A stretch of 42,941 nucleotides of DNA from positions 1 to 42,941 of the IMG/VR virus record IMGVR_UViG_3300025722_000102; one strand, 5' to 3'. Shown piece after piece: positions 1 through 42,941 of the stretch. A model generated the notes under the pieces. It was not told the origin of the DNA. It was given only the letters and a program-made list of their open reading frames with translations, and did no database searches. Made by a program: the position numbers and the translations under genes. The stretch's first letter is position 1; every line of letters starts with the position of its first letter. The DNA is from a virus.

Positions 1-143
1 CTATTTTTTTTTTGCCCAGCCAGACCATGTAGTTCGGGTAGAAGTAAAACCCACTCCCAAAAACAACCAATGCTGTTAACCTAGTGGGCCTTGGGAGATG
101 GGTACGCTTGCCAGCGTGGGGGGCCAGCTAGGGGAACTAGCTC

Positions 144-167
144 GATGCAGTCGTCGATGCAGTCGTC
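144..167. repeat. Tandem repeat, 12 bp x 2
   Basis: The unit GATGCAGTCGTC occurs twice in direct succession, inside the hairpin-rich region between the 126-142 and 176-195 hairpins. It is seen directly in the sequence. Its function is unknown; it could be an iteron-like protein-binding site or chance. Confidence 0.5.
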
Positions 168-435
168 GCCTATTGGTCTTGTCGGTAGGCAAGACAACAA
201 CCCCCTGCTCCTAGATTATTAGGCTCCATACGGAGCTACCTCCTGGACCCTAAGACCGAATAGGGACAAGCCCTATTTCCTCTCTTCGAGAGGCTACTCA
301 GGTGCCCTCTGGTGACGTTTGTAGAGTAAGTTGGTGTGGTTGTATAGAGCAAAGGAGGGCGTCGATCACAGGCCCTCTCAGATACCCTCTGAGGCATGAC
401 CCCTGCCCTGTATAAAGCACACCCTGGTAGGGTCG

Positions 436-441
436 TATAAT
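436..441 (+). promoter_or_regulatory. Possible -10 box for the plus-strand gene
   Basis: A perfect TATAAT lies on the plus strand 55 bases before the GTG start at 496. It would place a transcript start near 448 and leave a 5' leader containing the 451-467 hairpin. No good -35 hexamer is seen 16-18 bases upstream, so the call is weak. It may simply be part of the structured region. Confidence 0.25.
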
Positions 442-495
442 ATAGCATGGACCTACTATGAGTAGGTTTAACTAGTTGCGACATCGGAGGACACC

Positions 496-936
496 GTGGG
501 ACTCGAACGCAGAATACCTATGAAGATCTACAAGATGTCTGATCTTATGAAGATGCATCCCCTGCTAGCTAAAATCAGTTCCCTTATGGAGAACACGTAT
601 CAGGATGCTGATGGCATCTGTGCTGAGCTAGCTTTCTGTGAAGAATCAGAGGAGTCCAAGGAGAAGGAGCGTTTGTACGCTAAACTAGACCTTGAGCTTG
701 AGGGTAGACTGAATGCCATGCTTGAAATGGCTAATGAGCTAAAGATGGAGTTTGGAATAGGTATCTGTGATCCTTCCATAGGGGCTATGAATATACCCTG
801 TTATGGAAATTCCTCTAAGGCTTTAGTGTATGTGTGTTTTGACCACACATGTGACATCAGCGAAGATGAGATAGTTTGTCATGAGACCCAGAATGGTGTT
901 ATTATTCCGGGCCTCACTCCATGGATCAATACTTAA
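496..936 (+). CDS. Hypothetical protein, only plus-strand gene
   Basis: The product is 146 residues and not recognised. GTG at 496 is preferred because GGAGG sits five bases upstream; the next ATG (520) lacks such a site. The first half is rich in Met, Leu, Glu and Lys and is probably helical. The second half has several cysteines and ends GLTPWINT. No membrane segment or signal peptide is evident. It is the only gene here on this strand, and its stop codon (934-936) overlaps the stop of the convergent HNH-AP2-like gene (933-935). It is probably expressed from its own promoter in the structured region to its left. Confidence 0.7.
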   Translation: MGLERRIPMKIYKMSDLMKMHPLLAKISSLMENTYQDADGICAELAFCEESEESKEKERLYAKLDLELEGRLNAMLEMANELKMEFGIGICDPSIGAMNIPCYGNSSKALVYVCFDHTCDISEDEIVCHETQNGVIIPGLTPWINT

Positions 937-1619
937 GACGTGAAGCCATTCGCTTCGTGAGCTCTATTGTACTCAGCCTGCGACCGCTTAGCCACGTTCT
1001 GTGCGCTGCTCTCCTTCTTGAATAACCCTAGTGATTTTAGTTTACCACTGTTCTGCAACAGCAGAGCTCTCCACTTACCAGAGACGCTATCGAACTCTAC
1101 ATTGTATTTCGGAGCTGGACTCTTTTCTGCTACACTATCATCATTGTCGACTGGATCCAACGAATCAAGAACGACCTCTACTGCGAGGTCAACCGTTTCC
1201 TCATCCTCTGTGGATAGTTCCACTACGAACTCTACTTCCCCCGTAGCTTCGTCGCCAGACATGCTTGAGAAAAGCTCATCGTCCTCTTCTACTACTACAG
1301 CGTCTACTGGCGGAGTAAGTGTGTCATCGGGTGACTGCATAGAAGGCCATGCTGCGTCGAACAGTCCCTTGGTGCTCTCATCGACCAGTTTCAAGTTGTG
1401 GATGTTTAGGCCACCCAGCTCGTTCTTCATTACGACTGTTTGGCCAGGAACGATATCTCCGTGATAGATCTTCCATGCGACGACTGCGGCTGAAAGAGAC
1501 TCACCATTAAGCTTAATGACGTGACGGCCCCTGTCCATTGAGACGGCACTTTTGCCATCTAGGGAGAAACAGATCTCTCCTGTGCGTGAGTTGTACGTGA
1601 ATTCGTCTCTTACGTTCAT
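933..1619 (-). CDS. Degenerate HNH-AP2-type protein
   Basis: The protein has about 228 residues. ATG at 1619 is chosen because it follows the previous stop by one base and has AAGG six bases upstream. The N-terminal 80 residues follow the plan of phage HNH endonucleases: a FTYNSRTGEI start, then ...AAVVAWKIYHGDIVPG. Where active enzymes have a DHxNG..DN..NLR segment, this has KNELGGLNIHNLKL, so the catalytic His/Asn set appears lost. A very acidic linker follows. The C-terminal 55 residues resemble an AP2-like DNA-binding domain (SGKWRALL, LGLFKKESSAQNVA). This suggests a homing-endonuclease relative kept as a DNA-binding protein. It is the last gene of the long minus-strand glycan operon. 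Confidence 0.6.
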   Translation of the reverse strand: MNVRDEFTYNSRTGEICFSLDGKSAVSMDRGRHVIKLNGESLSAAVVAWKIYHGDIVPGQTVVMKNELGGLNIHNLKLVDESTKGLFDAAWPSMQSPDDTLTPPVDAVVVEEDDELFSSMSGDEATGEVEFVVELSTEDEETVDLAVEVVLDSLDPVDNDDSVAEKSPAPKYNVEFDSVSGKWRALLLQNSGKLKSLGLFKKESSAQNVAKRSQAEYNRAHEANGFTS

Positions 1620-1620
1620 G

Positions 1621-3249
1621 TTAGTCCTTCCATGGACAATATTTACAATTGTTACCCTCTGGATCGCCACAACAGTAGCCCTGTCTCCAGTAGGATGATT
1701 CTGTTCTTTCGATTTGACCAGTATCCTCATTTAGGAATGATTTGTCTCCGGCCTCGTTTGCTATCTTGTGAGCCAAGTTTAATCTAAAGACAGGCTCTAC
1801 TGTACTTATAGCATCTATCACGTCTTTATTTTCATAACTTATTGAGGCCAATTTCTCAACCCTGCTGTCTACGTAGATACCACACAGGGCTTCGTACTCG
1901 TTGCCCCTGTAGTCTCTGAGGTATCCCACCTTTGGATTCATGACTTGAATCGGGAGCCCAGGTATCTCGTGCATGCAGGTTTCTATACCTAGATGGGGGC
2001 ACTTGCTCCACATTATGTTATTATTGAGAACGGCCCTGACTATGGCCATTGACTCCTCTGATGATGTGTTGCATAGGCCCTCGCATGTTGAGCCCGTGTT
2101 CATGCTGTAGAGGTTGATCTCCGGGTTAGCCCTAAGCATCTCGTAAAGCCTTGCACTCTGAGATGCCGGTGACTCAGACGTGAGATCGTTTGTGCATGCG
2201 TCTGTTGCGAAGGCAGCTACTGCCTGCTCCACGGTTAGTCTTTGTATCGGGGGCTTAACTCCGTCCAGTTTTGATAAGAAGAATATATCCGTTACTATCT
2301 CACCCATCTTGCGAGTGTCGAAAGCTCTGCCTCCAAGTTGGCTACGTGGCAGTATTATACTTCCACCGCTATCTATGTTTTCTGATAAGTTTTCAGGGTT
2401 TTCAAGCTCTTTCCTGACAATGGTATTGGCTTCGTCTATATCGTAGGTTCGTGTGAATACTGATGATTCCAGACCCGAAGACGTGCCATCGTGGTTTAGG
2501 GCGAAGTAGTCGTCCTGTATTATTTTATCGTCCCCCAGTACAGACTCTCCAAACATAGAAAGAGTGGTCTTCCCCGAGTTAGACTCGCCTACGAAGGCTA
2601 CTGTACGAGTAGTTCCATCCTTGTCGGATGTACTCTTCAGTGACGCATTAAGAGCTATGGACCCTTTATCTGCCATGATGTCCGACCATGACCTAATCAG
2701 TGCGGCTCGCACTTCCCCGAATGAGTCTGTTCCCATAACCCTGGTGGTGTGCTCATCATCTGAGTCTACAAGGATTAGAGTATTGGACATGAATCTGGTG
2801 AATCCACCAGAGGTTGGCTTCCTCACCCTGGGGGTACTGAATCCCGGAGTGCATATGACGGTGATCTCTGGGGCAGTAAACGTATCAGACCTGTGCATGG
2901 GATATAGCATGGCCTTGGCCATCATAGCGATGTGCGGATAATCGTCGGAGACCAGAACTCTGGCGTGTACTGCGTTCCTACTGTTGTCCGATATCCATCC
3001 ATCTATCTGTATCATGTTAGAGGATTCTATGGACTCGTCCTGGAGGTCTGAAATGACCTGTGCGAACGCACTCGTTATGGATTGGGGGCCGACGTCGCTG
3101 TCTGATATGGTGAATGTTGACTCAGGCGCTGTCCCGATAGAGTCTACATCTGTAGACATAGATCCAGACATCATGTTTACCAGGGTGAATCTGTCAGGGT
3201 TGTTTATCATCTTATCAATACTCGTTCCTTCTATGTATATTGATAGCAT
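1621..3249 (-). CDS. PEP carboxykinase-like ATPase, active-site residues altered
   Basis: The 542-residue product resembles ATP-dependent phosphoenolpyruvate carboxykinase through its middle. It has ARVLVSDDYPHIAMMAKAML near residue 96, PEITVICTPGF near 127, a P-loop GESNSGKTTLS at 221-231, a DDYF kinase-2-like motif at 246-249, and FFLSKLDGVKPP with QRLTVEQA at 323-343. By eye alignment, the Mn-binding Lys and His of PckA (in GEMKK and MHCSAN) are replaced, by GEVRAA and ALNASL. ATP binding is therefore likely but carboxykinase activity is doubtful. The C-terminus adds a Cys-rich tail (CCGDPEGNNCKYC) that may bind metal. The start lacks a clear Shine-Dalgarno; internal ATGs are possible. It ends one base before the HNH-AP2-like gene. 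Confidence 0.6.
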   Translation of the reverse strand: MLSIYIEGTSIDKMINNPDRFTLVNMMSGSMSTDVDSIGTAPESTFTISDSDVGPQSITSAFAQVISDLQDESIESSNMIQIDGWISDNSRNAVHARVLVSDDYPHIAMMAKAMLYPMHRSDTFTAPEITVICTPGFSTPRVRKPTSGGFTRFMSNTLILVDSDDEHTTRVMGTDSFGEVRAALIRSWSDIMADKGSIALNASLKSTSDKDGTTRTVAFVGESNSGKTTLSMFGESVLGDDKIIQDDYFALNHDGTSSGLESSVFTRTYDIDEANTIVRKELENPENLSENIDSGGSIILPRSQLGGRAFDTRKMGEIVTDIFFLSKLDGVKPPIQRLTVEQAVAAFATDACTNDLTSESPASQSARLYEMLRANPEINLYSMNTGSTCEGLCNTSSEESMAIVRAVLNNNIMWSKCPHLGIETCMHEIPGLPIQVMNPKVGYLRDYRGNEYEALCGIYVDSRVEKLASISYENKDVIDAISTVEPVFRLNLAHKIANEAGDKSFLNEDTGQIERTESSYWRQGYCCGDPEGNNCKYCPWKD

Positions 3250-3280
3250 GGAACATGAGTGTATTTAAGATTAATTTATG

Positions 3281-3373
3281 CTATTGTAGGAAGTCCTTGA
3301 GCATGGCTAAGCCCTCGCTGTGAAGCCCCAGCTCTATCGCTGCTCTTTTATTAGTTCCAATTCTTAGATGCAA
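3281..3373 (-). CDS. Possible 30-residue peptide
   Basis: In the 101-base gap between the phosphatase and the PEPCK-like gene, an open frame starting at TTG 3373 ends at TAG 3281-3283. It reads IGTNKRAAIELGLHSEGL and then AMLKDFLQ. The composition looks protein-like and helical, but there is no Shine-Dalgarno. The first third overlaps the phosphatase 3' end in another frame. It may be a real small gene, a remnant or chance. A TACAAT hexamer on the minus strand just downstream could belong to a promoter for the PEPCK-like gene. Confidence 0.2.
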   Translation of the reverse strand: MHLRIGTNKRAAIELGLHSEGLAMLKDFLQ

Positions 3374-3896
3374 AGTAGCCCAGAGCTTTTCTCATATTTG
3401 GCTTCTTCCATGCCATGTGACCGAACCAGAATGAGATTTGCTTCTCTGCCTCTTCTACACTCTTCCCCTGTTGGGAGAGGTGGTAGATTGCTGAGGCTAG
3501 ACTAGTCCTGTCAGCTCCCCCTAGACAATGAACGTAGATGCCGTGATCCCTGTAGATTCCAAATAGGGAGTTCAATATCTGCAGTTGCTTGTCAGATGGT
3601 ACAGTGTTTGACCCCAGTGGAATGTTGAAGTAAGAGATTCCGAATGATTCGCACCACCTTCTTTCGAACTCATTCTCTACAACCTCAGACTTTCTTAGAC
3701 TAATAACAACCTTGGGTTGATACTTGGCCATAACCCTAACGAACTTCTTTTCGCTCAGCTGGGCACTTCGTATAAATTTGCCATCAAAGTAAACCCACAT
3801 GTTTCCAGTGAAGTACATTACCCCCACATAGGTTAGGAACGCTACGGCAGGAGCCATAAAGATGGCCAGTATGATTGAGCTATGAAGTAGTGACAT
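3351..3896 (-). CDS. Membrane-anchored DSP/PTP-type phosphatase
   Basis: The protein has 181 residues. A hydrophobic segment at about 8-30 should anchor it in the membrane. The body follows the bacterial dual-specificity phosphatase family: PKVVISLRKSE near 61, a conserved proline loop region, and the signature HCLGGADRTS at 123-132, with Cys124 as expected nucleophile and Arg130 as phosphate binder. It ends with the FWFGHMAWKKP type tail seen in this family. The substrate may be a phosphoprotein or a phospholipid/phosphosugar; the sequence does not decide. ATG overlaps the preceding stop (TAATG), with AGGA four bases upstream. Position in the glycan operon and its anchor suggest work at the envelope. 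Confidence 0.75.
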   Translation of the reverse strand: MSLLHSSIILAIFMAPAVAFLTYVGVMYFTGNMWVYFDGKFIRSAQLSEKKFVRVMAKYQPKVVISLRKSEVVENEFERRWCESFGISYFNIPLGSNTVPSDKQLQILNSLFGIYRDHGIYVHCLGGADRTSLASAIYHLSQQGKSVEEAEKQISFWFGHMAWKKPNMRKALGYFASKNWN

Positions 3897-4630
3897 TAGT
3901 TCCTGTTTCTGTATTCAGAAATCATACGCTGACCAGTGGGGTGCAAGCCTAGGTCTCTAGCGGACTCCATTGTGACGGACTCTGACATCCATGCAATCTC
4001 GTAGGAGTCATTGAAGAAGTCGTCGGCTAGAACCACCTCTTTGCCACGCTTAGTGGATCGAGTGATGTTCAACTGGTCACGCTTATGCCACCAGGAGAAT
4101 GAGACTACTTCCGTACAGGAGAACGCTTGGTCATACCCCTTGCTCAGCTTTGAGTCTGGATCCCTGAAGATGTCAACCTCTGTTTCGATGTCAAAATTGA
4201 AGTCAACGTCATAGTTCTCTCCAATAGTAGACTTGGCTTTTGTTACTGCTAGGTCAATCTCTTCCTGAGTGACGTTCTTTGGTCTGAAGATGATTGCATA
4301 GTCTGAGTAGAGAGGGTAGTACATGTCTCTTCTGACTACACCCTCTGAGATCGCCTCAACGATGTCTCCACCCTCGATATGGATCCAAGCATGTTTCTGG
4401 AATCCTGGAATAGCAACGTTAGACAGGTATCCGTCATCACGGTGAACGCCAATATCTCCAGGCTGAACGATCTTTGACGCTTCGTGGATCTCACCAAAGT
4501 GGACCTTGTGGTAGCGAATCGCCCAGGTAACCCATGGGAATGTTGATAATGATCTTATGTCACCAACCCAGAAGACTAGGGTCTCCCAGATGTCATGCAT
4601 CTTGTCAAGAATCTTCTTCATCGTGCTCAT
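3896..4630 (-). CDS. YiiX/YebB-like permuted NlpC/P60 hydrolase
   Basis: The product (about 244 residues) matches the circularly permuted papain-fold family. It has VQPGDIGVHRDDGYLSNVAI, then KHAWIHIEGGDIVEAI holding the probable catalytic His, a SDYAIIFRPK strand, and later SCTEVVSFSWW with the probable catalytic Cys. Family members hydrolyse or transfer acyl groups on peptides or lipids; the target here is unknown. A weakly hydrophobic N-terminal stretch (ETLVFWVGD) may associate with membrane. The start is uncertain: ATG 4630 is used, while 4621 or 4663 are alternatives. The gene overlaps DUF6165 upstream, and its stop overlaps the phosphatase start downstream, so the three are probably co-translated. 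Confidence 0.7.
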   Translation of the reverse strand: MSTMKKILDKMHDIWETLVFWVGDIRSLSTFPWVTWAIRYHKVHFGEIHEASKIVQPGDIGVHRDDGYLSNVAIPGFQKHAWIHIEGGDIVEAISEGVVRRDMYYPLYSDYAIIFRPKNVTQEEIDLAVTKAKSTIGENYDVDFNFDIETEVDIFRDPDSKLSKGYDQAFSCTEVVSFSWWHKRDQLNITRSTKRGKEVVLADDFFNDSYEIAWMSESVTMESARDLGLHPTGQRMISEYRNRN

Positions 4631-5042
4631 CTTTCTCTGGTGTCCAATCGGAAACTTCATCAAAGCTTTTTTCCTCTATGAATTGACTAGGGAATATCTT
4701 TGAAAGTTGCCCCTTCAGATCATCACGCTCGTCTTCTAGTTTTGTCTTGCTTCTGCATGCCTCTATATATGGATCTCCGAAGACCTGATTCTTCTCAGCA
4801 TCTCGAACCTCTATGTTCTTGTTCCATATGAGGTTGTTTATTGCTGATAGTCTAGTTAGAATCTCCTGAACTTCCTTGGTGTGGAAAAGGCCCGGATCAA
4901 GGGTTGATGATATTACTTGATCAAGATACAACAGCTCGTTCCAAATATTCTTAAGCTGAAAATTGCTCTTCATTGCGTTTATCTTTAGGGACAGTATTGT
5001 TATCTTGTTAAGTATATCGCCCGTAGGTGTTTCGATTTCCAT
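4605..5042 (-). CDS. DUF6165-like protein
   Basis: The product is 145 residues. The N-terminus, METETPTG-like (IETPTGDILNKITIL then SLKINAM), matches the pattern of DUF6165, whose members begin with a GE(I/L)xDKIxILxIK element and are helical. As far as I recall, these occur near glycosyltransferases and polysaccharide genes; their function is unknown. ATG 5042 is chosen because GGAG lies five bases upstream. The C-terminal third is highly charged (DERDDLKGQL, EKDEHDEEDS) and probably coiled-coil followed by an acidic tail. It lies between the KPHP transferase and the YiiX-like gene in the glycan operon. Confidence 0.6.
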   Translation of the reverse strand: MEIETPTGDILNKITILSLKINAMKSNFQLKNIWNELLYLDQVISSTLDPGLFHTKEVQEILTRLSAINNLIWNKNIEVRDAEKNQVFGDPYIEACRSKTKLEDERDDLKGQLSKIFPSQFIEEKSFDEVSDWTPEKDEHDEEDS

Positions 5043-5089
5043 GACTGCTCCAATCTCTATGAACATTATACGAATCTATGTGTCAGTCC

Positions 5090-6130
5090 TTACTTTATAG
5101 CGTTTAGCCACCTTTTTGTGGTCTGTGAGTCTATCTTGAAGGTATTGTTAATCCAATTGTCATATTCAACAGGGTCATAGGCTCCACTTACCTTATCAGA
5201 TAGCTTGCAAGGGGGCATGTTAGTAATCTTTAGAAACTCAGCGTCTTGACTATCCTCCATTTCGGAGGAATATAGGAACGATTCAACACCCATGGATCTT
5301 AATGCTAGATGGCTGCTTATGGAGCTTTGTGCGAGTACCACATCATGCTCCTTGTAAATGTCCTCTGGTATTTTCCATCTATTTATCTCTTTATACTTTA
5401 TATTGAGACTGCTACACATGCTCCTGACTGAACTCCTATAGTCTATACTGTTTTCAGCGGGGTGGGGCTTGACTGCTATCTCAGATATAGCCATGCCATT
5501 CTCAACAGCCATGTATATATTTAGAATCATCTCTTCTATAAGATTCTTTGCCGCATTGCTCCTGAAGATGTCACATGATGTTATCATCAGAACCCTACCA
5601 CCGCTCTCGTAACTTCCATTGAACGGTCTGAACGAGGGATCGCCAGCTAACACCACGCTACTCTCGGTCTTGGACTGGCTACTCAATACTGAAAACTCTG
5701 GCTCTGACCTAGCGATTAAAACATGTGCATGTGGAATATATTCACCCGGTGTATTATTGTATCCAACTGGATACCTATCTCCACTGAAGTAGACCATCTC
5801 ACCCAGGAGGCACACATTGCCTTTGGTGTCTTCTAGGTTCATATTCATATACTCTCTGTAATGTCTATTTCCAGAGTACAGCATATGACTCTTAGTGCCT
5901 ATCATTAGGGGTAGTACGAATGACTCTTCTTTATGAATTATGTCGTCAAACATCTCAGTAACGCTCTTGCGATTTACCTCTGGGTCTATCTTGTTAAACC
6001 TCAGCACTCTATCTATAGAATCGTTCCTTTGCGAATTGCGTGTATAAATAGAATAATCGCCAACAGACTTAATGATTGGGGAGAAAACACGAGCGTGTTG
6101 CTCTGTGGCTATAAAAAAGTTGGGCTTCAT
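5090..6130 (-). CDS. GT-B glycosyltransferase with KPHP motif
   Basis: The product is about 346 residues. Around residues 215-260 it has IAVKPHPAENSIDYRS, followed by a DVVLAQSSISSHLALRSMGV segment. A KPHP motif followed by a Ser-rich S/T loop is typical of bacterial GT-B enzymes that use CMP-linked acidic sugars (sialyl- and polysialyltransferases, Kps-type capsule enzymes) or CDP-polyols. With NeuA, NeuB and KdsB-like genes in the same operon, transfer of a CMP-activated nonulosonate or Kdo-like sugar is a reasonable inference. ATG 6130 overlaps the preceding TGA; GTG 6139 is an alternative. No signal peptide is seen, so action is expected in the cytosol. Confidence 0.6.
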   Translation of the reverse strand: MKPNFFIATEQHARVFSPIIKSVGDYSIYTRNSQRNDSIDRVLRFNKIDPEVNRKSVTEMFDDIIHKEESFVLPLMIGTKSHMLYSGNRHYREYMNMNLEDTKGNVCLLGEMVYFSGDRYPVGYNNTPGEYIPHAHVLIARSEPEFSVLSSQSKTESSVVLAGDPSFRPFNGSYESGGRVLMITSCDIFRSNAAKNLIEEMILNIYMAVENGMAISEIAVKPHPAENSIDYRSSVRSMCSSLNIKYKEINRWKIPEDIYKEHDVVLAQSSISSHLALRSMGVESFLYSSEMEDSQDAEFLKITNMPPCKLSDKVSGAYDPVEYDNWINNTFKIDSQTTKRWLNAIK

Positions 6131-6531
6131 TCTGGCCACATGCCCATCTCACCTAGGCAGAACTCCCAGTTGTTCATGAATCTTACAGCCTTATCGTCCA
6201 AATAGTATTTAGCACGGGGCTTTACCGCTGTGATCTCGCTAATGTACTCCGCCATGCCGTACTTATCTAGCCACAGCCAAAGCTCATCTATGCATGACTC
6301 TGGACGATCCTCACGAGCCCTGCATGTGAATAGTATGATAGTATAGCGTTTACTGATTGTCCTCAGCGCCTCAAGTGCTCCATCTACTGGTGGCATGGTT
6401 GGGAAAACAGCGTCGCCACCTTTCTGTGCTATAACCCCGTCATAGTCTATGCATACAGTAGAGTCTATCTGACTTCGACATAGTTTTTCAAACTCTTCGT
6501 GCTCTTCGGAGTTAACACCTCGGTCGCTCAT
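6127..6531 (-). CDS. HAD-family phosphatase
   Basis: The product is 134 residues. It has the HAD motif I VCIDYDGVIA with the two Asp residues of the nucleophile and acid/base. Motif II is IILFTCRA. KPRAKYYLDDKA supplies the Lys and the final acidic pair. Short cap-less HAD enzymes of this size dephosphorylate small metabolites; KdsC, the Kdo-8-P phosphatase, is one relative in fold. Given its place among sugar-activation genes, a sugar-phosphate substrate is likely but unproven. ATG 6531 is chosen: GGAG is seven bases upstream and the start overlaps the preceding stop as ATGA. An upstream TTG is rejected. Confidence 0.7.
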   Translation of the reverse strand: MSDRGVNSEEHEEFEKLCRSQIDSTVCIDYDGVIAQKGGDAVFPTMPPVDGALEALRTISKRYTIILFTCRAREDRPESCIDELWLWLDKYGMAEYISEITAVKPRAKYYLDDKAVRFMNNWEFCLGEMGMWPE

Positions 6532-7346
6532 TTGCTTTCTCCATCTAAATAGTACAGCCAAAAGTTTCTATTTATCGAGTCTGTCAGGTATGAATCCTTT
6601 GAGCAGACTTCCAGCTCTACGCCTACCTCGGTACACCACTCATGGAACAGGCTTAATCCTTGTTTTACCAACTCATTCTCACCTTTGAATAAAAGTCCAA
6701 CGCTTCCATCTATGGTAGATTTGTAAATATCTTTAGAGTCGTAGAAGTGAGAGAAGCTTTTACTGTTGTCATCCATGCTTGATGGTGCTTGGTCAACCCC
6801 TATTAAGCTTATCTTGCTCGCCCCGGTGTGTATCGCAGTGAATAGTGTGGTCTCGAACAGGGTTCCTGGTCCCCACATGCGTCTTGTTCCCGTCTTATCG
6901 AAGGTATTGTTATCGAAGTCGCAGCTTCCACAAAGAGTTTGACTGTTTCCTCCACCTTTTATCTTAAAGAAGATGTCATTACTATACCCACTCCATAGCC
7001 CCGACTCAATTGCTTTCTGTGCCGAGCTTGAACTTGCCAGCACTATTGTCTCGGGTGTATCATATCCTGTGAAGTTGTTACAGTTGTAGTGATGGATGTC
7101 TACGTTTCCATCCATGTATCCGAAAGCTTGTTTGACAGTTAGCACTGGCTTGTCGGCAAGTTCTCTGATTAGTATGTCAGAGTCAATCCCAGCTAGAGAT
7201 GGGCCACATGATACAATGTAGACTGTCTCGCCTTCGTACATGTCTTTCATTATATCTAACTTACTCTGATCATTAAAGTCATGACCTCGGCTTACGTCTA
7301 TGAATGCCGCTGCTCTATCTTTAATTGGAATATTAGTCCAGTTCAT
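6528..7346 (-). CDS. Sialyltransferase/DUF115-like glycosyltransferase
   Basis: The product is 272 residues. It has ETVYIVSCGPSLAGID at 40-55, resembling the GNGPSL nucleotide-sugar loop of GT42 sialyltransferases and DUF115/Maf-type proteins. A central RRMWGPGTLFETTLFTAIHTG then KISLIGVDQA matches the middle of that fold, and ELEVCSKDSYL the last strand. GT42 enzymes transfer CMP-sialic acid and Maf proteins transfer pseudaminic acid to flagellin, so both known cases use nonulosonates. This fits the NeuA- and NeuB-like neighbours. The acceptor is unknown. The start is ATG 7346, overlapping the upstream stop as ATGA and preceded by GGGGGGAAG. Confidence 0.6.
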   Translation of the reverse strand: MNWTNIPIKDRAAAFIDVSRGHDFNDQSKLDIMKDMYEGETVYIVSCGPSLAGIDSDILIRELADKPVLTVKQAFGYMDGNVDIHHYNCNNFTGYDTPETIVLASSSSAQKAIESGLWSGYSNDIFFKIKGGGNSQTLCGSCDFDNNTFDKTGTRRMWGPGTLFETTLFTAIHTGASKISLIGVDQAPSSMDDNSKSFSHFYDSKDIYKSTIDGSVGLLFKGENELVKQGLSLFHEWCTEVGVELEVCSKDSYLTDSINRNFWLYYLDGESK

Positions 7347-7987
7347 CTTCCCCCCGGATCGTTTACTGAGTATTCTTCAACTGTAATATTCTTGCGGTCA
7401 ATTACGTACACTACATCTTGTTTATGTTTGAGTGATACCACATCATCCTGGTGCATGTTTGAGAATATGCCACGAATACACTTACTGACCATCTCGTGTG
7501 TGACAACCACCATGTTCCCACCGCAGTTGTCCTTAAGGAAATCAAGAGTCCTTCTATGTATGTCTAGATAGCACTCGCCTCCTGGAAACCTGTTCCTCCA
7601 CTTGTCAGCCTTACGATGAGCAGCCTCTTCTGGCATTAGATCGTCCCAGTCGGCAATTATCTTGCCCTGTGCGATACCCATGTTTCCCTCCATAAGCCTC
7701 TTATCCTGCTCTATTGATGAACACTGCATGGTTGTGTCCCCATGTTCCAGCATTATCCTTGCAGTCTGCATAGTCCTGTCCTGCGGGGAGGCTACGAATC
7801 TTACATGAGTTAGTCCCATATTCTCTATCAGGCGTGAGACGGCCCAGCCAAATGTCGCTGCCTGACCTCTTCCACGTCCGGTTAGGTCTGAATTCATGTG
7901 ACCTTGGCACATCCCCTTCTTATTCCACTCGCTCTGTCCGTGTCTGACAAGAATAAGTTTTCCACTGAATATGTTTTTAGCTTCCAT
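7343..7987 (-). CDS. Histidine phosphatase (phosphoglycerate-mutase-like)
   Basis: The product is 214 residues and opens with KLILVRHGQSEWNKKG, the RHG catalytic signature of the histidine phosphatase superfamily. The downstream FVASPQDRTMQTARIM and VVVTHEMVSK segments supply the second Arg and His. The family includes mutases and sugar- or nucleotide-phosphate phosphatases. In this operon, next to a NeuB-like synthase, it probably acts on a phosphorylated sugar or keto-acid intermediate, though a general phosphatase is possible. The gene overlaps the NeuB-like stop by 11 bases and ends in an ATGA overlap with the sialyltransferase-like gene. Confidence 0.75.
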   Translation of the reverse strand: MEAKNIFSGKLILVRHGQSEWNKKGMCQGHMNSDLTGRGRGQAATFGWAVSRLIENMGLTHVRFVASPQDRTMQTARIMLEHGDTTMQCSSIEQDKRLMEGNMGIAQGKIIADWDDLMPEEAAHRKADKWRNRFPGGECYLDIHRRTLDFLKDNCGGNMVVVTHEMVSKCIRGIFSNMHQDDVVSLKHKQDVVYVIDRKNITVEEYSVNDPGGR

Positions 7988-8807
7988 AGTCTAGGTCATC
8001 CAGAAATCTAGACTCTCCACTGCTGGTGGCTGAGTCACGGGAGTCCTCTTTCAAAACTTTTGATACGCTGTCTATCATCTCACGATACTCCCTGGGCAGC
8101 AAGGCGCACTCAAGGTGGTGAATTTTAAAATCTCTAGAAAGAGAAAAGTGTCTTTCTATCATGGTTGCTCCGCTTAGAGCTGCTATAATAGATGCGGCAT
8201 AGCCAACCTCGTGGCCAGAGTACCCGATAGACACACGACTAGATGCGCTCACTTCCCCTAGCATTCTGCGAACATACCTACAGTTGGATAATCCATCCGG
8301 AGTAGGGTATAGCGATACGCAGTGGAGTATGTGAGCCTCGATGCCAGCTTCTTCGATCTTCTTAAGTGCTGACTTAAAGAACTCGTGAGATTTCCCTCCC
8401 ATGGAGTATACCATTGGGATGTCCATATCGCCACAGGCCTTAACAACTAGGTCGAACAGATCTGACTTGGCTGCATCCATTGATGCGATCTTTAGAGCGG
8501 CGGGCCCAAACCCACTTACGAAATCTAGAGAAGCTTGGTCATGCACGGTGGAGAACCAGTCGATGCCAACTGCCTTACAGTGGTCAACTATCTCTTGCAC
8601 GTCACCCCTGTTGATCTCCAAGGACCTTCTGTAAGCCTTGAAGTTCATATTGCGCCACATCTTCCCATCGTCTGGATAATAGGCATCAACGTCCTTGAAC
8701 TTAAACTTAACCATATTGGCACCAGAGTCCTTTGCGGCAGTTATCATTGCCTTAAGAACATTGGTAGATCCAAGGTGGTTGATGGTCATTTCTGCGACAT
8801 AGATCAT
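7977..8807 (-). CDS. NeuB-like nonulosonate synthase
   Basis: The product is 276 residues and follows the NeuB TIM barrel: IYVAEMTINHLGS, ANMVKFKFKDVDAYYP, WFSTVHDQASLDFV, AALKIAS, AHILHCVSLYPTP, RVSIGYSGHEVGYAASI and TMIERHFSLSRD. NeuB enzymes condense phosphoenolpyruvate with a hexosamine derivative to give a nine-carbon nonulosonic acid. It is shorter than the usual 340-350 residues because the C-terminal SAF (antifreeze-like) lid domain is missing, so the substrate may differ from sialic acid. ATG 8807 lies one base after the preceding stop, with GGAAG upstream. It sits between the RraA-like and histidine-phosphatase genes. Confidence 0.75.
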   Translation of the reverse strand: MIYVAEMTINHLGSTNVLKAMITAAKDSGANMVKFKFKDVDAYYPDDGKMWRNMNFKAYRRSLEINRGDVQEIVDHCKAVGIDWFSTVHDQASLDFVSGFGPAALKIASMDAAKSDLFDLVVKACGDMDIPMVYSMGGKSHEFFKSALKKIEEAGIEAHILHCVSLYPTPDGLSNCRYVRRMLGEVSASSRVSIGYSGHEVGYAASIIAALSGATMIERHFSLSRDFKIHHLECALLPREYREMIDSVSKVLKEDSRDSATSSGESRFLDDLDYGS

Positions 8808-8808
8808 G

Positions 8809-9480
8809 TTACCATCTTCCAAGCTTCTTCAAGATTTCGTCTAAATCCTCGTCCTCGTCAATCATGTCCCTAATCTTCCCCTCACGAGCGACGACCCCGA
8901 GGTACTTCTTGCGCCAACCTTTTTTGTATATCTCACCAGGGATCACTAGTGCCCCATCGAGATCCATCGCAACGTAGTCCCCCATCATTATCTCCACGTC
9001 ATCTATCCTAATGTCACACATGTAGTCGACCAGTGCCCAATGTCCAATAGCGTCGATAGGAACGCAGCCGTTAGAGAAGACTGGGTATTTAATTCTATCT
9101 ATCACGGTCATGTCTCTGGTATATCCATCTGTAAGCATGCCCACGGACCCCATCTTCTGGTAAATCATTGACGTTATATCCCCAGTATGAGCAACCTCCA
9201 TGTCCCCCGCTTCAAGACATACGATTGGCTTTAGCTTACGAAACAGATCCTGCTGCTCACGGTAGATACTCATTCTTATGTCATCTAGTTTCTTGTAGGC
9301 TGGAGGATCAGACTCAGGTTCTGTAACCACCCTGCCCCTTGTGGTAAACACTGGAGAAACGATTAGTCCATTCCTTTTTCCACGGTATCCAGCTGATGGC
9401 TTGATGTTAACAAACTGATCATTGGCCTTGGGACCCATAATATCTCTCAGTGCGTCATATGCTGCGCCAAGATAGGACAT
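8809..9480 (-). CDS. RraA/HMG-aldolase-like protein
   Basis: The product is 223 residues with the RraA-like fold signature. It has a MGSVGMLTDGYTRDM segment holding the GxxTDGxxRD motif, then VFSNGCVPIDAIGH, VEIMMGDYVAMDLDGALVIP and a C-terminal helix. This superfamily includes RraA (an RNase E inhibitor) and 4-hydroxy-4-methyl-2-oxoglutarate/oxaloacetate aldolases, which handle pyruvate. The G..R and D residues used for metal and substrate binding are present, so the aldolase or decarboxylase branch is likely. Inside a nonulosonate-type operon it may make or break a pyruvate-derived keto acid. Its start overlaps the NeuA-like stop (TAATG), preceded by AAGG. Confidence 0.65.
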   Translation of the reverse strand: MSYLGAAYDALRDIMGPKANDQFVNIKPSAGYRGKRNGLIVSPVFTTRGRVVTEPESDPPAYKKLDDIRMSIYREQQDLFRKLKPIVCLEAGDMEVAHTGDITSMIYQKMGSVGMLTDGYTRDMTVIDRIKYPVFSNGCVPIDAIGHWALVDYMCDIRIDDVEIMMGDYVAMDLDGALVIPGEIYKKGWRKKYLGVVAREGKIRDMIDEDEDLDEILKKLGRW

Positions 9481-10148
9481 TAGCTACCTTCTTGCCTAAT
9501 AAGTATTGCCTCAACGATGGCCAGATCTTCTGGGTCGTCGATGTCCAATGATTCAGTCTTTGAAACCTCTACCAATAGAGGGTTCTTCCCCACTCGTGTT
9601 CCCCTGTTTACAAATGACTCAACTGTTACGCCATATAGGCCATGAGTCTCCATCATCTTCTTGTCCAAGTCTTGAGAGTTAGGCAGATCCTCAATAGTGA
9701 AGTTCTCAGGAGACCCATTGTTCCAAAAGTATTCCTGAACAGGAACCACTGTCATGAACGAATCGTGTCCAGTTGAATTCTTCCATTCTCTAATAACCCT
9801 ATCAATAGTCTCCGCTGTAATAAGAGGAGAGGTGGAGAAGGTTTGACAGATGACATCTACTTCTTCAATTGTGTGCAGTGCCCATGTTAGTAGGTCATTT
9901 GCGTTGCAGTCGTTTGTAGCAAGTTCTGCTGGTCTATCAATCAGGCGAAGACCCTTGCTGAGTAGGTCGCTAACTTCTGACTTGATATCATCGCTCTCTG
10001 TATCCAGGTACACGTAGTCAACCTCTTTACATAGGAGTGCCTTTTCACATGCCCTGCGAACAAGAGTTTTTCCCCCTACTAAGGTGAGGTTTTTATTCCT
10101 CACCCTCTCGGACGTGCCCTTGGCCGGTATGGTAAGTGCAACTTTCAT
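9480..10148 (-). CDS. NeuA-like acylneuraminate cytidylyltransferase
   Basis: The product is 222 residues. It opens with ALTIPAKGTSERVRNKNL, the CTP-binding loop of CMP-N-acylneuraminate synthetases, followed by GKTLVRRACEKAL. Further on are VYLDTESDDI, the RPAELATNDCNANDLLTWAL region and CQTFSTSPLI. It ends with LDIDDPEDLAIVEAIL, the usual metal-binding end of the family. The expected reaction is CTP plus a nonulosonic acid to CMP-sugar and pyrophosphate. It lies directly between the KdsB-type fusion and RraA-like genes with stop/start overlap on both sides, so it is part of one pathway. The exact sugar cannot be read from sequence. Confidence 0.75.
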   Translation of the reverse strand: MKVALTIPAKGTSERVRNKNLTLVGGKTLVRRACEKALLCKEVDYVYLDTESDDIKSEVSDLLSKGLRLIDRPAELATNDCNANDLLTWALHTIEEVDVICQTFSTSPLITAETIDRVIREWKNSTGHDSFMTVVPVQEYFWNNGSPENFTIEDLPNSQDLDKKMMETHGLYGVTVESFVNRGTRVGKNPLLVEVSKTESLDIDDPEDLAIVEAILIRQEGS

Positions 10149-11872
10149 TATTGGGCGTCCAGTCTGTTAGACACTGCGATAGCATCTTCTGGGTAATCTA
10201 CGGCAATGGTATCCCCATCGACCTCTATGCATATTACGTTTATACCAAGCTCTAGAAATCTTATTATCTCAATGTCCTCAGCCCACTCATTGTAGCCCTT
10301 CACCTGAACAGAGGAGAACCTCTCCAGCTCTTCTTTTGAGAAGCCATATATACAAACCTGTTTTTTTGACTTAACAGCTGATCCATCTTTTGTACCAGGG
10401 ATTGCTACTCTTGATGCATATAGTAGACTACCATTCTCCGCAACAACCATCTTGGGAACACTGGGGTCTTCCGGATTTTCATCACATGACATGTCGGCCA
10501 CACAGTTAATAACTGAGTCCCTATTGCTTAGCTTTGCAGATATAACTCTCTTTACGTCTTCTGGGTTAAGCATAGGCTCGTCTCCCTGTATGTTTATGAA
10601 GTAGTCTGCGTCTATTTCAAGTGCGGCCTCAGCAACTCGATCTGTTCCGGTTAGACAGGTGTCTGAGGTCATTATACACCTGTACCCGTACTCCTCAACA
10701 ACTCTCTGAATTTCCATGTTCTCAGTAGCGATGTAAACATCTTCTTTCCCACCCATAGCCTCTGCTGCGATGTCAGCTACTCTTATTATCATAGGTTTTC
10801 CAGAAATATCAACCAGAGGCTTCCCTGGAAACCTAGATGACTTGTATCTTGCGGGAATGATACACGCAACCCTTGGGGCCAGCCTGGAATCTTTAATTGC
10901 CTTCTGCATTGCATCATAGTCAAAAGAATCTGTTATAGAAAGGTTGGTCAGGATGGTCTGAATCTGACTTGGACTGTACCCTTCTTCCTGCAGTCTCTGA
11001 ACGTATGTTGGATGTATTTTCATTGCTCCTGAAATAAGATACGATTCAGAGTACCCCCATTTTCCATTGGAGAAATGCTTTGATATTACACCCTGGAGCC
11101 CATTATGTCTACCAGACCCTTCGTACTGAAATTCACACAGGGTTAGCATCTGCTCAGTCTTAGTGTTGCCTACTCCCCTACCCATCCCTGTGACTGTAGA
11201 GTCTACGTATTTGCACCCAGAATTGATTGCTGCTAAGCTATTAGCAAAGGCAAGTCCCATATTATCATGAAAATGAGCTCCTACACTGCATTCGGTTACA
11301 GACTCAACCAGGGTTTCAACCATTTCAGGAAGGCAGCTTCCAAATGAATCTGCGAAGTACAGTGCCTCAATGTCTAAAACTTGCAAACTAGATACAATGC
11401 TATCTCTTAGGTCTCTATTGTGTGCCAACAAATGACATTGCATTATGTTCACCATGCACTTATATCCAAGCTTTCTTATGATCTCTACCAAGGCAGCTGC
11501 TCTTTTTGCCTCCGAGGGTGATGGCTTGATTGCTATCCTGCAAATAGAGAAGGGCGATTCAGATGAATAACGAACACATTCCAGAACCCTGGACTCCACT
11601 ACATTACCATCTGCGTCTGAAAACTCTTTTAGATCTAACATGAATGATAACTCAACATTTTCACATAGATCCCCCACTACAGATGATACAAATCCATCGT
11701 TTGTCTTCCTCCACTTGCCCCCTTTTAGGGGAGACTTGTATCCCAATTCAACAACGTCAATACCTGACCCTATCAGTGATTTAACTGTATCACGAACCAT
11801 CTCACGACTGAATTCCCACTCAGTCCAGTATCCGCCATCCCTTAGAGTGCAGTCTAGGAGCTTAAAACTCAT
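10148..11872 (-). CDS. Aldolase (DRE-TIM) fused to CMP-Kdo synthetase
   Basis: The 574-residue product carries two enzymes. Residues 1-325 are a DRE-TIM metallolyase: LLDCTLRDGGYWTEW at the start, ALYFADSFGSCLPEMV, and GAHFHDNMGLAFANSLAA with the metal-binding His pair. This is the HMG-CoA lyase/4-hydroxy-2-oxovalerate aldolase group. Residues 332-574 are KdsB-like: CIIPARYKSSRFPGKPLVDI, MSSDT-type GTDRVAEAA, FINIQGDEPML and DTIAVDYPEDA. KdsB makes CMP-Kdo from CTP and Kdo. The fusion implies that a keto-acid sugar made by the aldolase is passed on for activation. I see no stop or frameshift between the halves. It follows the GT gene without a gap. Confidence 0.75.
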   Translation of the reverse strand: MSFKLLDCTLRDGGYWTEWEFSREMVRDTVKSLIGSGIDVVELGYKSPLKGGKWRKTNDGFVSSVVGDLCENVELSFMLDLKEFSDADGNVVESRVLECVRYSSESPFSICRIAIKPSPSEAKRAAALVEIIRKLGYKCMVNIMQCHLLAHNRDLRDSIVSSLQVLDIEALYFADSFGSCLPEMVETLVESVTECSVGAHFHDNMGLAFANSLAAINSGCKYVDSTVTGMGRGVGNTKTEQMLTLCEFQYEGSGRHNGLQGVISKHFSNGKWGYSESYLISGAMKIHPTYVQRLQEEGYSPSQIQTILTNLSITDSFDYDAMQKAIKDSRLAPRVACIIPARYKSSRFPGKPLVDISGKPMIIRVADIAAEAMGGKEDVYIATENMEIQRVVEEYGYRCIMTSDTCLTGTDRVAEAALEIDADYFINIQGDEPMLNPEDVKRVISAKLSNRDSVINCVADMSCDENPEDPSVPKMVVAENGSLLYASRVAIPGTKDGSAVKSKKQVCIYGFSKEELERFSSVQVKGYNEWAEDIEIIRFLELGINVICIEVDGDTIAVDYPEDAIAVSNRLDAQ

Positions 11873-12874
11873 CTATTCGCTTTCTGAAGATCTAGCTCCA
11901 TCCTTGATCGCCTTCTGCGCTTTCTCGTTCAATTCCTTCTGCGCTTTCTCAGCCCTGTTCATGTTAGCCTCATCCTGAACTTTCTTGACTTCCATTCTTT
12001 GATTGTAGCTGGCAACCATATTTTCATGTGAAGAGAAGTGGTAGGCTGGTGTCATAACATCCATAAAGATTTTATCAAGCCCCATCTCCGAGAACTGCTC
12101 GCACAGGGAGATCCATTCTACATCGTGATCTATGCCATTGATCTCTGCAGATAGGCTCATGCTGGAGAAAACTGCTCCGTCCACGAAACCCTTTGCATTG
12201 AACGCACAGATGCCGTTGAATGTCGAGTACAGTTTAAGGTGTGTGACCTGCGGCTGCATAACAAGTGAGTACAGTAGCTCGTGCGGTGTACAGTTCCACC
12301 AAGTGTCACTCTTCTGGCCTCGTGTTGCCCACTTGTCATAAAGCTCCTTTTCTGGCCTCTGCACGTCTCCATGCAGAGAGTAGACCGATAGCACGTCCGC
12401 ATCGCCTAGCAGTACTGGTGCTAGGATCTTTGGAATCGTTTGAGCCTCCATGTGGTAGTCCATGTCTAGCCAGATGATAGCTGCGTAATCGGACATGTCC
12501 TCTACATTGTCTAGGCAGTTGTTTCTGATTAGTGCCATTTTGTCGATTCTGTCCTTGCTTACTACTGAGTCGTAAGCCTCAAGGTCCAGCTTCTCTGAAA
12601 CTATACGGCAGTCTACGTTATCCGGAGACTTCTCGAAAACATTGTTGAATGCCTCAACTGTTCCGTCAGATGAGTCGTTTTCGTAGATTAGCACTTCAAA
12701 GCTTATTGAGCCCATCATTTTTAGATCCTCAAACAATGCCTCCATCTGTATCTCTACGATGCTCTCGCAATCTCTGGCTACGGCTAGAATTAGAGTTGAT
12801 GTATTTTCTGGCATAACTCTTTGGGAGCCATCCTCGATGACACCCTCTTCTTTGATCTCTTCATTGTCTGACAT
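11873..12874 (-). CDS. Glycosyltransferase, GT-A (CAP59/GT69-like)
   Basis: The product is 333 residues. After an acidic 20-residue head comes STLILAVARDCESIVE, EVLIYENDSSDGTVEAF, MALIRNNCLDNV and IIWLDMDYHMEA. The last contains the DxD metal and nucleotide-sugar motif (DMD). The arrangement resembles cryptococcal CAP59-type/GT69 mannosyltransferases and related bacterial GT-A enzymes. NGICAFNAKGF and DVEWISLCEQF fit the acceptor side. The last 50 residues (NRAEKAQKELNEKAQKA) form a charged coiled coil. No signal or membrane segment is seen. It is the second gene of the glycan operon, two bases after the large glycosyltransferase. Confidence 0.65.
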   Translation of the reverse strand: MSDNEEIKEEGVIEDGSQRVMPENTSTLILAVARDCESIVEIQMEALFEDLKMMGSISFEVLIYENDSSDGTVEAFNNVFEKSPDNVDCRIVSEKLDLEAYDSVVSKDRIDKMALIRNNCLDNVEDMSDYAAIIWLDMDYHMEAQTIPKILAPVLLGDADVLSVYSLHGDVQRPEKELYDKWATRGQKSDTWWNCTPHELLYSLVMQPQVTHLKLYSTFNGICAFNAKGFVDGAVFSSMSLSAEINGIDHDVEWISLCEQFSEMGLDKIFMDVMTPAYHFSSHENMVASYNQRMEVKKVQDEANMNRAEKAQKELNEKAQKAIKDGARSSESE

Positions 12875-12875
12875 C

Positions 12876-14975
12876 TTAACTACTCTCTTTCGCCACTGGT
12901 GGCTTGTCTAGGTTGAAACTAATAGGCTTGTGGCTATCGACGATGTATATGGAGCCGCCTCTTATGTGGTTGCGGATGGCCTCTGCGCCATCTGTCTGCG
13001 CTACTCTTACAGTATAGCATCCTTCTGGAGTTGAGTAGTCTATCGCAGCTACACGCTTGCTGTGCTCAAGGAACACTGAAGCCTCTTTAGCCCCTGAGGT
13101 GATCATTAGAGCTGAGACCGGAGATGATCCCTGTGAGGGGTGGATAAGTCTTTCCTCAAACAGTGGCTTCAATGTGTCGATCCCGCCTTCTCTTACCGAA
13201 AGCTTTAGAATGCTGAAGTCACTTTTAGTTTCCCCATGCAAGTACAGCTCACTAAGAATATGCTGTGGATCAATGTTGTATACGAATTCTCCACTCTTGA
13301 CAATGAAGACCCATCCTCCGTTAGAGGCTTCCTTTAGCTTTTCAGTCTGGTCGTCTCCTTGCTCAATGATGACAGATTCTACCTTGCAGTTGTTTTTAAG
13401 ATTCCATTTTGTTCCCTCGTCCTCGGATACGTTGCCGTTTGACAAGATGGCGAACGTTAGACTTGGTATGTCCCATCCGGAACGATCTTTCAGTGCTGCC
13501 TGCATTATTGCTGCTTCCCACTTCTTACCAGCGAGATTCCAACTGTAGTTGCCAATGGCCAGGGAGCGGCCTTCTTCTCCCAGAGTCGATGCGTAGAAGT
13601 CGCTTGACAGAACTTTGTTCATGTTCTCTACTAGACTGTTTACACTAAAGATGGCCCTATTTTGCATAGTCTCTGCCTCTGTGTACATAGTTTCAACCTT
13701 GATCGGGAGTGCTCCTCCGTTGCGGTTCTTCTCGTACATTGAAGAGTAGTCTGTGCATGTCACTGGTACGCCGCAGGACTTAGCCTCTGTCGCTGGCATC
13801 CCGTCACCTTCGCAAATTGACGCTTGAACATACAGGTCCATTAGGTTGTAAATCTCATTAAGGGCCTCTTCGTCATAGCCCTTATTGGTGTTTGGCGTAG
13901 TCACCGTGTTCTTGCCGCATTTGGCACATGGTCTGGAGTTGAATCCCCATGTTGAAACACCCATAGCGTTGCAGGAGTGACAGATGTGGGAGAAAAGCAC
14001 TCGATGCTCTAGACCATTCCTAAACACCGACTCGGGGATGTCGAATCCAACGTCTGGAATCCCCGTATGGAGAAGAAGTGCCGATAGCTCTCCAGTTTCT
14101 GGATACTTGTCTAGGAACTTCCCATACGAGTCGATGAGTCTGCTGAACAGCTTTCTGGGCTGGTTCCTCATAACGGATCCGACAATCTTTACTTCTGGAC
14201 TGAGACCCCACTTCAACTTCACCTCGGACTTGTCCAATGGTTTGAACACCGCTGGGTCTGTGCCTGCCTGAGCAACTCTAGCTACTTCCAGCGGCACTAT
14301 TCCGTGGCGCTTTGCAAGATCTGTTCTGGACTGATCCTCCATTACCTTTTTCCCGAAGTGGCTGTACGCCATAAGAGTGTCGGCCTTGCCATAGTCCTTT
14401 AGCCACTCCCATCTCTGGGGGTAGGAGTCTACGCAAGCCATCCAGATCACGTGACATTTTTTTGTTATGTTGTGATCGACTACGAATCTGTCCATCCAGT
14501 GGTCTCTATGGATTAAAACCACGTCCGGCTGAAAGTCTGTCATTACACTCTGGTACTTGAAAAGTCCGAATTGGTTATCTCTGTAGTTAGCTTGGTAAGC
14601 CTTCTGCTGCTCCTCGCCTATTGGCATGTTTCCGTAGAATTTCCAGGGAACTGAACTTACCCTGGGGTCAATGTCTCCCCCGTAGGAGCCTAGCTCTGCT
14701 ACTGTCATATTTGGAATGGCATGGAGGTGTGTTAGAACCTCTCTTGTGTAAGTTGAAAAACCCGTATGAAGATAAGAAGCCTCTGATACGAATAGTACCT
14801 TGATCTCCTCGGCATCTTTGTTTACTCCGTTGTCTATCAGGGCCTGTAAGTCATCAAGGCTGTCATGGGATGAATCAAACTTGGCACCTTTGATATTGTC
14901 ACGAATCTGTCCACCAGTCCTCAGGCTCACTTTCTGAACCTTGTCAGGGCTGCGCTTTTTACGCTTCTTAGCCAT
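12876..14975 (-). CDS. Large GT4-like glycosyltransferase with zinc ribbon
   Basis: The 699-residue product begins with a basic stretch (AKKRKKRSPDKVQK). A GT-B fold follows: VLFVSEASYLHTGFSTYTRE, a VVLIHRDHWMDR region, and VGSVMRNQPRKLFSRLIDSY opening the second Rossmann domain. ICEGDGMPATEAKSCGVPV is the GT4 EX7E-type donor motif. Inserted between these, near residues 335-360, are CHSCNAMG and PCAKCGKN, a four-Cys zinc ribbon that is unusual in GT4 enzymes. The last 170 residues resemble a degraded GT-A-like region. It is the first gene of the operon: AAGGAG lies five bases before ATG, with a candidate promoter upstream. Confidence 0.65.
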   Translation of the reverse strand: MAKKRKKRSPDKVQKVSLRTGGQIRDNIKGAKFDSSHDSLDDLQALIDNGVNKDAEEIKVLFVSEASYLHTGFSTYTREVLTHLHAIPNMTVAELGSYGGDIDPRVSSVPWKFYGNMPIGEEQQKAYQANYRDNQFGLFKYQSVMTDFQPDVVLIHRDHWMDRFVVDHNITKKCHVIWMACVDSYPQRWEWLKDYGKADTLMAYSHFGKKVMEDQSRTDLAKRHGIVPLEVARVAQAGTDPAVFKPLDKSEVKLKWGLSPEVKIVGSVMRNQPRKLFSRLIDSYGKFLDKYPETGELSALLLHTGIPDVGFDIPESVFRNGLEHRVLFSHICHSCNAMGVSTWGFNSRPCAKCGKNTVTTPNTNKGYDEEALNEIYNLMDLYVQASICEGDGMPATEAKSCGVPVTCTDYSSMYEKNRNGGALPIKVETMYTEAETMQNRAIFSVNSLVENMNKVLSSDFYASTLGEEGRSLAIGNYSWNLAGKKWEAAIMQAALKDRSGWDIPSLTFAILSNGNVSEDEGTKWNLKNNCKVESVIIEQGDDQTEKLKEASNGGWVFIVKSGEFVYNIDPQHILSELYLHGETKSDFSILKLSVREGGIDTLKPLFEERLIHPSQGSSPVSALMITSGAKEASVFLEHSKRVAAIDYSTPEGCYTVRVAQTDGAEAIRNHIRGGSIYIVDSHKPISFNLDKPPVAKESS

Positions 14976-15034
14976 ATCTTCTCCTTGTTTCCTTAAGTGT
15001 TTACAGGGCCTAAACTAATGAGGCTCCATGATAA

Positions 15035-15064
15035 ACTATAGCAGTTTTGAATTGGTTTTTTGAA
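15035..15064 (-). promoter_or_regulatory. Candidate promoter of the glycan operon
   Basis: On the minus strand, TTCAAA (15064-15059) and TATAGT (15040-15035) are separated by 18 bases. The -10 is extended by TG one base before (TGCTATAGT). The region is AT-rich, and the start would lie about 50 bases before the large glycosyltransferase gene. It sits just downstream of a terminator-like hairpin, which supports a new transcription unit. Confidence 0.45.
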
Positions 15065-15073
15065 TTTTACACT

Positions 15074-15136
15074 ATTAAATAAGTAATAAAAGCCCCCAGA
15101 ATCGCTAGCCTCGTATTGAGACAGGAAACTGGGGGC
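15074..15136 (-). terminator. Rho-independent-type terminator after ssb
   Basis: GCCCCCAG at 15136-15129 (minus strand) pairs perfectly with CTGGGGGC at 15099-15092, followed by TTTTATTACTTATTT. The loop is long (29 bases), so efficiency is uncertain. It lies about 100 bases beyond the ssb stop and marks the end of the replication-block transcript. The 15137-15238 stretch before it holds no recognisable gene. Confidence 0.6.
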
Positions 15137-15238
15137 AGCTGTGTAAGATTTCCGAACCAAGTATAGTCACAAGGTTTGCACTTGCTTTAGTCTATATCAA
15201 ATGGGAAGTACGGATCTTGTCAAGTTTAATGATAAGTG

Positions 15239-15715
15239 TTAGAACGGGCTGTCGGAACCAAATGGGTCTTCTCCGCCGAAGCTGGCGTCAGAGGCCGTCT
15301 CAGTTACTCGCTTGCTGGAGCCCTGGTCGCTTGACTTGCTGACGGCGGGGGCATTTGAGCCACTGCTTCGCCCTTTTCGGGAGTCTTGGGCATTCTTGAT
15401 CTCGAATGCATTGACGAAGAACGTCTTTCTCTTATCGCCTGTTTCCTTGTCGTTCCACTCGTTGGCTCTGAGTGATCCACGTACCAAGAGAAGGTCGTCG
15501 CTGTTTACGAGCTCATTCACCTCTCCGGACGGATTCCACATCTCTACGTTTACATAGGTATGAAAACCCTTCTTGTCTAGGTTGTCGAGGGAGAATTTTA
15601 GAATGGTTCTCTCTCCATCGGGAAGTGTCACTAGCTTGACGAAACGAGCTAGTCCCTCGATGTACATTGTGTTGGTGTTTCCACGAGCGTTGTCTTTATT
15701 GTCACTGTCTGCCAT
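15239..15715 (-). CDS. ssb: Single-stranded DNA-binding protein
   Basis: The product is 158 residues. The first 110 form an OB-fold of SSB type: YIEGLARFVKLV, LKFSLDNLDKKG, VNVEMWNPSGE and DLLLVRGSLRANEWNDKETG. A flexible Ser/Gly-rich linker follows. The end is DPFGSDSPF, the acidic tip through which SSBs recruit replication and repair partners. It should coat ssDNA at the fork with the DnaE, DnaB and DnaG proteins encoded nearby. ATG 15715 is chosen for GAAGG five bases upstream; TTG 15742 in the same frame is less likely. It is the last gene before the terminator. Confidence 0.85.
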   Translation of the reverse strand: MADSDNKDNARGNTNTMYIEGLARFVKLVTLPDGERTILKFSLDNLDKKGFHTYVNVEMWNPSGEVNELVNSDDLLLVRGSLRANEWNDKETGDKRKTFFVNAFEIKNAQDSRKGRSSGSNAPAVSKSSDQGSSKRVTETASDASFGGEDPFGSDSPF

Positions 15716-15757
15716 TGTGGCCTTCTTTCTCTGTTTGGCCAACTTGGCCGGTTTTGA

Positions 15758-16219
15758 TTACTTGCTGTCTTCCTCAAATGCTTTTGCTATGATGTGACTA
15801 AACTTGTCACAAATGAACTCCTCAAGCTCCCCTGTCTTCTTTGACCTTTGTGCTGACTTTGGAAGCCTGTCGAACTCTGATCTAACCACTATGTGTATTA
15901 GCTCATGGCATACCAGGGTGTCTAGGTTTACCCATTGTCCAAAATACTTGGGAGCATCTCTTCTAAACTGCACAGTTGCGACCTGTTCAATGGGGTGGCA
16001 GTGGGTTACGCATCCTAGTACGATTTCATCCGTATCCGTCGATGATAATGCCACACTATCAGACTCTTCCGTCTCAAACTCTTTAATCTTTGTATTCATG
16101 CTAATTGCGCTGCAGATAGCCACCTTTAGATCCCAACCGTCTAGGCCAAGAATCTTCTTGTACTTGGCGAGAACTGGTGAAACCATCGCCTTTGTTAGCC
16201 TAGGTGTTGGATTTTTCAT
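15758..16219 (-). CDS. Zincin-like metallopeptidase
   Basis: The product is 153 residues. It contains LVCHELIHIVV, an HExxH zinc-binding and catalytic motif, and EEFICDKFSHII downstream, whose Glu may be the third ligand. This resembles small SprT-like or other minimal zincins. The remainder has a charged N-terminus and a beta-rich centre (VALSSTDTDEIVLG, ATVQFRRDAPKYF). The substrate is unknown; DNA-protein crosslink repair by SprT-like enzymes is one precedent that would fit its place between dnaE and ssb, but that is inference. ATG overlaps the DnaE stop (TAATG) with AGGGG upstream. Confidence 0.6.
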   Translation of the reverse strand: MKNPTPRLTKAMVSPVLAKYKKILGLDGWDLKVAICSAISMNTKIKEFETEESDSVALSSTDTDEIVLGCVTHCHPIEQVATVQFRRDAPKYFGQWVNLDTLVCHELIHIVVRSEFDRLPKSAQRSKKTGELEEFICDKFSHIIAKAFEEDSK

Positions 16220-19200
16220 TATAGCCCCTGAATGCTTTCTATGAGTGGTGCGCCGTCTCTTGACACCATGCCCTCGATAAAGCAGATATTGCCCTCTTTG
16301 ACAACTGACTTAAACTTCTTAAAGGCATCTGAGAATATGATAGCATCCATGCTGAATGTTTTGTCTGATATTTTCAGGAATGCCATCTTGTTTCCGTTTC
16401 TGTCCGTTTTCGGTGCAACTCTCGTAAGGATCGCAATCGTCGAAAATCTCCTTTTGGGGATCTCGTGCTTGATATTCATGACCGTATGCGTACTCCTGGT
16501 ATCTTCATAAATGTCCACCTCGCAGTACTTTAGGGGAATGCCTACATATAGCAGCTCCCTTGCCGCCATGTAGCGGTACTTATCCTCTGAATTGTTAAGC
16601 TCCTCGGCCTCTGACAAAAGTGCGTTGACCTTCTTCATTCTTGAGACATTGACGACCTTTGCATTAACATTGTCTGAGTTGAGCCAAGTCTTGAAAACAT
16701 TGACCGCATCGAACACCCCATCGGAACCTGGAACGTTTACTGTTTTATTTGTTCTCGCAGTGCTCAAGTCAACGTCTCCTCCTCCTCCGGCTATCACTGA
16801 AAAGACTTTGAACTCCTTGTCTGTCATTGCCTTCAGGAGTCCAACAGTGCTGTGCAGCTTCACTCTCTCTATGTCTAGGAAGTCGAATGCACCCGCATAC
16901 GCCAAAGCCTCTGCAACGTCCTTCTTGGCGCCCCTGAGGCCCAGCATGAAGCTATCCGCCCCGTTCGACTCGTCGTAGATCTTTTTTACCAGCTTTACTG
17001 AAGCCTTGCCAACCTTCTTGACCGACTTTAGACCGAAGTAGATGTCGTCTCCTGATATAGTAAAGTCGTCTTCTGAGTAAATGAGTGAGGGCGGCTTGAT
17101 CGAAATCTTCCTCAGCTTTGCATCGTAAAAGATCTCTGAGATCTCCTCCTGTGGCTTCTGTTCGTTTTCTGACAGTTGCAGGAGTGAGCAGTAGAACTTC
17201 TGGGGGTGGTAGAACTTCGCATATGCTGTAGTGTAGGCCATCATTCCGTATGTAAGGGCATGTGACTTGTTGAATCCGTACTCTGCGCCCTTTTCAATCC
17301 ATCCCCAAAGCTCCTCCGCCAACGGAACGTTCTTGTACTTCTCTACGCATCCATTCAGAAATCTCTTATGAAAGCTGGCCATGAGTTCTGGAATCTTCTT
17401 TCCAACAGCCTTCCTCAGCATGTCGGCCTCCTTGAGGTCGAATCCCCCAAATACCTTTACTACTTCAAGCATCTGCTCCTGGTATAGCATGACGCCGTAT
17501 GTCTCTGCGAAGATTGGCTCTAGGTCGGGGTGAATGGTAGTCCACTCTCCACTTAGCTTGTTTCTCAGGTACTGGTCAGCCAACCCAGACTCAAGAACTG
17601 CTGGCCTAATCAATGAGACTAGTGCCGCAAGTTCATCAATATTTGAAGGCTTAACCTTCTTGGCCCAGTTCTCCCCTAGCTTTGACTCAAGTTGAAAGAT
17701 GCCCTTGTTGTTTCCACGACATATTGACTTGTATACGTCCAAGTCGTCGAACTCTCCAACACGCTCCTTGAAGTCTGGCATTGTGCGGGCAACCACTGAT
17801 AATGTCTTAAGCCCCAGGAGGTCCAGCTTCATGTACCCCAGCTTCTCGATGTCGTACATGTCGAAACCTGTTAGAAGTGACTTCTTGTTGGCATCCCAAC
17901 AGCAGGGTATGGCACCAAACAGGGTCTCGTCTGCGATCAGCACTGCACATGCGTGGGTGGATCTGTTTCTGTTAACACCCTCAAGCTTCTTTGCAATCTC
18001 AAACGTCTTCTTTAGCTTCTTTCTTCGGTCAGCAGCTAGGGCTCTCAGCTCCTTGGCCTTGGACGGGTCACTCTTGGCATCCTTTGCCCACTGGATTATG
18101 TCCTCGTCAATGCCCTCTTCCGCCTTCTTGAAGACGCTCAATCTGTCGATTACGTCCTGAATGCCCTTGTTCTTGTCTGGAACATTCTTGGTAAGCCTAT
18201 TCAGGTACTCGTGGGTTAAACCCATCACCTTTCCAACATCCTTTAGTGCGCCCTTTACAGACAGAGTGTTGATAGTCATCATGGGAAGAACACGGTCTTT
18301 TCCGAATTCATCCTTTAGATACTGTAGAACCTCGTCTCTTCGGTCGATCTGAATGTCTAGATCTACGTCTGGCATGGATCCTTTTCTTCCATGATTCCAG
18401 AATCTCTCCCACAGTAGGCCGTACTTAATAGGATCTGCGTACTGAGTGACTTTTAGTAGATATAGAACGAGTGATCCCGCACAGGAGCCTCGTCCGAATC
18501 CTCTGAGGATCTCGTTATCGTCACAGAATTTGCACACCTGGAACACGATCATGAAGTAATGCTGTAGTCCTGCATCCTCGACCTCAGCTAGTTCACGCTG
18601 TATTCGTGCAACGTACTCACTCTTGTTCTCCTTGCTCTCTATGTCGAACTCTGCCCAAGCCAACTTGCATAGCTCGTAGAGCTCCGCCATGCATTCCTTG
18701 TCTGACATCCCCTTGTATCTAGGCGTCTTCATTCCACCCAGCTCCATGCTTATGTCAATTGAGTCGGCAATCTCCTGGGACATGTTGACTTCGGCGGGTG
18801 TGAACTTTGTAAGCATCTCCTCCGCTGATCTTTGATAGTAGTCAAATCCATTGAACACAATGCGACACCCTTTGGTCACTCCCTTGGCGTGGTCTAGTAC
18901 TGGAGTGTCTAGAGTGGCTCTTGCGTCGATAGCCTTTAGGACTTCATGAGCAAAGGCATCGGAACTATTGACGTAGTGTCCGTCATTGGTAGCTACCGCC
19001 CTCAGTCCTAGCTCCTCTGCCACCTGCCTACAATTGGCTAGGATTAGCTCCTGCTCTGGAATATAGATCTTTCCATCGTCGTTTACTCGTTGAAGCTCAA
19101 CGTAGGTGTTGTCTTCTCCGAATACGGATACCATGTGTTTTACATGCTCCTTACCTTCTTCGTAGGTGTCGTGTACAAATGCATGGTTTGATGGAGAATT

Positions 19201-19653
19201 CATGCACCCTGTCAGACAGATTACTCCCTCTGAATATTTATTAAACTCTTTCCACGAAACTCTCGGTCGGTAGAAGAACCCACCGCCGTCTGCCACTGGC
19301 ACGTTTGCCCAAGTTGTCATCTTGTATAGATTTGAGAGTCCGACGTTATTCTTGGCAATAAGCGTGATATGTCTAGACTTGCGAACCTTGTCCTCGTGGT
19401 CGTGTGTGAAGTAAAATTCGCTACCAAGGATTGGTTTAATTCCAGCCTTGATACATTCCTCGTAAGCCTTCACGGCTCCGAACATGTTGCCGTGATCTGT
19501 CAAACAGTATGCATTTTGTCCTAGCTCCACAGCCCTAGCAACCGCATCCTTAGGCTTGGAAAGAGCGTCCAATAGTGAGTAATGGGAGTGGTTGTGCAGC
19601 GATACGTAGGATGCGCCCCGTGTGATGTCTGAATCCTCTGCCTTATCACACAT
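16219..19653 (-). CDS. dnaE: DNA polymerase III alpha subunit (DnaE type)
   Basis: The 1144-residue product is a full-length C-family replicase. The PHP domain has SLHNHSHYSLLDA at 18-30 and LTDHGNMFG at 51-59. The palm has GRGSCAGSL at 387-395 and MPDVDLDIQID at 427-437 with two catalytic Asps; the third is in YMKLDLLGLKTLS near 611. IFQLESK, YGVMLYQEQMLEV and AEYGFNKSHALTYG mark the fingers and beta-binding regions, and the C-terminal 90 residues form an OB domain (STIAILTRV). It synthesises DNA at the fork. A phage coding for DnaE rather than an A- or B-family polymerase is less usual. The start overlaps the preceding stop, with GGAG upstream. Confidence 0.92.
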   Translation of the reverse strand: MCDKAEDSDITRGASYVSLHNHSHYSLLDALSKPKDAVARAVELGQNAYCLTDHGNMFGAVKAYEECIKAGIKPILGSEFYFTHDHEDKVRKSRHITLIAKNNVGLSNLYKMTTWANVPVADGGGFFYRPRVSWKEFNKYSEGVICLTGCMNSPSNHAFVHDTYEEGKEHVKHMVSVFGEDNTYVELQRVNDDGKIYIPEQELILANCRQVAEELGLRAVATNDGHYVNSSDAFAHEVLKAIDARATLDTPVLDHAKGVTKGCRIVFNGFDYYQRSAEEMLTKFTPAEVNMSQEIADSIDISMELGGMKTPRYKGMSDKECMAELYELCKLAWAEFDIESKENKSEYVARIQRELAEVEDAGLQHYFMIVFQVCKFCDDNEILRGFGRGSCAGSLVLYLLKVTQYADPIKYGLLWERFWNHGRKGSMPDVDLDIQIDRRDEVLQYLKDEFGKDRVLPMMTINTLSVKGALKDVGKVMGLTHEYLNRLTKNVPDKNKGIQDVIDRLSVFKKAEEGIDEDIIQWAKDAKSDPSKAKELRALAADRRKKLKKTFEIAKKLEGVNRNRSTHACAVLIADETLFGAIPCCWDANKKSLLTGFDMYDIEKLGYMKLDLLGLKTLSVVARTMPDFKERVGEFDDLDVYKSICRGNNKGIFQLESKLGENWAKKVKPSNIDELAALVSLIRPAVLESGLADQYLRNKLSGEWTTIHPDLEPIFAETYGVMLYQEQMLEVVKVFGGFDLKEADMLRKAVGKKIPELMASFHKRFLNGCVEKYKNVPLAEELWGWIEKGAEYGFNKSHALTYGMMAYTTAYAKFYHPQKFYCSLLQLSENEQKPQEEISEIFYDAKLRKISIKPPSLIYSEDDFTISGDDIYFGLKSVKKVGKASVKLVKKIYDESNGADSFMLGLRGAKKDVAEALAYAGAFDFLDIERVKLHSTVGLLKAMTDKEFKVFSVIAGGGGDVDLSTARTNKTVNVPGSDGVFDAVNVFKTWLNSDNVNAKVVNVSRMKKVNALLSEAEELNNSEDKYRYMAARELLYVGIPLKYCEVDIYEDTRSTHTVMNIKHEIPKRRFSTIAILTRVAPKTDRNGNKMAFLKISDKTFSMDAIIFSDAFKKFKSVVKEGNICFIEGMVSRDGAPLIESIQGL

Positions 19654-20050
19654 GACTTTCTCCGTCTACTCTCTTCCATGTATTAAAATCCGGGCACCAG
19701 TACAGCCCCTGCTCTTCTCTCACGATGGTTGCAAACTTATCACGCTTCTTCTCGGTCTTAGACTGGCGAGCAAGCCGCATCTCTTTAGTTGGTCGCAGGG
19801 GGAATCTCGGTTGAAACCTGAAACACTTGGGGCTGACTTCACGCTTCCTCCAGCGGAGGATGCCGTGCCCCTCGTCTGTAGTGCCAAGAGCCAAGACGAA
19901 AACGACCTTCCAGCCCTTGCGTTTGCCCTTTTTTAGATCACGATAATACCAACCAGACTCAACCCCTTGCTTGGTTTGGATCTGACAGTAGTAGTCGTCA
20001 CTTAAATCGACAGGAGGCTCGCTCCAGTCTTCTAATTCTAATATACTCAT
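19646..20050 (-). CDS. Hypothetical protein
   Basis: The product is 134 residues and not recognised. The N-terminal half is acidic with aromatic residues (DLSDDYYCQIQTKQG, GWYYRDLKKGKRKGW). The C-terminal half is strongly basic (RWRKREVSPK, ARQSKTEKKRDKF) and ends ...GLYWCPDFNTWKRV. The basic half suggests nucleic-acid binding. It lies just upstream of dnaE with an eight-base overlap, so a replication-related role is possible but not shown. AAGGA precedes the ATG. Confidence 0.65.
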   Translation of the reverse strand: MSILELEDWSEPPVDLSDDYYCQIQTKQGVESGWYYRDLKKGKRKGWKVVFVLALGTTDEGHGILRWRKREVSPKCFRFQPRFPLRPTKEMRLARQSKTEKKRDKFATIVREEQGLYWCPDFNTWKRVDGESHV

Positions 20051-20081
20051 TATTTTTTCCTTCTAAGACATGGTAGCATTA

Positions 20082-21164
20082 TTAAACCTCTGAAAACAAG
20101 TATTTTCCAAAAGCTTTTTTCACCCTGTCCTGATAGCCCTTCGGATTTATTCCGTAAGTTGCAGCTGCTACAGAGCTTATGAGACTGTTTCCATCCTGTG
20201 GAGTGAAGCAGAATCCTGTTACAATACTGTCGTTCTGGACGCTCAGGCTTTCTAGGTTGATTACTGTCTGGTTTAGGATCCTGCCATATAGGCCATAGTC
20301 TCTACCGAAGCTGAACACCTTGTTGCTATCGCTCTTGTGGGTAACAGCCATCATCTCGTTCTCTGAGATCTGCTGACGAACTAAGTCCAATGTCGTGCCA
20401 GTAGTTTCAATCCTAAATCGGATTCCGTGCATGTACTGACTCGGTATCTTGCAAGCACTGGAGAACACTGTTGGCTCATCCTCTGTCCCCAGGTGTATGC
20501 CCTTGGTTGACATGATAGCATGCAAGTCTTTTGCGTGGTGTGTTCCAAAGCTGCTGCTGTGAGCTCCCACACTTAGGGCTGGGGAGAACGAAGAGGTCTG
20601 GCTAATGTCGTTAGTTCTTCTTATGCATGTGAAGTCAGCACTCACGAAGTCAGTCGGGTCGTGTCCACCATCCATTCCAATGGTCTGGACTAGGGCTGCT
20701 AAGTTATGGGTATTACAGGATACAATCTGGTGGAATCGCTCTTGATACCAGTCTTGGCCCTGTAGCACTTCGTCGTTGATGCCGAAAGCGTACTTCTTTC
20801 CAAACCCATCCTCCGATCCTTGAGCGATGAACATTCTTGTAGTGGTATTCCTGTAGTAGAACTTCTCCTTGTTCTCTAGACCTATTCCGCCTGGAGTGCA
20901 GTCGATGATAACAGTGGCTCTATCGATTGCCTCTTCCGAAGTAAAGGATGGCTCAATGCCCATATCGACAAACCCAGACTTATTGTCGGTAGCCAGGAGG
21001 GCTCCAGTCTCAATCAGTTGTACAACTTTTGAGCGATCTGTAAGAAGAGGGGTTCTCTTGTTGAATGTAACTTGGTCGAATCCAAGGACGTCTTTGGCCC
21101 TGGACAGCATCCCGATCAGGGGCTCTCCGATAGTGCCTGTTCCGATTACATGTACGATTTTCAT
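20082..21164 (-). CDS. Type II (archaeal-type) GAPDH-like dehydrogenase
   Basis: The product is 360 residues. It starts with a Rossmann loop, HVIGTGTIGEPLIG. IIDCTPGGIGLENKEKFY, RMFIAQGSED, AFGINDEVL and IVSCNTHNLAAL follow, the last with the expected catalytic Cys150. FGTHHAKDLH supplies the candidate His near 209. This order matches archaeal type II glyceraldehyde-3-phosphate dehydrogenase, not the usual bacterial GapA. The family oxidises GAP to 1,3-bisphosphoglycerate with NAD(P). A phage copy might redirect host carbon metabolism, or may use another aldehyde. ATG 21164 is chosen for AGAGG six bases upstream, giving a start directly at the Rossmann strand. Confidence 0.65.
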   Translation of the reverse strand: MKIVHVIGTGTIGEPLIGMLSRAKDVLGFDQVTFNKRTPLLTDRSKVVQLIETGALLATDNKSGFVDMGIEPSFTSEEAIDRATVIIDCTPGGIGLENKEKFYYRNTTTRMFIAQGSEDGFGKKYAFGINDEVLQGQDWYQERFHQIVSCNTHNLAALVQTIGMDGGHDPTDFVSADFTCIRRTNDISQTSSFSPALSVGAHSSSFGTHHAKDLHAIMSTKGIHLGTEDEPTVFSSACKIPSQYMHGIRFRIETTGTTLDLVRQQISENEMMAVTHKSDSNKVFSFGRDYGLYGRILNQTVINLESLSVQNDSIVTGFCFTPQDGNSLISSVAAATYGINPKGYQDRVKKAFGKYLFSEV

Positions 21165-21215
21165 TATATACCTCTTTCGCAATAGTCTACCACAGGTGCG
21201 GAGCTATCTGCCACA

Positions 21216-21398
21216 CTAGCCCCAAATGTATTCGTGAATCATGAACAGCAGGATACTTGATGGAATGTGAAATATGGCGATCATTACCGCTATGTCAAAG
21301 CTTCCTGTTAGCCAGAATGCTATTCCCATTGCCAATGCTGTCGATGTTAACTTCCAGGATACTGCCTTCATGAAACTTCTTTTTAGAGACTTCTTCAT
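21216..21398 (-). CDS. DUF2061-like small membrane protein
   Basis: The product is 60 residues. Its basic head KKSLKRSFMKAVSWKLTST is followed by two hydrophobic segments (ALAMGIAFWLTGSFDIA and VMIAIFHIPSSILLFM), and it ends HEYIWG. The SWK near the start and HExxW at the end match DUF2061, a family of predicted two-helix membrane proteins of unknown role. It should sit in the inner membrane. AGGA is placed before the ATG. The gene stands between the Cas4/RecB-like nuclease and the GAPDH-like gene. Confidence 0.7.
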   Translation of the reverse strand: MKKSLKRSFMKAVSWKLTSTALAMGIAFWLTGSFDIAVMIAIFHIPSSILLFMIHEYIWG

Positions 21399-21414
21399 GT
21401 TATTTCCTATTCTA

Positions 21415-22425
21415 CTATCTGTAGTCGTCAGGGTCTAGGTCTAAATCCTCTAGGGATCCAAAATCGTCAACTGTCAAAGATGAGTCTTCTTCCATCTTTC
21501 GACCAAGCTTCTCTGTGACATCATCGCATAGCTTTTGGTCGCAAAGGTATTTGCAGATGTGAGATGGCCTGTCCCCCCAGGATGTATCCCTTATTCTGTC
21601 TGGAACCTCTATATCCTTGATGCCCTCGTATATCTCTGCTATCTCCGCCAGGATTCCTTCTTCTGTATTGTCTCCAAAGCATGGTGTGATAGACTTAATA
21701 CCTTCGTTTACATACATCACTGTCACCATGTGATTCTTGTACTGTGGATACTTCCTTCTTGCTGCAAGATAGTACAGTCTTAGCTGTATGTCCTTCTCGG
21801 CAGCATTGTATGACATCTTGAAACGTCCTGTCTTATAGTCTATTATCTCAATTGTGTCTTCGTCTATCTCTATAACCATATCTATCAGGCCATTAAGTTT
21901 TACCTCGTGACCATCTGCCGCAATGAACGGTATCTCAAATTTGTCCTCTGTGGCAATTATCTTCTTCTCTGGAACGAATATGCCTGCTGGCCCCGTAGCA
22001 GACAGGACCCTCTTTACCATGTTCTGGGCTTCCATCCATGAGTTCCATGGACAGCCTGCAAACTCTTCTATATTTGTCTCTACTAGTCCACACTTTCCTG
22101 CGGAAAAGGCTGGACAGGTCTCGCAAGACTTCTCCACCTTGGCGATATGACGGCACCACCTCCATGACTTAAGTCCTGCATAAGCCCTCTTCTGGAGAAT
22201 ATTCTTCCAATTCTTCTCTAGGTCTTCGCAGGTTCTTCCTTCTTCATCTTTGCCATTTAGAGTTGCCTGTGCATACATCTCGTAAATCCAATGCAGCTCT
22301 GATCCCAGCTCTGCAGCAAAGGAGGGTTTCCCCTGTGCGAACAGGCCGTAGGATAATAGGTACTTCATTGGACACATTACAAATGTCTTCATCTTGGATG
22401 CTGATAGTCTGTCTGGCTTTTTCAT
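21415..22425 (-). CDS. PD-(D/E)XK nuclease, Cas4/RecB-like
   Basis: The product is 336 residues. It begins RLSASKMKTFVMCPMKYLL, the usual opening of Cas4/RecB-type nucleases (S.S....F..CP..Y). GSELHWIYEM gives the motif with the conserved His, LNGLIDMVIE the first catalytic Asp, EIIDYKTG the D/E-X-K pair, and DIQLRLYYLAA the QxxxY motif. Cysteines in CETCPAFSAGKCG and at the end (CKYLCDQKLC) could hold a Fe-S cluster as in Cas4. A role in DNA-end processing for recombination or replication is likely. The C-terminal tail is acidic. AAGGA lies before the ATG. Confidence 0.75.
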   Translation of the reverse strand: MKKPDRLSASKMKTFVMCPMKYLLSYGLFAQGKPSFAAELGSELHWIYEMYAQATLNGKDEEGRTCEDLEKNWKNILQKRAYAGLKSWRWCRHIAKVEKSCETCPAFSAGKCGLVETNIEEFAGCPWNSWMEAQNMVKRVLSATGPAGIFVPEKKIIATEDKFEIPFIAADGHEVKLNGLIDMVIEIDEDTIEIIDYKTGRFKMSYNAAEKDIQLRLYYLAARRKYPQYKNHMVTVMYVNEGIKSITPCFGDNTEEGILAEIAEIYEGIKDIEVPDRIRDTSWGDRPSHICKYLCDQKLCDDVTEKLGRKMEEDSSLTVDDFGSLEDLDLDPDDYR

Positions 22426-22433
22426 ATTTTTCC

Positions 22434-22943
22434 TTAGCGTTTCGGGGGCAATGTGCCGGGGATCACTTGTCCGCCACGGCTTTGTAGCTCGTAGCCCCAG
22501 CCCTCGACTCCGGATCCTGCGCCGTCTCCTCCGTCGCCTTCTCCATCGCCCTCTCCTCCGTCTCCGTCTCCTTCGCCACCCTCTCCCTTTGTCTCGAACG
22601 TTGAGGGGGTTCCGCCTCCCATGGTCAATCTTTCTCCCTCAAGCCCCTCTTCCGCATCCTCAAGATACGGCAAGGCAACTAGCTGGTCGCCTATTAACCA
22701 TAGGATGATCCTATTCTTGCCCTCTATCCTGAAGAACACTACTGTGAACTTGCTGGGCATCTCGCTCCATGTCATCTCAACTGGCTGACCCAGGGCTGCC
22801 TTGTAGTTGCTGTATGCTGACATCGACGAAAAGAGGATTGCTATTGCGGCAATGAAGGCTAACAGATGTGACTTCCTAGAGGCAACTGCTACTGCTATGA
22901 ATGAACATATTGACAGTACGACGATGCTTATTAGAAATTCCAT
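22434..22943 (-). CDS. Small membrane protein with Gly/Glu/Asp repeat tail
   Basis: The product is 169 residues and not recognised. Two hydrophobic helices span about 3-20 and 26-45. A soluble region with EMTWSEMPSKFTVVFFRIEG follows. Then comes a low-complexity stretch of GEGDGDGGEGDGEGDGGDG type, and finally a basic end (PGTLPPKR). The acidic glycine-rich part is probably disordered. Its start overlaps the ExbD-like stop (TAATG), and the ExbB-like gene precedes that one. The three therefore probably form one membrane complex. Confidence 0.65.
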   Translation of the reverse strand: MEFLISIVVLSICSFIAVAVASRKSHLLAFIAAIAILFSSMSAYSNYKAALGQPVEMTWSEMPSKFTVVFFRIEGKNRIILWLIGDQLVALPYLEDAEEGLEGERLTMGGGTPSTFETKGEGGEGDGDGGEGDGEGDGGDGAGSGVEGWGYELQSRGGQVIPGTLPPKR

Positions 22944-23542
22944 TATTGACCTACGATATATCTAGGGTTTACGTCCAGAACACGGAAGTACGATCTACTG
23001 ATACCCGCATCTTCTGACTCGATGGAGAAGCTTAGGGCGCTTGCCTCATGACCAGCTCCATTTAGAACTACGATTCCGGTCCAAGCTACTCTTTTTCTTT
23101 CTACATCCTGAATAACAAATGTCGCAACAACCTCTAGAGCTAAATCTCTTCCTCCGAAGTAGTGAGCACTGAGACTGTACTCACCCTCTAGCACTCCACG
23201 CATTGTCATTATTTCCTCATTGGGATGAATGAATGTAGTTGTTCCATTTCTGTCGGTGTAGCTTCTAGTGGAAGTAACATCTAGGTCGAGATGGATTGGA
23301 CCCGACTCACGTCTTCCGTAATAAACTCTCTCCCCTCCGGGAGTCTTTAGCCACATATCTATATCGCAGTCTTCCATCCATGTCATAGTTATGATGTAGG
23401 TGGCGCCCGATTCAATGTCTGAATCCTTGTCTTCACTTGGACTATTGACAAGAAGAAATGAAAGGAAAAACAGGCACACAAACGTCAGTAGAAGATTGAA
23501 TAACAGGTCAATGGTTACACTGCTGTTGTTCTTACTAAACAT
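22943..23542 (-). CDS. ExbD/TolR-like protein with DUF2135-like outer domain
   Basis: The product is 199 residues. ATG 23542 gives a short cytosolic head, then one membrane helix with an acidic residue near its start (NSSVTIDLLFNLLLTFVCLF, Asp12). This corresponds to the proton-path Asp of ExbD/TolR. The periplasmic part differs from ExbD: YIITMTWMEDCDIDMWLKTP, then GERVYYGRRESG and DLDVTSTRSYT. It recalls DUF2135-like beta domains (LxWxxDxDxDLxVxxPxG). This would be the force-receiving partner of the ExbB-like channel encoded just upstream. A TTG at 23566 in the same frame is rejected. Confidence 0.6.
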   Translation of the reverse strand: MFSKNNSSVTIDLLFNLLLTFVCLFFLSFLLVNSPSEDKDSDIESGATYIITMTWMEDCDIDMWLKTPGGERVYYGRRESGPIHLDLDVTSTRSYTDRNGTTTFIHPNEEIMTMRGVLEGEYSLSAHYFGGRDLALEVVATFVIQDVERKRVAWTGIVVLNGAGHEASALSFSIESEDAGISRSYFRVLDVNPRYIVGQ

Positions 23543-23546
23543 CTGA

Positions 23547-24020
23547 TTAAACCCACTTGATCTCAAAGAACCGCTTTTGGAGTCCGAGTAGGATTGATGA
23601 GGTTAGACCAACCAGAGTAGTGGTTAGTGCTGTTCCGATTCCTGAAGACATTGCTACTAGAGATGACTTTAGAGACTCCGGGTCTTCAATGTTTAGGTTT
23701 CCGAATGCTCCAGAGATCATGACGATTAGGCCGATGACCGTACCGAGCAACCCCAGTGACGTGCATAGTTCAGAAAGGTAGTCCATGACACCCTGTCCGA
23801 GGTTTTCGCCCTTGTATAGTCTAACTCCATAGTAGGCTGACCCAGATGCCAGGATAGCTACGATAACCCAACTCAAACCAGTTGAGTCGTTCTCTGAGAG
23901 GAACCTTGCTCCCCCTGCTAGGAATACGCCAGACACAACTGTCATCATTGCACAAGCCAGGATCCACCATCTTACGAAGGGTCCATTGTTTTGAAGAGAT
24001 CTCTTGAAGCTTCGTAGCAT
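23547..24020 (-). CDS. ExbB/TolQ/MotA-family proton channel
   Basis: The product is 157 residues with four hydrophobic segments at about 15-37, 48-68, 88-110 and 120-147. The last two carry the family signature: LCTSLGLLGTVIGLIVMI, then SLVAMSSGIGTALTTTLVGL. ExbB, TolQ and MotA channels use proton flow to drive a partner with a single membrane helix. The partner here is the ExbD-like protein that follows. The cytosolic loop is much shorter than in MotA and the N-terminus shorter than in ZorA. ATG 24020 overlaps the preceding stop (TAATG), with GGAGG six bases upstream. Confidence 0.75.
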   Translation of the reverse strand: MLRSFKRSLQNNGPFVRWWILACAMMTVVSGVFLAGGARFLSENDSTGLSWVIVAILASGSAYYGVRLYKGENLGQGVMDYLSELCTSLGLLGTVIGLIVMISGAFGNLNIEDPESLKSSLVAMSSGIGTALTTTLVGLTSSILLGLQKRFFEIKWV

Positions 24021-24304
24021 TACTTTCCTCCCTTTGGAAAACATGTATTCCACATGATGGTATCCCTGCCCCTGGCTAGGCTCCAGATATGGCTGCTTAC
24101 GCACATGGAAACCCAGTCAGGGTTAGGCACAAAGTCTAGGCTCTTTACTTCTTTGACTAGCATAGGCCTGGACGTTCCGTCAATGGCCTCTGCGTTAAGC
24201 ACCCCATCGGCATCGCCGTACTCTGACTCATAGAGAACAACGTTTTCTCCACTCTCTATTCGGCCTATCATGGCCAGGGCTGCATCTCTATCTTTGTGAG
24301 ATGA
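24020..24304 (-). CDS. Hypothetical protein
   Basis: The product is about 94 residues and not recognised. It starts SSHKDRDAALAMIGRIESGE, continues with VVLYESEYGDADGVLNAEA and FVPNPDWVSMCVSS, and ends NTCFPKGGK. No membrane segment is seen. ATG 24304 is used, with GAGAG upstream; GTG 24343 in the same frame would add 13 residues and overlap the kinase gene. It ends directly at the ExbB-like start, so it may be translated together with the membrane module. Confidence 0.6.
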   Translation of the reverse strand, partial: SSHKDRDAALAMIGRIESGENVVLYESEYGDADGVLNAEAIDGTSRPMLVKEVKSLDFVPNPDWVSMCVSSHIWSLARGRDTIMWNTCFPKGGK

Positions 24305-24329
24305 CATTATAATCTCTCGTAGCGTCTGT

Positions 24330-24983
24330 TTATTGTTGTCCACTGTATAGACCTAACTCTCTTAGTGATTCTTCCACGAATGGTATCACATGATTAACTG
24401 TTGGAATTTCCTCGGCTCGTACTATCTTTGCAAACTTGTGTTCCGGAATGAGGTCAACACTGGCCTCGCTGCCATGAGTGTCTCCGAATACGTCTCTATC
24501 TATCTTAACGGTGTAACCGCCCATTGCATTTATTGCTTCAACTTCATTCAGGAATCTTACATCGGTAACGAATACTACTGCTGGATCTCCTGATCCCTCT
24601 GTTTGGTCGAAGTCACCACGGTTGATCCTGCTTTTTAGAACGTTTATCCACCAGTTCTTATGTATGCCACGGAAAACGTCCGTGCCTAGAACCTGTAGCA
24701 ACTCTCTAACCGTTATTGTGTCGTCAACTAATCTTCCTTGGCCCATTACGATGCCCTCATTGAAGAAGTCTCCCCACTGGCCTATCCCTTTATTTTTGTC
24801 TGCATCAGTGCCCCATGGTAAGGATTTGTCCACTCCGCAGTAGTCTATCGCAAACTGCTTTAATGGGGAGGCTATCGCAATCTTCGCCGAAGACAGCCCT
24901 ATGTCTGACACTATGTTGCACCCGAAGTCAGCAAACGTATCTTTGCCTGCCTGCTTCTTTCCACATACTCCTACGACGATCAT
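24330..24983 (-). CDS. Deoxynucleoside monophosphate kinase
   Basis: The product is 217 residues. It has the P-loop VGVCGKKQAGKDTFAD at about 4-19, then ASPLKQFA, TVRELLQVLGTDVFRG, VVFVTDVRFLNEVEAI and IDRDVFGDTHGSE. This is the pattern of T4 gene 1-type dNMP kinases, which phosphorylate dNMPs to dNDPs for phage DNA synthesis. Together with dCMP deaminase and PurA it forms a nucleotide-supply set. ATG overlaps the primase stop (ATGA), preceded by GGGGA. Confidence 0.8.
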   Translation of the reverse strand: MIVVGVCGKKQAGKDTFADFGCNIVSDIGLSSAKIAIASPLKQFAIDYCGVDKSLPWGTDADKNKGIGQWGDFFNEGIVMGQGRLVDDTITVRELLQVLGTDVFRGIHKNWWINVLKSRINRGDFDQTEGSGDPAVVFVTDVRFLNEVEAINAMGGYTVKIDRDVFGDTHGSEASVDLIPEHKFAKIVRAEEIPTVNHVIPFVEESLRELGLYSGQQ

Positions 24984-25975
24984 CTTTTTCCCCTTAGCAT
25001 TTCTTTGATTATTGAAGCACTCATGTCTCCCACATCCTGACCTTGAGTAGGTGGGTACATTACAGTTGTCTTTATTCCTGACTTATTGAGCTTCTTTACG
25101 TTGGACGTCTCGTTCCGGTGTCCGCCATCGTCGTTGTCCATGAAGAGTATGACCTTTGTTACGCCCATCTTCTTCATCACGCACACCTGACCATTTGTTA
25201 GGGATGACCCCATAACTGCCACGCTGTTCCAGAAGCCAGCCTCGCATAGTCTTGCTACGTCCCATGGTCCCTCTGACACGACGATAGTCGAAAGCTTCCA
25301 CTCGTTGATAGCACGTTTGCACAGGTCAATGTTCAACATATTTACAGATTTTTTAAACCTGCTATGTCGCCATTTGGGGGAGTGGGGGTCGTCATCCGTC
25401 TTTCTTCCGCTAAATCCAACAAGATTGCCTACAATGTTCTTAACTGGAAACACTAGCCTTCCGTCCATTACTCCATATCTAGATATGCCTACTCCCATTT
25501 TTCTGAGGACAGACTCGTCGAATCCACGTTCTGTGGCATATGACAGGTTCTTGCCCAGACGGTTAAGTATGTGGTCGGGAAAAGTCTCCTGCTCAAGGTG
25601 CATCTTGGCAAAATCTTCCTGAGCCCTCTTTGGTAAATCCTCGGAGGATACACGGTCAAGGTCTCCGGACTTGATGAGGCTATCTATGATTTTCCTCGAT
25701 AATGGGATGGCCTTTCTTCGCTCTATGTCTGATATAGATGCAATCAGACCTATCATGTCAGAGCCTTTCTCCGAATGGCACCCAGCTGTCCAGCAAAACC
25801 AGCAGTTTTTCTCCCTGTAGTAGGAGAATCCAGTTGGGTTGTCTCCGCCGTGGCAGCAGGATGGTCCTCTTAGGTCGTCTCCGATATCTACGAAGTCGTC
25901 AATATCTATTTCCAAATGCTCAAGAACAGCCTCAATGTTGTTTCCGAGGGTTGCATTCATGTCATCTATGGTCAT
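24980..25975 (-). CDS. DnaG-like DNA primase
   Basis: The product is about 331 residues. The N-terminal zinc-binding region has SCCHGGDNPTGFSYY then NCWFCWTAGCHSEKG. The TOPRIM domain has IVVSEGPWDVARL with the catalytic Glu and ILFMDNDDGG with the DxD. Between them, GRLVFPVKNIVGNLVGFSGR is typical of DnaG-type primases. It is shorter than cellular DnaG (about 580) and has no helicase-binding domain. It should prime lagging-strand synthesis with the helicase encoded upstream. ATG 25975 just after the DnaB-like stop is preferred; ATG 26005 is an alternative. Confidence 0.85.
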   Translation of the reverse strand: MTIDDMNATLGNNIEAVLEHLEIDIDDFVDIGDDLRGPSCCHGGDNPTGFSYYREKNCWFCWTAGCHSEKGSDMIGLIASISDIERRKAIPLSRKIIDSLIKSGDLDRVSSEDLPKRAQEDFAKMHLEQETFPDHILNRLGKNLSYATERGFDESVLRKMGVGISRYGVMDGRLVFPVKNIVGNLVGFSGRKTDDDPHSPKWRHSRFKKSVNMLNIDLCKRAINEWKLSTIVVSEGPWDVARLCEAGFWNSVAVMGSSLTNGQVCVMKKMGVTKVILFMDNDDGGHRNETSNVKKLNKSGIKTTVMYPPTQGQDVGDMSASIIKEMLRGKR

Positions 25976-25982
25976 GGTGTGC

Positions 25983-27452
25983 TTATCCACGTGCTGCCTC
26001 ATCATATGGGAGTTCCAATGTTCGTTCTACAATCCTACAGGTTACTTGATCCTTTTTAAACCTTGGATCCTTGGCGTCGATATACAGGCCAATATGCCTC
26101 CCCTGTGTTCCTGGCCCATGTCTGCACTCCGCTACCACCAGCTTCATATTCGTAAGAGTCGCTTCCTGCTCTGCGTACTCCTCTGCGTTGTGAATAGATG
26201 CAGTTATCTCGGCATCGGACTTCTTGGCCAGGATGCTGAAATTGTCGCACAGCCAGATGATCCTGTCTGATCCAGATATAGTAGTAGCATCTTCCATCTC
26301 TACTCCTGACCTGTTCTGTTGTGCAAGGGCAAGCATTGATCCGCCGTAGTCTCTCATTAGGTCGTGAAGTGCGCTCATCCTGTACCCTAGAGCCTCGTAC
26401 TCTTTATCGTCCCCTTTGTCTCTTGAGTTCATCAGCTTCAGGTAGTCGAGAATAACGACAGCCCTGTTCCACTGTCCTGACTCATCCTTGCCGACCCTTC
26501 GTGCGAACCACCTTCTTATCACTGAAGTCTGTTGCTCTAGGCTCCATCCTCCGATTTGAACATAGTCAAGTGGCATCTCTTCAATGGCAGGGATCACCCC
26601 CTTGATAGCGTTGGACATATTCTCGTCCTTCACGAATTTTCCTGTTTCAATCGCACTTAGGGGAATGTTAGCCATTATTGCTGTCATCCTTGACATCTGC
26701 AACTCGAATGATAGCTCTGTATCTAGGTATAGAACTGGAACGCCCTGTGACGCTATGTTCTTGGCCATGGTCAGTGCTAGGAAAGACTTGTGTCTCTTTG
26801 GTCGGGCTGCGATCACGTTCACTGTGCCTCGCCTCATGCCTCCCCCGACTGCTTCATCCCACAGGTCGAATCCCGTCTTTACCCCAGTCTCAATTTGTCC
26901 CTCTAGAGCCTCTGTTGCGACCTTGTTTAGCCATCCAGTATACGAATCACCAATGTCGATCATGTCCTCTCCACGGAACAGGCCGGTGGTAAAGTCGTAA
27001 ACACCCTTTTCCACTAGGTTGATCATATCGTTGGCAGATGCTGTGTTCTTCACATCGTTATTGACGCCCTCTAGGAACCTGCTTATCTTGTCACGGTAGG
27101 ATGAGTCGACGACAGACTTGATGTGTTGCTTAGCTTCACTATCGCTTGGTGGGTTTGTATCGTATATTTCAGCGATTGCGGAATGGTAGGCGTCCCCCGA
27201 CCTTTTGTAGTCCGCTGGAAACTCTCGTGCCACCCGCTCCTCTAGGAGAACTTGGTCGATGGCTCGTCCGTCCGTGTGAGACGCACTCTCCGATGCCATG
27301 TCCTTCGCTACTCTGTATATGTTTGACGCAACCCGTGAGGAAAAGTCCTCGGAGTCTATCAGTATTCCATCGATGTCAAATACTTTGTCGCAATTCTTAA
27401 CTATGTACGCCAGAACTGACTTTTCTGACTTGCGACTTAGAGACTTAGCCAT
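25983..27452 (-). CDS. DnaB-like replicative helicase with unusual P-loop
   Basis: The product is 489 residues. An N-terminal helical domain (1-110) is followed by a RecA-fold motor: ETGVKTGFDLWDEAVGGGMR, VNVIAARPKRHKSFLAL (212-228), VPVLYLDTELS, AVVILDYLKLMNSRD as Walker B, and SMLALAQQNRSG. This is the DnaB arrangement. The Walker A reads ARPKRHKS at 216-223, so both usual glycines are replaced, with only the Lys-Ser pair kept. It should unwind DNA at the fork with DnaE and primase. AAGGA lies before ATG 27452. Confidence 0.85.
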   Translation of the reverse strand: MAKSLSRKSEKSVLAYIVKNCDKVFDIDGILIDSEDFSSRVASNIYRVAKDMASESASHTDGRAIDQVLLEERVAREFPADYKRSGDAYHSAIAEIYDTNPPSDSEAKQHIKSVVDSSYRDKISRFLEGVNNDVKNTASANDMINLVEKGVYDFTTGLFRGEDMIDIGDSYTGWLNKVATEALEGQIETGVKTGFDLWDEAVGGGMRRGTVNVIAARPKRHKSFLALTMAKNIASQGVPVLYLDTELSFELQMSRMTAIMANIPLSAIETGKFVKDENMSNAIKGVIPAIEEMPLDYVQIGGWSLEQQTSVIRRWFARRVGKDESGQWNRAVVILDYLKLMNSRDKGDDKEYEALGYRMSALHDLMRDYGGSMLALAQQNRSGVEMEDATTISGSDRIIWLCDNFSILAKKSDAEITASIHNAEEYAEQEATLTNMKLVVAECRHGPGTQGRHIGLYIDAKDPRFKKDQVTCRIVERTLELPYDEAARG

Positions 27453-27481
27453 TTGAAATTCCTTGCTTGATGGGAGCTCTG

Positions 27482-27946
27482 CTATCCATTGCTATGTCTC
27501 CTTCTTAGGTAGCTCTCAAGTGACCTTAATGTTGCGTCCACCCCACTGGGCAGATCTCCTATTTTTTCCAATTGCATTCTTGCCGACACTAGGCTGACCT
27601 CATACTTTGACACGTCTTGACTGGAAGATATGACAGCCTCCCTCTTGGCGGTGTATGGTAGAAACTTATCAACTGTATCTATATTGTCTGCCACGAACCT
27701 ATTTATGACGCTGTTGAGTCCAGTTATGAACGCCTTTAGACTGCTATGCTTGTTCTTGAGTATTGTAGCATACGAGTGAGTCTTGAAAATGAAATCTTCT
27801 ATCTCCTCTGTCGTCCTACCCCTGAGCCCCTCGCTTTGAAACTCGACTATCTCGCCCAGTCCAAGCTTGCACATGTCTGAATCCATGTTCGGCATTTTGA
27901 ATCTGGAACAGAATTCCTTCATCTCCTCTATGAGTTTATTATCCAT
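27482..27946 (-). CDS. Hypothetical helical protein in the recombination cluster
   Basis: The product is 154 residues and not recognised. It is mostly helical and charged: NKLIEEMKEFCSRFK, TTEEIEDFIFKTHSY, LKAFITGLNSVINRFVADN, and a C-terminal LRSLESYLRRRHSNG with a basic end. It lies between the helicase and the small nuclease/RecA pair and overlaps the nuclease stop by eight bases. Size and location are reminiscent of recombination mediators or helicase loaders such as T4 UvsY or gp59, but I see no motif that proves either. Confidence 0.65.
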   Translation of the reverse strand: MDNKLIEEMKEFCSRFKMPNMDSDMCKLGLGEIVEFQSEGLRGRTTEEIEDFIFKTHSYATILKNKHSSLKAFITGLNSVINRFVADNIDTVDKFLPYTAKREAVISSSQDVSKYEVSLVSARMQLEKIGDLPSGVDATLRSLESYLRRRHSNG

Positions 27947-28343
27947 CGATTAACTCCGCCAAGCTCTCTACTTCCTCTATTGAGGATACCCTTATTAACT
28001 TTATATTATTAGCAATGCACCACTGTTCTTTTTTCACATCATTCAATTTCTGACGTGCAAAGTTAGCCCTTGTTCCGTGGAAATGAGGAACGAACTCGCT
28101 ATGCTGTCTTCCGTCCGCTTCAAATGCTAACCTTATTCCGCTCAGTATCACAAAGTCGATAGATAGAACTGGACTTAGCCCAACTGTCGGGAACTCCTCT
28201 AGTATACCATAGCCGGGGAGAACCTCCCTTATTTTTGAGAACAGGGCATCACTCAACTTGGAAGCACGGGCATTCATCCTGGCATGCTTTCGATAGTTGA
28301 GCTCCTTGCTATGCTCTCTGCCATCTAGGTCGAAGAATATCAT
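27939..28343 (-). CDS. PD-(D/E)XK-like/Vsr-like small endonuclease
   Basis: The product is 134 residues. It contains LSPVLSIDFVIL followed by IRLAFEADGRQHSEF, then a long helix with NFARQKLNDVKKEQWC and IKLIRVSS. The strand-D, strand-E pattern, the DGxQH segment and the final helix-strand resemble DUF559/Vsr-like members of the restriction-endonuclease fold. The usual ExK appears as EAD, so the metal site may be arranged differently. Its ATGA overlap with RecA suggests a role in recombination or repair. The product and substrate are not known. Confidence 0.55.
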   Translation of the reverse strand: MIFFDLDGREHSKELNYRKHARMNARASKLSDALFSKIREVLPGYGILEEFPTVGLSPVLSIDFVILSGIRLAFEADGRQHSEFVPHFHGTRANFARQKLNDVKKEQWCIANNIKLIRVSSIEEVESLAELIDG

Positions 28344-29335
28344 CCTAGAAGCTCCGATAGCTTCTTCTCTAATCCCAACATTATCTCGGGGTTATCCTCT
28401 AGATGTCTTATGGCGGGGAACACGCCCTGGAACTTGTCTTCACCTATCGTGATCCATGCACCCTTCTTGTCAACTAGCCCGAAGCTAAGTGCTTGCTCAA
28501 ACACATCGTACTCTCGGCTAAATCCTTTTCCGTAGATAAGCGTACTCTGGGCCTTCTTACCCTTGCCCTGGAATCGGTTCTTCATGGTCTCGGCTTCGAC
28601 AGTGTGACCGATGATGTCTTCGCCGACTTTTATCTTTCCCTTGACCTTGAATCGAACGATAAGATCGCAGTTATGCTTCAGTGCGTTTCCACCGGGCAAC
28701 TTGTCGGCGTATCCGTAGGCGTCAAGATTCTCCCTCTTCTGGTTGATTAGGAGAAGGACGCTGTGGTTATCAAAACATAGATTCTTTGCATCTGCGATGA
28801 ATGGTGTGAAGAGTCTTGCCAGTGGTGCCATGAAGTGCTTGCCAGACTCAGCTTCCAGGACTGCCTTTGGGTGGCATGCTGGGATTGAATCAAGAACACA
28901 GAACGCCTTTGGTACGGTTCTTAGCACGTGCTTGATGGCATCTAGACAGCTTTCTCCATCTGGGGCTGTAATCCAGTTGACCTTAGCTGCGTCAAGCTCT
29001 GGGAAGCAGTCGATTAGGGATTGGTTTACGGCCCTCTCCTGGTTAAAGTAGAAGCAGTCCAGTCCTTGCTTCTGTGCTGATACTAGGGCTTGCAGGGAGA
29101 CGGTTGTCTTGCCGGAGTTCTCTCCTCCGTAGTACATTATCACACCGTTCGGAATTCCGGGCTCATCCCCTAGAATACTATTCACCGAGTACATTCCACT
29201 GTCTACATAGTACGGACTCTTGAAGTCTGCCGTGTCGTTAGTGAGGTTGACACCCATACCCTCTAGAGCCTTCGCTATATCTAGTGTGTCTTTCTTGTCG
29301 GTCTTCTTTGTCGCCTTCTTGTTCTTATTTGTCAT
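28340..29335 (-). CDS. RecA/UvsX-like recombinase
   Basis: The product is 331 residues. The Walker A is GGENSGKT at 70-77, after PNGVIMYYG. FYFNQERAVNQSLI, AFCVLDSIPACHPKA as Walker B, HSVLLLINQKREN and KLPGGNALKHNCDLIVRF are the L1/L2 region counterparts. FSREYDVFEQAL and KGAWITIGEDKFQG complete the RecA-like C-terminal part. The head is Lys-rich. It should form filaments on ssDNA and drive strand exchange. The nuclease, unknown helical protein and helicase follow in the same operon. ATG overlaps the preceding stop, with GGAGA before it. Confidence 0.85.
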   Translation of the reverse strand: MTNKNKKATKKTDKKDTLDIAKALEGMGVNLTNDTADFKSPYYVDSGMYSVNSILGDEPGIPNGVIMYYGGENSGKTTVSLQALVSAQKQGLDCFYFNQERAVNQSLIDCFPELDAAKVNWITAPDGESCLDAIKHVLRTVPKAFCVLDSIPACHPKAVLEAESGKHFMAPLARLFTPFIADAKNLCFDNHSVLLLINQKRENLDAYGYADKLPGGNALKHNCDLIVRFKVKGKIKVGEDIIGHTVEAETMKNRFQGKGKKAQSTLIYGKGFSREYDVFEQALSFGLVDKKGAWITIGEDKFQGVFPAIRHLEDNPEIMLGLEKKLSELLG

Positions 29336-29882
29336 CCGTCTCTCCTGTGTCCTTTAGGTTCTGAAATTTTGGAGCCTTATTCTTTTCTACTGTCACATCG
29401 AAGAATCTCTCACCATTGTCCTCCTTGGGAGCTTGGGCCTCGATGACTTCCTCTTTCGTTATCTTGGTTGCGCCATGTATCTTTCTCATCTTCTCATCCG
29501 TATCGTAGCGTCCGGCGATGTACCATAGTATCTTACTGAACACATCGACTGGATTGTTGCCGAAGATGGGTGTTTCGTATTTTTTAAATTTCCACTTCTT
29601 GACGCCCATAAGTATTTGCTTGTAATGATCCTTAACCTGCTTGTGAGCTGTGGAGTCTTTCCTCCAGAAGTATGGTGGCTGTTTTCCATAGATCATCGTA
29701 CATGATATCTCTGCAAGGATGTGGGGAACTCCGAAGATCTGGCCTGGAGTTGTTATTGACTGGTGAAGCCCACCCTTGGCCCTCTCGACCTCCTGCCTCT
29801 TGCTGAAGATGGCGTTACAGGTCTTGCAGTCCCTCTTGGTTCTCTTGATCCCTTTGTAGGTGGGATGCTTACTGCATTTCAT
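29325..29882 (-). CDS. Hypothetical protein with Cys zinc-finger-like head
   Basis: The product is about 185 residues. It begins MKCSKHPTYKGIKRTKRDCKT, with C-x2-H and a C-x2-C pair (CKTC) that could form a small zinc finger. The middle is rich in Lys, Tyr and Trp (YGKQPPYFWRKDSTAHK, KKWKFKKYETP), and the end is acidic. It is probably a nucleic-acid-binding protein. ATG 29882 overlaps the SDR stop by 14 bases. It lies just upstream of the RecA-like gene, with 11 bases of overlap. Confidence 0.6.
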   Translation of the reverse strand: MKCSKHPTYKGIKRTKRDCKTCNAIFSKRQEVERAKGGLHQSITTPGQIFGVPHILAEISCTMIYGKQPPYFWRKDSTAHKQVKDHYKQILMGVKKWKFKKYETPIFGNNPVDVFSKILWYIAGRYDTDEKMRKIHGATKITKEEVIEAQAPKEDNGERFFDVTVEKNKAPKFQNLKDTGETDDK

Positions 29883-30777
29883 CCAGTTTGCTCTCAATCA
29901 TTCTCCAGAGAACATTGGCCATCTTTATCCTTGGCCTGCTCTTTATTGGACTTGGGCCACGTGAGACAACTGATCTCTTGTGGGTGTATCTTCTGCCGCT
30001 GTGGTTAATAGCAATGGCCTTGCCAGTATTTTTCTTTATTTCCTTGGCTATTTCTTTGGCGACCTCTGATGCAGTCTTAACCTCTGACCCTGGAAGGTTT
30101 AACACCAGTAGTCCTCCACGGTCTAACATTTTGACTATCTCATATATTGAGGCTATGAAGTCTGATATGTGAAGATAGGCCCGACTACTGTTAGGATCTT
30201 TGAGTACGTTTATTCTCCCACTGCTCACTGCCTCATTTATAAACCTACAAACTATCTGACTGGAGCCTATGTGTTGAGCCCCATAAACGCTGGGAACCCT
30301 CACTATTGCAGTAGGCAGATTGAACTTTTCGTAGAACGTCCTTACCAGTGACTCCCCATACTGACGACTAAGGTAGTAGGCACTCGACATCTGAGATCCA
30401 TCAATTGGAGAAAGAGGGGTAGGGGAGCTGCAGTACAGCATCCTGCATGTTGTGTCTGAGCAGTAGTCAAGACAGTTTATTAATCCATCTATATTGGTGT
30501 CGAATACATCGGCCCCAGAACCCTTGTCCGGATTGGGGAGGAATATGATCTTCCTTACACCGCCCGGTATGTCCAGATTAGAGATGTCTTCCCTGATGAA
30601 TGTAAAGTTGTCTCTTTGATATAAGTCCTCTATGTTGACAAGGCTCCCTGTGGACACGTTGTCCACGGCGATTACCCTCTCTCCAAGGTTACACAGGTGT
30701 CTACATATCTCAGAGCCGAGCCCTCCGGCCCCTCCTACGACAAGTATACCTCTAGGTGGCGCATTACCTTTTCCCAT
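29869..30777 (-). CDS. NAD-dependent epimerase/dehydratase (SDR), Lys to Arg variant
   Basis: The product is 302 residues. It opens with GILVVGGAGGLGSEICRHL (GxxGxxG, NAD-binding). IFLPNPDKGSGADVFDTNID, LYCSSPTPLS, SSAYYLSRQYGESLV, AIVRVPSVYGAQ and SRAYLHISDFIASI follow, all typical of extended SDR sugar epimerases or dehydratases. The catalytic YxxxK reads YYLSR, so Lys is replaced by Arg, which may alter activity. A nucleotide-sugar substrate is expected. It partly overlaps the HAD gene upstream (43 bases) and may belong to the sugar-metabolism set though it stands far from the main glycan operon. Confidence 0.7.
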   Translation of the reverse strand: MGKGNAPPRGILVVGGAGGLGSEICRHLCNLGERVIAVDNVSTGSLVNIEDLYQRDNFTFIREDISNLDIPGGVRKIIFLPNPDKGSGADVFDTNIDGLINCLDYCSDTTCRMLYCSSPTPLSPIDGSQMSSAYYLSRQYGESLVRTFYEKFNLPTAIVRVPSVYGAQHIGSSQIVCRFINEAVSSGRINVLKDPNSSRAYLHISDFIASIYEIVKMLDRGGLLVLNLPGSEVKTASEVAKEIAKEIKKNTGKAIAINHSGRRYTHKRSVVSRGPSPIKSRPRIKMANVLWRMIESKLDEMQ

Positions 30778-31094
30778 CCTGGAAATCCTCCGATTATTCT
30801 GTCATCTATATACCTATCGGCAGCTACTTTTCTGGGATCTGTTCCCCAGTGCTCCAGCTCCGTGGTAGTATTTTCATTTATAAAGTCAAATGGTATGCCC
30901 ATTGATACTAGCCAATGTCTGGCATCCCCAAGCTGTTCGTTCGTTCTACAGGTCCAGATTACTATCTCTGCCCCAAGCTCTTTTATCCTTCTTATGGACT
31001 CAACGGCACCCTCGATAGCCTCCCCTATTTCTGGGTAGCTCTCATGCACTATTGTTCCATCGAAGTCTATTGCTATTACTTTCTTCCTGTCCAT
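30735..31094 (-). CDS. HAD-family phosphatase
   Basis: The product is 119 residues. It has motif I VIAIDFDGTIVHESYP, motif II IVIWTCRTNEQ and acidic motif IV in RYIDDRIIGG. This is the short cap-less HAD type seen in many phage hydrolases and close in plan to the other HAD gene at 6127-6531. The substrate is unknown; a sugar phosphate is possible, since it lies next to an SDR epimerase. ATG 31094 follows the protease stop by seven bases with AGGTGG upstream. Confidence 0.75.
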   Translation of the reverse strand: MDRKKVIAIDFDGTIVHESYPEIGEAIEGAVESIRRIKELGAEIVIWTCRTNEQLGDARHWLVSMGIPFDFINENTTTELEHWGTDPRKVAADRYIDDRIIGGFPGWEKVMRHLEVYLS

Positions 31095-31101
31095 GAGCCA
31101 C

Positions 31102-31932
31102 CTACGGGTTCATAAGCAGCATCACGTCTCGGTCTAGAATTGCGAGGGGTAGTATGTGTTCGATGCCAGTAAAGGCTCCGAAGTCCTCTCCAATTCTCAG
31201 TGTGACGATACCTATGTACTTTCCGTCTGATGTGTAAACTCCTCCACCACTGTTTCCGCCGGTGAACACTCTGGACACCAAGTGTCCTATGAATGTGCCA
31301 GGATTTCTAAATGAAAGCGTTCGTAGATTCCTCTGAACTAGCCTGTTTCTGAATATAATGGGATTGACCATCATGGGGGATCCTGCTACAAGCAAGTCAG
31401 ACCCAATTACCAACCTGGACGCCCTTGGTGTTCCAGCCATCTCAACAGCCTTCACGTCTGATAACCACATGCATCCCGGCTTCAGATCAACTATAATGAA
31501 CGCAGCATCTACAGCTTCGTACCTAATAATCTTGTATGATGATACCAGGAGGGAAGTCTGTGGCAGAAATCGTTCCTCTGCTCTGATTTCGCCTGTGTCA
31601 TCTCGTAGATATCTTGATATGCTATAGAGTGACACGTCTCTGGTTATAATCTCGCCTCCCAGCATCTCAGAGAACAATGTCGGAGTCAGGACATGATTTG
31701 CTGTGGCTATAACAACACGCCTTACTACTCCCAGTTCTCCAGTGTGAGATCCATTGAAGATTATTGTACCACTTCCTCCAGAGCTAATCCTATTATGATC
31801 CATCTCTGTGCTCATCAGTATTTTTACCGTTGCTCCCAGGACTCTATTCTGGATGTCTGTGTCTATGTCCTCTGCCACAGTAAATGTCATTGGAGCTACT
31901 GCCAGTAGGGCAATCGCAAGTATCTTATTCAT
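31102..31932 (-). CDS. Secreted trypsin-like serine protease
   Basis: The product is 276 residues. Residues 1-20 are a signal peptide (NKILAIALLAVAPMTFTVA). The catalytic triad can be read: IATANHVL (His80), EAVDAAFIIV (Asp142) and TGGNSGGGVY (Ser228). This is the chymotrypsin/DegP-like fold. It would be exported, possibly processed by the phage signal peptidase encoded nearby. A role in modifying host surface proteins, virion assembly or lysis is possible. AAGGAG lies five bases before the ATG. Confidence 0.75.
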   Translation of the reverse strand: MNKILAIALLAVAPMTFTVAEDIDTDIQNRVLGATVKILMSTEMDHNRISSGGSGTIIFNGSHTGELGVVRRVVIATANHVLTPTLFSEMLGGEIITRDVSLYSISRYLRDDTGEIRAEERFLPQTSLLVSSYKIIRYEAVDAAFIIVDLKPGCMWLSDVKAVEMAGTPRASRLVIGSDLLVAGSPMMVNPIIFRNRLVQRNLRTLSFRNPGTFIGHLVSRVFTGGNSGGGVYTSDGKYIGIVTLRIGEDFGAFTGIEHILPLAILDRDVMLLMNP

Positions 31933-31959
31933 TTTATCTCCTTGCTGGAAAGATGCGCC

Positions 31960-32008
31960 GGGGGAGCCAACCTAATGACTCCCCCTTCGCACACTTCGGG
32001 AAAAGTGT
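31960..32008. promoter_or_regulatory. Two hairpins in holin-protease spacer
   Basis: GGGGGAG (31960-31966) pairs with CTCCCCC (31979-31985). A second hairpin joins ACACTT (31991-31996) to AAGTGT (32003-32008). They fill the 81-base gap after the holin stop. No T-run follows on either strand, so a simple terminator is unlikely. Attenuation, RNA processing or mRNA protection are options. Confidence 0.4.
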
Positions 32009-32013
32009 CGCTA

Positions 32014-32367
32014 TTACTCTACGTTGTTTAGCTCTCCTACGGAAGCTTCGATCCTTCGGACAAGCTCGTCTCGTGCTATCTCGGCTAGGCCCAGTGACCT
32101 CAACTGCAATAGAATGAAGTCGATGGCAAGTTGTAGCTTGGCGCTTCCGCTGGACTCTTTGCCTTCTGCGGCTAGCTTAGAAGCCTCTTGCTCTGCGTAC
32201 ATAACGGCTTGCCCAATAAGGGCTGTAACCAAGGCTTCAAGGGTTGTGGTCTCGCTAATTCCGGCCATTGTGAGGACCTTCTTTGCGAGTAGAGTCAGCC
32301 ATAGAACGAGAGGTGCTCCTAGGATGATTACAATAAGTGGTAGGAATTGCTGAATTGCTTCTAACAT
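32014..32367 (-). CDS. LLH-type phage holin
   Basis: The product is 117 residues. One N-terminal membrane helix (LPLIVIILGAPLVLWLTLL) is followed by a soluble helical part with a VTALIGQAVMYAEQEA-like stretch, GSAKLQLAIDFILLQ, and ARDELVRRIEASVGELNN. This matches the LLH-type (phage_holin_6_1) layout: membrane anchor, 'A.EQ', 'K...' helix and final IExxV helix. Such proteins are expected to form membrane pores in lysis; no lysin gene is evident next to it. ATG overlaps the previous stop (TAATG), with AAGGA upstream. Confidence 0.6.
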   Translation of the reverse strand: MLEAIQQFLPLIVIILGAPLVLWLTLLAKKVLTMAGISETTTLEALVTALIGQAVMYAEQEASKLAAEGKESSGSAKLQLAIDFILLQLRSLGLAEIARDELVRRIEASVGELNNVE

Positions 32368-32975
32368 TATTTCCTTGCCTTTCTGTTGATCTTGGAGTTT
32401 AGTTTCTTAAACAACTCCATAGCTTGGTTTTTCGTGAGTTCCTCAAGTACGACGATATCCGCCATCTCTTGGATCTCCTCTAAAGTAACCCCATGTTGGA
32501 GCATGTATTTATTCTTGAGTACGGCCATCTGGCCATCTTCGATTGGTGTGTCTTCGCTAACAATGTCTACACCATTCAAGTCTTTGATCTCTTCTGCCGA
32601 ACAGACGTCTACCCCAAGGGCGAACCTTAGGGCTCTACTCGATGCTCTGGTCTCTGCCATAGCGGTCGTGTAGATATCAAAGCCCCCTTTAGCGGATGAC
32701 TTCCTGCAGTCTGCAGCAGCGGAGAATGTGCTGCCGTCAGTGAACTTATAGCTTACTGTTACGGTTGCACTCCACTCGTTTCCTCGGTCAGGACATTGAT
32801 TAACCTGTACGCTCTTGCCAGCGATGCCCAGCACCGCCTTGGCAACCCTGAGCAACGGGTCGTGTCTTACGAAGTGATCCCTATCCGTCACAACAAAGTC
32901 ATTTACTGAAAAGTGATCCTTAAGAGTGAACTGGTCACCGCTTATAGGGTTTGCTTTTTGGTTCAGGAAATCCAT
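32367..32975 (-). CDS. Possible ssDNA-annealing protein
   Basis: The product is 202 residues. It contains MAETRASSRALRFALGVD near residues 104-121, a motif (TRA..RALR.ALG) that I associate with Rad52/Erf-type recombination proteins and their phage relatives. This is preceded by WSATVTVSYKFTDGSTFSA, a beta-sheet stretch. The last 50 residues (LEEIQEMADIVVLEELTKNQ) are helical and end in a Lys/Arg-rich tail. The assignment rests on one motif only. It overlaps the small HTH gene upstream by 13 bases and meets the holin start downstream. Confidence 0.4.
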   Translation of the reverse strand: MDFLNQKANPISGDQFTLKDHFSVNDFVVTDRDHFVRHDPLLRVAKAVLGIAGKSVQVNQCPDRGNEWSATVTVSYKFTDGSTFSAAADCRKSSAKGGFDIYTTAMAETRASSRALRFALGVDVCSAEEIKDLNGVDIVSEDTPIEDGQMAVLKNKYMLQHGVTLEEIQEMADIVVLEELTKNQAMELFKKLNSKINRKARK

Positions 32976-33292
32976 GTGTCGTCGCCTCTTTCTGTTTCGG
33001 CTTCAATATTCTGATCGTCAAACTGGACCACTCCAGTTACACGATTGAAATTTCTATCCGTACTGCTGTCTGTAGTGTCGGGAGTGCTGGACGTTTTCCT
33101 ATTCTTGTGGAACAAGGTCATGGCTGTTGAGATGTTTCTGATCTCTACTCCACGCTTTATAAGGCGTCTTTTTATGGTCATTACAGGAATTCCGTATTCA
33201 AGAGATAATGCCCTTAGAGACATTGACTCATCCTGATATTTTCGTGCAATCTCATCGTCATTGTCGTGTGTGTATTTGGTTGGTCTTCCCAT
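32963..33292 (-). CDS. Small helix-turn-helix protein
   Basis: The product is 109 residues. It starts GRPTKYTHDNDDEIARKYQD then ESMSLRALSLEYGIPVMTIK and RRLIKRGVEI. This is a compact resolvase/Hin-type or homeodomain-like HTH (A..YG.....T..RRL). The remaining half is Thr/Ser/Asp-rich and probably flexible. It is likely a DNA-binding regulator of the adjacent genes. It is preceded by a possible GGA site seven bases before the ATG, and follows the signal-peptidase stop by 23 bases. Confidence 0.6.
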   Translation of the reverse strand: MGRPTKYTHDNDDEIARKYQDESMSLRALSLEYGIPVMTIKRRLIKRGVEIRNISTAMTLFHKNRKTSSTPDTTDSSTDRNFNRVTGVVQFDDQNIEAETERGDDTWIS

Positions 33293-33315
33293 TTTTTTGT
33301 CCAGAACCTCTCATA

Positions 33316-33822
33316 TTAAAAGTTTAGTAGTTGCTCGCTAACGATTGAATCTTCTTTTACAGGTCCGACATATCTGCTGTCATATGACAGTCTCCTATTG
33401 TCTCCTGCGATGAAGTACTCACCATCTAATAGCATTATGTTGGTCTCATTTTGTACGTCTATACTGCTATATTTAAATTTTTGTGAAATTAAATCTGGCT
33501 CCCCATTTACCTCTAAGTAGTTACCACTAATGAAGATACGATCATCCGGAATTCCTATAACTCGTTTAACCCAGTATTCTCCATCTTTGATTGGTGACCT
33601 TACTGTAACTATGTCTCCACGGTTTATAGGAGTATAAGAGCAGGTTAGGGAGTGACTGCCATCTGACAATGTTGGCATCATGGATACGCCTGAGATCTTC
33701 CATACCTTCAGGCCTCCTGCGATAAACAGCGCTTGCAGTATTAAGAGAAATCCTGCGGCTATTAGTACGCATTTTGCCATGTATCTTGCAAACTTTAGCG
33801 ACTTAGTTATCAATGATATCAT
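33316..33822 (-). CDS. Type I signal peptidase
   Basis: The product is 168 residues. A membrane anchor (LIAAGFLLILQALFIAGG) precedes SGVSMMPTL with the catalytic Ser47, and GEYWVKRVIGIPDD with the general-base Lys86. GEYFIAGDNRRLSYDSRYVG is the conserved GDN..S.DSR box. This is a complete S26/LepB-type enzyme, small in size as in Gram-positive SipS. It removes signal peptides at the outer face of the membrane. ATG 33822 is chosen for AAAGGG six bases upstream. It overlaps the purA stop by 20 bases. It is rare in phages as far as I know. Confidence 0.8.
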   Translation of the reverse strand: MISLITKSLKFARYMAKCVLIAAGFLLILQALFIAGGLKVWKISGVSMMPTLSDGSHSLTCSYTPINRGDIVTVRSPIKDGEYWVKRVIGIPDDRIFISGNYLEVNGEPDLISQKFKYSSIDVQNETNIMLLDGEYFIAGDNRRLSYDSRYVGPVKEDSIVSEQLLNF

Positions 33823-34996
33823 GCTGTACCCTTTCATCTATGTTTATTTCGGTCGTACTCTCTCGGTCTGGTCCAAATGACACGATGCTGACCGGAACTC
33901 CAACAAATTCTTCTAGCTTTGCTATGAATTCATGGTAGGATCCGCCGTCTTTCCATCCTGGCCATTTTTCCCAGATGGGCTCACACACATTCCATTGTTC
34001 GCCATATGGGAATTCGAGAGTGTCTGTTATCTCTGACGCTCCTATAGTGTACCCCACACAGACGGGGATTGCATCTAGGTTGCTTAGGATGTCCATTTTA
34101 GTTAGAGCGATCTCTGTGACTCCACCAATCTCAACTGCATATTTGAGTGCCATGACATCAAGCCATCCACACTTCCGTGGTCGCCCTGTGGTGGCACCGA
34201 ACTCTCCACCTAGTGTTCTGACAGCCTCGTCGTCTTCTTCCGTCATGGCGGACGTGAAGGGCCCTGCGCCTACTCTGGTGGAGTATGGCTTAGATACGCC
34301 GATCACCCTATCTAGCTTGCCGAAGGAGAATCCTGCGCCTGTTCCGACTGTGTGGGCTGTGCAGTTAGAGGATGTGACATAAGGGTATTGACCCATATCA
34401 ACGTCTAGTAGGACTCCTTGAGCCCCCTCGAAGAAGATTCTCTTGCCTTCCCCGTGCAGTCTATTAATCATTACTTCAGTGTTGACTATTCTTCCTCTGA
34501 AGGTTGCTGCAAATACGGGGAATCTAGCTAGGACATCCTGAGCTGCCATTCCGGCTGTTACGCCAGTCCTGTTGGCCTTCGACTCGTATGTTGGCCCAAT
34601 TCCGGTCTTCGTCGTGCCGAGCATCTGAGTGCGCTCCCTGTACTCGTCCACCTCAAGGGCTTCTTCTGTTACTAGATGCGCCTTGTTGGATATGAAGATT
34701 CTGCTGACTAGGCTTCCTGCTGTCTCTCCCAGGAGTGATGCAACTTGATGGATCTCCTCAACCAATGCGGTGGGATTTATAACCATTCCGTTTCCTAGAA
34801 TGCAGACTATTTCAGGGTTTACTATTCCAACGGGAAGCATGTGGGTGACGATCTTCTCTCCGTTGTGCCAAATCGTATGGCCAGCGTTTCCGCCACCCTG
34901 AAACCTGCACGATACATCATAATTGTCAGACAAGAAGTGCGAGATCTTACCCTTGCCCTCATCGCCCCACTGTAGTCCTATTAGACATGTCGCCAC
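33803..34996 (-). CDS. purA: Adenylosuccinate synthetase, short form
   Basis: The product is 397 residues. GTG 34996 is chosen for AAAGGGGG just upstream, and because it follows the preceding stop by 11 bases. The GTP loop and catalytic Asp are in LQWGDEGKGK (Asp12). GGGNAGHT, TTKTGIGPTYESKANR, FFEGAQGVLLDVD, SKPYSTRVGAGPF and GATTGRPRKCGWLD follow, with both aspartate-binding Arg residues kept. It joins IMP and aspartate with GTP. Phage PurZ enzymes replace the Asp by Ser; here Asp is intact, so PurA chemistry is expected. The enzyme is shorter than E. coli PurA because a helical region after residue 130 is reduced. Confidence 0.85.
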   Translation of the reverse strand: MATCLIGLQWGDEGKGKISHFLSDNYDVSCRFQGGGNAGHTIWHNGEKIVTHMLPVGIVNPEIVCILGNGMVINPTALVEEIHQVASLLGETAGSLVSRIFISNKAHLVTEEALEVDEYRERTQMLGTTKTGIGPTYESKANRTGVTAGMAAQDVLARFPVFAATFRGRIVNTEVMINRLHGEGKRIFFEGAQGVLLDVDMGQYPYVTSSNCTAHTVGTGAGFSFGKLDRVIGVSKPYSTRVGAGPFTSAMTEEDDEAVRTLGGEFGATTGRPRKCGWLDVMALKYAVEIGGVTEIALTKMDILSNLDAIPVCVGYTIGASEITDTLEFPYGEQWNVCEPIWEKWPGWKDGGSYHEFIAKLEEFVGVPVSIVSFGPDRESTTEINIDERVQHDIIDN

Positions 34997-35007
34997 GTCA
35001 TCCCCCT

Positions 35008-35232
35008 TTATACTGGTAGATCGTCTGATCCATGGACCTTTGTTCTTCGAGCAACTATTTGATTGCTTCCCTGTCCATACTTCCATACGCTATTCTCGGA
35101 CTGAACACGCCCTTGAACCTCTGGTCGGCGCACTGCGAGGTAGTCCTCAAGTGCTGCCTTGGATGAAAATAGAAGGTCGTTGACTTGCTTAGGATCTTTT
35201 ACAATCCACAGGTACTTATATGAAATTGACAT
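35008..35232 (-). CDS. Small hypothetical protein
   Basis: The product is 74 residues and not recognised. It reads SISYKYLWIVKDPKQVNDLL, then AALEDYLAVRRPEVQGRVQS, and ends VARRTKVHGSDDLPV. Start ATG 35232 is preferred over 35244 because GGAG lies six bases upstream. It is mildly basic with no membrane segment or Cys pairs. It sits between the sigma-like gene and purA, 11 bases before the purA start, so it may be co-translated. Confidence 0.65.
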   Translation of the reverse strand: MSISYKYLWIVKDPKQVNDLLFSSKAALEDYLAVRRPEVQGRVQSENSVWKYGQGSNQIVARRTKVHGSDDLPV

Positions 35233-35233
35233 A

Positions 35234-35776
35234 TTATTCTCCATGTCTTTCTTGGATACGGAATCGTATCGCAGGTATTATGTTGTTCCTAACTCTCGAA
35301 TATGGTATCTCAAGAATCTCTGACACTTTGCTTATGTTGTGGCCCTTGGACAGGAGTAATGCAACGTCCAGCTGGTCACCCTCAAGCTTCTCGTGTATTG
35401 TCTCGTAAAAATCTATGTCTTCAAAACATCTATCGACTCTTTGGCCCTTGTTGTTTATAACACTGTCTGCTCTTGCTTTCGCAATAAGCATCTCCTGCAT
35501 CTTAGAGATCTCTTCATAAGTCTTAGCTCTAACAGAGCCGGAGGTTGACGGCGCTACTAGCTTGGTTGTCCCCGCATGCATCTTCAGCTGTCCAGCAGAC
35601 ACCTGATAGGCAACCTTGGAGAAGTACTGCCTAAACTGGTGCTTATGCTCTATTCTAGATACGTCAAGGTGTTTTTCGAGCCTCATAAAGATCTCACTTA
35701 AAAGATCGTCACGATGGACAAAACGAGATACCCTCTTGTAAGCCTTGTTAAGGATATCCTCATTCTCTGATATCAT
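35234..35776 (-). CDS. Sigma-70-like factor (regions 2 and 4)
   Basis: The product is about 180 residues. RDDLLSEIFMRLEKHLDVSR followed by FRQYFSKVAYQVS resembles sigma region 2 (DLxQExFLRL...FRAWLxxIA). LDVALLLSKGHNISKVSEIL then PYSRVRNNIIPAI resembles the region 4 HTH. The middle linker is helical. This would direct RNA polymerase to phage promoters, or act as a regulator of ECF type. ATG 35776 is used; an in-frame TTG at 35815 would add 13 residues. It lies downstream of dCMP deaminase and before the small gene and purA. Confidence 0.6.
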   Translation of the reverse strand: MISENEDILNKAYKRVSRFVHRDDLLSEIFMRLEKHLDVSRIEHKHQFRQYFSKVAYQVSAGQLKMHAGTTKLVAPSTSGSVRAKTYEEISKMQEMLIAKARADSVINNKGQRVDRCFEDIDFYETIHEKLEGDQLDVALLLSKGHNISKVSEILEIPYSRVRNNIIPAIRFRIQERHGE

Positions 35777-35795
35777 CTCAAGGATCTTCTCACCC

Positions 35796-36218
35796 TTACT
35801 TAGTGAATCTTTCAACGCTTATTCCCATCTCTTCTAGCAATACTTTAGAAAATTTCCAACTATCCTCGACACTTGCCGAAGATCTGTCCTTATAAACGAC
35901 CCTGCTTACTCCGGTCTGGAGCAGCATCTTTGTGCACTCTGTGCAGGGGAACATTGTTGTGTACACTGTCCACCCTGATATGTCTGTCTTAGCATTTATT
36001 ACTGCATTAAGTTCTGCATGAACCACGTAACTGCTCTTGTTATCCCATCGGGATTGATTCTCGCTCATTCCAGTAGGGAATCCGTTGTATCCTATTGCGA
36101 CATGATTCTTTTCCTCTGATACTATTATCACTCCAACTTTCGTTGTCATGTCCTTTGACCGCATGGACACAGTTTCTGCCATGGTCATAAAACATTCGTC
36201 CCAGGAAATAGTCTTCAT
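35796..36218 (-). CDS. Deoxycytidylate deaminase
   Basis: The product is 140 residues. It contains VVHAELNAV (HAE at 67-69) and TMFPCTECTKMLLQ (PCxxC at 91-95), the zinc site and catalytic Glu of the dCMP/ComEB deaminase family. AIGYNGFPTG is the usual phosphate-binding GYNG segment. The reaction is dCMP to dUMP, feeding thymidylate synthesis. No thymidylate synthase is present in this window. ATG overlaps the preceding stop (TAATG), with GGAAAG upstream. Confidence 0.85.
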   Translation of the reverse strand: MKTISWDECFMTMAETVSMRSKDMTTKVGVIIVSEEKNHVAIGYNGFPTGMSENQSRWDNKSSYVVHAELNAVINAKTDISGWTVYTTMFPCTECTKMLLQTGVSRVVYKDRSSASVEDSWKFSKVLLEEMGISVERFTK

Positions 36219-36892
36219 TAGTCTTTCCACTCTGGCCAGTCTAGACTTGACATATCAGGCTCAGGTGGCAACAGGATGTTTCCTGTGATTATATCATTTA
36301 GGATTGCCATACTGAACTCCTCCAGATTGTTGGAGTCGTCTGTCGCAAACTGCACAAGATCCTCTACTAGGACATTCTCTAGGTCTGTACCATTGCACTT
36401 AGACTGTATGCTAACATACGAACTTGGCTCGATGCTTAGTGTTATTGGAATGATAGCTGTCATAGCATCATTGTCTAGCTCGTATACTGGCCCTGGTCCA
36501 TACAATAGACTAAAGCAAGACTCGATCTTCACCCCTTTTGCCATTCCGTCCCAAGTTATCTTTCGTCCGTTGGTATTGATTGTCTTGTTTATGACTTGAT
36601 TTAGCATTCTTTTCTTAAAGTCTGCCACACTGGGCTTGCTAACTCCGAATAGGGTAGTCATTGTGTATGTAAAGGGCAGATGCATTCTTGTAACGTTTTC
36701 TGGTATCGCATTTACAATTACTGATAGACCGTTTGATACTATCACTGCAAATATGACAGGCTGAAACCCTTCTTTCTCCCAGGTTCCGGACTCTACTACG
36801 TCTAGCCCTCCAATGACTTCTGACATGGATAGACCCTCTAGGTCAAAGGTTTTGCGAAGACCAAGTGTCCAGGTCGTTTTTCCGTTGCTCAT
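36218..36892 (-). CDS. Hypothetical protein
   Basis: The product is 224 residues and not recognised. It has a hydrophobic strand region (PVIFAVIVSNGLSVIVNAIP) that is too polar for a membrane helix, a KIESCFSLLYGPGPVYELDN stretch, and an acidic C-terminus (EPDMSSLDWPEWKD). It is probably a soluble mixed alpha/beta protein. It lies between the EDLGL-repeat protein and dCMP deaminase. GGAG stands eight bases before the ATG. Confidence 0.6.
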   Translation of the reverse strand: MSNGKTTWTLGLRKTFDLEGLSMSEVIGGLDVVESGTWEKEGFQPVIFAVIVSNGLSVIVNAIPENVTRMHLPFTYTMTTLFGVSKPSVADFKKRMLNQVINKTINTNGRKITWDGMAKGVKIESCFSLLYGPGPVYELDNDAMTAIIPITLSIEPSSYVSIQSKCNGTDLENVLVEDLVQFATDDSNNLEEFSMAILNDIITGNILLPPEPDMSSLDWPEWKD

Positions 36893-36916
36893 TTTAAACT
36901 CTCCGACCTAACTTTA

Positions 36917-37321
36917 TTATGACTGGTTGGACTTCTGGTCTCCCACGGACTCTTCTTTTTCGGTAGACAGCCCTAGATCTTCCGGGGAGAATTTGGCATC
37001 CTCGGTAGTATCTGGCTCACTGGTGACTAGGCCCAGATCCTCTGGCGTAAGGGATGGCTCTGGACTTGCTTCCTTAGGCTCGACTTCCTCGACGACGTTC
37101 TCCTCAGTAACGACAGGAGCTGCCACTTCTTCGAGAGCCTCAATCACTGTCTCTACCAGCTCTTCCTCAAGTCCGTCAGTCTCAAGTCCGTCAGACACGA
37201 TGTCCTTTAAAACCTTAAGGTCACGCTTTACATTACGCATACACTCTTCGATCTCTTTGCGCTGTTCCAATATGTCGTTCTGTTCTTTCTCAAACATTCC
37301 GCTGTCTTGTTTGCTAGTCAT
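36917..37321 (-). CDS. Acidic coiled-coil protein with EDLGL repeats
   Basis: The product is 134 residues. The first half is a likely coiled coil (QNDILEQRKEIEECMRNVK, LKVLKDIVSDGLETDGLEE). The second half is acidic and Pro/Thr/Ser-rich, with two copies of a PEDLGL motif (LTPEDLGLVTSEPD and FSPEDLGLSTEKE), which look like short linear binding motifs. The function is unknown; a scaffold or adaptor is plausible. ATG 37321 follows the lipoprotein stop, with GAGG six bases upstream. Confidence 0.6.
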   Translation of the reverse strand: MTSKQDSGMFEKEQNDILEQRKEIEECMRNVKRDLKVLKDIVSDGLETDGLEEELVETVIEALEEVAAPVVTEENVVEEVEPKEASPEPSLTPEDLGLVTSEPDTTEDAKFSPEDLGLSTEKEESVGDQKSNQS

Positions 37322-37322
37322 A

Positions 37323-37967
37323 TTAATCCTCACATGTTCCAAGTTGGTCGCCGTGACGAATGTGTGCCCTTACTGCATGTCGATTAACATGTAGCGTTCT
37401 TCCATTGTGACAGATGAAGACCTTGTGACCATAGTCATCGTAGCAGTCGTCGTCACAGTCATCCTCGTCGTCACAGTCGTCCTCGTGGCAGTCGTCGTCA
37501 CAATCATCGTCGCAGTCGTCGTCATGATCTTCGCACTCTTCGTGATCTGGCTCGCAATCGTCAATGGTGCCATTGTCGTTTGAGTCTATTTCACATAGAT
37601 CGTCTACGCCATTCTCATTGCAGTCTTCTCCTAAAGTTAAGTCGATGTCGCACTCATTGTCGATTCCATCACCGTCAATATCGTCGTCACAGTCATCGAT
37701 AATGTCGTCCAGGTCTAGATCATCTTCACAAAGGTCATCAATGCCGTTCTCATTGCAGTCTTCTCCAAGGGTGATGTCAATATCACACACGTTCTCAATG
37801 CCAATGGGGGCTGTCCCATCGGGGCCACCGATGTCGTCAGCAGTGATTAGTCCTGCCTGTGGATGGACAGAACCGGGCTTACAGCCAACGGCTAGCAGCA
37901 ACGTCACTACCGAAAGGAATCCTAGGCCAAACGCTATTACTTTTCTGTAAGGGCTACACTTTGTCAT
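37323..37967 (-). CDS. Repeat lipoprotein with TSP3-like calcium-binding repeats
   Basis: The product is 214 residues. A signal peptide ends in a lipobox-like LLLAVGC, so lipid attachment to Cys29 is expected. Two near-identical blocks follow (DITLGEDCNENGIDDLCE and DLTLGEDCNENGVDDLCE), with DIDGDGIDNEC and DSNDNGTIDDCE between or after them. These are thrombospondin type-3-like Asp-rich calcium loops. A very acidic Asp/Cys run of DDDC type follows. The C-terminus, VFICHNGRTLHVNRHAVRAH then IRHGDQLGTC, matches a CHxGxxxxV..xAxxAHxxHGDxxGxC domain of secreted bacterial proteins. Similar repeats are common in Planctomycetes. It is likely a surface protein. Confidence 0.7.
   Translation of the reverse strand: MTKCSPYRKVIAFGLGFLSVVTLLLAVGCKPGSVHPQAGLITADDIGGPDGTAPIGIENVCDIDITLGEDCNENGIDDLCEDDLDLDDIIDDCDDDIDGDGIDNECDIDLTLGEDCNENGVDDLCEIDSNDNGTIDDCEPDHEECEDHDDDCDDDCDDDCHEDDCDDEDDCDDDCYDDYGHKVFICHNGRTLHVNRHAVRAHIRHGDQLGTCED
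37438..37530 (-). repeat. Low-complexity GTC/GTCACA repeats encoding Asp/Cys run
   Basis: The plus strand reads an irregular array of GTCGTC, CAGTCGTC and CACAGTCATC words, which is the Asp-Asp-Cys run of the lipoprotein on the minus strand. Such arrays change length easily by slippage. It is an irregular trinucleotide-based array, not a perfect tandem repeat. Confidence 0.6.
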
Positions 37968-38190
37968 CTTCAGCTTCTTTCTTATCCACGCATAGGTGGC
38001 AAATTTCGGAGCCCTCTTCTAAGGCCATCCACATGTCTAAAAATTTTAAACAGATTGAACACTTGAATACCGCTAAAAAGGGGTCCTTGTCGTACTCATC
38101 GGCTTGTTGGTCTAGGCGTGACTTTCTCATGTCACGACCCCTTCGACCCTCTTCCCAGTCTCTTCCGCTGGTTACACTGTTCTTACTCAT
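37954..38190 (-). CDS. Small zinc-ribbon protein
   Basis: The product is 78 residues. Basic N-terminal half (RDWEEGRRGRDMRKSRLDQQ), then FKCSICLKFLDMWMALEEG and EICHLCVDKK, giving two C-x2-C pairs of a zinc ribbon. It may bind nucleic acid or a protein partner. ATG 38190 is chosen because it overlaps the preceding stop (ATGAGTAA). It ends in a 14-base overlap with the lipoprotein start. Confidence 0.55.
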   Translation of the reverse strand: MSKNSVTSGRDWEEGRRGRDMRKSRLDQQADEYDKDPFLAVFKCSICLKFLDMWMALEEGSEICHLCVDKKEAEDDKV

Positions 38191-38365
38191 AGTATGGCAT
38201 GCCTTTCTCATTGCAGCAATTCTTACCATCTACTAGCATGTTTAGTACACTATTATCATGGTATTTCAAGGATTTATCATAAATTCCTAGTAATCCATTG
38301 ATTCTCCCAGTCTTATCGTTGATGCCACCCTGCTCAGCAAGACATTCTTTACAATCGCATTGCAC
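38183..38365 (-). CDS. Small Cys-rich protein, start uncertain
   Basis: If it starts at GTG 38365, the product is 60 residues: QCDCKECLAEQGGINDKTG at the head and GKNCCNEKGMPYYE at the end. The CDCKEC and CC groups suggest metal binding. The 5' third overlaps the nucleotidyltransferase 3' end in another frame, and no Shine-Dalgarno is clear. A later start such as TTG near 38270 is possible. The 3' end is better supported, since its stop overlaps the next ATG. Confidence 0.4.
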   Translation of the reverse strand: MQCDCKECLAEQGGINDKTGRINGLLGIYDKSLKYHDNSVLNMLVDGKNCCNEKGMPYYE

Positions 38366-39249
38366 TGGCTGTCGGTTAGTTCGTGATATGCTGTATTCTT
38401 ACCTATGTCCAGCCCTCCAGAGATGTGAGACACGTTCATTAGGTCTTTGATATTATAAGATTCCTCTTCATAACCCCTGTTTTTTGACATAAACTCTACA
38501 GTTAAGTCTAGCAATTTAGCAGTAAGCTGCTCAACAGCCCCGTCGAACGATACTCCGTATCCCCCAAGCTCGTTGCCGAGTCTTGAGCATCTGGTTATCA
38601 TCAGTCCAGTTCTCCGTATCACATCTGAAGCATCCTCCATTGTGCAGTCCTCTTTAAATTTCATCTCATCAAGCAGATCCCAGTTTAGATTCGCATTGAT
38701 TCCCTCGATCCTTAGACCGTTTGAGATGTCTTCTATTTTTGGCCTATGCTTGTAGTCTCTAAGGCTATAGTCTGTCGACATTAGAGAATGCAGTTCGCAA
38801 TCTCTTCCGAAGATAACGTTTCCAGTTTTTAGGTCGTATGCCACCTTGTTCACTCCGTAGTCGAAGCTCTCCATCACTTCAGTTATTCTTCCATGGCTTG
38901 TGTTGACTAACTGTATTGGAGCCTTCAGTAGGTTTTCTGGGAATGCGCCTGTTTCCCTTAATGACATCTTGGGGTTGAAGTGTGTTGAATTGCCTGCTGC
39001 GAATGTTTCAGTTTCGCAGTTGTAGTCAACAAGTGAAGTCTGTAATGATTGAACTATCTCTTTAACCTGATCCATATCTCCTTTGACGAAGATATCGATA
39101 TCGCTAAATGGCGCCCCTAGGATCGCATCCCTAACGAAGCCTCCGGCGACATAGCAGTTCTCTTCAAGAAGATTCCAGGAGCTCCCTGACACTTCTTTCA
39201 GAAAGGAACGCAGCTCTGATAAACGATTTTGGATTGATTCTAGCCTCAT
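38287..39249 (-). CDS. CCA-adding/poly(A)-polymerase-like nucleotidyltransferase
   Basis: The product is about 320 residues. NCYVAGGFVRDAILGAPFSD then IDIFV at 31-55 is the class II nucleotidyltransferase head: GG, R-D, and the DxD (Asp50, Asp52) that binds metal. Further on, GVNKVAYDLKTGNVIFG resembles the neck region with FTVNA-like strand, and the helical C-terminal half is unlike a full CCA enzyme. It may repair tRNA 3' ends or tail RNA. No tRNA gene was found in the window. ATG 39249 is chosen for GAGG six bases upstream; it overlaps the upstream gene by 86 bases. Confidence 0.65.
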   Translation of the reverse strand: MRLESIQNRLSELRSFLKEVSGSSWNLLEENCYVAGGFVRDAILGAPFSDIDIFVKGDMDQVKEIVQSLQTSLVDYNCETETFAAGNSTHFNPKMSLRETGAFPENLLKAPIQLVNTSHGRITEVMESFDYGVNKVAYDLKTGNVIFGRDCELHSLMSTDYSLRDYKHRPKIEDISNGLRIEGINANLNWDLLDEMKFKEDCTMEDASDVIRRTGLMITRCSRLGNELGGYGVSFDGAVEQLTAKLLDLTVEFMSKNRGYEEESYNIKDLMNVSHISGGLDIGKNTAYHELTDSQCNAIVKNVLLSRVASTIRLGESMDY

Positions 39250-40435
39250 GATAAGCCTCACTATTCATTACTTTTTTAAGATCGTCTACCAAGTTTGCAA
39301 CACCACCTGGGATATTCCACCCTGAAATATTGTTTGATGATCCTTTGCCACTTGAGAATATTCCATAGCCGGTTGCCATTATGATGCCGGACGACAGCTC
39401 TCCATCGTTTACAAGTGGAAGTGGTTGATACCCTTCATCTGGCGCAAGTCCTGCCTCTATTGCTTTATCACAATTGTTTATTATGCTCTTACTTCCTGAC
39501 CACCTCCACTGGTCCTTTTGACCAACGCTAATCCCGAAGTCATGAATATCTCCAGTGTTATAGTCCAGTGTCATGGTTCCACGGCTCGCAGGATGGGTCT
39601 TTGCTCCCCCTGGCGGGTAAATGTCCCACTCAACCAGGGCAATGCTGCTGCCATCTATCGTTCTTATGGTGGATGGGCGTCCAAAGGAGTCGGAGAACAG
39701 CCCCCAAAGTCCCGTGTCTAGACTGTATGTTGAGGAGTCGAACTTGCTTTCTTTTGAAGATATTGAAACCACTCCCCCTGCCTCTCCAATGAATGAGGAT
39801 AAGTTGTATCCCTCTTCGCATATGTCTAATATTCTAGTAGGGGACTTTCTATTCCTTAGGAAGGAAGTCTTTAGAACTGGCTCACCTTTAGCTTTCGATG
39901 ACACCGTGAGATGAGACGTAAGTTTTCCATAGGTCTCACCGTAGCCCTCGCTGTATGTTACAGGACTGATCTCACTTTTGAGCCCCTCGAAAACCGGATC
40001 TTTCCCCCATGGTGCCGCAAGTCTCCCCCACATTATATGCTTGTAGTCATGCACAGCGTCCCTCAGCGTATCATCGCCGTGAGATGTCATGTCAAGGTTC
40101 GACGCTATTACTTGTTCGCAACCTAGCCTATGGGAGCTGGTGGGTATGATGCGATGAGAAAGGCTCTTCTCCCCCTTGTTGAATACGTTACTGGTGCAAC
40201 CTCTAACAGCCTGTATCGGACCAAGGTCAAGGACCTTTGGGATCCAGGTGTGGCCTCCTCGGGACTTTATTTCACCAACCTCGCCCATCGATTCAAGAAG
40301 CAGCTTCCACTTCCTACTGACGAAGCCAAGCTCTTTGTTGAAATCATGTGGTGTTGGTGGCACTATATTGTCAGTCCTGTGGTCGTCTTCGGAGCCTGAC
40401 ACATACGTTCCTTGGAGTTTCATTGGATCAGTCAC
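39164..40435 (-). CDS. Unrecognised 423-residue protein
   Basis: The product is not recognised. Visible features are a GGHTWIPKVLDLGPIQAVRG segment near the first quarter, a central FIGEAGGVVSISSKESK region, and SIALVEWDIYPPGGAKTHPA, which could be a His-containing beta region of cupin-like or virion type. STGKG-like GIFSSGKGSSNNISG is Ser/Gly-rich. The end is helical. It has no signal peptide or membrane segment. GTG 40435 with AGGAG nine bases upstream is used; 40459 or 40423 are alternatives. It follows the MoxR-like gene with a short overlap and may be a partner or substrate of it. Confidence 0.55.
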   Translation of the reverse strand: MTDPMKLQGTYVSGSEDDHRTDNIVPPTPHDFNKELGFVSRKWKLLLESMGEVGEIKSRGGHTWIPKVLDLGPIQAVRGCTSNVFNKGEKSLSHRIIPTSSHRLGCEQVIASNLDMTSHGDDTLRDAVHDYKHIMWGRLAAPWGKDPVFEGLKSEISPVTYSEGYGETYGKLTSHLTVSSKAKGEPVLKTSFLRNRKSPTRILDICEEGYNLSSFIGEAGGVVSISSKESKFDSSTYSLDTGLWGLFSDSFGRPSTIRTIDGSSIALVEWDIYPPGGAKTHPASRGTMTLDYNTGDIHDFGISVGQKDQWRWSGSKSIINNCDKAIEAGLAPDEGYQPLPLVNDGELSSGIIMATGYGIFSSGKGSSNNISGWNIPGGVANLVDDLKKVMNSEAYHEARINPKSFIRAAFLSERSVRELLESS

Positions 40436-41525
40436 TTGCTTGAACTCCTTTTGAGCCACAGTCCTGCAGTTTCTGTATTACTGCCTTGGTGGAAACGTAG
40501 CATGATATAATCATACTCTTGTCTCTTTCTTTACTATCCTGCCCGGATCTTCCGATTCTTGACATGAAGCCCATGAAGACGTCCTCCTGTAGGTCCATTA
40601 GGAACGCTACTACGTTGGACTTCTCTTTGTCTGAGATTGTCTTAATCTCATATAGCTTGTCTAGCACGGAGTTTGACATTCTGTTAGCTGCATCTGGATC
40701 ATCCATTGCAGATAGCACTGCTGGCCTAACCTCGTTGTAGGTCCGGAGAATTGACTCGGCTCCCACGCCTTGGCTCAATCCTTCTGAGTCGATATATGCC
40801 GTCACAGCACTTGCGGTGTTTCCAATCATGCCGTATAGGAACTCCCATCCGAAGCTAAGGTAGTCATCTTCTGACAGGTGCTTTAGAGCAATCCCAGACA
40901 GGTGCATAGACCTCGGATCCGGCTTCACATCTATCGGCATATCGCACTTTCCGAATGATACGATCTCTCTAGTTGCCTCAATCATAGCCGGGTGAACATC
41001 GTCCCCGACATGAGAGGCCCAGTCTGAAAACGATGCATCCAGCGTGACATGGCACAACCTAGATAGCATGGCCCTGTCATCGATGTCTGTTACGTTGTAC
41101 TCCTCGGTTCCCCCAGGGTTTGCTGCCGCAACGATGAATGTATTTGTTGGAACCTTGTGCGTTCCAAGGGTTCCATCGAGAAGGAATGGAAGCATCACAT
41201 CTAGGACGTACTTGTTCGCCCTATTGAACTCATCTAGAAAGATAACGTACTTGCCTGGATCGTCCTCTTTGGGCATCCATTCGGGCCTGAGCCACTTAGT
41301 CGTACCGTTCTCTTCGTCTCTAGTCGGCAACCCTAGCAGATCCCCTGGATCTTGGGATGCGAGGTGAAGAACGACACACTCTGCCTGTATGGACCTAGCG
41401 AACCGCTCAACAGCCTGTGTCTTGCCGACTCCGGTTGATCCCCAAACGATGGGGGCGATCCTGTTTCCGTGTTCTGTCTCTGAGTTCAGAAACGATAGAA
41501 AGCTTTGAAATGTATTGTGCTTCAT
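40428..41525 (-). CDS. MoxR-like AAA ATPase
   Basis: The product is 365 residues. Walker A is VWGSTGVGKTQAVERFA at 28-44. The Walker B region is KYVIFLDEFNRANKYVLDVM at 92-111. FIVAAANPGGTEEYNVTDID with RAMLSRL provides sensor 1 and the Arg finger region. This is the MoxR/RavA-type AAA+ group. Such ATPases work with VWA-domain proteins encoded beside them, as the next gene here does, to remodel or assemble complexes. A promoter-like sequence lies upstream (41551-41580). AGGA precedes the ATG. Confidence 0.75.
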   Translation of the reverse strand: MKHNTFQSFLSFLNSETEHGNRIAPIVWGSTGVGKTQAVERFARSIQAECVVLHLASQDPGDLLGLPTRDEENGTTKWLRPEWMPKEDDPGKYVIFLDEFNRANKYVLDVMLPFLLDGTLGTHKVPTNTFIVAAANPGGTEEYNVTDIDDRAMLSRLCHVTLDASFSDWASHVGDDVHPAMIEATREIVSFGKCDMPIDVKPDPRSMHLSGIALKHLSEDDYLSFGWEFLYGMIGNTASAVTAYIDSEGLSQGVGAESILRTYNEVRPAVLSAMDDPDAANRMSNSVLDKLYEIKTISDKEKSNVVAFLMDLQEDVFMGFMSRIGRSGQDSKERDKSMIISCYVSTKAVIQKLQDCGSKGVQASD

Positions 41526-41550
41526 TTTTTTCCTATTCCTTATGAAATGA

Positions 41551-41580
41551 AATATATCACGTTATAACAGTTTTGTGCAA
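41551..41580 (-). promoter_or_regulatory. Candidate promoter before the MoxR-like gene
   Basis: On the minus strand, TTGCAC (41580-41575) and TATATT (41556-41551) are 18 bases apart in an AT-rich spacer between the VWA gene and the AAA gene. The -35 matches consensus only partly. This 55-base gap is the longest between genes in the right-hand block, which supports a start site here. Confidence 0.35.
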
Positions 41581-42678
41581 TTAAAATTGTAAGCGAGTCT
41601 TGTGTCCATCGAATGAGAAGTTTTCACTCGAACCTGCGGTTAGCGCCCATAGTGTCTTTGTCTTCTTGCTAGGAACAGGCTCGGCGGCATATCCGTCCGT
41701 AAGTATAATCAGATTACGGTCTTGCGACTCTTGGCAAACCCTGTCGAACAAGGGCTGGAAGTCAGTGCCTCCACGTCCTTCGATGTCCATAGATCTGTCT
41801 CCTATCTTCTTCCACTTTATCTCCTGGTGTATTTCTGTATCAAAGATTAGTGCAATTATTTCAGCACAGTCAGACATCTTATCTATTTCTCCAAGAAACT
41901 TTGAGATCTGCTCCTCAGTTATCGAGGCCGATGTGTCGATGGCCACGAATACCTTGGGCTTCTCTGGTCTCGTAATCCTGGCGGGTATCATCTCATCGCC
42001 GTTTGGGTACGTCCTACGTCTGTCAAACCTATTGCTCTTGTAGCTAACCTCTGGCTTAGATGGCTCAAACATTTTCCTGATGTCAGATACCCACCTCTTG
42101 GTGGGTGGTCCCGCAAAGAGTGTCAGGAGGGCTCTTGCCGTTTGGTCTCCGGCTGATGCTGCAATACGAACCTTTCCCTCTGTGTCAGACTCTATCTTTC
42201 TAGAGATCGCTGAGTCTTCTTGAATCTCCCCCCACATTCCATGAGGGTCAAACTCCATGTCACACCAATGCTCTTCTTCTTCTTTTCCAACTAAGTCAAA
42301 GTAAACGTCCGATGATTTCTTGGGTGGAAATCCCAGCCTCAGCTTTATGCAGTTGTCTGGCAAGTTGGACAGAAATTGATTTATATTCATGTCGCATGCC
42401 ACATTCCACCTCTTGGGATTGCGGTCACCAATGCGTGTCAGGTGACACTGTGCTACGTGCATGGCCTCGTGTCTGAGTACATCTAGACACTCTTCTTTTG
42501 AGAGAGACTTTAGAAAGTCGTCATTGTAATAGAGGCAGATATTCCTCTTGCTGGGGCATAGGCCAACAGCCGCTGTGGGGATCTGCTTGGTTGAGATCTG
42601 TCTTGCCGTGGAGAGTATCGAGCCTAGTAAGAAGTCTCCACTTCTGTATATCTCAGCTATCATTGACTTTATGTTCAT
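41581..42678 (-). CDS. VWA-like metallopeptidase-type protein (DUF2201-like)
   Basis: The product is about 365 residues. The N-terminal part has LDVLRHEAMHVAQCHLTR with an HExxH-like HEAMH (70-74) and downstream VACDMNINQFL, as in the putative metallopeptidase domain of DUF2201 proteins. The C-terminal part is a VWA domain: KVFVAIDTSASITEEQISKF has the DxSxS MIDAS motif, with GRGGTDFQPLF and LIILTDGYA completing it. DUF2201-type proteins pair with MoxR AAA ATPases; the AAA gene is directly downstream. The start ATG 42678 is used; an in-frame TTG 42708 would overlap clpP. Confidence 0.75.
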   Translation of the reverse strand: MNIKSMIAEIYRSGDFLLGSILSTARQISTKQIPTAAVGLCPSKRNICLYYNDDFLKSLSKEECLDVLRHEAMHVAQCHLTRIGDRNPKRWNVACDMNINQFLSNLPDNCIKLRLGFPPKKSSDVYFDLVGKEEEEHWCDMEFDPHGMWGEIQEDSAISRKIESDTEGKVRIAASAGDQTARALLTLFAGPPTKRWVSDIRKMFEPSKPEVSYKSNRFDRRRTYPNGDEMIPARITRPEKPKVFVAIDTSASITEEQISKFLGEIDKMSDCAEIIALIFDTEIHQEIKWKKIGDRSMDIEGRGGTDFQPLFDRVCQESQDRNLIILTDGYAAEPVPSKKTKTLWALTAGSSENFSFDGHKTRLQF

Positions 42679-42682
42679 GATA

Positions 42683-42941
42683 CTAGTCGGACTTTCTAAC
42701 CGAGTCAACGAGACCGTATTCTAGGGCTTCGTCGGGACTCATGAAGAAGTCTTTCAAGCAGTCCTCGGCTACTTTGTCGAACTCCTGTCCGGAGCGTTTT
42801 GCGAGGATGGTGTACAAAATATCCTTGAGACGGTTCATCTCTTCAAAGTTAGTCTGGATGTCTGCAGCGGTGCCCTGCACTCCGCCGGATGGTTGGTGAA
42901 TCATCACTCGTGAGTTCTCAAGGGCAATTCGACAGCCAGGA
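42683..42941 (-). CDS. ClpP-like serine protease, 5' end outside window
   Basis: Only the last 86 codons are present; the gene runs off the right edge. The visible part reads CRIALENSRVMIHQPSGGV, with the catalytic His in MIHQP, and then AEDCLKDFFMSPDEALEYGL with the catalytic Asp region, ending VDSVRKSD. This is the ClpP pattern; the Ser nucleophile lies outside the window. ClpP forms a barrel protease that works with AAA unfoldases. In phages it is often linked to prohead maturation or protein turnover. It is followed by the VWA and MoxR-like genes. Confidence 0.85.
   Translation of the reverse strand, partial: PGCRIALENSRVMIHQPSGGVQGTAADIQTNFEEMNRLKDILYTILAKRSGQEFDKVAEDCLKDFFMSPDEALEYGLVDSVRKSD

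Follow-up and report, generated by a model that had tools for sequence, protein, structure and literature searches.

What might a phage build with a run of genes for making, activating and transferring a sugar acid, by which route, and onto what acceptor? Sugar acids activated with CMP shape the surfaces of bacteria, and in textbooks their synthesis runs through PEP-dependent synthases. The locus considered here lies in the 42,941-base IMG/VR record IMGVR_UViG_3300025722_000102 (the window, analysed over its whole length), which is probably a fragment of a phage genome. The region also occurs, at 99–100% identity, on three longer viral contigs, which continue beyond window position 1 into a module on the opposite strand that includes a tape measure gene of 1666 aa. 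A tape measure protein on near-identical contigs indicates a long-tailed phage and, as judged from its genes, the source of the window is a real tailed phage of siphovirus-like type.

The remaining window genes are those of replication, encoding DNA polymerase III alpha, SSB, DnaB, primase and UvsX. The protein encoded at 33803–35086 was considered as PurZ, in line with its PHROG name (2-aminoadenylosuccinate synthetase); it retains the PurA motif WGDEGKGK, leaving a Z-genome reading without support. A PEPCK-like gene at 1621–3249 was likewise considered as a source of PEP for the operon's synthase, and its substrate-site motifs look degraded by eye. A phosphomannomutase-like gene lies elsewhere on one of the near-identical contigs, with no link to the operon.

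A thirteen-gene operon

Thirteen minus-strand genes abut or overlap between positions 3351 and 14975 (Table 1); the overlaps span 1–59 bp, and the gaps are of 0–1 bp with one exception of 23 bp. The initial annotation had described an operon at 5042–14975; it is present there, but its true extent reaches down to about 3351. Homologues of the DUF6165-like protein are found near the fusion described below in viruses, and near an HMGL–KdsB gene pair in Marinobacter (L070).

Table 1. The operon from its first to its final gene, with positions in the window
Predicted product	Position	Strand	Basis
GT4-type glycosyltransferase, 699 aa, first gene of the operon	12876..14975	-	Glycos_transf_1 5.9e-08; 46% homologue in L197
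CAP59/GT-A-like glycosyltransferase, 333 aa	11873..12874	-	PF11735 (CAP59_mtransfer) 9.4e-13; 39% homologue in L197
HMGL-type pyruvate aldolase (~aa 1-310) fused to KdsB-type cytidylyltransferase (~aa 334-572), 574 aa	10148..11872	-	HMGL-like 1.7e-23; CTP_transf_3 7.6e-37; PRK13368 4e-79
NeuA/PseF-type CMP-ulosonate synthetase, 222 aa	9480..10148	-	CTP_transf_3 1.1e-16; PDB NeuA 9t4z 8.3e-12; 63% homologue in L197
RraA/HMG-CHA-type class II aldolase or oxaloacetate decarboxylase, 223 aa	8809..9480	-	RraA-like 4.9e-13; D-X20-R-D at D101
NeuB-type PEP-dependent synthase, barrel only, 281 aa	7977..8822	-	NeuB 1.2e-40; 65% homologue in L197
Histidine phosphatase, 214 aa	7343..7987	-	His_Phos_1 6.6e-34; RHG and second His motifs; 40% homologue in L197
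MptE/DUF115-like protein, likely CMP-sugar transferase, 272 aa	6528..7346	-	MptE-like 9.8e-06, sub-threshold; model fold match
Small HAD phosphatase, 144 aa, putative KdsC-like role	6127..6561	-	phrog_1238 1.3e-12; DYDG motif
KPHP-motif protein, 349 aa, possible GT-B transferase	5090..6139	-	motif alone; no family match
DUF6165-like protein, 153 aa	4605..5066	-	PF19662 0.0073
Possible C92-type papain-like protein, 255 aa, cassette member	3896..4663	-	PF05708 0.078, weak; 51% homologue in the L197 cassette
Dual-specificity-type phosphatase, final tightly linked gene	3351..3896	-	PTP-NADK 4.1e-08

Profile searches with Pfam and NCBIfam confirmed most of the family names first proposed from the letters alone: the NeuB, NeuA-type, RraA-type and histidine phosphatase calls are matched by Pfam, as are the two further glycosyltransferases, while the HAD phosphatase was recovered solely through PHROG 1238 and its DYDG motif. 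The theme of a ulosonic acid that is made, CTP-activated and transferred is borne out by the domain calls, the conserved catalytic motifs and the comparative evidence. The statement that all steps appear covered was too strong, as no precursor aldose or amino-sugar enzyme was found in the operon, nor a lipid carrier, flippase or exporter. The aldose precursor must come from the host.

A pyruvate-type aldolase fused to an activating enzyme

The most informative feature of the operon is the joining of the HMGL aldolase and the KdsB-type enzyme, which had been listed as two proteins, in a single ORF of 574 residues (10148–11872). Both domains are present: the HMGL half passes PF00682 (83.8 bits, cut-off 29), and its metal-ligand residues R11, D12, H200 and H202 are, along with other residues, invariant across 14 viral fusions. 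The KdsB half passes the NCBIfam subfamily PRK13368 (265.4, cut-off 255) and lies below the TIGR00466 equivalog cut-off that denotes true Kdo specificity (128.3 against 155.2). In the part of the literature covered, neither an HMGL–cytidylyltransferase pathway nor a phage HMGL–KdsB protein was found.

A scan of viral contigs revealed the same HMGL-then-KdsB ORF in 35 further environmental contigs, several of which are near-copies, so that the independent cases are fewer. T4-type clamp loader genes are present in 14 of 26 representative loci, indicating that the carriers mostly belong to a phage group other than that of the window. The other viral aldolase halves are mostly 36–50% identical to that of the window, compared with 28–36% for bacterial relatives, and in a quick tree, with some long branches and uncertain details, the HMGL–KdsB proteins form one viral clade (SH-aLRT 97) that includes one apparently split copy. 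In five other viral loci the aldolase is joined to a NeuA-type enzyme, the two domains occurring in either order, giving three viral aldolase–cytidylyltransferase architectures in all. Among 25 representative viral aldolase loci, MptE-like genes occur in 18, HAD genes in 16 and GT29 sialyltransferase-family genes in eight.

No fusion to a cytidylyltransferase was seen among 81 bacterial aldolase ORFs, and in ~991 bacterial genomes searched (398 from one phylum, 296 from a second and 297 from a single order) the genes were always separate; of 50,697 phage records, none held both halves. All of these sets are samples, so the fusion is virus-specific as far as tested.

The bacterial relatives, which are located in capsule or exopolysaccharide clusters, often directly adjoin KdsB or NeuA genes. 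The longer bacterial aldolases (~507–644 aa) are extended at the C terminus by ~200 aa, for which Pfam gives no strong match. In profile comparisons this extension matched the viral MptE-like family (93% probability, E 2.4e-7; 85%, E 6.6e-6 in a second comparison), with GT29 at 68% and HAD and several other cassette families at ~1% or less, and in one bacterial member it gave a sub-threshold MptE-like match (2.6e-05). A cryptic cytidylyltransferase was also considered, and the KdsB profile matched with a probability of just 1.2%. The extension is thus probably an MptE-like domain, and on sequence grounds bacteria appear to combine HMGL–MptE with a KdsB or NeuA, where phages combine HMGL–KdsB with MptE and HAD proteins. 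This probable domain swap is good evidence that the aldolase, CMP-activation and MptE-like parts work together in one pathway. RraA was sought in the bacterial aldolase module and not found; a search of one phylum with a NeuB profile at 1e-45 gave no match and was uninformative.

The HMGL domain is related to 4-hydroxy-2-oxovalerate aldolases (TIGR03217, 4.8e-24), and might be read as a degradative enzyme of that type to which KdsB became joined incidentally. We consider this very improbable, since the score of 85.1 bits is far short of the equivalog cut-off of 286, and since the pairing with cytidylyltransferases recurs both in the three viral architectures and in the gene neighbourhoods of the bacterial relatives.

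A second module and the sister phage

The window NeuB is well above the PF03102 cut-off (140 bits, cut-off 22.1), and its catalytic Glu, Lys and His positions align with those of NeuB structures. It falls below the NCBIfam equivalog cut-offs (TIGR03569, 131 against 399.65; TIGR03586, 113 against 340.25), and no SAF (antifreeze-like) domain was present among the Pfam matches to its 281 residues. In characterised NeuB-type synthases the SAF domain helps to hold the sugar. The NeuA-type protein scores 61.7 against a CTP_transf_3 cut-off of 22.6 and misses the PseF equivalog (60 against 205.7). The RraA protein passes PF03737 (50, cut-off 24.5) and carries D-X20-R-D, which we take to be one of the two metal-binding/catalytic motifs of the family, although the motif is weak evidence by itself, occurring in 15% of shuffles. 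These three genes have counterparts in a sister phage, L197, which has a polymerase 67% identical to that of the window, the same tail genes, and a cassette at the same position in the order GT4–CAP59–MptE–NeuA–RraA–NeuB–HAD–C92. Its NeuB is equally short, and a search with RraA found the only other viral copy there (55%), with the same motif. One of two metal-binding/catalytic motifs is present in most relatives of RraA, which are likely class II pyruvate aldolases that also decarboxylate oxaloacetate (PMC5065237).

The L197 cassette has no fusion. The window therefore holds two separable modules, rather than the single pathway for all enzymes that the initial annotation proposed: module A comprises the HMGL–KdsB fusion, the HAD phosphatase and the MptE-like protein, and module B comprises NeuB, RraA, NeuA and the histidine phosphatase. 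NeuA, RraA and NeuB are about 55–65% identical between the two phages, or 58–64% when aligned over their full length, with saturated synonymous sites and dN of 0.30–0.39, compared with 0.24 for the polymerase, and by this comparison evolve under purifying selection; divergence is faster in MptE and in the histidine phosphatase.

Most viral relatives possess the fusion module without NeuB–RraA–NeuA, and a NeuB without SAF is unusual, both of which would suit a single active module, the fusion module making the product and NeuB–RraA–NeuA being a remnant or serving another purpose. This is unlikely, as the NeuA, RraA and NeuB genes are intact, with catalytic residues retained and a conservation in the sister phage close to that of the polymerase; the sister phage itself shows the opposite pattern, module B without the fusion. 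It may also be that the two modules have unrelated products.

Transfer, acceptor and comparison with known systems

For the transfer step, the protein first called GT42/DUF115-like resembles the MptE/DUF115-like family at a sub-threshold Pfam score (PF01973, 25.9 bits, cut-off 34.6). A model built from 18 homologues (pLDDT 83.5, pTM 0.87) has archaeal MptE/HPPK as its top PDB matches (E 3.9e-05), with weaker matches to GT29 sialyltransferases (E 0.008–0.05) and to the Maf glycosyltransferase 5mu5 (E 0.065). Three proteins of related viral cassettes score 52.9, 51.5 and 19.8 bits against the Pfam GT29 cut-off of 23. Together, these fold matches and GT29 proteins make CMP-sugar transfer a fitting activity for the cassette, and the MptE-like protein is a likely CMP-sugar transferase. 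The KPHP motif of the possible GT-B enzyme is present, but the protein has no Pfam, NCBIfam, PHROG or PDB sequence match and its model is unusable (pLDDT 34). A test of a conserved ~315-aa family from the viral loci showed that it is not a relative of the KPHP protein.

Taken together, the phage probably makes one or two 3-deoxy-2-keto sugar acids, activates them with CMP and transfers them, all within the host cytoplasm. The gene content, motifs, fusion, conservation and linkage are observed, and we infer substrates, step order, transferase role and acceptor as follows. In module A, the HMGL half would join pyruvate to a host-supplied aldehyde, the HAD enzyme would remove a phosphate, and the KdsB half would convert the product to a CMP-sugar. 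In module B, NeuB would condense PEP with an aldose from the host, the histidine phosphatase would take off a phosphate, and NeuA would form a second CMP-sugar; as a guess, RraA may supply or recycle pyruvate, or be an additional aldolase. The GT4 and CAP59 enzymes would build a glycan, to which the MptE-like protein, perhaps with the KPHP protein, would add the activated sugar.

Since no gene for a lipid carrier, a flippase or an exporter was seen in the operon, a cytoplasmic acceptor is judged most likely. A virion protein has not far from an even chance of being that acceptor, and host surface-glycan precursors are a more tentative choice. Equally tentative is the proposal that a capping ulosonic acid is added to the host surface polysaccharide or LPS and blocks adsorption of further phages. 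It draws on the capsule and exopolysaccharide settings of the bacterial homologues, and on viral relatives whose cassettes are rich in glycosyltransferases, epimerases and GT29 enzymes, yet the window operon has no polymerase, flippase or export gene and host export machinery would be needed.

Returning to cytoplasmic synthesis and transfer, its boldest form, which we regard as possible rather than probable, is that environmental phages glycosylate themselves or their hosts by an undescribed route to ulosonic acids, in which one virus-specific bifunctional enzyme both forms a 3-deoxy-2-keto sugar acid, from pyruvate and not PEP, and activates it with CMP. If true, synthesis through a pyruvate aldolase fused to the activating enzyme, an arrangement seen only in viruses within the sampled sets, would be a new route to such sugars, and the fusion a ready bifunctional biocatalyst. 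Viruses may thus have an as yet undescribed way of assembling unusual sugars and attaching them. Ulosonic-acid glycosylation of virions or hosts by phages would become testable, as would the products of uncharacterised bacterial aldolase–KdsB–HAD capsule modules.

Several known systems resemble parts of this arrangement. The Maf/DUF115 flagellin glycosyltransferases and the GT29/GT42 sialyltransferases share the MptE-like domain or a weak fold match (5mu5, GT29), and GT29 genes occur in the related viral cassettes, whereas the phage protein is a single 272-aa domain with a sub-threshold Pfam score. As in the NeuB/NeuA pathways for sialic, legionaminic and pseudaminic acid, a NeuB-type synthase and a NeuA/PseF-type cytidylyltransferase share one operon; the phage NeuB differs in having no SAF domain and in falling far short of the equivalog cut-offs, the gene of an RraA-type aldolase separates NeuB from NeuA, and amino-sugar precursor enzymes were not seen in the operon. 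The KdsA/KdsC/KdsB pathway to CMP-Kdo likewise forms a C–C bond to give a 3-deoxy-2-keto acid and uses a HAD phosphatase and KdsB-type CTP activation, but the phage has a pyruvate-type HMGL aldolase, fused to KdsB, in place of the PEP-dependent KdsA. The HMGL–KdsB–HAD module of bacteria such as Leisingera, Idiomarina and Alteromonas has the same aldolase and KdsB subtype (49% identity in the KdsB half for Leisingera, where a HAD gene is next), with an MptE-like gene nearby in some; it differs in that the bacterial aldolase carries the probable MptE-like domain and KdsB is separate, whereas the phage has a fused KdsB and an MptE-like protein that stands apart.

Aldolase fusions and sugar-related genes in other contigs

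A NeuA-type cytidylyltransferase, rather than the KdsB type of the window, is joined to the aldolase in five other contigs (L166, L167, L174, L176 and L161), the order being NeuA-HMGL in four and HMGL-NeuA in one. The phosphomannomutase-like product of L013, a contig near-identical to the window, might supply sugar metabolism, and the lectin-domain protein of contig L015 is a possible receptor-binding protein.

Features of the window and compared contigs
Source	Position	Feature
Window	1621-3249	PEPCK_ATP-like; DUF5522 at C-terminal end
Window	33803-35086	Adenylosuccinate synthetase, PurA-like
Window	40428-42708	VWA/DUF2201 protein adjoining AAA ATPase
L013	8089-8859	HAD, phosphomannomutase-like (PF03332 7.6e-22)
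L013	12123-13025	Thymidylate synthase
L015	11114-13948	Tail region; 944 aa, concanavalin-like lectin domain (PF13385 2.2e-06)
L147	2697-3341	GT29 sialyltransferase family, fusion-bearing viral cassette
L143	7804-8418	GT29 sialyltransferase family, fusion-bearing viral cassette

Other proteins of the window

The PEPCK_ATP-like protein keeps its P-loop, with the remaining substrate-site motifs appearing, by eye, degraded. Despite a PHROG label of PurZ type, the adenylosuccinate synthetase is probably an ordinary PurA, because its WGDEGKGK motif is unbroken. The AAA ATPase and its VWA/DUF2201 neighbour resemble a MoxR-VWA pair.
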